This document shows positions 1 through 28,045 of a stretch of 28,045 nucleotides of DNA, in pieces. This DNA comes from a virus. The stretch covers positions 1-28,045 of the IMG/VR virus record IMGVR_UViG_3300037839_000698. One strand, 5' to 3'. The notes below the pieces were generated by a model. It searched no databases. It saw only the letters and a program-made list of their open reading frames with translations, and was not told the DNA's origin. The stretch's first letter is position 1. Each line of letters starts with the position of its first letter. The position numbers and the translations under genes are program-made.

Positions 1-31
1 TATTTCTTGCAAATTGTAAAGCCATATTATT

Positions 32-448
32 TTAATTATTTATTTTATCTATTGTCTTGTCTATAATATTATCTTGAGGAACTTTTTCTTTTAACCAAGA
101 GTTAAGAACTCCAAAATAAACAAGATGTTCACTATCAATTAGATAAAGCTCATTACCAAAAGTATCTTTATAAGTTTTGATTCCAGAATCTTCATTTAGA
201 TCAATTGCTTTTTCTTTTTTAAATTTAATTCTATACATTTTAATTAAATTATTATATCGTTCGCGCGCTTGGCGAGTAATAAGAGCATCGTCGCCAAGGA
301 AAGAAATTAATCCACCATTGTCTTTATCATATTGTTTTGGTGTTGTAGCATCATAAGAAGATTTATCATCTTGTATTTTATTAGGAGTCACAGTAGCACA
401 ACCAATAAAAAGAAAATTAAGAACTAATATGCTTGCGAGCTTCTTCAA
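32..448 (-). CDS. putative lipoprotein, unknown function
   Basis: This 138-residue protein starts with a lysine pair and a hydrophobic stretch ending in FIGC, a near-lipobox with F at -3, then CATVTPNK. That suggests lipid modification and anchoring in a membrane. The remainder is soluble, charged and not recognised. The start is a TTG with an AAAGGAT-like ribosome-binding site about 9 nt upstream; it overlaps the end of the preceding gene by about 30 bp, which suggests translational coupling. It is the last gene of a four-gene minus-strand cluster (holin-like protein, lipoprotein, small protein, lipoprotein). An outer-membrane spanin role is possible from context, but no spanin signature is visible. 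Confidence 0.65.
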   Translation of the reverse strand: MKKLASILVLNFLFIGCATVTPNKIQDDKSSYDATTPKQYDKDNGGLISFLGDDALITRQARERYNNLIKMYRIKFKKEKAIDLNEDSGIKTYKDTFGNELYLIDSEHLVYFGVLNSWLKEKVPQDNIIDKTIDKINN

Positions 449-617
449 GATCTTTATCCTTTACTGCATGTTCAATTCCGCTCTGATGATCAACTTCCTT
501 TTGGGCTTCTTGACGATCTTTCATTTCTTTTGTATTCTTTGCTCCGAACACATTATTGATCGCTGCGAATATTCCAGATACTGCCGAAAGTATAGCTGTT
601 AATATGCCAGTTGGCAT
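417..617 (-). CDS. small protein with hydrophobic N-terminus
   Basis: This 66-residue protein has an N-terminal hydrophobic segment (about residues 3-24, Ala/Ile/Val-rich) followed by a strongly charged Lys/Glu helix (KEMKDRQEAQKEVDHQ). The layout fits a single-pass membrane protein with a cytoplasmic or periplasmic helix. An SD-like GGAG lies about 7 nt before the ATG, inside the 2-nt gap and the end of the upstream lipoprotein gene, so the cluster is tightly packed. The combination of a hydrophobic anchor, a charged helix and neighbouring lipoproteins resembles lysis-cassette organisation (inner-membrane spanin-like), but the protein is short and unrecognised. Confidence 0.6.
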   Translation of the reverse strand: MPTGILTAILSAVSGIFAAINNVFGAKNTKEMKDRQEAQKEVDHQSGIEHAVKDKDLEEARKHISS

Positions 618-619
618 GA

Positions 620-1069
620 TTACTCCACGTAACTTGCTGTTGCGTCTTTACATCCAGATGCAATTGCATTTAATACTTTAACAGCAAGAGCTGTATTGCC
701 ATCTAATCTTGCGAACTGTTGAGCATAAAGGTCTTTGATTACAGTAACGTAATTTGCCCAATGAGTTTTTTCACTTGGAAGATAATCATTAAGAGCTTTT
801 TGTAGTTGCGCTGGAGTTGGAGCAGTTCCAACTGTTAGTGCTTCTACGATTGCTGCAACATTGTTTATCATTTTGGCTTTTTCAATTCTATCATTGCCAG
901 AAGTGGCTTGATCAAGGACAACAGTACAAGCAAGCACAACTGCAGGCTTAACATAAGGAAGAGTATTTTCAACACTTGTTGCAACATCAACTTTTCCAGT
1001 ATTGGTTGTGGCGCAAGCACCAAGAAATACGCTCAAGAGAGCAACTGCGGCTAATTGTAATTTATTCAT
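620..1069 (-). CDS. lipoprotein, unknown function
   Basis: This 149-residue protein has a clear type II signal sequence: MNKLQ, a hydrophobic core, then lipobox LGAC with the lipidated Cys at about residue 19, followed by ATTNTGK. The mature part looks all-helical, with one hydrophobic helix (PAVVLACTVVLDQA) and two further Cys residues. Its start overlaps the stop of the upstream holin-like gene in an ATGA arrangement, so the two are probably translationally coupled. No family is recognised. The position after a holin-like gene makes a lysis or envelope role plausible. Confidence 0.7.
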   Translation of the reverse strand: MNKLQLAAVALLSVFLGACATTNTGKVDVATSVENTLPYVKPAVVLACTVVLDQATSGNDRIEKAKMINNVAAIVEALTVGTAPTPAQLQKALNDYLPSEKTHWANYVTVIKDLYAQQFARLDGNTALAVKVLNAIASGCKDATASYVE

Positions 1070-1350
1070 ATATTTTCTCCATTTGTTCTATCTTTTGCTT
1101 CGATTGTTTGAGCTACTGTTCCACCAGTAACTGCTGCGTCTTTTACTGTTAATGCAAAAATAATTCCACTAACAACTGCAATTAATTTTGAAATTCCAAG
1201 AATATAAACTTCCGCTTTGTCTGGAAGAAATGCTACTAATGATGGATCTGAATGAATTGCTATTGCTGTACAAACTGCTACAACTGTTACTATTCCAGAT
1301 GAGCTAGATCTCCAATTAGGGCCAAAAATTTTAGATAACATAGTTTTCAT
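1066..1350 (-). CDS. holin-like two-TM membrane protein
   Basis: This 94-residue protein has two hydrophobic segments, about residues 18-33 (SGIVTVVAVCTAIAI) and 48-70 (VYILGISKLIAVVSGIIFAL), with a short polar loop and a charged C-terminal tail (IEAKDRTNGENI). Size and topology match small phage holins, which form the membrane lesion that lets endolysin out. It heads the cluster with the two lipoproteins. The candidate late-promoter element lies 6 nt before its ATG, closer than at any other site here. No holin family was identified; the assignment rests on topology and position. Confidence 0.5.
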   Translation of the reverse strand: MKTMLSKIFGPNWRSSSSGIVTVVAVCTAIAIHSDPSLVAFLPDKAEVYILGISKLIAVVSGIIFALTVKDAAVTGGTVAQTIEAKDRTNGENI

Positions 1351-1355
1351 AAGAT

Positions 1356-1362
1356 ATTACAC
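1356..1362 (-). promoter_or_regulatory. late-type element GTGTAAT, 6 nt before 1350 start
   Basis: Serves the holin-like gene and presumably the downstream lipoprotein cluster. This is the closest spacing of the set. Confidence 0.55.
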
Positions 1363-1382
1363 TATATTATATATATTAAAAA

Positions 1383-2582
1383 TTAAAATATCAATACTTT
1401 CCTTTGATTATTTAAAACCTTATATAATACATTTCCACTAGCGAATATGCCTCTATTTCCAAAATCTGGATCAATATCAAAATTAAAGCTTAAATTAGCA
1501 TTTTTATTAGTTCCTATAGAAGAATTATAATTAATATTATTAAATCTTGCGCCGCTAAAAGTAAACTTGGTGGGATAAACTCCAGTTCTGCAATTACTAA
1601 AATTAACAACTATATTATAATCTTGATCTCGGTTCAATGTATCAAAAAATGATCCACTTAAATTTTCTTCAACAATAAAAGACATATTTAAATCGCAATT
1701 TACTGGAAAATTAATATTCTCACCTTGAGGGAATCTATAATTTAATGATCTTAGATCTTGTCTATTAAATGATAAATCAAAATTCAAAGTTTCTAAAGTC
1801 TCTGTATAGAACAAAACCCCAGTAGTATTTAAAGTAGAAAATGATACAGAAGCGTCTCCTGGCAAAAGAATATTTTGCCCACTAAGACCTGATGGATTAA
1901 TACTTTTAGGAATTATTAATTTTGTATTTTCTATATTTTGATTTCCAGATCGAACATTTAATGTAGTATAATTTACTCCACTACCACTTATATAAAAATT
2001 TATATTATCTGCATTATAAGTTTGCTCAACGCTTGGGACCTCCCCGACATTAACAGAAAATGAATATTTTGTTAAATGAGAATTTTGAAAATGCAAAAGA
2101 GAATAATTAGGTGAATTTGGATCTATAACATCATTAATAGTAGTTGGATTTATATATTGATTTGAAAAAGGATAATTTTGAAAAAGGTCATTATCATTAT
2201 TATTAATAACAAGATAAAAATCTTTCTCATCAGTAATAGAATTATCTTGACACAATCCAGAAAACATTGGAGCATTAAATCCAGAAAAATAATTAACATT
2301 AAAATTTAATCTATTTTCATTAGTAAATCCATCTGGAGTATAACTAAAAGTAAAATTAACTGTTGGTTGAGAAGCTAATCCCCTAAAAATATTTTTCTTA
2401 CTTCCGAAACCTTTTAAATTGATTCTATTATTGTCTATGCCATAATTAAAATTTTGAACTTTCTCTATTCTTTTTAATATTTGATAGCCACTTAAGTAAT
2501 AGTCTGTGGTTGGATTTTGTTCGCCACTATATGGACCAACAAATAAACCTTGTACATTATAAATTATTCTATTTCTAGCCAT
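1383..2582 (-). CDS. probable virion structural protein (tail-tube-like)
   Basis: This 399-residue protein is rich in Asn, Phe, Ser and Gly and predicted to be mostly beta strand, without a signal peptide. It lies directly after the portal gene, in the transcription order terminase, portal, this gene. It contains two related halves: about residues 38-85 (VQNFNYGIDNNRINL) and about residues 263-310 (LETLNFDLSFNRQDL), each a strand-turn-strand followed by an Arg-Gly segment and long beta strands. Duplicated beta-rich folds of this kind occur in tail-tube and related virion proteins, and T4-like phages place a tube gene beside the portal gene. The exact role is inferred. Confidence 0.5.
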   Translation of the reverse strand: MARNRIIYNVQGLFVGPYSGEQNPTTDYYLSGYQILKRIEKVQNFNYGIDNNRINLKGFGSKKNIFRGLASQPTVNFTFSYTPDGFTNENRLNFNVNYFSGFNAPMFSGLCQDNSITDEKDFYLVINNNDNDLFQNYPFSNQYINPTTINDVIDPNSPNYSLLHFQNSHLTKYSFSVNVGEVPSVEQTYNADNINFYISGSGVNYTTLNVRSGNQNIENTKLIIPKSINPSGLSGQNILLPGDASVSFSTLNTTGVLFYTETLETLNFDLSFNRQDLRSLNYRFPQGENINFPVNCDLNMSFIVEENLSGSFFDTLNRDQDYNIVVNFSNCRTGVYPTKFTFSGARFNNINYNSSIGTNKNANLSFNFDIDPDFGNRGIFASGNVLYKVLNNQRKVLIF

Positions 2583-2588
2583 TTACCT

Positions 2589-2607
2589 TAATCCTTACAT
2601 AGGATTA
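2589..2607 (-). promoter_or_regulatory. small hairpin in the leader of the virion protein gene
   Basis: TAATCC and GGATTA form a 6-bp stem with a 7-nt loop, between the GTGTAA element and the ATG at 2582. The 5' arm overlaps the promoter element and the 3' arm abuts the AAGG ribosome-binding site, so the structure could modulate translation of the structural gene. Confidence 0.3.
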
Positions 2608-2610
2608 CAC
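2604..2610 (-). promoter_or_regulatory. late-type element GTGTAAT before 2582 start
   Basis: Lies 22 nt before the virion protein ATG and just before the portal stop codon on the + strand. Confidence 0.5.
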
Positions 2611-2612
2611 TT

Positions 2613-4499
2613 TTAAGCTTTACTGTGATACAACAATGAAGCTATGTAATTTGTGACTTGATGCTCAGATGCAATCTCTTGAATATTACCAATTTGCTCT
2701 TGGTTTTGATCAAAAGGCTTTTCTATGTACTCTTCAATCTTGGCTTTCCAATTTTCTGGAATTTCATTTGCTATAATAATTTCAGATATTCTTTCTGCAT
2801 TTTCTTTTTGCTGATTATTCAGTTTTTTAACATTTATTTTTTTTCTAAGGGAAGACTTAATCTCCTCTTCTAGATTTTGCGCAGCTAATATATTTTCTTT
2901 AATTTTAGATACTGAGAAGTTAGCGTTTATTCCTATTGGTTTAACATTTTTAGTTGATTGAGGAATCCCAGTAGAACCAGATGGTCTTCCAGCTTGAGCA
3001 CCACCTCCACCAACCATTGGTTGATATAAACCTTGATCTTTAAAAGCTCTGAGTTTCTGTTGAGATTCAACTGATTCTTCTGAAGTTGGAAGTCTTCCAG
3101 TTTGAATAGCTTGAACTCCTTCTTCTGGAGTAAGAATTCCAAGTTCAATAAGGCGATTGTATATTCTAGAATATTGGACATCATCTTTAAGGGTAATATC
3201 TTCAAATGATGGTTGAGGAAAGTTTTTAAATCCTAAGTCTTTACTAACTCTTCTGATCTCTGGGATTAGGAACTCATTAATAAATACTTCTCTACCTTGT
3301 TTTAATCTTTCTATAAATACTTGAACTTTGATGCTTGTATTTGCAAATTTTTCACTTCCGATAAGAATATTATTTAATCCAATTTGAATATCTCTGTCTA
3401 CGACTTCATATTTTTCTGGACCAATAAGACTTCCGATATCAGGAATAACAAATTGGGCTTTTGTTGTATAATCAGCAATAAGAACTCTTCCAACGCTTTG
3501 ATTTTCAAAAAGAGATTGCATAGCTTGCAAATTCTTTTGGTTTACTCCGCCTTTTTCTGGATCCGTTCCCATTGTTACAAGTAAAATTGCTTGCTGAGTT
3601 GTTCTTGTAACCGCCATATCCATTTTTTTCATTTCTAATTTCCAATTGATATCATCAAGAACTGGAAAACCCATTGGAATTGAAAGAGGTTCGTAGTCTT
3701 GCTTTTTATAAAATACTGCTGCTAATTTTGAACCATCAAGAGGGATTAAAATAAATCTGTTGCTTTTATTTTTTACTTTTTCTTTAGTGGCCTCTGGTAA
3801 GGAGTTAAATACTTCTCTATCTTCGTCTGTCTTTGGCTCTCTTAATCTTTCTAGTTCGTAATCACTTAAAAGTTTATAGTAAATATTAAAATTATAATTT
3901 ACTGATCCACCAACATAAACGTCTGCAGGATTTAATATCGTATATCTCGCTGGAATTTTAATACTCTTTGCTGCTTTATTTTTTGAACCAAAAACTTGAA
4001 CAATTTTTAACGTATCTTCTAGTGATAATTCTGTATCAAATCTGTAAGTAAAAACATTACCGCTTCTATAGTACTCTCTAAAGAATTGATCTTGAAAACT
4101 AGCTAGATTGATTTTCTTAAAATAGGCTTCAAAAAACTCTCTAGACTTTTGACTACCGCCAGTTAAATATATTTTACTAGTAGAGAATTCGGTCATTAAA
4201 TCGATTGTATTTCTAAATATACCAACATTGTAATATGCCTTTTGACATAGTACTATCGCATCCTTAACATCTAGAGTAGATAAATTTTGAATATTTGGAC
4301 TAAATCTAAATGGGATAAGTCCCCTATCAATATTAATAAATCTATTAGATCTTTCTATATCCCCTGCAATATTTCTTCTAACGCTAGTAGACCCTCTTGC
4401 TTCTGAAAAAGAGCTATTCTTCTGTGTGGTTCCCTCTACCATTAAAGGAGTTATTTCTGAGGCGTTTGAAACTTCCATTTTTTTAGATTTTTTGCTCAT
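2613..4499 (-). CDS. portal protein
   Basis: This 628-residue protein lies immediately downstream of the large terminase. It has the usual plan of myovirus-type portals: a disordered Ser-rich N-terminus (about 1-55), a helical stem/wing region with FRNTIDLMTEFSTSKIYLTG followed by FFREYYRSGNVFTYRFD, a central region ending around KKMDMAVTRTTQQAILLVTMGTDPEKGG, and a long C-terminal part with a Gly-rich linker (about 495-512) and a coiled tail. Portals form the dodecameric ring at the capsid vertex through which terminase pumps DNA. The length is within the range of T4-like portals. Its start carries the GTGTAA-type element 22 nt upstream. Confidence 0.85.
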   Translation of the reverse strand: MSKKSKKMEVSNASEITPLMVEGTTQKNSSFSEARGSTSVRRNIAGDIERSNRFINIDRGLIPFRFSPNIQNLSTLDVKDAIVLCQKAYYNVGIFRNTIDLMTEFSTSKIYLTGGSQKSREFFEAYFKKINLASFQDQFFREYYRSGNVFTYRFDTELSLEDTLKIVQVFGSKNKAAKSIKIPARYTILNPADVYVGGSVNYNFNIYYKLLSDYELERLREPKTDEDREVFNSLPEATKEKVKNKSNRFILIPLDGSKLAAVFYKKQDYEPLSIPMGFPVLDDINWKLEMKKMDMAVTRTTQQAILLVTMGTDPEKGGVNQKNLQAMQSLFENQSVGRVLIADYTTKAQFVIPDIGSLIGPEKYEVVDRDIQIGLNNILIGSEKFANTSIKVQVFIERLKQGREVFINEFLIPEIRRVSKDLGFKNFPQPSFEDITLKDDVQYSRIYNRLIELGILTPEEGVQAIQTGRLPTSEESVESQQKLRAFKDQGLYQPMVGGGGAQAGRPSGSTGIPQSTKNVKPIGINANFSVSKIKENILAAQNLEEEIKSSLRKKINVKKLNNQQKENAERISEIIIANEIPENWKAKIEEYIEKPFDQNQEQIGNIQEIASEHQVTNYIASLLYHSKA

Positions 4500-4520
4500 T
4501 TTTAGTTTATATTTAAAATA

Positions 4521-4527
4521 TTTACAC
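4521..4527 (-). promoter_or_regulatory. late-type element GTGTAAA before portal start
   Basis: Lies 22 nt before the portal ATG, with TAAATAA immediately 5' of it. Confidence 0.45.
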
Positions 4528-6372
4528 TTATTTAATCATTATAGGCGAAAAAGTGTTGGATATCTGTTCTTTTTGCTGCATCATTAAGTCATTATAGGAC
4601 TTTAAACCCCAATTGGCTAACATAAAAGCAGAGTAATTATCTTTTCTAGCTTTATTGGCAGATGCACTTCTTTTTAAGTGTTGGGGCAAATCAAATGATT
4701 GAGTACCTCTACTAGTAGCAGAGTGTTCTATTAGTACGCATTGTTTTTTAGTCTGATAAATGAAATCATCTTGATTTTCTATAAAGTCAAGCATTTCCCA
4801 ATCTTTCTTATCTTCTGTTTTTAATAATTCCATTGGTAATCTTAATGAAAATTGAGAATTAAAAAAGTCATCTGAAGCGCAGGTTTTGCTTGCAAACCAA
4901 ATTTTTTTGTAATCTATACAGGCTTGTAAATACTCATTTGCTCTTCTTATAAAATTACTAGTGAATACTTGATTAAAGCATATCCTTTTATTCTCTAAGT
5001 TGTATTCGTTTTTAGCTTTCCTAAGCATTTGATTATAATCTTCACCTTCTAAATCTGAATTAAAATCGAAAGAATTAATTTCTAATTTATTATTTTTAAA
5101 TAGTTCTGATTGATTTGCTGAAGCTAAAAATACATCTGCCCCTGCATTATCCATAACAATTAGATGAATATCAAAATTTGTTAATAAATAATAAAAATAA
5201 TTTACATGATTTTTTAAATTCCCCAAACCAGCATAAGTATGTACTAATATACCTTGATTAGTAACTTCATCTATCTCTAAAACTGCCATAGCAAAATAAT
5301 CTGCGTTTGGACTATCGCTCATATTAGGATCAATCCCGAGTATGTATTTTTTATTTGGTTGACCTTTCATTAACGTATGTGGATTTTCTCCATTTTTAAT
5401 GGTGCAACCTTCCATCTTTTTAGCATTAAAATAACTGTCACTTCCGTCTGTAAATCTAGCGCAATATTCTCTTAGAAAACTACTATGACTTGATCCACCC
5501 GCTTGAGCTTCTTCAATAATTGTTTTATCTATCATTTCTTCTGGCAAGGCTTCGTAACTTAATTGACTAACAAAATATTTAGCCTCACTAACATCTTTTT
5601 CTAAAATTTTTTCACACCATTCTGTATAGGTTTTATAGAGATTTTCAAATGTATAGCTGGCTGATGATAATGCTATCATTTTGCTTGTATTCTCGAACAC
5701 CATTCTTTCTTCTGGTTTCATAATCCCCTCTGCAATCAATTTATCTTCATATTCTCTTATCTCCATTCGTTCTTTAATATTTTGCGGGGCAACCAGGAAC
5801 GGCATTAGGACATTTTTAATAATCTCTTCTGGAAGAAGCAAGAACTCGTCAAGCACTAAAACATTTGCTCGAAATCCTCGAATTTTTTCACCATTCAATG
5901 GAATAGCAACAATGCTTCCTCCGTTAATCTGCCATTCAAATTGATCATTTCTTTTAGCTTTAGCGCCGAAACATTGAGCTAGTAACTCTGCACCTTTGCT
6001 ATCAACAATTTTTTCTAAATTATTAAATATAAATCTTGCAGTTCTAAAGGTGGGTCCAGCTATAAGTATTTTAGTGTTGGGCTCAAATATACATTGAAGA
6101 AAACAAAAAACTGCAGCTATAAAAGATTTCCCGCAACCGCGACCAAATACGCACATATTAAAATTTCTATTCATTAAAGCTTTGAGATGAATTTCTTGAT
6201 ATGCAGCTAATTTAACCCCGCTAATTAATTCGGTTGTAAACCCGAGATTAGCCCTAAGAAATTTAGCTAAACTTATTTTGGCTTCTTTGTCGTTAAGGTA
6301 ACCTTTTAGCTCTGCTAATTCAGCATTAACGTCTTTGACTTCTCTTAAATATTTATCTGGGCAATATATCAT
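4528..6372 (-). CDS. terminase large subunit (packaging ATPase/nuclease)
   Basis: This 614-residue protein is the DNA-packaging motor. The ATPase domain shows Walker A GRGCGKS at residues 77-83, with the Arg-rich form typical of terminases, and Walker B VLVLDE at 171-176. The C-terminal RNase H-like nuclease domain shows its first acidic strand at about 344-349 (ILGIDP, Asp348), a second at about 404-408 (LIVMD, Asp408) and a further acidic pair in SDDFFNSQ. The start overlaps the stop of the ERCC4 nuclease gene by 4 bp (ATGA). The portal gene follows after a short gap holding a promoter element. The gene has no such element of its own, so it is probably read from an upstream promoter. Confidence 0.95.
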   Translation of the reverse strand: MIYCPDKYLREVKDVNAELAELKGYLNDKEAKISLAKFLRANLGFTTELISGVKLAAYQEIHLKALMNRNFNMCVFGRGCGKSFIAAVFCFLQCIFEPNTKILIAGPTFRTARFIFNNLEKIVDSKGAELLAQCFGAKAKRNDQFEWQINGGSIVAIPLNGEKIRGFRANVLVLDEFLLLPEEIIKNVLMPFLVAPQNIKERMEIREYEDKLIAEGIMKPEERMVFENTSKMIALSSASYTFENLYKTYTEWCEKILEKDVSEAKYFVSQLSYEALPEEMIDKTIIEEAQAGGSSHSSFLREYCARFTDGSDSYFNAKKMEGCTIKNGENPHTLMKGQPNKKYILGIDPNMSDSPNADYFAMAVLEIDEVTNQGILVHTYAGLGNLKNHVNYFYYLLTNFDIHLIVMDNAGADVFLASANQSELFKNNKLEINSFDFNSDLEGEDYNQMLRKAKNEYNLENKRICFNQVFTSNFIRRANEYLQACIDYKKIWFASKTCASDDFFNSQFSLRLPMELLKTEDKKDWEMLDFIENQDDFIYQTKKQCVLIEHSATSRGTQSFDLPQHLKRSASANKARKDNYSAFMLANWGLKSYNDLMMQQKEQISNTFSPIMIK

Positions 6373-7304
6373 AAAAGTTTCATATCATAAGCTAATTGTA
6401 AATCTATTTTATTATAAAAACATTTACTTGCAAATATAGATTCAATGACCCTCTTCATTTCATTTCTACCGTCAACAAATAAAAATTGTAGATTGTCGTA
6501 TTGCTGTATTAGAGATCTAACGTTATGAAATATATACTCTGGCGTAGCTTTTATTTTTTTATTTATATGAGGCAAATATTGAAAATTTAAAGCATTAGTC
6601 AATTTTTCTTCTATTATAACTATTAAGTACGAGTTATTTTTTTTAGTTTTATCTATTTCATTTTTAAATCTATCAAAATTCTTTACGCTTAAAGTGCTTA
6701 TAAAATCGCTTAAACTTTTTCTTTCTATGTAACAATTACAATTTTCATTACTGCAAGAATAATCCCCAAACGATAGGGTCTTAATCTCAAAAGGGATATC
6801 GAATTTCAACCAGCTTTGTTCTCTTGTATCTACATATATGGTATCTCTATTTGTTAATTTATTTTTAAATTGAGAGGTAATATTATTTGGATGAATAAAC
6901 TTATTCTTTAATCCAATACTAGAACATAGATTATAATAATCATCAAAAATTTTATTATAAAAAATAATAGAAGGGCTCATTATTGTTCTTGTTTCTATTT
7001 GTGTCGGGGAGTATATTAAGCTTTTATCTTTTTGTCTTTTAATCAAAAGATTCTTGCAATATTCTTGAGCCTTTTCTGATGGTTGTTCTTTCAACCATTT
7101 TTTCATATTATTTTTATCGTTAAAATCACTATTTAAATATTGATCTTTTGTTTTAAAATTTATTGTTTCTCCAGTTAGGAGATCTTTCTTGGGGTAATAT
7201 GCATGATAATATTTTTCTTTATTTAAACCATAACTTCTAAGCGCAAAATGAAGACTTTTTTCGTCTTTAAACTCTTTACCGTCAACTTTACATATCACAC
7301 TCAT
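6369..7304 (-). CDS. ERCC4/XPF-type nuclease domain protein
   Basis: The C-terminal half of this 311-residue protein has the ERCC4 nuclease signature: VDTRE at 158-162, GDY at 180-182, and the catalytic ERKxxxD motif as ERKSLSD at 194-200. In XPF/Mus81 enzymes these residues bind metal and cut branched or flapped DNA. Three Cys residues (184, 189, 191) just before ERK could bind a metal. The N-terminal 130 residues contain a Cys followed by a helix (KSLHFALRSYGLNKEKYYHAYY), resembling a degenerate finger. No helicase or HhH domain is present. The gene overlaps the terminase start and the preceding gene by 4 bp each, so it is probably co-expressed with packaging and may process branched replicative DNA. 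Confidence 0.85.
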   Translation of the reverse strand: MSVICKVDGKEFKDEKSLHFALRSYGLNKEKYYHAYYPKKDLLTGETINFKTKDQYLNSDFNDKNNMKKWLKEQPSEKAQEYCKNLLIKRQKDKSLIYSPTQIETRTIMSPSIIFYNKIFDDYYNLCSSIGLKNKFIHPNNITSQFKNKLTNRDTIYVDTREQSWLKFDIPFEIKTLSFGDYSCSNENCNCYIERKSLSDFISTLSVKNFDRFKNEIDKTKKNNSYLIVIIEEKLTNALNFQYLPHINKKIKATPEYIFHNVRSLIQQYDNLQFLFVDGRNEMKRVIESIFASKCFYNKIDLQLAYDMKLL

Positions 7305-8395
7305 CCATTTAAAATCTCACCCTTTGAGATCCCCAGAATTTTACATTTTACTTCATCCATTGTCGAAAGTCGATCTATTTCTTTTTCTATTATTTTTTTT
7401 CTCATATCTGCCATTTTTAATAGCTTCGCTCTACTCTCTTCTTCTCTCCACATTTGTACAAGATTCATAATCGAGGCAGTTTCTTTAACTTGTTTGCTTA
7501 ATTTGTCGCTTCTTTTTACTTTAAGATCATTATTTAATTTTTGCTGACGATTAACGCAATCATTATACTCTTTTCTAGCTGTGCTACTGGCTTCTACAAC
7601 GGTCATAGGAATTTTACCATCCTCACTCATAGAAAGTTCAATTTGATTTTGAAGGACGTTAATTGTTTGTTGAATACTAGAAGATATAACAACTTCTGTA
7701 CAAAGTACTATATATTGATCGACTTCTTCTTGTGAGAGGTCAGATTTATCGTAAGTATATCTAACAAAGCTACTTTCAAAAAGCTCTCTATCGCTTTCGT
7801 CATCATAAATATTCATTTGATGAATAAATCTATGGGTATTCATATATCCTATTAAAGAGTTTATTTCTTTTTTATGCTTATGAGTCAATTTGCTTTTATC
7901 AATTCCATCTAAAACATATTTATTAATTTTTGCTATCATTCTTTCTTCACTACGAGGAGGTCTATATCCTTCTGTGGCTGCATTTTCATTCTCTGTGTTG
8001 TTGTACTTGACATTACTAGGAATGTTTTTCATAAATTCAAGTACGCTCCTAGTTTCTTGACATAAATTAGTTAAAGATTCATTTTTAAAAAGTATCTTTG
8101 ATATTTCTATACCAGTCATCATATTGCAATTATTACTTACATATTCTTTTTGTTCTATTGTTAATTCTATTAAGCCTTTTGCTTCGTATTCGTGGCTTTT
8201 CTTTGGTTTAATTTGTCTTGAGGCTAAAAATTGTTTAACAGCTTTTCCCTCTTTACTTCGTCCATCTAAATCATCTCTATCAAAAGCTAATTTAACCAAT
8301 TCCGCTAAAGATGGAGGATTATCATGTCTATCGTTCCACTCTTTAAGCAATTTTAATTGTTGCTCTTCGGTTAATATTAAAATATCATCTGACAT
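7301..8395 (-). CDS. unknown helical protein, possible DNA-binding partner of terminase
   Basis: This 364-residue, highly charged and mostly helical protein belongs to no recognised family. About residues 75-120 (LTIEQKEYVSNNCN to RSVLEFMK) look like a helix-turn-helix, and the C-terminal third is a long coiled-coil-prone segment (KLNNDLKVKRSDKLSKQVKE onward) followed by a charged helix pair. Its place between the sigma-like gene and the nuclease-terminase pair would suit a small-terminase-like or transcription-related role, but neither is demonstrated. The overlap with the downstream nuclease gene (4 bp) and the 1-nt gap to the upstream sigma-like gene indicate one transcription unit. Confidence 0.6.
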   Translation of the reverse strand: MSDDILILTEEQQLKLLKEWNDRHDNPPSLAELVKLAFDRDDLDGRSKEGKAVKQFLASRQIKPKKSHEYEAKGLIELTIEQKEYVSNNCNMMTGIEISKILFKNESLTNLCQETRSVLEFMKNIPSNVKYNNTENENAATEGYRPPRSEERMIAKINKYVLDGIDKSKLTHKHKKEINSLIGYMNTHRFIHQMNIYDDESDRELFESSFVRYTYDKSDLSQEEVDQYIVLCTEVVISSSIQQTINVLQNQIELSMSEDGKIPMTVVEASSTARKEYNDCVNRQQKLNNDLKVKRSDKLSKQVKETASIMNLVQMWREEESRAKLLKMADMRKKIIEKEIDRLSTMDEVKCKILGISKGEILNG

Positions 8396-8396
8396 A

Positions 8397-9080
8397 TTAA
8401 CGTATATCTATTTCGCCGCTATAGATGTATTTTTTAACTTTTTGTATAATTGATTTTTTAAGATTTTTAATTTGCTTGTAGCCTGCTGACCTATTTTTTT
8501 CAGTAGTCTTATATCCCATTATTACTGCGGCTTCTTCATCTGATTTATGTTGGACATAAACTAATTCATAAAATCTCCATTCGGATAACTTTAAAATTTT
8601 TGACATTTTATTATGAATATTTTCTGCGCTTTTTTCAATATTTATATTATCATGAACCATGTTATGAACTTCTTGGGTGTGATTCTCTAAAGCCACGGGA
8701 AGTTTAATATCATAAGCTGATTTTTTTCTTTTTTCCCACTTTTTATAAAGAGAACATGCTCCGCATTGTTTGCCGTATATTTTGCATAGATCTTCGCCTT
8801 CTGCTGCTGAACATTTTAAGCAAGGTCTAGAGTAGTTTCCATAATTATTACGAATTAAATTTTTAATTTGATTGCTTATGATTCTATTAACCCAAGGCGC
8901 AAGCGGTTGTTCCTGATCGTAAAGAGCCCATTTATTATTTATATGTATTCTTATAATTTGAGAAACATCACTAAAGTCCATCCAAGCAAGCGCGGTTAGA
9001 TTCCATTTATTTTTTCTTTTATAGATTTCTTGATCTATTTCACCAATTTTTTCCTCAAACTTGGCTTTCTTTTTACTCAT
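8397..9080 (-). CDS. sigma-70-family-like transcription factor with Cys cluster
   Basis: This 227-residue protein has a region-2-like segment at about 33-82, ending in QPLAPWVNRIISNQIKNLIR, which matches the ECF pattern 'plgaWl.rIarN...lR'. A region-4-like helix-turn-helix lies at about 164-212 (LSEWRFYELVYVQHKSDEEA, then a Lys-rich recognition helix). Between them is a Cys cluster (C87, C90, C99, C106, C109) that could hold zinc, unusual for a sigma factor. T4-like phages use a small sigma-like protein (gp55) for late transcription. A similar role is inferred here, matching the single-element promoters in this window. The gene overlaps the upstream Zn-ribbon gene at TAATG. Confidence 0.65.
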   Translation of the reverse strand: MSKKKAKFEEKIGEIDQEIYKRKNKWNLTALAWMDFSDVSQIIRIHINNKWALYDQEQPLAPWVNRIISNQIKNLIRNNYGNYSRPCLKCSAAEGEDLCKIYGKQCGACSLYKKWEKRKKSAYDIKLPVALENHTQEVHNMVHDNINIEKSAENIHNKMSKILKLSEWRFYELVYVQHKSDEEAAVIMGYKTTEKNRSAGYKQIKNLKKSIIQKVKKYIYSGEIDIR

Positions 9081-9520
9081 TACCTTGATCTTCTAATAGA
9101 TCCAGCTTCTTTTTTGAAGTCTTCAAGGATTTTCTTATTTGACACTTTTTGAGCTTTTATTTTTGAAGAACTTCTTTTATTTGGTTTTGAGGGAGATTTC
9201 ATTAAATCTCCTATTTTTTCTCCTCTAATTTTTTCTGCAAAGGTTTCTATTTCTAGGCCTTTTATATCGGGAACATGATTAATACCATTATCATAATTAT
9301 CATTATCATCCTCATTATCATAATTTTCATTATTATCTTCAGTATTCCTTAATTTTTGATTAAGATTAGGGCGAGCACGATTAATCTTATTATTAGCTAT
9401 AATAGGTTTATCTTGAGCAGTTTGATTATTATCAAATGATTTACCACAATTACAGCAAAATTGGGGTTTTTTTAAAGAATAATCTGTTGCGGATCCACAA
9501 GAGGTACAATATCTTTTCAT
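9080..9520 (-). CDS. Zn-ribbon protein with acidic linker
   Basis: The first 30 residues of this 146-residue protein form a zinc ribbon: C5-x2-C8 and a second knuckle C22, C23, C25 (QFCCNCGKSF). An Asn/Asp/Glu-rich low-complexity segment follows (about 60-80, NYDNEDDNDNYDNG), and the C-terminus is basic (KRSSSKIKAQKVSNKK). No enzyme domain is visible. It is translationally coupled to the sigma-like gene. Small Zn-ribbon proteins beside transcription factors can act as co-activators or RNA-polymerase adaptors; that role is only an inference from position. Confidence 0.65.
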   Translation of the reverse strand: MKRYCTSCGSATDYSLKKPQFCCNCGKSFDNNQTAQDKPIIANNKINRARPNLNQKLRNTEDNNENYDNEDDNDNYDNGINHVPDIKGLEIETFAEKIRGEKIGDLMKSPSKPNKRSSSKIKAQKVSNKKILEDFKKEAGSIRRSR

Positions 9521-9577
9521 TTAATATAATTATATATTAAAAATTAATTTAAATCCAATTAAAATAATTATTTAATA

Positions 9578-9898
9578 TTAAACTAACGATAATATATTTA
9601 CTTCTGAAGCTTTAACTTCTTCTGTTTTCGGTTCTTCGACTTTGACTTCGTTGACTACTTCTGCTGGTGCGGTTACTGAGGTGTGAACTGACTCAACAAC
9701 TGGGGCTTCTAATTTAATTTCAACTACTGGAACTGGTGCTTGAATTTTTTCATCAACTACTGGCTCCAGCTTAGCTTGTTTGCTAGCTTCTTCTTGAGCT
9801 TTTTTCTCTTTAATTTCTTTGATCTTATCTGAAAAATCAATTTCAATACCATTCCTGTCTGCCGCTTTAATCTTGTTTTTTGGTTGAAATATAGACAT
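9578..9898 (-). CDS. Pro/Val/Glu-rich low-complexity protein
   Basis: This 106-residue protein begins MSIFQPKNKIKAADRNG, continues into a charged helix (IKEIKEKKAQEEASKQ) and ends in repeated P-V-V-E/E-V-K segments. No domain is recognised. Such Val/Pro/Glu-rich tails are usually extended and disordered, as in linkers or scaffold-like virion proteins. The start carries the GTGTAAT element 8 nt upstream and faces a plus-strand micro-gene with its own copy, so this is a divergent promoter region. Confidence 0.55.
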   Translation of the reverse strand: MSIFQPKNKIKAADRNGIEIDFSDKIKEIKEKKAQEEASKQAKLEPVVDEKIQAPVPVVEIKLEAPVVESVHTSVTAPAEVVNEVKVEEPKTEEVKASEVNILSLV

Positions 9899-9905
9899 AT
9901 ATATT

Positions 9906-9912
9906 ATTACAC
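9906..9912 (-). promoter_or_regulatory. late-type element GTGTAAT before 9898 start
   Basis: 8 nt before the ATG; half of a divergent pair with the plus-strand element at 9927. Confidence 0.5.
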
Positions 9913-9924
9913 ATGTTTTAATAC

Positions 9925-9949
9925 TAGTGTAAGGAGGAGTATGACACTA
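9925..9949 (+). promoter_or_regulatory. hairpin presenting the ribosome-binding site and ATG of the micro-gene
   Basis: TAGTGT (9925-9930) and ACACTA (9944-9949) form a 6-bp stem around a 13-nt loop that contains AAGGAGGAG and the ATG at 9941. The stem also includes part of the promoter-like GTGTAA. It could present or gate the start site. Confidence 0.4.
9927..9933 (+). promoter_or_regulatory. late-type element GTGTAAG before micro-gene
   Basis: 8 nt before the ATG at 9941; the stem of the start-site hairpin includes its first bases. Confidence 0.45.
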
Positions 9950-10015
9950 TCGACTAGTTTAATTTGTTTTGCTGTGTTAGTTTATATATTTTATCTTATT
10001 GAAAGACTAAAATAA
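9941..10015 (+). CDS. 24-residue single-pass membrane peptide
   Basis: This tiny plus-strand ORF has the strongest ribosome-binding site in the region (AAGGAGGAG, ending 1 nt before the ATG) and a GTGTAA element 8 nt before the ATG. The peptide starts MTLST and continues SLICFAVLVYIFYLIERLK: one membrane helix with a positively charged end. A second copy at 12103-12168 keeps the reading frame with only synonymous or conservative changes, which is good evidence that the sequence has been protein-coding. It lies antisense to the surrounding late genes. Function unknown; lysis modulators, superinfection-exclusion peptides and toxin-like peptides have this form. Confidence 0.55.
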   Translation: MTLSTSLICFAVLVYIFYLIERLK

Positions 10016-10075
10016 GATTAATAAAAAAGTGAATCTATTGAATTAGCGCTAAATATTTTATAATAGTTAACGTTT

Positions 10076-10318
10076 CTAATCTAAATTAAATAATAATTTA
10101 TTATCTATGATATATTGATCTAATTCTTCCTTTGTGTCTGAAATAACCATCGTCAGGGGACCAGACGTATATCCAGAGCACTGCAATGGTTCTATTGCAA
10201 TCACTTTAGTATCAGCGTCATAAATCATCCACCAGTCTTTTTCTGTAGTTTCAACTTCAGATGGAAAAGGAATGACTTCTTGATTATCTGAAACTTGATT
10301 TGTATATATTCTAATCAT
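10076..10318 (-). CDS. small partner protein of LRR protein 1
   Basis: This 80-residue soluble protein has a conserved core VIPFPSEV...DWWMIYDADTKVI and ends SDTKEELDQYIIDNKLLF. A paralogue at 12159-12386 shares most of its residues and the same position after the second LRR gene. It starts 4 nt after the end of LRR protein 1, so the two are co-transcribed and probably coupled. Small proteins that follow tail-fibre-like genes are often assembly chaperones or caps; here that role is inferred from synteny alone. Confidence 0.65.
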   Translation of the reverse strand: MIRIYTNQVSDNQEVIPFPSEVETTEKDWWMIYDADTKVIAIEPLQCSGYTSGPLTMVISDTKEELDQYIIDNKLLFNLD

Positions 10319-10322
10319 ACTA

Positions 10323-12068
10323 TTAATTTGTGGTTACGGTCCACCCTCTACCAGTTAATAAAGCTTTGTCTATTATTCCTTGGCTCGTAGGAGCAGCATT
10401 TCCCGATCCTCCTAAATTTAGAATTCTAGTGCCAGTTGTTCTGTTTGCAACGACAAATGCTGCAAGTATATTATTTACTACACTAGCTGTTAAAGAATTA
10501 TTTTGAGCTTGAAAATCTCCTAAAGTCCTAGAAATAATACCGCCCCCAAATCCTGTGAGTTTGTTTTCTTGGCAACGAAAAAGTTGTAATGCGCTTAATC
10601 CGTTCAAGCTTGGAATTGATCCCGTGAGTTGATTTGTTTGGCAACGAAGATCTTGTAATCTAATCAATCCACTCAAGCTTGGAATAAATCCTGTGAGTCT
10701 ATTTATCTGGCACTGAAAAATTTGTAAATTACTCAACCCAGTCAAGCTTGGAATTGATCCCGTGATTTGATTTGTGTGGCACTGAAAAATTTGTAAATTA
10801 CTCAACCCAGTCAAGCTTGGAATAAATCCCGTGAGTTGATTTGCGTTGCACTGAAACTCTTGTAAATCCCTCAATCTACTCAAGATTGGAATTGATCCCC
10901 CGAGTTGATTTGTTTGGCAAGTAAAAGTTCGTAAACCCGTTGACCCACTCAAGATTGGAATAAATCCCGTAAGTTTATTTGTTTGGCAAGTAAAAACCTG
11001 CAAATTGCTCAATCCGCTAAAACTTGGAATTGATCCCGTGAGTTGATTTGTGTGGCAACGAAAATCTTGTAATCCAATCAATCCACTCAAGATTGGGATA
11101 AATCCCGTGAGTTGATTTGTCTGACACTGAAAAATTTGTAAATTACTTAACCCACTCAAGCTTGGAATTGATCCCGTGAGTTGATTTGTGTGGCAACTAA
11201 AATTTCTCAAAAGAGTATTACCGCTGAGACTTGGAATGCTACCTGATAACTGATTGTTTTGGCAAAGGAAAAAGGCTAGTTGGGTGTTTCCTGATAACGA
11301 TGGTATGGTTCCGTTAATTTTTGGAGAAGTGGTTTGCGAGTCAATGCGAAAGTCTTTTAATAGCGTGTTTTGGCTTAAATTTGGTATTGGACCTCTCAAA
11401 TTGCATCCAATTGCGTAGAAAGACTCAAGATTTGGAAGCAATGATAGCGAAGGTAAGTTGCCTGTGATATTTTTATTTTCTTGAAATCTCAAGTTTTTCA
11501 AATTTGTAAGATTATCCAAAGAGGGAATAGATCCACTAAGTAAATTATTTTCCAACTTTAAGTCATTCAATAGAGGGGTATGATTAAAAGAAGGAAATTT
11601 GGTTAAGCTATTAACACCTAATTCTAAGTTTATTAAATTCGGACAAGATTCAATTCCTGAAAAAGCTGTAATACCATTACCTGTACAAACAAATCCTGTT
11701 AAGCTAGAAAAAGCAGACAAACTAATAGCTCCACCTAATTTTGGTGAACTTGCGCCGCAAGATATATCTGTAATATTTGCTCCACTACTTGAAAAGATTG
11801 AAATACCTGATTTTGTGATTCCAAATGTATGATTTATATTTGTACCGCTCGTTACGCTTTCATTAATGCCTTCACCCCAATTAACGTCAACTTGCCCGCT
11901 ACCGCTAATATATTTAACATTAAAATTCGTTATTGTTTTGCCATAAGGATCCTGAGCTAAGTTCCAAAAATTTCCTAGAGTATTTGACCAAAAATCAACA
12001 AAAATTTTGAAGATCGTGTTACTTTTAATTAAGGTCGGCAGACCATCTTTTTTCACTACAAAAACCAT
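10323..12068 (-). CDS. LRR surface/virion protein 1 (tagged family)
   Basis: This 581-residue protein starts with the tag MVFVVKKD. A PKD/BspA-like domain follows (about 45-110: VDVNWGEGINESVTSGTNIN). Then comes a long LRR array of the NQLTGSIPSLSGLSNLQIF type with 23-residue repeats alternating GSIP and GFIP. It ends in a conserved cap (GWTVTTN). The inward Cys/Asn ladder supports a solenoid. LRR proteins of this kind bind ligands on surfaces; in a phage a decoration, tail or receptor-contacting role is likely. It shares N-terminal, repeat and C-terminal sequence with the LRR protein at 12388-14220. The start carries the GTGTAAT element 8 nt upstream. Confidence 0.8.
   Translation of the reverse strand: MVFVVKKDGLPTLIKSNTIFKIFVDFWSNTLGNFWNLAQDPYGKTITNFNVKYISGSGQVDVNWGEGINESVTSGTNINHTFGITKSGISIFSSSGANITDISCGASSPKLGGAISLSAFSSLTGFVCTGNGITAFSGIESCPNLINLELGVNSLTKFPSFNHTPLLNDLKLENNLLSGSIPSLDNLTNLKNLRFQENKNITGNLPSLSLLPNLESFYAIGCNLRGPIPNLSQNTLLKDFRIDSQTTSPKINGTIPSLSGNTQLAFFLCQNNQLSGSIPSLSGNTLLRNFSCHTNQLTGSIPSLSGLSNLQIFQCQTNQLTGFIPILSGLIGLQDFRCHTNQLTGSIPSFSGLSNLQVFTCQTNKLTGFIPILSGSTGLRTFTCQTNQLGGSIPILSRLRDLQEFQCNANQLTGFIPSLTGLSNLQIFQCHTNQITGSIPSLTGLSNLQIFQCQINRLTGFIPSLSGLIRLQDLRCQTNQLTGSIPSLNGLSALQLFRCQENKLTGFGGGIISRTLGDFQAQNNSLTASVVNNILAAFVVANRTTGTRILNLGGSGNAAPTSQGIIDKALLTGRGWTVTTN
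10545..11240 (-). repeat. tandem 69-bp LRR-coding repeats
   Basis: About ten 69-bp units begin near 10556, 10626, 10695, 10763, 10831, 10899, 10968, 11037, 11106 and 11175, each with a gtgagttgattt-like core. They encode the 23-residue LRRs. Near-identity of alternate units suggests recent expansion by recombination or slippage. Confidence 0.8.
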
Positions 12069-12075
12069 AAATTAC

Positions 12076-12082
12076 ATTACAC
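12076..12082 (-). promoter_or_regulatory. late-type element GTGTAAT before LRR protein 1
   Basis: Part of the copied block 'membrane-gene tail, element, tagged leader'; 8 nt before the ATG. Confidence 0.55.
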
Positions 12083-12103
12083 TAGTTGGATAAATAGGTT
12101 TTC
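12083..12103 (-). pseudogene. 3' remnant of a two-TM membrane gene
   Basis: On the minus strand this reads K-T-Y-L-S-N-stop, matching the end of the intact membrane protein at 14879-15145 (I-K-S-Y-L-K-E-stop). Its stop runs into TAGTGTAATG as in the intact copy. It is the shortest of three copies of the block 'membrane-gene tail, promoter, tagged leader'. Confidence 0.45.
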
Positions 12104-12168
12104 GGCTAGTTTAATTTGCTTTGGAGTTTCAGTATATGTATTTTATCTTATTGAGAGATTAAGATAAT
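12103..12168 (+). pseudogene. 5'-truncated copy of the membrane micro-peptide gene
   Basis: The frame reads SASLICFGVSVYVFYLIER then LR-stop, homologous to the 24-residue peptide at 9941-10015. About half of the codon changes are synonymous and the others are conservative (T/A, A/G, L/S, I/V, K/R). The ribosome-binding site and ATG are missing: the 5' end is replaced by the membrane-gene remnant, and no in-frame ATG, GTG or TTG is seen nearby. The end overlaps the stop codon of the minus-strand gene at 12159. Confidence 0.5.
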
Positions 12169-12386
12169 TCATTATCAATAATGTATTGATCTAATTCTTC
12201 TTTTGTGTCTGAAATAACCATTGTCATGGGACTAGATGTATATCCAAAGCATTGGAATGGTTTTATTGTAATCACTTTAGTATCAGCGTCATAAATCATC
12301 CACCAATCTTGCTCTGTGGTATGCACTTCATCTGGGAAAGGAATAACCCACTCTGCACCTAATATTTGATTAGAATAAATTTTCAT
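12159..12386 (-). CDS. small partner protein of LRR protein 2
   Basis: This 75-residue protein is a paralogue of the one at 10076-10318, with VIPFPDEV...DWWMIYDADTKVI and TMVISDTKEELDQYIIDN conserved. The first 20 residues and the extreme C-terminus differ most. It begins 1 nt after the LRR protein 2 stop, so the pair was duplicated as a unit with the LRR gene. No known domain. Confidence 0.65.
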   Translation of the reverse strand: MKIYSNQILGAEWVIPFPDEVHTTEQDWWMIYDADTKVITIKPFQCFGYTSSPMTMVISDTKEELDQYIIDNELS

Positions 12387-12387
12387 A

Positions 12388-14220
12388 TTAATTTGTGGTT
12401 ACTGTCCAGCCTCTAGAAATCAAAGTAGCTTTGTCTGTTATCCCTTGGCCAGTAGGTGCACCATTCGCTCCTAAACTTAGGATTTTAGTTCCAGTTGTTC
12501 TGTTTGCTGCAACAAATGCTGCAAGTATAGCGTTTATTTGAAAACTTCCAAAAAGATTATTATAACCTCGAAAATCGCCTAAACTGCTAGGGACAGCAAA
12601 TCTAGTGGTAGTGTATGGTGGACAAAAAACTTCTTCGATTTCGGTGTCATAGCAATAAAAACTTTCCAAATTATTCAGCCCACTCAAATTCGGAAGGATC
12701 CCCCCGAGAGTTGGCATTGAGTGACAAGAGAAATTTACCAAACTGCTCAACAACCCAGTTAAAGTTGGGATTGATCCTATTAGTAGGTTATTGCTGCAGT
12801 CAAAGCTCTTAAGCGGATAGTAATTCGCTTGGTTTGTAAAACTTGGAATAAAACCTGTTATTTTGTTGTTGCTACAATTAAAGTGCTCAATATTATAGGG
12901 CAAATAAAGGCTTCGAAGAGCACCTGATAGTCGGTTGTTGCTGCAATTAAAGCTAAAAAGCGGATAGTAATTGGACTCAGGATTTTCATAATCTGGAATA
13001 GAGCCTGTTAGTTGGTTGTTGCTACAATCAAAGTTTATAATATGCCTAAGTTTTGGAATAGGACCTGTTAATTGATTGTTGTTACAATAAAAGTTATAAA
13101 AAACGTAGTTATTAGGATCAATACTTGGAATAGAGCCTGTTAGTCGGTTGTTGCTACAATCGAAGTCCGTAAGCGAAAAGAAATTGTTAAGTTGTGGAAT
13201 AGAGCCTGTTAGTTGGTTTTCTGCACAGTTAAAATTCTGAAGGTAATAGTTATAGGGACTAAAATTTAAATAAAAACTTGGAATAAATCCCGTGAGTTGA
13301 TTTTCCTGACACTGAAAAATCTGTAACTCACTTAACCCACTCAAGCTTGGAATTGATCCCGTGAGTTGATTTGTGTAACAACGAAAATCTCTCAAAATAG
13401 TATTACTGCTGAGACTTGGAATGCTACCTGATAACTGATTGTTGTGGCAGTAGAAAAAGGCTAGCGCAGGGTTTCCTGATAACGATGGTATGGTTCCGTT
13501 AATTTTTGGAGAACTGGTTTGCGAGTCAATGCGAAAGTCTTCTAATAGTGTATTTTGGCTTAAATTTGGTATTGGACCTCTCAAATTGCATCCAATTGCG
13601 TAGAAGGACTCAAGATTTCGAAGCAATGATAGCGAAGGTAAGTTGCCTGTGACATTTTTGTTTTCTTGAAGTCTTACGAGTTTTAGGCCTGTAAGATTAT
13701 TTAAAGAAGGAATAGACCCACTTAGTAAATTATTTTCTATTCTTAATTCCTGTAATAGAGGAGTGTGATTAAAAGAAGGAAACGTCCTTAAGCTATTATA
13801 ACCTAAGTTTAAATTTATTAAACTCGTACCAGATTCAATTCCTGAAAAAGCTGTAATATTATTATTAAAACAAGTAAATCCTGTTAGATTAGGAAATGAA
13901 GATATATTTATAGTTCCACTCAATTTTGGAGAACTTACGCCGCAAGATATGCTTTTAATATTTGCTCCACTCCTTGAAAAGATTGAAATACCTGATTTTG
14001 TGATTCCAAATGTATGATTTATATTTGTACCGCTCGTTACGCTTTCATTAATGCCTTCACCCCAATTAACGTCAACTCCCCCGCTAGTATATTTAACATT
14101 AAAATTTGTTATTGTTTTCTTATAAGGATTCTTAGTTACGTTCCAAAAATTTCCTGGAGTATTTGACCAAAAATCGAGAAAAATTCGTAAGACTGAGTTT
14201 TTTTTAATTATTAAACTCAT
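12388..14220 (-). CDS. LRR surface/virion protein 2 (tagged family)
   Basis: This 610-residue protein begins MSLIIKKNS, a variant of the shared IVKK tag, and shares the PKD/BspA-like domain (VNWGEGINESVTSGTNIN) and the C-terminal cap (GWTVTTN) with LRR protein 1. The first half of the LRR array is nearly the same as in the paralogue. The second half uses longer, Tyr/Asn-rich spacers (FDCSNNRLTGSIPS with inserts such as NYYPL), so the array has been remodelled in the likely ligand-facing part. It has no promoter element of its own and starts 1 nt after the end of the upstream gene, indicating shared transcription. Confidence 0.8.
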   Translation of the reverse strand: MSLIIKKNSVLRIFLDFWSNTPGNFWNVTKNPYKKTITNFNVKYTSGGVDVNWGEGINESVTSGTNINHTFGITKSGISIFSRSGANIKSISCGVSSPKLSGTINISSFPNLTGFTCFNNNITAFSGIESGTSLINLNLGYNSLRTFPSFNHTPLLQELRIENNLLSGSIPSLNNLTGLKLVRLQENKNVTGNLPSLSLLRNLESFYAIGCNLRGPIPNLSQNTLLEDFRIDSQTSSPKINGTIPSLSGNPALAFFYCHNNQLSGSIPSLSSNTILRDFRCYTNQLTGSIPSLSGLSELQIFQCQENQLTGFIPSFYLNFSPYNYYLQNFNCAENQLTGSIPQLNNFFSLTDFDCSNNRLTGSIPSIDPNNYVFYNFYCNNNQLTGPIPKLRHIINFDCSNNQLTGSIPDYENPESNYYPLFSFNCSNNRLSGALRSLYLPYNIEHFNCSNNKITGFIPSFTNQANYYPLKSFDCSNNLLIGSIPTLTGLLSSLVNFSCHSMPTLGGILPNLSGLNNLESFYCYDTEIEEVFCPPYTTTRFAVPSSLGDFRGYNNLFGSFQINAILAAFVAANRTTGTKILSLGANGAPTGQGITDKATLISRGWTVTTN

Positions 14221-14221
14221 A

Positions 14222-14599
14222 TTATTCTAAAGCAAATATTGGAAGAGTTGTAGATTGTGGGCAATTATTGATCATATAACTCGTTAGTTGCCATTTATTT
14301 GATGGAAATTTATCACTATTATTATAACTATTTGTGAAATATACTTCATCTGGACTTATTATTTTATAAGATCCATTTCCGCCATACCCTTCTGGAGTTA
14401 GTGGAGTAAGTATATTATAAAAAGCAGTATCTGTTGGTCTATATCTAAAGCTCGGTGCATCTAAATAAATCCATGTTCTATTAAATACTGAAAAATTACA
14501 GTTGGCATCTGCATCAAATGCTAAATTATTAAGTATTAATGATACGCCAAAAGTTATGAAATTAGGTTGAGCAGGATCTCTTTTAACTATAAAAGCCAT
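14222..14599 (-). CDS. tagged small virion-type protein
   Basis: This 125-residue protein starts MAFIVKRDPAQPNF, carrying the shared IVKR tag, and continues with a beta-rich, Asn/Tyr/Trp-rich body (NGSYKIISPDEVYFTNSYNN then FPSNKWQLTSY). The pattern 'NG-x-Y ... Y ... N-x-W-x-L/F' recurs in the proteins at 19501-20013 and 20018-20488, suggesting one small domain family used as virion decoration or tail-tip parts. It is first in a unit with LRR protein 2 and its partner. The start lies 8 nt from the GTGTAAT element. Confidence 0.6.
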   Translation of the reverse strand: MAFIVKRDPAQPNFITFGVSLILNNLAFDADANCNFSVFNRTWIYLDAPSFRYRPTDTAFYNILTPLTPEGYGGNGSYKIISPDEVYFTNSYNNSDKFPSNKWQLTSYMINNCPQSTTLPIFALE

Positions 14600-14606
14600 A
14601 AATTAT

Positions 14607-14613
14607 ATTACAC
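14607..14613 (-). promoter_or_regulatory. late-type element GTGTAAT before 14599 start
   Basis: Second copy of the duplicated block; 8 nt before the ATG, with TATTTAAATAAG just 5' of it. Confidence 0.55.
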
Positions 14614-14614
14614 G

Positions 14615-14674
14615 ACTTATTTAAATAGGTTTTTATATTTTTTTTCTTTTATTGCGTTCTAAAGCTGTTATAAA
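14615..14674 (-). pseudogene. degenerate 3' end of the two-TM membrane gene
   Basis: Read on the minus strand this gives F-I-T-A-L-E-R-N-K-R-K-K, matching FITVLERNKRQK near the end of the intact membrane protein at 14879-15145. It then shifts frame (an in-frame TAA appears) before resuming as T-Y-L next to the promoter. A frameshifted remnant between two tagged genes records an old tandem duplication. Confidence 0.6.
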
Positions 14675-14865
14675 GGATTCCAATAGATTATTCCATTCAA
14701 ACTACCGTCCAAGTAACCTCCAAATGGCCCATAACCAGTACTACCCGCATTATATATGCAGACATAATTAACTCCACCGAGGCTTACTATATCTCCGATA
14801 ACATAAACAGCTCCGCTGCTATAAGCTGGATAAATGAGCGCTTCTCTTTTAACTATAAAAGCCAT
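14668..14865 (-). CDS. tagged mini-protein with CBM5/12-like domain
   Basis: This 65-residue protein has the tag MAFIVKREA fused to a compact domain with the pattern Y-x-x-G-x-x-Y-x-x-GD-x-V-x-x-x-G-x-x-Y-x-C (AVYVIGDIVSLGGVNYVCIY) and an end-of-domain Trp (IIYWNPL). This resembles chitin/cellulose-binding modules of the CBM5/12 type, which bind polysaccharides through exposed aromatics. A phage protein of this size would be a sugar-binding decoration or tail protein. The GTGTAAT element lies 8 nt upstream and overlaps the stop of the preceding membrane gene. Confidence 0.6.
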   Translation of the reverse strand: MAFIVKREALIYPAYSSGAVYVIGDIVSLGGVNYVCIYNAGSTGYGPFGGYLDGSLNGIIYWNPL

Positions 14866-14872
14866 AAACTAC

Positions 14873-14879
14873 ATTACAC
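14873..14879 (-). promoter_or_regulatory. late-type element GTGTAAT before 14865 start
   Basis: The intact copy of the duplicated block; overlaps the TAG stop of the membrane gene. Confidence 0.55.
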
Positions 14880-15145
14880 TACTCTTTTAAATAGCTTTTA
14901 ATATCTTTAATCAACTTTTGTCTTTTATTGCGTTCTAGTACTGTTATAAAGGTCGCTATTGATATTGGAAAAGAAAACCTCAGAAAGAATTGAAGGTGGT
15001 CTTTCTTACTTAATAAATCAAAGTAATTAATATAAAGGTCACTTAGCCCCCAAAGCGTGAAAAGTATCGCAGGGACAAAAGTGATAAAAAAGAACTTATC
15101 ATAGGATTTTAAATCAGCCCACCAGTTCTTGATTTTAAGTAGCAT
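14879..15145 (-). CDS. two-TM membrane protein
   Basis: This 88-residue protein has two hydrophobic segments, about 18-40 (FFFITFVPAILFTLWGLSDL) and 53-69 (FFLRFSFPISIATFITV), a short loop and a basic C-terminal tail (ERNKRQKLIKDIKSYLKE). Topology is holin-like, but so is that of many small phage membrane proteins, and a separate holin-like gene lies at 1066-1350. It is the intact copy of the gene whose tails survive at 14615-14674 and 12083-12103. A GTGTAAG element sits 9 nt before the ATG. Confidence 0.6.
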   Translation of the reverse strand: MLLKIKNWWADLKSYDKFFFITFVPAILFTLWGLSDLYINYFDLLSKKDHLQFFLRFSFPISIATFITVLERNKRQKLIKDIKSYLKE

Positions 15146-15153
15146 ATATAAGG

Positions 15154-15160
15154 CTTACAC
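15154..15160 (-). promoter_or_regulatory. late-type element GTGTAAG before 15145 start
   Basis: 9 nt before the two-TM protein ATG; immediately after the operon ending at 15165. Confidence 0.5.
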
Positions 15161-15164
15161 AACA

Positions 15165-15497
15165 TTAGATTGGAGTTGCTTGAGCTGGAAGTCCATTTGA
15201 TAATACTGGAGGTGCTCTATATTGAGAATCGGTTGGAGTAGACGAAGCTCCAGAAGCTGTGTCTGGAGAACTAAAAGTAGAGAATTGAAATTCTTTTTCC
15301 ATGTTCACTTCACTTTCATTAACTTCTACTTGTCTGGATATTCCATTAACTTCTAGAGCTACTGGGCTTTTATGCCCTGATACATTAAGCACCATTTCGC
15401 CTTGTTCATTTTTAGTTATTTTAATTCTTATTTGATCTTCTGTATAAGAATAGGTAGTTAATAAAAACGCCGCTAATATATATAAAAATTTATTCAT
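15165..15497 (-). CDS. secreted small protein
   Basis: The start is placed at the ATG whose ATGA overlaps the stop of the upstream gene; a longer form starting at 15536 is possible but would overlap more. The 110 residues begin with a signal peptide (MNKFLYILAAFLLTTYSYT), continue with a short beta-rich domain (IRIKITKNEQGEMVLNVSG, EVNGISRQVEVN) and end in a Ser/Pro/Thr-rich tail. It is predicted to be exported. It is the last gene of the operon that includes the PEP-CTERM protein. Function unknown. Confidence 0.6.
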   Translation of the reverse strand: MNKFLYILAAFLLTTYSYTEDQIRIKITKNEQGEMVLNVSGHKSPVALEVNGISRQVEVNESEVNMEKEFQFSTFSSPDTASGASSTPTDSQYRAPPVLSNGLPAQATPI

Positions 15498-15712
15498 TGA
15501 ATTGTAAAGACTGAATATCTTCCTTTTCCTAAGCATTGGTAATAATACCTATACTTCTCTTCTCCGACTTTATGAACTCCAAAAACTTCATCTTTAAAAT
15601 AATCTTTTAAACTAACTGTATCGTGATCTCCAACATGTTTTTTAATCCAAGTAGAAACTTCACCAACGTTTCCTTCAAAGACTACTACTTTTCCATGACT
15701 TGTGTATTGCAT
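15494..15712 (-). CDS. small unknown protein
   Basis: This 72-residue soluble protein has no signal peptide or TM segment. It is mixed alpha/beta (KVVVFEGNVGEVSTWIKKHV, then YRYYYQCLGKGRYSVFTIQ). The start overlaps the end of the upstream TM gene by 28 bp and its stop overlaps the next start in ATGA, so expression is coupled to its envelope-directed neighbours. Not recognised. Confidence 0.55.
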   Translation of the reverse strand: MQYTSHGKVVVFEGNVGEVSTWIKKHVGDHDTVSLKDYFKDEVFGVHKVGEEKYRYYYQCLGKGRYSVFTIQ

Positions 15713-15951
15713 TTTTCTGTTCCGCTTGCAGTTTGTATATCTAAATTATTTTTAGTTTGTTTGGCCACAATTGATCCTATCATACTTAATATAAGAACAC
15801 AAGCGAAAATTAAAGCGTAATGTGTTTTTTCTTGAGCTTTCTTTTGAGCTCTATATTGATGAAAATTACTTATGAATTCTTCTGTGTCTCTTTTGGAAGG
15901 AAGACTCTTTTCATAATTATTTAATAATAAGTTTCTCAATTTATTATCCAT
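15685..15951 (-). CDS. single-pass membrane protein
   Basis: This 88-residue protein has a charged cytoplasmic-type N-terminal helix (about 1-42, LRNLLLNNYEKSLPSKRDTE), one TM segment at about 45-63 (YALIFACVLILSMIGSIVA) and a short outer tail with one Cys. The N-in layout with a soluble front and a TM end resembles anti-sigma or signalling partners as well as simple membrane adaptors; nothing decides between these. It overlaps the PEP-CTERM gene stop by 8 bp, so the two are coupled. Confidence 0.6.
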   Translation of the reverse strand: MDNKLRNLLLNNYEKSLPSKRDTEEFISNFHQYRAQKKAQEKTHYALIFACVLILSMIGSIVAKQTKNNLDIQTASGTEKCNTQVMEK

Positions 15952-17953
15952 TTCTTCTTCTCATAATTCTTAAAACAATTAATCCAGTAAGTCCACCAAA
16001 CATTAGTGAGAATGTAGAAGGTTCTGGAATAACATTTACTATTCCATCTGTGGTAAAACTATTAGCGTCCCATTTTAAATTTGAATTAGCAGTATCTAAA
16101 TTTGGTAATGCTGCTAGCAATGTATTAACATCAAATGTAGATGCTTCGATTGACTCAAAATTAAATAAATCATAACTATCATTCATTTGAAATGAGTAAT
16201 TATCTAATGTTTCAAATGTCCATGCAGTATTAGTTCCTAATGTCAATAATGTACTTACATTGATTGCATCATAGGTAGTACCTCTGGTAGTTGGTGCACC
16301 TAATTGGAATTGGAATATTCCATTACTTCCATTTAACTCATAAGCAGATAGCAGACCAGCACTATTGCCAGGGGCCACAGTTCCACCATTTAAAGTTAAA
16401 CCTTGCACACTACCAGAGCCACCTAATCTACCTCCTGTGTTTACTAAAACATCTCCTGCGTTTCCATTGACTGATAGCAAACTTCCATTGATTGTTGCAC
16501 TTCCAATTGTCCCATCTGAATTTACTGTAGCAGTTCCAGAATTTACTGTGGTAGTTCCAGCTGTACCAGAGACTAATAGAGTGCCGCCACCTACTGTTAT
16601 AGATCCAACTGTGCCACCACTATCTACAAGTAAACTTCCGCTATTAACAATTACTCCACCAGCAACTCCTTTAACTTGTAAAGTTCCACCAGAAACTATA
16701 GAAGAACTTGATAAAATAGAGCCAGTTGTATTAACTAATAATTTTCCTTCTTGGATTGTTGTATCTCCATTGTAAGAATTTATTGCTTCAAAAGTGCTTG
16801 TTCCAGTTCCTGTTTTCGTTATACCTCTTAGTACAGATGCTGTATTAAGCAAAGATCCTTTGAAAAGAAAATCACCAACCCCACCAATAGTATTCACATC
16901 TGCGACTGTTGATCCAACGTCCAATGTACCATCAAACTGTACAATTAAATTAGTACTATTGTTAATCAATCTTCTGCCACCACTGGTATCTGTGGATGAT
17001 GTGAGTGTGTTGGCAACATTGGTGAATTGTAACAACGTTTTGCCTCCACCATGATTAGTGAAGCTCATGTTATTGCCTTGATATTGGTTCACAATAAAAG
17101 TGGTAATCGCATCTGGATTGCCTCCTAACAAATCTAATGTACCCATAGTGGATGTGCTGCTGGACCCTTTGAGGCTGTTGGCAACAGACAGACCATTGGT
17201 TGTGTTGATTACCAGTTTAGGACCATTCGTTGTACCAGTTGCAGCTGCAATTGTTATCAATCCTTGGCCAGCTCCAGTGCCTCCATTCACATTCACAGTG
17301 CCTCCTCCTTTGATTTCAAACCCTCCACCTAGAGTGTTGGTGCCATTGAATGTGACTGTGCCATTGCCAGTGTATAAGAATCTACCAGCAGTGGATGAAC
17401 CTCCTTGTTTTAATTCATTGTTGAATGTGAATGATCCATCTCCTGCCAAAGTTAATAGTCTGGATGTGCCAGAAGATGCAGTGGTTAGTGAAGCTACATT
17501 GTTGAACACCAATCCCCCACCTGCAGTTTGAAACCAAGTGTTGTTTCCATTGGCATTTTCTACCAATATGTTGAATGTTTGAATGGCAGTAGAATTGTTA
17601 GTAATGCCACCACTGGATGATAAGATCTGCGCGCCATTGAAGCTGTTGATCAAATATGGATTCGCATTGGTCAAAAATGTTATGTTTCTTGCAGCTCTAG
17701 AGGAAGTCAATACAACAGTATTATTATTGGCTCCAAAATTACCAAACTGAATTTCATCTGTGGTGGTACTAGAACTAGTAGATGAAGGTTGAACTCCATT
17801 AGTCCAGCTTGTTGGTGATGTCCAATTTGTTCCAGTATTGTTCCAAAGAAATACTACTGCATGAGATTCTTGGACAGCTCCAGACATTAAAAAAGCCGCA
17901 ATTAATTTTGCGGCTGTGCTTTTTAGTACCTTTTTCAATAGGTTATTTTTCAT
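15944..17953 (-). CDS. PEP-CTERM surface protein with autotransporter-type beta repeats
   Basis: This 669-residue protein is exported: a signal peptide at 1-32 ends in ESHA and the mature protein starts VVFLWNNTGTNWTSPTSW. A long Gly/Asn/Thr-rich passenger follows, with autotransporter-associated beta-strand repeats (about 400-520, units such as VNSGTATVNSDGTIGSATI), then a compact domain and the sorting tail: VIPEPS, a TM helix (LMFGGLTGLIVLRIM) and Arg cluster RRR. PEP-CTERM tails are recognised by host exosortase, which processes proteins for the outer envelope. The phage gene therefore appears to rely on host sorting. It has AAGGAG before the ATG. Parts of the gene are GC-richer than its neighbours, suggesting acquisition from a host. 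Confidence 0.85.
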   Translation of the reverse strand: MKNNLLKKVLKSTAAKLIAAFLMSGAVQESHAVVFLWNNTGTNWTSPTSWTNGVQPSSTSSSTTTDEIQFGNFGANNNTVVLTSSRAARNITFLTNANPYLINSFNGAQILSSSGGITNNSTAIQTFNILVENANGNNTWFQTAGGGLVFNNVASLTTASSGTSRLLTLAGDGSFTFNNELKQGGSSTAGRFLYTGNGTVTFNGTNTLGGGFEIKGGGTVNVNGGTGAGQGLITIAAATGTTNGPKLVINTTNGLSVANSLKGSSSTSTMGTLDLLGGNPDAITTFIVNQYQGNNMSFTNHGGGKTLLQFTNVANTLTSSTDTSGGRRLINNSTNLIVQFDGTLDVGSTVADVNTIGGVGDFLFKGSLLNTASVLRGITKTGTGTSTFEAINSYNGDTTIQEGKLLVNTTGSILSSSSIVSGGTLQVKGVAGGVIVNSGSLLVDSGGTVGSITVGGGTLLVSGTAGTTTVNSGTATVNSDGTIGSATINGSLLSVNGNAGDVLVNTGGRLGGSGSVQGLTLNGGTVAPGNSAGLLSAYELNGSNGIFQFQLGAPTTRGTTYDAINVSTLLTLGTNTAWTFETLDNYSFQMNDSYDLFNFESIEASTFDVNTLLAALPNLDTANSNLKWDANSFTTDGIVNVIPEPSTFSLMFGGLTGLIVLRIMRRRNG
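17885..17915 (-). terminator. intrinsic-terminator-like hairpin inside signal-peptide codons
   Basis: AGCCGCAA (17894-17901) and TTGCGGCT (17908-17915) form a perfect 8-bp stem with a 6-nt loop. Read on the minus strand it is followed by six T residues, the form of a Rho-independent terminator. It lies about 40 bp inside the PEP-CTERM coding region (codons for S-T-A-A-K-L-I-A-A-F-L), so it could attenuate transcription of this gene and of those downstream. Confidence 0.5.
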
Positions 17954-17959
17954 ATATAG

Positions 17960-18523
17960 TTACTCCTTCTTGTCTTCATCTAAGTGAATAGACACCTCTT
18001 TGTAGATTTTGTTCATTTTATTTTTCTTTATTTTTTGAACGTATGTCCAGTCATTTAGCATAAAGTCCTCTACCACTATTATAGGATAAGTTTTATTGAT
18101 GTACAACTTTATTTTTTCCCTATATTCTTTTTTATTTCCAATTTGACATATTGGTGATGTTCCCCAGTTTGGATCATAGATCCATAAGTTATTCTTATAC
18201 TCAAAAACACAAACTGCATGACCAATTATATTATCTATGTCGTCTTTGTAGTAAAATGTAAAACCATAAACATTGTTCCATATATCATTGTTTGTTTCTA
18301 ATAAGAGATTACATTGAGAAGCATAAATCATAGCATCAACAAAACAAGAGTTTGGAAGGTTAGTTATGTTATTGTATTTTTTAAGTTCAAAACCAATTTT
18401 AAAACAAGCGGCCCAAGATACGATTAATGCAAACCCAACAAGTAATGTTTTTGTTTTCCAGTTCCCGAGTTTACTTATTTTTTTTGTAGTCTTCAAGGCA
18501 AGATTTAAATTTAGATTTGTCAT
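17960..18523 (-). CDS. membrane-anchored Cys-His-Asp peptidase-like protein
   Basis: From the ATG at 18523 the protein has 187 residues; a GTG at 18544 would add seven. A basic N-terminus is followed by a TM anchor at about 25-45 (TKTLLVGFALIVSWAACFKI). The outer domain carries a candidate triad: C60 (NSCFVDAMIYA), H102 (GHAVCVFEY) and D117 (WIYDPNWG), the order seen in transglutaminase/papain-fold enzymes including LapG-type adhesin-releasing proteases. It directly precedes the PEP-CTERM gene (6-nt gap), so it could process or release that protein; a murein-peptide target is an alternative. The 5' end overlaps the preceding gene by about 53 bp. Confidence 0.6.
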   Translation of the reverse strand: MTNLNLNLALKTTKKISKLGNWKTKTLLVGFALIVSWAACFKIGFELKKYNNITNLPNSCFVDAMIYASQCNLLLETNNDIWNNVYGFTFYYKDDIDNIIGHAVCVFEYKNNLWIYDPNWGTSPICQIGNKKEYREKIKLYINKTYPIIVVEDFMLNDWTYVQKIKKNKMNKIYKEVSIHLDEDKKE

Positions 18524-19463
18524 CACCTTTTTTTGTAGGAACACATTTTTTTAAGAACTCATTGAATTTTTCGCCTTCAATGGTCATCATTTTTTTGTAT
18601 TCTTCGTCTGCTTCTATTGTATATATTTTATCTCCAGAAGCTTCTGCGTTTTCATTTTCTTTATTAAACATTACATAATTATGAATAGTAATCATGTAAT
18701 CTTCTGCTAATGCAGCTGTTTGTTGTAAGAATGGTTCTGTTAGATTTTCTTTAACCATTGGATCATTTAATTTATTTAAAATGTTTTGAGCGTGAACTTG
18801 AATTGAAGTAATAGAGCCAACTATCATACCATAAAAATCTTCTTTGTAGTCTTCTAGATCTTCAATTTCTTCTGCTTGAGATAAGCCAGCGTCAATTTTA
18901 AGAAGTTCAACTTGATCAAATTCTGTTTCGCCATCCCATTCGTATTCTTCGTTTAGATAATCTGATCCTTGAGCTTTTTTAAGAGCTTCTTGACTTGGGC
19001 GATCCTTTGAGCCTTTTGGTGCTGGACGATAATTTTTACCCATTCTTTTTTTCTTTTGTTGAATGTTATACCAAAGGCCTTTACTCTTGGCTTGAACGTC
19101 TATTTCTAAAGTTATTTCTTCTTCGTTATTTTTAACTGAACCACAATTTGGTTTACCGCATGATCCTGTGATTTTACTAACTGGTTTTGCGCTCCACATT
19201 TTGCAACTCCAATAATTAGCTTTATATTTTGGACCAGGATTATCACATCCATGTCTTGCTCTAAAAGATTTGCGTCTTTCGGGATTGTCTCTTTTGATGG
19301 ACATATTTGGATCGCCGAAAGTAACTTTTACAATATTACCTTTATCGTTTTTGACATAAACACCAAATTTCTTTTTGCTTCCAGAAGGAAGGCGAAATGG
19401 TTTGTTAAGAGGAGCTTTGCCTTTTTTTGCTGCTAGTATATCTTTTGAGAAATCGATTTCCAT
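18471..19463 (-). CDS. conserved phage protein with Cys-rich N-terminus
   Basis: This 330-residue protein starts MEIDFSKDILAAKKGKAPL. It has two motifs that recur in many environmental phages: one around residues 70-105 (RRKSFRARHGCDNPG, then YWSCKMW), followed by CGKPNCG, and one at about 145-180 (GLWYNIQQKKKRMGKNYRP, then KDRPSQEALKKAQ). The Cys residues could bind a metal. The C-terminal half is acidic and helical and ends in a Lys-rich tail. The two motifs together are typical of phage proteins of unknown role, sometimes encoded near head genes. It leads the PEP-CTERM operon from a GTGTAAT element 12 nt before its ATG. Confidence 0.7.
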   Translation of the reverse strand: MEIDFSKDILAAKKGKAPLNKPFRLPSGSKKKFGVYVKNDKGNIVKVTFGDPNMSIKRDNPERRKSFRARHGCDNPGPKYKANYWSCKMWSAKPVSKITGSCGKPNCGSVKNNEEEITLEIDVQAKSKGLWYNIQQKKKRMGKNYRPAPKGSKDRPSQEALKKAQGSDYLNEEYEWDGETEFDQVELLKIDAGLSQAEEIEDLEDYKEDFYGMIVGSITSIQVHAQNILNKLNDPMVKENLTEPFLQQTAALAEDYMITIHNYVMFNKENENAEASGDKIYTIEADEEYKKMMTIEGEKFNEFLKKCVPTKKGDDKSKFKSCLEDYKKNK

Positions 19464-19474
19464 ATTATATATCT

Positions 19475-19481
19475 ATTACAC
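19475..19481 (-). promoter_or_regulatory. late-type element GTGTAAT before 19463 start
   Basis: 12 nt before the ATG; the likely promoter of the whole PEP-CTERM operon. Confidence 0.5.
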
Positions 19482-19500
19482 CTATTTTATATAAACTATA

Positions 19501-20013
19501 TCAAGCGGTACAAGGCGGTCCAGGATCGGCTGCTTTACTCGTTCCAACAGCAACTTTTTCTATTGATCGTATACTTGCATTAAAAACTGGATCTATATAT
19601 GTTGTCCATGTTGCATAAAAAGGATATGGAATATTTGATCCTGTGCCTATGCCTAGCAATGGATTATCTGGATGTCCGTTACCATACCACATTGCCAATA
19701 ATTCCCATCTATTGAGCGTATCATTGTATATTATTTTTTCGCCGCCAAATTCCGTATAATAAGCCAATCGCCCATTTATTATTATTTCTCCAGGAAAGTC
19801 TGGATGATTTGGCCTTAGAACTCTTTCTGAATTTCCACCTACGCCATACCCGCCAGAACACCATCCATTCATTCTAATGTAAGCATCATCATTTGACACT
19901 TCTGGTAAAGGATCAACATACTCTGGTTCAGATGGTGGTGTTCTTTTTTTAGGAACATATAATTTTATTCCTCTTCTAAAATTTCCTAATTGGTTTGTTT
20001 TTTTGACTATCAT
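19501..20013 (-). CDS. tagged virion-type protein A
   Basis: This 170-residue protein opens with MIVKKTNQLGNFRRGIKLY and a PKKR end, almost the same as its upstream neighbour. The rest is unrelated in sequence: Gly/Tyr/Trp/Pro-rich and beta-prone (GWCSGGYGVGGNSERVL, LAYYTEFGGEKIIYNDTLNR). It has the same loose 'N-G ... Y ... N-x-W-x-L' plan as the protein at 14222-14599. The shared leader is conserved at protein level while its codons have drifted, implying function in the leader. Probably a decoration, neck or tail component. Confidence 0.6.
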   Translation of the reverse strand: MIVKKTNQLGNFRRGIKLYVPKKRTPPSEPEYVDPLPEVSNDDAYIRMNGWCSGGYGVGGNSERVLRPNHPDFPGEIIINGRLAYYTEFGGEKIIYNDTLNRWELLAMWYGNGHPDNPLLGIGTGSNIPYPFYATWTTYIDPVFNASIRSIEKVAVGTSKAADPGPPCTA

Positions 20014-20017
20014 ATAA

Positions 20018-20488
20018 TTAAGCGGAGGTGATGGTGATGGTTCCCGAATAGAAACTAGTTAAACCTGCGAAGTAATTTTGACTCGTCCCAGCAAGCCAGT
20101 CCGATGTTGATGGGAGGTGGCTCGCTGATAAGCCCAAAATTGTCGAAGTAACAATCTGAACGTTATCATCGTAAGAAGTAAATTTCCAACGAGACTCGTT
20201 ACTACTCCACCAAATTGCTGCTCCATTTCTGTCGCCCCCTGTGAAGTTTGGGTTGTAGTACACATTCACAGCGTCACCTTGATTAACTCCACCCCCACCA
20301 CCTCCCCAAGCAGATTTGCTATAAGTTCCGTTTAGGTCTGCGTAGCTGTCAGTAAGACCAGAAACAATAATTGAAGCCGTACTCGTCACAGGAATCCCGC
20401 TGGGTGCTGAGACTATTCTTTTTTTAGGAACATATAAATTTATTCCTCTTTTGAAGTTTCCGAGTTGTTTGGTTTTCTTGACTATCAT
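20018..20488 (-). CDS. tagged virion-type protein B
   Basis: This 156-residue protein opens with MIVKKTKQLGNFKRGINLY and PKKR like protein A, then diverges: an Ala/Ser/Thr segment, a Gly-rich loop (SAWGGGGGGVNQGDAV) and a Trp-rich beta domain (AAIWWSSNESRWKFTSY). The start is 21 nt upstream of no promoter element, so it is probably transcribed from the one at 20862. The gap to protein A is 4 nt. Function unknown. Confidence 0.6.
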   Translation of the reverse strand: MIVKKTKQLGNFKRGINLYVPKKRIVSAPSGIPVTSTASIIVSGLTDSYADLNGTYSKSAWGGGGGGVNQGDAVNVYYNPNFTGGDRNGAAIWWSSNESRWKFTSYDDNVQIVTSTILGLSASHLPSTSDWLAGTSQNYFAGLTSFYSGTITITSA

Positions 20489-20508
20489 ATAGTCAATATA
20501 AAGTTAAA

Positions 20509-20850
20509 CTAACTTCTTTCCCAGCAAATATAACTTGGGCTCACTCCACTAACACTAACTATTCCTGCGTAATTAAGATCACTTAAGCTTCCACCATCAC
20601 CACCTCCAGAAACAGTACTTGAAGCTAGAACAAAATTAAATGAATTAGAAGCAGCAGAAGTTCCGTATTTTACATAAAGATTACCGCTCTGTAAATTTTG
20701 AATAAAAAGTTCTTCGCGGTTAGCATTTGCTTGTAAAACTGTTCCATTTGTTCCACTTGGTGTAAAATTAGATATTGGGTCTGCTGGGGTGGCATCATAA
20801 TCTAAATTTATTCTTTTTTCAGAAGAGTCTGTTGTTGTGAGGTTAGACAT
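20509..20850 (-). CDS. small phage virion-type protein
   Basis: The core of this 113-residue protein reads ANREELFIQNLQSGNLYVKYG followed by AASNSFNFVL. This strand pattern ('R..l.iQN...g.lyV..G..AS...F.f.L') occurs in many small phage head or tail accessory proteins. A Gly-rich linker (SGGGDGGSLSDLN) leads to a short Trp-ending C-terminus. It heads the unit with tagged proteins B and A. The GTGTAAT element lies 11 nt before the ATG. Confidence 0.65.
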   Translation of the reverse strand: MSNLTTTDSSEKRINLDYDATPADPISNFTPSGTNGTVLQANANREELFIQNLQSGNLYVKYGTSAASNSFNFVLASSTVSGGGDGGSLSDLNYAGIVSVSGVSPSYICWERS

Positions 20851-20860
20851 ATTAAATATG

Positions 20861-20867
20861 ATTACAC
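20861..20867 (-). promoter_or_regulatory. late-type element GTGTAAT before 20850 start
   Basis: 11 nt before the ATG; likely serves the small virion protein and both tagged proteins B and A. Confidence 0.5.
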
Positions 20868-20887
20868 ATTAAATATAAAATAATATC

Positions 20888-21613
20888 TTATTTTATTTCT
20901 TCAAATTTCTCAATAATATAAGCTAAGATATCATTTCTCATGATGTCACTTGTGCCAAATTTAAATGTTATTATACCTTTGTTTTTACTTTTCTCATCAT
21001 CAAACAGTTGATATATTCTTTCAAATCCACTATTCTTAATATCTGATTGACGAATATCTCCAATAAATATTAACTTACTAAATTTACCCATTCTAGTACT
21101 AACTAATAAAAGGTCATGAATACTTAAGTTTTGAGCTTCGTCACAGATAATATAACTAGCATTGATACTGAGTCCTCTTAAAAATCCTAATGGAAGTCCT
21201 TTGACTCTTTCTTGTTTTAATAATAATTCTGCTTGGCCTTTTGGTAGAAGTTCATGAAGCTTATCCATTAAAGGCTGTAAATATGGATCTAATTTTTCAT
21301 GAAGATCACCTTTAAGAAATCCTAGATTATGTGTGCTACTCTCAACAGGATTACGAATATAAAATATCTCTCCAACTTTTTTATTGTTAATTGCGTGAAG
21401 AGCACAATAAACACTTAGTAAACTTTTAGCTGTTCCTGCTGGGCCTTTGCAAAAAACCATCTTTGTGGATTTATCTTGCAGCATTTGAATGAACTTTATT
21501 TGATTTTCTGTCCAATTAAGATCCCTAATATTCAAAGGTTGTTGAATTTTATCTCTTTGAGGAACCACTGGAGACTTGTCCTCTTTTTGTTCTTTACGAT
21601 GTTTTTTGGACAT
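20888..21613 (-). CDS. PhoH-family ATPase
   Basis: This 241-residue P-loop ATPase has Walker A GPAGTAKS at 57-64 and Walker B YIICDEAQN at 154-162, followed by GDIRQSDIKNSGFER, the conserved sensor region of PhoH proteins. The basic N-terminal 30 residues are probably disordered. PhoH-like genes are frequent in environmental phages; PhoH is an RNA-linked ATPase whose exact phage role is unclear. The start is set by the first ATG after a GTGTAAT element 17 nt upstream. Confidence 0.9.
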   Translation of the reverse strand: MSKKHRKEQKEDKSPVVPQRDKIQQPLNIRDLNWTENQIKFIQMLQDKSTKMVFCKGPAGTAKSLLSVYCALHAINNKKVGEIFYIRNPVESSTHNLGFLKGDLHEKLDPYLQPLMDKLHELLPKGQAELLLKQERVKGLPLGFLRGLSINASYIICDEAQNLSIHDLLLVSTRMGKFSKLIFIGDIRQSDIKNSGFERIYQLFDDEKSKNKGIITFKFGTSDIMRNDILAYIIEKFEEIK

Positions 21614-21629
21614 GAGGTTTCTATAAATA

Positions 21630-21636
21630 ATTACAC
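21630..21636 (-). promoter_or_regulatory. late-type element GTGTAAT before PhoH-like gene
   Basis: 17 nt before the ATG at 21613. Confidence 0.45.
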
Positions 21637-21676
21637 CCGTATTGTTCTAATTTAAAATAAATTTATCAAATACCTA

Positions 21677-21958
21677 TTAAACTAACGAATAAGATTCTTC
21701 AAATTTTAAAGTTAAAGAAAGTTTATTCACAGGTTTTCCTTCATCAAACCTTTTAATAAATGAAGCACCTTGTTTTGGCATTTCAGCAAAGTAGCTGATC
21801 CCTTTTTTGGAAAAAACCACATGTGATGGTAGAACAGATATTGCTGTTATTTTTCCTCTCACTTGTTCTTTTAATGCTCTGGCTATTGCACAATTTTGTG
21901 GATTTGCTTTTTCTCCTTCGAGAATGTTTATGTCTGTTATATTTATTTTTTTATTCAC
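21677..21958 (-). CDS. small conserved-type phage protein
   Basis: The 93-residue protein contains NPQNCAIARALKEQVRG, a 'C-[AP]-I/V-A-x-A' helix seen in small phage proteins of unknown role, followed by beta strands (ISVLPSHVVF, ISYFAEMPKQ). It overlaps the upstream gene stop by 8 bp, so it is coupled to it. No enzymatic motif. Confidence 0.6.
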   Translation of the reverse strand: MNKKINITDINILEGEKANPQNCAIARALKEQVRGKITAISVLPSHVVFSKKGISYFAEMPKQGASFIKRFDEGKPVNKLSLTLKFEESYSLV

Positions 21959-22595
21959 TTTTTGTTTCCTTTATTTTATAGTCATAATTATCGCTATCTT
22001 CAGTAACCCACTTAGGGCTATTTTCAGAAGTATAAATGTGACTGTTTATTTTTCTTTGCAAAACCAATTCGTTTGGTTTCGTTGCGAAACTTGGGTCAAG
22101 AACTTTTATTCTATTGTTTGGTTGAATAGCAAAATTGCCATTATCAAGTTTTAGAACATGACCAGCTTTATGTTGATCAGGTTTTTGACTGAATCCGAAA
22201 TTTAATTCATTATAATCGCTATGAGCCCAATCAAGAGTAAACAAATACCGACCCATGTATTCTTTTCCACTTCTTCCAATATATTTAACTATTTTATTTT
22301 CTAAAAGATAAAAGGTTGTTACAGCTATATGATAACTAAAACTATCCCAAAGCTCTAATTCTTCTAGCTCCATATCTATTGCATCTTCTTTTGAACAAAA
22401 CGCACTAATAGGCGCATGCCACCAAATGCCCCCATCTTCCATAAGAAAGTTGAAAAGAGGAACTTGGCTAGGGAGACTTGTTATGCCAAATATTAAGCAT
22501 TTATATTTTTTATCAAAACTGTCTTCTTGATTTCTCAAATAATTTCCTCTAACGTAGCATTCTAAGGGAGGAATATTTGAATTAAGAAAAGACAT
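21951..22595 (-). CDS. conserved phage protein, unknown function
   Basis: This 214-residue protein has the pattern of a widespread phage protein of unknown function: an opening FLNSNIPPLECYVRGNYL, a central HAPISAFCSKEDA followed by LELWDSFSYHIAV, a YLFTLDWA segment, and HVLKLDNGNFAIQPNNR with a DPSFATKP end. It is soluble and alpha/beta with no nucleotide-binding motif. The GTGTAAT element lies 18 nt before the start, facing the plus-strand Cys/Gly-rich gene. Confidence 0.7.
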   Translation of the reverse strand: MSFLNSNIPPLECYVRGNYLRNQEDSFDKKYKCLIFGITSLPSQVPLFNFLMEDGGIWWHAPISAFCSKEDAIDMELEELELWDSFSYHIAVTTFYLLENKIVKYIGRSGKEYMGRYLFTLDWAHSDYNELNFGFSQKPDQHKAGHVLKLDNGNFAIQPNNRIKVLDPSFATKPNELVLQRKINSHIYTSENSPKWVTEDSDNYDYKIKETKSE

Positions 22596-22612
22596 ATATA
22601 CTATTAATTTGT

Positions 22613-22619
22613 ATTACAC
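22613..22619 (-). promoter_or_regulatory. late-type element GTGTAAT before 22595 start
   Basis: 18 nt before the ATG; forms an inverted pair with the element at 22631, TATTACAC...GTGTAATA. Confidence 0.5.
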
Positions 22620-22630
22620 TTATAAATGTT

Positions 22631-22637
22631 GTGTAAT
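22631..22637 (+). promoter_or_regulatory. late-type element GTGTAAT before 22648 start
   Basis: 11 nt before the ATG of the Cys/Gly-rich gene; plus-strand half of the divergent pair. Confidence 0.5.
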
Positions 22638-22647
22638 ATAAGATGAT

Positions 22648-23019
22648 ATGAATTTTGATTTTATTATTAATAAGTTTTTTGAAACTAAATTAATCAAAGG
22701 ATTCCCAGCATGTCCAGATTGCCCAGATCCAGATCCAGATTGCGAAGATCCTTGTGGATGTGATTGTCAAGATGGTGGACCTTGTGGTGGAGGTTGTGGT
22801 GGAGGCGGTGGAGGTGGCCCATTGGGTAGAGTAATGAGTATAGAAGAAGAAGTTGGTGAGTTTTTAGCTGTTGGTGGTAATCTTGAGCCCATGGGAAATG
22901 ATGGCATAACATATTGCCCAACACCTGCTCCTCCTAAATGTAAAGATTGCGAAGTTAGCGGCGGAGTACACAATGGTCCTGGTGAAGGTGTTTGTATCCA
23001 AGTTACTAATGAATATTAA
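22648..23019 (+). CDS. Cys/Asp/Gly-rich protein on the plus strand
   Basis: The first 16 residues of this 123-residue protein are ordinary, then comes ACPDCPDPDPDCEDPCGCDC, followed by GGPCGGGCGG with a poly-Gly run, and later CKDCEVSGG and a final Cys. The Cys-Asp density suggests metal binding or a disulfide-rich surface protein. It stands alone on the plus strand within the late region. Support for reality comes from its own GTGTAAT element 11 nt before the ATG and a codon pattern better than in the opposite frames, which give only Pro-rich or His-rich shadows. Confidence 0.6.
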   Translation: MNFDFIINKFFETKLIKGFPACPDCPDPDPDCEDPCGCDCQDGGPCGGGCGGGGGGGPLGRVMSIEEEVGEFLAVGGNLEPMGNDGITYCPTPAPPKCKDCEVSGGVHNGPGEGVCIQVTNEY

Positions 23020-23441
23020 AAATATAAAAATTTTAAATTTTTAAATTTCTTCTTATCTTTATATAATTCTAACGACTCTGGTTCAAAAAATATATAATCT
23101 ATATTGTTATCATTTTTATAAAAAATTAAATTTAAAGCATGATCGTATTTTGACTCTTTTACTTCTATATGAGCAATTGATACTGCAAAATGAGTATCAT
23201 CATTTTTGTCTTTATTATATATATCACAAACTAATTTAAAAGTATTTGCAAATTTTGAACAATCCCAGTTCTTGTTTCTATTTAAATTGTATTTTTCTAT
23301 AGCTTGTTTGTATATTGGTATAATTTTACTTTTTAATTCTTCTAGTGTCGGTAAATAGTAGTTCTCATTGCAAAAAACTATATCTGGTAAATTCCATGGG
23401 AACTTCCAAAATTTTTTAAACTCTTTTCTACTTACTATCAT
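23016..23441 (-). CDS. papain-like Cys-His-Glu protein A
   Basis: This 141-residue protein carries the triad pattern C61 (WDCSKFANTF), H101 (DHALNLIF) and E120 (IFFEPES), spaced as in papain/NlpC-fold phage proteins. No signal peptide. Its paralogue is at 24425-24886, with the gene for a membrane coiled-coil protein between them; the three overlap at their ends, so they are coupled. The activity (peptidase, amidase or a non-catalytic binding fold) is not determined by sequence alone. Confidence 0.6.
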   Translation of the reverse strand: MIVSRKEFKKFWKFPWNLPDIVFCNENYYLPTLEELKSKIIPIYKQAIEKYNLNRNKNWDCSKFANTFKLVCDIYNKDKNDDTHFAVSIAHIEVKESKYDHALNLIFYKNDNNIDYIFFEPESLELYKDKKKFKNLKFLYF

Positions 23442-24432
23442 TATTTTGTTTTAAATTTGGATCGTGCAAAGGTTCATTATGAACTTTTTTTGTGCCTCTT
23501 TTGAAGCTCTTATGGAAATTTTCATATATATTTTTAAAGTTATTTTCTATTGGCTTAATTATATTTTCTTTAATTTGTGGTTTAATTTCTATTATTTCTT
23601 CTTTTTCTTTTCTGTTAATTGATATATTATAACATAGCACAAGGGCAACAGCAAGAGGATCAAATACAATAACAATAACAAATATAAACCATTTAACTAC
23701 TGTTTCCATTTCGACGTTAAAAGATTTAGCGATAAATTTATAGGTCCCTATGTCAGAAGAAGACACTTGTTTTTTGAGTTCTATTATTTGATTATCTGCT
23801 TGATTGGATTCATTATTTAATTGATTATTAATATTATTAATTTTTTCTATATTAGATTCAAGAGAAGTGATGCTAGATTGCATACCTTCTAAAGATTTAG
23901 ATTTTAATTCTACTGATTTTTTGTCTATTACTTTTTCCTGGGTATCGTTGCTAAATAAACCTCCAGATTTTGTTACTGTAGTCGTTGTTGATTGATCTAA
24001 TACTTTTGTTAAATTGTTTTCTTGATTTTTTCTGGTATCTGTAAGACTTTTGATTCTATCGTTATTTGCGGCTAATTGAATTTTAATTGATTCTTTTTTA
24101 TTTTCTAATAATGAGACTTGAGATTCTATGCTATCTATATTGCTTTTAGTGCTATAAAATGCTTCACTAAGAAATCCGAATATACCAAGGCTTGTTATGC
24201 ACATTAATATAAAAATCGCGCATATTAAATAAGTTTTTAATAATTTATTAATTTTTTTCCAATAGCGATACAAAAAACTAGTAGCCATTACTTTGCCAAA
24301 CTCTAGACTACTCGCCATTGTAATTGATGCCCAGAAACTTCCAGAAAATAATAATCCTATTCCTTTGACTGAAAAAAATCCACCACAAAATGCTACTAAT
24401 AATGCACTTAATCCCAGCAAATAACTAAACAT
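23428..24432 (-). CDS. conserved phage membrane protein with coiled coil
   Basis: This 334-residue protein has N-terminal TM segments (about 1-90, including FWASITMASSLEFGKVMATS and TYLICAIFILMCITSLGIFG), a long coiled coil (about 95-225, with a Thr/Ser/Gly break), then a TM helix containing DPLAVALVLCYN at about 250-270 and a basic C-terminal tail. The same layout occurs in many environmental phages, with unknown function. A coiled coil spanning a membrane-flanked region suggests an inner-membrane complex. It overlaps both papain-like genes. Confidence 0.7.
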   Translation of the reverse strand: MFSYLLGLSALLVAFCGGFFSVKGIGLLFSGSFWASITMASSLEFGKVMATSFLYRYWKKINKLLKTYLICAIFILMCITSLGIFGFLSEAFYSTKSNIDSIESQVSLLENKKESIKIQLAANNDRIKSLTDTRKNQENNLTKVLDQSTTTTVTKSGGLFSNDTQEKVIDKKSVELKSKSLEGMQSSITSLESNIEKINNINNQLNNESNQADNQIIELKKQVSSSDIGTYKFIAKSFNVEMETVVKWFIFVIVIVFDPLAVALVLCYNISINRKEKEEIIEIKPQIKENIIKPIENNFKNIYENFHKSFKRGTKKVHNEPLHDPNLKQNNDSK

Positions 24433-24886
24433 ATAAAAAACTTATAGACCTAAATTCTCTATCGCTTAAATCAGAAAGTCTACCATTTTGAGGTTCAAAA
24501 TAACTTATTGCAATACCGTTGTTTCCATTGTCTAAATATATTAAATTTCCTGCGTGTGCTCCAGAAACTCCGCTCTCTGCTCTTTTTTCTGCTATATAAT
24601 GGATAATGCCTATTGCAATACTTTCTGCATTACTTTCTATAGTGTTAAAATAATATCCGTTAGAAAATACTTTAAAAGCGTCTGAAAAATTATCACAATC
24701 CCACTTATGATACCATTTTCCTAGATTAAGAGCTGTTAACCATTTTTTAAAATTTGGATATAAATCATTTTCTACTAGTTCTTTAGTTGGACAAAAATAA
24801 GAATTATCTCCTGCTACTGCATTACGTGGATTGGGTAGATTTCTAGACTTCCATGGATCAAGTAATTGTTTTGGTCGTATTATCAT
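24425..24886 (-). CDS. papain-like Cys-His-Glu protein B
   Basis: This 153-residue paralogue of the protein at 23016-23441 has C64 (WDCDNFSDAF), H111 (GAHAGNLIYL) and E131 (ISYFEPQNG). The WDC-helix, His-Ala strand and FEP strand match a papain-like domain seen in phage proteins. No export signal. It starts directly after a short hydrophobic ORF and overlaps the membrane protein gene by 8 bp. It may form a complex with the membrane protein. Confidence 0.65.
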   Translation of the reverse strand: MIIRPKQLLDPWKSRNLPNPRNAVAGDNSYFCPTKELVENDLYPNFKKWLTALNLGKWYHKWDCDNFSDAFKVFSNGYYFNTIESNAESIAIGIIHYIAEKRAESGVSGAHAGNLIYLDNGNNGIAISYFEPQNGRLSDLSDREFRSISFLYV

Positions 24887-24888
24887 AA

Positions 24889-24969
24889 TTAAAATTTTAT
24901 TTTTTCCATAGCTTGTAGTAAGCTATTCATTAATAATAAAGTTAATAATATTTTAGAAAATGATTCCAT
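24889..24969 (-). CDS. possible 26-residue hydrophobic peptide
   Basis: This short minus-strand ORF (MESFSKILLTLLLMNSLLQA and a short basic end) fills the gap before papain-like protein B; its stop precedes that start by 2 nt. It looks like a TM helix or a bare signal peptide. No convincing ribosome-binding site and no second copy were found, so it may be chance. Confidence 0.3.
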   Translation of the reverse strand: MESFSKILLTLLLMNSLLQAMEKIKF

Positions 24970-24991
24970 ATTTATCTTTTTGAATTAATAG

Positions 24992-25231
24992 TTATCTACT
25001 TTTCCAATTATTTCCTATCCCTAGGCCATTTTGAGCGGCAGGAATAGAAATATAAACCTTGGGCGCTGCTAATTTTGAACTATCTTCGGTTTTGTTTGGG
25101 ATTATAGCAAGTTGTTTGGTTGTGTTGTTATTGGTATTTACTATTAATTTACTTTTAGTATAGCTACTAATAAAATAAAACAAAGAGCCTAATGCTACTA
25201 CCAAAGATAATGTTTTAAGATTGTATTTCAT
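24992..25231 (-). CDS. small membrane-anchored protein
   Basis: This 79-residue protein has an N-terminal anchor at about 8-25 (LSLVVALGSLFYFISSYT) and an exported-type Asn/Thr/Lys-rich tail ending in ISIPAAQNGLGIG. It is the first late-type gene at the right boundary of the minus-strand block, with a GTGTAAT element 10 nt before its ATG. Function unknown. Confidence 0.6.
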   Translation of the reverse strand: MKYNLKTLSLVVALGSLFYFISSYTKSKLIVNTNNNTTKQLAIIPNKTEDSSKLAAPKVYISIPAAQNGLGIGNNWKSR

Positions 25232-25645
25232 ATACTTTATATTACACTAGTTGTTGTATATATAAAAAGACTTATAAGCAAAAATAGCCCATTGGATTTT
25301 TTGTCTTTCAAAGATATCTATTGTTATTGATTTTAAATGCATTTTAAAAAAGGGGGGGGTATATAAGGATATAAGAGATAATAAGATAATAGCTATTTTA
25401 TTGTATTATTTATATATAGAATAAGAGTATTATAATTTGGGGAGACTGATGCTAGTACCCCCTCGTCTGTTTTGTGGAATTGATCGAGTTAATTTTTTCA
25501 AAAATGGGGTGGGCCATAGGTAATTCCTCACCATAAATAAAGCGCTCCATCTTTTAATAAAAAAAATAATAGTAAATAAATGGGGTAGGGTTTAAGGCCT
25601 TCTCTAAATCGTTAATGGTCAATGAAATTTAACTGAAGAAATCTC
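25232..25645. other. divergent intergenic region between late and early genes
   Basis: This 414-nt gap lies between the leftward and rightward gene blocks. It contains the late-type element at 25241-25247, an eight-G run near 25350, an AT-rich stretch to about 25435 and a possible 24-codon plus-strand ORF at 25449-25523 with GGGGAG before it (low confidence). No clear gene, tRNA or strong hairpin was seen. It is a natural place for promoters or an origin. Confidence 0.5.
25241..25247 (-). promoter_or_regulatory. late-type element GTGTAAT before 25231 start
   Basis: 10 nt before the ATG; rightmost late-type element, at the boundary with the early genes. Confidence 0.5.
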
Positions 25646-25673
25646 TTGTGTCTTTCCTGTAATATGATAGACT
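25646..25673 (+). promoter_or_regulatory. sigma-70-like promoter P1, near-leaderless
   Basis: TTGTGT, a 16-nt spacer with TG one base before the -10, and TAGACT. The -10 box ends 8 nt before the ATG at 25682, so the predicted transcript starts within a few nt of the start codon. Confidence 0.55.
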
Positions 25674-25681
25674 ACTCTTAT

Positions 25682-25855
25682 ATGAAAAACAAATTGAGCA
25701 AGTTCGAAACCCTGCTAGCTAACCTTGAAAAAGCCTCTGCGAATCACGCCAAGGCTTGTGAGTCTTTCCTAAAAGTCTCTGAGGCGTATTCCTCTAAGCG
25801 TGAGGAGATGCTGAAAATCTATGAGCCTAGCGATCTCAGCCACGCTTGCGAGTAA
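25682..25855 (+). CDS. small helical early protein A
   Basis: The ATG at 25682 is chosen because its N-terminus (MKNKLSKFETLLANLEKASA) aligns with the early protein at 27308-27511 and because promoter P1 ends just before it; the upstream in-frame ATG would lie inside the promoter. The 57 residues are all helix and probably coiled coil. It opens a short plus-strand unit with a membrane peptide 4 nt downstream. Function unknown; such small early proteins often act on host machinery. Confidence 0.55.
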   Translation: MKNKLSKFETLLANLEKASANHAKACESFLKVSEAYSSKREEMLKIYEPSDLSHACE

Positions 25856-25859
25856 TAAC

Positions 25860-25943
25860 ATGAACCAAATAGAAATCATCCTTACCCTTACCATCGTGAC
25901 CATTCTTATCGGAATCTACGCTATGGTGACAGCCCAAAAATAA
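25860..25943 (+). CDS. 27-residue single-pass membrane peptide
   Basis: This tiny ORF follows the helical protein by 4 nt and encodes one membrane helix (IILTLTIVTILIGIYAMV) with a short Gln/Lys tail. No clear ribosome-binding site, so it may depend on coupling from the gene before it. It lies 465 bp upstream of the SleB-type hydrolase. A pinholin or membrane regulator would look like this; the role is only suggested. Confidence 0.5.
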   Translation: MNQIEIILTLTIVTILIGIYAMVTAQK

Positions 25944-25947
25944 ATCA

Positions 25948-25976
25948 TTGACACAACCAATCGAAAAGGATAATAT
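25948..25976 (+). promoter_or_regulatory. sigma-70 promoter P2, near-leaderless
   Basis: A consensus TTGACA, 17-nt spacer and TAATAT. The -10 box ends 7 nt before the ATG at 25984. It is the best match to the bacterial consensus in the window. Confidence 0.7.
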
Positions 25977-25983
25977 AACCACT

Positions 25984-26403
25984 ATGAAAAACCAACTGAA
26001 CATCACTAAACAATCATTCGGCGATACAACCGCTTTCCTCTTGGAAGGTGGCAAAGGTCGCATCACCTCATTCCACAACGCCCTTTACAACTGGGGTGCA
26101 ACCAATGGTCAGTTGCACGATATGGGCAACGGCAAAGCGTTTTACTTCTACGCTCACCCCGATGCAGTCTTACACGCTCTCGTCAAGATCGCCCTTCACT
26201 CCTTGTGCAATAAAATAAGCGCAAAGGGAATGAAGGGTGGATTGATTAACCTTGCGAAGATCAAGGCACAAGGCCAATTCGATAACATCATTGATGGACG
26301 ATTCCTTCGTGCCTCTGTCTCTAACGATACCTACGGATTCGGTACGATCACAGCAGAGAAACCCTCTGACTACTGCGGTGCAATCAGCAACGGAAGGGAC
26401 TAA
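25984..26403 (+). CDS. unknown early protein
   Basis: The ATG at 25984 is placed by promoter P2; an upstream in-frame ATG would lie within the promoter. The 139 residues are mixed alpha/beta with ITKQSFGDTTAFLLEGGKGR, GNGKAFYFYAHPDA and a Gly-rich C-terminus. It has higher GC and different codon choice from the rest of the window, as does its neighbour, suggesting separate origin. No family is recognised. Confidence 0.55.
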   Translation: MKNQLNITKQSFGDTTAFLLEGGKGRITSFHNALYNWGATNGQLHDMGNGKAFYFYAHPDAVLHALVKIALHSLCNKISAKGMKGGLINLAKIKAQGQFDNIIDGRFLRASVSNDTYGFGTITAEKPSDYCGAISNGRD

Positions 26404-26407
26404 TCAA

Positions 26408-26785
26408 ATGACAGCAGAACTATTCATTGTAGCACTCACACTCTTAGGCGAAGCTAGAGGCGAAGGGGTGGAAGGTATGGCTGGTGTTGCTAGCGTTATC
26501 CAAACACGGATGATAGAGCGTCACCAATCAGCTAGCCAAGTATGTTTAGCACGAAAGCAGTTTAGCTTCTGGAATGGTGGCGTAAGTGAATCCACTAAAA
26601 GGAAACTGCTTGCGACACCACAAGGTAAGAACGCTCTTTACCTTGCTGACCTAGTTATCCATAAACAACTACAAAGCATTGTGAAGGGTGCAAACCATTA
26701 CCACGCTGTGAGTGTCTCGCCTAAATGGGCGAAAGATGCGAAGCTAGTAGCAACGATACGCAATCACAAGTTCTACCGATTGTAG
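26408..26785 (+). CDS. SleB-type cell-wall hydrolase (endolysin candidate)
   Basis: The ATG at 26408 has a GGAAGGGA-like site upstream, and the protein is 125 residues. It matches the SleB/Hydrolase_2 family: LGEARGEGVEGMAGVASVI (with E15 as the likely catalytic Glu), a QFSFWN segment, and GANHYHA ... SPKWAK ... ATIRNHKFYRL. These enzymes cleave peptidoglycan, acting as lytic transglycosylases. No signal peptide or cell-wall-binding domain is present, so it may need a holin. It sits in the GC-richer plus-strand island rather than with the holin-like cluster at the left end. Confidence 0.8.
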   Translation: MTAELFIVALTLLGEARGEGVEGMAGVASVIQTRMIERHQSASQVCLARKQFSFWNGGVSESTKRKLLATPQGKNALYLADLVIHKQLQSIVKGANHYHAVSVSPKWAKDAKLVATIRNHKFYRL

Positions 26786-26788
26786 GAC

Positions 26789-26816
26789 TTGACAACAACG
26801 AAAGGTTTGATAAGAT
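26789..26816 (+). promoter_or_regulatory. sigma-70 promoter P3, leaderless
   Basis: TTGACA, a 16-nt spacer with TG before the -10, and TAAGAT. The -10 box ends 6 nt before the ATG at 26823, placing transcription start at or next to the A of the start codon. Confidence 0.65.
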
Positions 26817-26822
26817 AGAACA

Positions 26823-26966
26823 ATGAACAATACAAACGACAAAATAATCGAGTTGGCATCCAACTTGGTAAACATAATCAAAGACCTAAACGCTAAACAA
26901 TATAATCTTACCGCTGCGGTTTACCTCGCAGAGTTGAGCAACCTACTCAAAACAAAGAGCGTCTAA
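26823..26966 (+). CDS. 47-residue early protein
   Basis: The ORF starts MNNTNDKIIELASNLVNIIK and ends LAELSNLLKTKSV, a short helical and probably soluble protein. Support comes from its dedicated promoter, whose -10 box sits 6 nt before the ATG, and from a continuous frame with ordinary codons. No family is recognised. Confidence 0.5.
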   Translation: MNNTNDKIIELASNLVNIIKDLNAKQYNLTAAVYLAELSNLLKTKSV

Positions 26967-26970
26967 GTTG

Positions 26971-27199
26971 TTGACTATCAATGACTTACGGCGGCTGGCA
27001 TGCGTTTTGCTGTAAGCATCTAATACTCAATTACTTAAGCATACTCGATCTTAGCGACAAAACTGATGGAACGCAAAAGATCATAACCGATCTTAGCTAT
27101 AAACATGAATGAACGCATATAATATAAATGCTTGATAACTAGGGACTTACATAAGATCTCTTGCATTTTGCTGTAAGTATCTGATACTGAACGACTTAA
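26971..27199 (+). repeat. A-B-B-A direct repeat array with sigma-54-like site
   Basis: Two 56-nt A units (26983-27038 and 27144-27199) share GACTTAC, TTTTGCTGTAAG and a ..ATACT..ACTTAA end. Each has a CTTAC/GTAAG inverted pair. Between them are two 42-nt B units, at 27046-27087 and from 27088, both starting CGATCTTAGC and having an AACGCA core. AAGATC/GATCTT (27077-27094) forms a 6-bp hairpin. In the first A unit TGGCATGCGTTTTGC has the GG-N10-GC spacing of a sigma-54 promoter; the second copy lacks the GG. The array could be an origin, a regulatory region or a small-RNA locus. Confidence 0.55.
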
Positions 27200-27273
27200 C
27201 TCATAAGAAAAACTTAAATCATCATAAGTAAATCTACTATCTAATAAATTTAAAAAAAATCTTTAAAAATACC

Positions 27274-27301
27274 TTGCATTTCTTCTGAAATATGCTAAAC
27301 T
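27274..27301 (+). promoter_or_regulatory. sigma-70-like promoter P4, leaderless
   Basis: TTGCAT, a 16-nt spacer with TG before the -10, and TAAACT. It ends 6 nt before the ATG at 27308, the same geometry as P1 and P3. Confidence 0.65.
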
Positions 27302-27307
27302 GTATCT

Positions 27308-27511
27308 ATGAATAAAAGATTAACCAAATACGAAATCCTAATCGCAAACCTTGAAAAAGCCTCTGCTGATCTGAAAAAAGCAAATGAAGAAACTACAAAA
27401 AGAATTGACCAAATTTTTGAGAAATATCAAGAGAAAGTTTCAGTCGCTCATCATAACTGTATGATGGTCAACGAAAAACAAATTGAAGAAATCCCTTGCA
27501 ATCCTTCGTGA
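27308..27511 (+). CDS. small helical early protein B
   Basis: This 67-residue protein starts MNKRLTKYEILIANLEKASA, a paralogue of the early protein at 25682 through its first 20 residues. The two also share about 20 identical bases around AACCTTGAAAAAGCCTCTGC. The remainder is a different charged helix ending in a Cys-containing tail (EEIPCNPS). Its promoter is similar to that of the paralogue, so promoter plus leader seem to have been copied together. Function unknown. Confidence 0.6.
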   Translation: MNKRLTKYEILIANLEKASADLKKANEETTKRIDQIFEKYQEKVSVAHHNCMMVNEKQIEEIPCNPS

Positions 27512-27523
27512 ATGTGCTAAACT
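27496..27523 (+). promoter_or_regulatory. sigma-70-like promoter P5
   Basis: TTGCAA, a 16-nt spacer with TG before the -10, and TAAACT, overlapping the end of the gene at 27308-27511. Here the ATG is 46 nt downstream, so unlike P1-P4 this promoter gives an ordinary leader. Confidence 0.6.
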
Positions 27524-27569
27524 ATAACTATAACAAGATAAGAAATAACAAAGAAAGAAAATAAATAAA

Positions 27570-27842
27570 ATGAATAAAATGATAAATTGGAATTTTCACC
27601 GCAGACAAATGCGTGAAAATATGCGAAAAAATGTGAATGCTTCTGAAGAAGTAATCATTACTAACTCTAACAACACACCAACATACTTTGGTGAAATTTA
27701 CCTTTACGAAGGAACTCTAGTAAAAGTTTCTTATAAAACTTCTGCTAATAGTGCAGTTGTAACCTTCCTTGAAGGTAAAGATAAAGATAAGGTTGGAACT
27801 ATCAACCTTAACAATGCTAAACTAGTAAAGGAAAATAAATAA
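27570..27842 (+). CDS. small early protein with SH3/Tudor-like repeat unit
   Basis: The basic N-terminal 20 residues of this 90-residue protein (WNFHRRQMRENMRKNV) could bind nucleic acid. The rest is a small beta fold, LVKVSYKTSANSAVVTFLEG, then KDKDKVGTINLNNAKLV. The partial gene that follows shows a related unit, so the two are likely paralogues. The start of the next gene directly follows this stop codon. Function unknown. Confidence 0.55.
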   Translation: MNKMINWNFHRRQMRENMRKNVNASEEVIITNSNNTPTYFGEIYLYEGTLVKVSYKTSANSAVVTFLEGKDKDKVGTINLNNAKLVKENK

Positions 27843-28045
27843 ATGATAACAATAAATAAAGAACTAACTACAGATGAAAACACTTTTCGATATAGTCACG
27901 AAAAACTACTCGTAAAGATTTTCCCTTCTACAATCGGTTGGAAAACTATGACTGCAACTGCTGAAATCCTCGAAGGTGAGGACAAAGGTAAATGGACAAC
28001 CATTTATCTTCGTAGCGGATTGTATAATGTCGATACAGATTCTCT
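27843..28045 (+). CDS. partial small beta-type protein (runs off the window)
   Basis: The ATG immediately follows the preceding stop, and 67 codons are visible before the edge. Its segment KLLVKIFPSTIGWKTMTATA followed by EILEGEDKGKWTTIYL parallels the preceding protein (LVK..., LEGKDKDKV.TI.L), suggesting a paralogous small beta fold. The C-terminus lies outside the window. Confidence 0.5.
   Translation, partial: MITINKELTTDENTFRYSHEKLLVKIFPSTIGWKTMTATAEILEGEDKGKWTTIYLRSGLYNVDTDS

Follow-up and report, generated by a model that had tools for sequence, protein, structure and literature searches.

The classical leaderless phage mRNA is that of the lambda cI gene, made from the PRM promoter and translated from a 5'-terminal AUG. 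The late promoters of phage T4 consist of the box TATAAATA, lack a -35 element and are read by the sigma factor gp55, which works with the co-activator gp33 and the sliding clamp. To our knowledge, a genome-wide leaderless habit has been described before mainly for Thermus phages and bacteria. A passage in PMC3594737 reports most middle and late mRNAs of Thermus phage phiYS40 as leaderless, and passages there and in PMC12340547 trace the leaderless transcription of this phage to Sevostyanova et al. 2007. The lambda cI message is also named as leaderless (PMC9031893). In Deinococcus-Thermus, an arrangement termed '-10 region adjacent to ORF' occurs at about 30% of that phylum's ORFs, and expression of reporters carrying it depends on the -10 box and on the distance of this box from the start codon (PMC12340547). 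The hosts of Thermus phages are themselves rich in leaderless genes, hence the interest of a family of environmental phages with a comparable layout.

The stretch of DNA analysed here, called the window, is a virus record of 28,045 bases. It is a fragment of a tailed phage and encodes a terminase large subunit, a PhoH-like protein, an ERCC4-type nuclease and a cell-wall hydrolase. An earlier note had described five sigma-70 promoters between positions 25646 and 27523, four with TG before the -10 box and four with the -10 box ending 6-8 nt before an ATG. All five are present in the sequence (Table 1). The TG lies one base ahead of the -10 box in P1, P3, P4 and P5 and is absent from P2, and the boxes of P1-P4 end 8, 7, 6 and 6 nt from their ATGs. 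Sigma-70 polymerase begins transcription about 7 nt past the last base of the -10 hexamer, and a box that ends 6 nt before the ATG therefore places the predicted +1 at the A of the AUG. P5 is a leadered promoter, since 46 nt separate its -10 box from the next start codon. Sigma-70 start sites shift by a few nucleotides, and some transcripts may carry a leader of 1-3 nt. The pattern TTGnnn, 16-17 nt, TAnnnT, 6-8 nt, ATG has four matches on the plus strand of 25600-28045 and zero on the minus strand of this region. Dinucleotide shuffles average 0.078 matches, and none of 500 contains as many as four. The rest of the window holds six matches on both strands, which is not clearly above chance.

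Table 1. Promoters, promoter-like elements and selected genes of the window (positions count from its first base; distances run to the ATG)
Feature	Position	Strand	Remarks
P1, TTGTGT-16-TAGACT, TG before -10	25646-25673	+	-10 end 8 nt from ATG 25682
P2, TTGACA-17-TAATAT, without TG	25948-25976	+	-10 end 7 nt from ATG 25984
P3, TTGACA-16-TAAGAT, TG before -10	26789-26816	+	-10 end 6 nt from ATG 26823
P4, TTGCAT-16-TAAACT, TG before -10	27274-27301	+	-10 end 6 nt from ATG 27308
P5, TTGCAA-16-TAAACT, TG before -10	27496-27523	+	46 nt from ATG 27570; leadered
Small early protein, 57 aa, MKNKLSKFETLL...	25682-25855	+	predicted leaderless
Early protein, 139 aa	25984-26403	+	predicted leaderless; 70 homologous loci in viral contigs
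Cell-wall hydrolase (Hydrolase_2), 125 aa	26408-26785	+	downstream gene; own promoter not evident
Small early protein, 47 aa	26823-26966	+	predicted leaderless
Small early protein, 67 aa	27308-27511	+	related to 25682-25855; predicted leaderless
Sigma-70-family protein, 227 aa, cysteine-containing insert	8397-9080	-	candidate late sigma factor
Early-type promoter, TTGGAT-18-TATAAT	9529-9558	-	8 nt from ATG of 9080-9520, operon head; coordinates counted from sequence
GTGTAA(T)	1357-1362	-	12 nt from ATG of 1066-1350
GTGTAA(T)	2605-2610	-	28 nt from ATG of 1383-2582; leader with Shine-Dalgarno-like AAGGATTAAGG
GTGTAA	4522-4527	-	28 nt from ATG of 2613-4499
GTGTAA(T)	9907-9912	-	14 nt from ATG of 9578-9898
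GTGTAA(T)	12077-12082	-	14 nt from ATG of 10323-12068 (LRR protein)
GTGTAA(T)	14608-14613	-	14 nt from ATG of 14222-14599
GTGTAA(T)	14874-14879	-	14 nt from ATG of 14668-14865
GTGTAA	15155-15160	-	15 nt from ATG of 14879-15145
GTGTAA(T)	19476-19481	-	18 nt from ATG of 18471-19463
GTGTAA(T)	20862-20867	-	17 nt from ATG of 20509-20850
GTGTAA(T)	21631-21636	-	23 nt from ATG of PhoH-like gene 20888-21613; short leader
GTGTAA(T)	22614-22619	-	24 nt from ATG of 21951-22595; short leader
GTGTAA(T)	22631-22636	+	17 nt from ATG of 22648-23019; divergent from 22614-22619
GTGTAA(T)	25242-25247	-	16 nt from ATG of 24992-25231

The family to which the window belongs consists of large, uncultured, freshwater-type phages with genomes of 30-33% GC. 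Matching stretches of viral contigs include 282 relatives of its terminase, which is 24-29% identical to those of named phages among the matches listed, with no close named phage. Homologues of gene 25984-26403 lie on contigs of up to 172 kb, and this gene has no match among named phages. A scan of bacterial genomes with the large terminase subunit yielded no relative, and a scan with GDP-mannose dehydratase, run in search of a host, recovered only 43%-identical enzymes from Bacteroidota. A Gram-negative host, perhaps one of the Verrucomicrobiota type, is hinted at by PATR, PEP-CTERM-like and pseudopilin-like proteins, though too faintly to be relied on.

Gene starts were compared in the window and five relatives (contigs of 109-172 kb), which together hold 833-834 genes; the contigs are incomplete, and genes were called mechanically from the most upstream ATG. 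The leading hexamers in a motif-free scan upstream of 834 genes are TTGACA, found 56 times at -34 to -37 (7.1 expected), and GTGTAA with its overlaps, found 135 times at -14 (6.3 expected). A sigma-70 box ends 5-9 nt from the ATG in 85 of 833 genes, where other ATGs lead one to expect 4, and 10-59 nt from it in 45 genes, where 25 are expected. The earlier note had proposed a genome-wide count of -10-to-ATG distances; across the six genomes, this count gives 53 genes at 6 nt and 21 at 7 nt. The elements have the composition of sigma-70-type promoters, with -35 and -10 hexamers separated by a 16-18 nt spacer and enriched before genes. Their position is that of leaderless genes: the -10 box ends 6-8 nt from the ATG, this distance is conserved, and the predicted +1 falls at or within 2-3 nt of the AUG. 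Summed over 19 records, TTGACN-N16-18-TANNNT-N6-ATG has 207 matches versus 15 for the reversed pattern, though such family counts are non-independent events because orthologous promoters recur in related genomes. In one relative (G002), the genes with early-type promoters encode a DnaB helicase, an ATP-dependent DNA ligase, a PHP-domain protein and an Ogg-type glycosylase. It is this gene content, not timing, that leads us to call these promoters 'early', and the term is to be read as presumptive.

The other leading hexamer, GTGTAA, belongs to a distinct element. In the window, GTGTAA(T) stands before 13 genes of the minus strand and one of the plus strand. Its distance from the ATG, counted from the motif's G, spans 12-40 nt with a peak at 14 nt; with TAATAT read as the -10 box of this element, about 5 nt remain between the box and the ATG. 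GTGTAA lies 12-18 nt upstream of 79 of 833 gene starts, compared with 39 of 21742 other ATGs, and GTGTAATN7ATG scores 55 versus 3 in eleven records. No -35 is seen beside GTGTAA when 128 genes of the six genomes are aligned on the motif. The earlier note had remarked that many late-type sites show the same spacing as the early promoters. These sites are real, but they represent a separate GTGTAAT element that lacks a -35 rather than more promoters of the same kind.

The distribution of Shine-Dalgarno sequences follows the position of both elements. They are found in 7% of the genes whose early promoter lies 5-10 nt away (background 7.5%) and in 0% of those with GTGTAA at 12-18 nt. The frequency rises to 31% when GTGTAA is 19-40 nt away, versus the same 7.5% background, and reaches 35% in motif-free genes that lie close together on the same strand. 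This difference between 0-7% and the 31-35% of leadered or closely spaced downstream genes is in the direction expected of leaderless genes, although it is partly forced, since the box occupies the place of the Shine-Dalgarno sequence. The return of Shine-Dalgarno sequences where GTGTAAT is farther off implies that both translation routes are used. Such a pattern would be expected if the position of the promoter determined whether initiation is leaderless or relies on a Shine-Dalgarno sequence.

A different function for GTGTAAT, as an RNA element that serves as a ribosome-binding or processing site within a longer leader, is the alternative that survives best, and even so we regard it as unlikely. 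It would account for an element that has no -35 partner and is defined by its position relative to the ATG. The considerable range of that position speaks against it, as does the reappearance of Shine-Dalgarno sequences in leaders with a more distant GTGTAAT. The motif also precedes genes with a gap before them and rarely those that are packed: the gap is shorter than 10 nt for only 7 of 79 GTGTAA genes, versus 347 of 615 genes without the motif. Finally, the divergent gap at 22614-22636 holds two copies of the motif back to back.

Promoters might be close to start codons only through genome compaction. The main transcripts would then arise by read-through from promoters farther upstream, and leaderless starts would be incidental. 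In favour of this reading, early-promoter genes are preceded by a median gap of 40 nt, roughly what the promoter alone takes up. After gaps of at least 150 nt, however, the early -10 box is still 6 nt from the ATG in 13 of 18 genes, and compaction was rejected as the sole cause of close placement on this basis. In the homologues of gene 25984, moreover, the upstream genes vary while promoter and gene remain together. The -35 box of this promoter is TTGACG or TTGACA in 66 of 68 loci and starts 35 or 36 nt from the ATG (once 38), and the -10 box ends 6-9 nt from it in the 68 loci. The scarcity of Shine-Dalgarno sequences in early-promoter genes, compared with 35% in closely spaced motif-free genes, also fits poorly with mere crowding. 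Compaction as the full account is somewhat less probable than an RNA role for GTGTAAT.

Starts in metagenomic phages are predictions, called here from the most upstream ATG, and the true ones might be downstream codons provided with Shine-Dalgarno sequences, in which case the mRNAs would have ordinary leaders. The homologues make this less credible still. Among homologues of gene 25984, the start codon and those immediately after it are nearly invariant, and third-position variation begins at that point. The interval between promoter and ATG is out of frame in 17 of 68 homologues and is therefore noncoding; an in-frame N-terminal extension of gene 25984 from the TTG at 25948 was rejected for the same reason. 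Homologues of the small genes 25682, 27308 and 26823 align from their first residues, and each has its promoter 6 or 8 nt ahead of the ATG. The -10 box is at 6 nt in 18 of 25 distinct upstream sequences for gene 25682 (8 nt in the others), in 51 of 56 for gene 27308 (8 nt in five) and in 6 of 6 for gene 26823; the first two homologue sets overlap, as these genes are related. This conservation, together with the enrichment at 6-7 nt and the reversed-pattern controls, supports the leaderless reading that the earlier note had predicted for P1-P4.

Chance or AT-rich composition, for which one might cite the frequency of TAnnnT in genomes of 30-33% GC, is refuted by the reversed pattern (15 versus 207), the shuffles (0.08 versus 4) and the other ATGs (4 versus 85) and has practically no standing.

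A candidate for the protein that reads GTGTAAT is encoded within the window. The product of 8397-9080 matches TIGR02937 (4.1e-5, 23.3 bits, below the curated cut-off of 42.9) and Sigma70_r2 (0.001, score 19.2, below the cut-off of 24). In a structural model of modest quality, with an overall pLDDT of 67, its C-terminal part superimposes on sigma region 4 (Z 8.9, rmsd 1.9, 62 residues). A Foldseek search with this protein returned no match at E 0.001, and a search among the sequences of solved structures, run with the sigma alignment, produced no convincing match. Homologues are present in five of five relatives. A second sigma-like protein, L153, occurs in four of the five; the product of 8397-9080 is a likely reader of GTGTAAT, and L153 is another candidate. 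The head gene of the operon that contains 8397-9080 has a TATAAT-type box 6-8 nt from its ATG in all six genomes, preceded in most of them by TTGAAA or TTGAAT 17 nt upstream of the box. In the six genomes, the 800 nt ahead of the sigma gene contain no late motif. The simplest reading of these features is a cascade, in which host sigma-70 leads to the phage sigma and the phage sigma to the GTGTAAT promoters.

We propose that host RNA polymerase uses the TTGACA/TAnnnT promoters to transcribe DNA-replication genes, small early genes and the operon of the sigma-like protein, and that at promoters of the P1-P4 type it would start on the A of the AUG or one or two nucleotides ahead of it. The resulting mRNAs would have no leader, and ribosomes would recognize their 5'-terminal AUG by the leaderless route. 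The phage sigma-like protein would then steer polymerase to GTGTAAT, without a -35, before late genes, and the placement of this element would cause most late transcripts to start at or near the AUG. Genes inside operons and genes with a more distant promoter, which more often have Shine-Dalgarno sequences, would use canonical initiation. That P1-P4 and their counterparts belong to a family-wide leaderless design, including a late half in which a phage sigma would act on GTGTAAT, is in our judgement very probable from the sequence evidence. We are less confident, while still inclined to accept, that a widespread clade of large phages is leaderless in both temporal classes and that a phage sigma expressed from an early operon in leaderless position reads GTGTAAT.

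If this is true, promoter placement would select the mode of translation, Shine-Dalgarno initiation being reserved for genes farther down an operon, and phage messages would perhaps escape a block of canonical initiation. Leaderless mRNA in common environmental phages would also leave many gene starts invisible to gene callers based on Shine-Dalgarno sequences. The family would offer a natural setting in which to ask why a virus gives up its ribosome-binding leader, and GTGTAAT with the sigma-like gene makes a late-transcription switch that can be put to the test in a group without cultured members. A largely open-access literature search found no description of such a phage clade or GTGTAAT system; within the reach of that search, the clade, the GTGTAAT element and the leaderless placement of promoters of both classes are new here.

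Control phages fit the suggestion of the earlier note that leaderless mRNA is a general strategy in this family, as do the excess of 85 genes over 4 and the retention of 6 nt in wide gaps. In the gene-start scan, a sigma-70 box lies 5-9 nt from the ATG in 4 of 58 genes of phiYS40 (50 kb), 0 of 76 genes of T4 and 0 of 49 genes of Pelagibacter phage HTVC008M. A whole-genome pattern count that allows 5-8 nt gives 10 matches versus 2 for the reversed pattern in phiYS40, but it separates the phages less well, since T4 has 7 versus 2 and HTVC008M 7 versus 3.

Among the known systems, lambda cI differs from the window's family in being a single gene rather than a genome-wide layout. T4 late promoters resemble the GTGTAAT sites in having a single -10-like box without a -35 before late genes, with a small phage sigma that would have its counterpart here in the candidate described above. 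The box is different, however: in the six genomes the enriched box is GTGTAAT and not the T4-type TATAAATA, and it is placed for leaderless mRNA. The comparison of 8397-9080 with gp55 extends to the level of the sigma-70 family only, and the sigma-70 promoters of T4 show no leaderless placement in the gene-start scan. The '-10 region adjacent to ORF' of Deinococcus-Thermus has the same geometry of promoter and start codon, but it serves cellular genes, whereas the genes here are those of phages and have a clear TTGACA -35 and a second, phage-specific element. Without any claim of kinship, phiYS40 is similar in being a large tailed phage whose transcripts reportedly lack leaders, and the family of the window resembles it in its way of working, with many genes whose -10 box adjoins the start codon. 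It has a thermophilic host from a phylum rich in leaderless genes, and its leaderless transcription has been described for middle and late genes. In the family of the window, by comparison, genes of the DNA-replication type are also placed for leaderless mRNA, and the late element is GTGTAAT, accompanied by a phage-encoded sigma-like protein.

The phage family of the window encodes two distinct putative sigma-70-family proteins. In the first of these, a conserved insert with one or more cysteines separates sigma-2-like and sigma-4-like parts. A TGAAGAAAT box lies directly 5' of the -35 element in P1 and P5, two sigma-70-type promoters of the window, and in most homologous small-gene promoters (for example, in relatives L114, L116 and L189). 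A regulator may bind this box; alternatively, the box may function like an UP element.

The non-coding stretch between predicted early genes carries a ~45-nt element in two diverged copies. Each contains ACTTAC ... TTTTGCTGTAAG.ATCT.ATACT and therefore has inverted CTTAC/GTAAG arms. The early cassette (26001-27000) has 46% GC versus about 30-33% elsewhere, which suggests a distinct origin or constraint.

The two leucine-rich-repeat proteins are paralogues, and a related gene of 75-80 aa follows each of theirs. In relative G001, the two purine genes lie near each other and could represent a nucleotide-pool or modified-purine pathway. The PATR protein ends in a PEP-CTERM-like signal scoring just below the cut-off, and a pseudopilin-like gene adjoins its counterpart in a relative; together, these features may point to the host.

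Features of the window and its relatives (L-numbers, relatives' sequences)
Feature	Position	Strand	Remark
TGAAGAAAT box	about 25630-25645		upstream of P1 -35
TGAAGAAAT box	about 27480-27495		upstream of P5 -35
Leucine-rich-repeat protein, about 600 aa	10323-12068	-	
Leucine-rich-repeat protein, about 600 aa	12388-14220	-	
Non-coding stretch	26968-27200		flanked by two early genes
Sigma-70-family protein, first	8397-9080	-	putative
Sigma-70-family protein, second	L153:1054-1683	+	putative
IMP dehydrogenase/GMP reductase-like gene, then short adenylosuccinate-synthase-like (PurA/PurZ-like) gene	L187:525-1625 and L187:2314-3306		G001
Beta-strand-repeat (PATR) protein	15944-17953	-	phage-encoded
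Adjoining pair of genes (one the PATR counterpart, one pseudopilin-like)	L186:203-871 and L186:847-3342	-	relative
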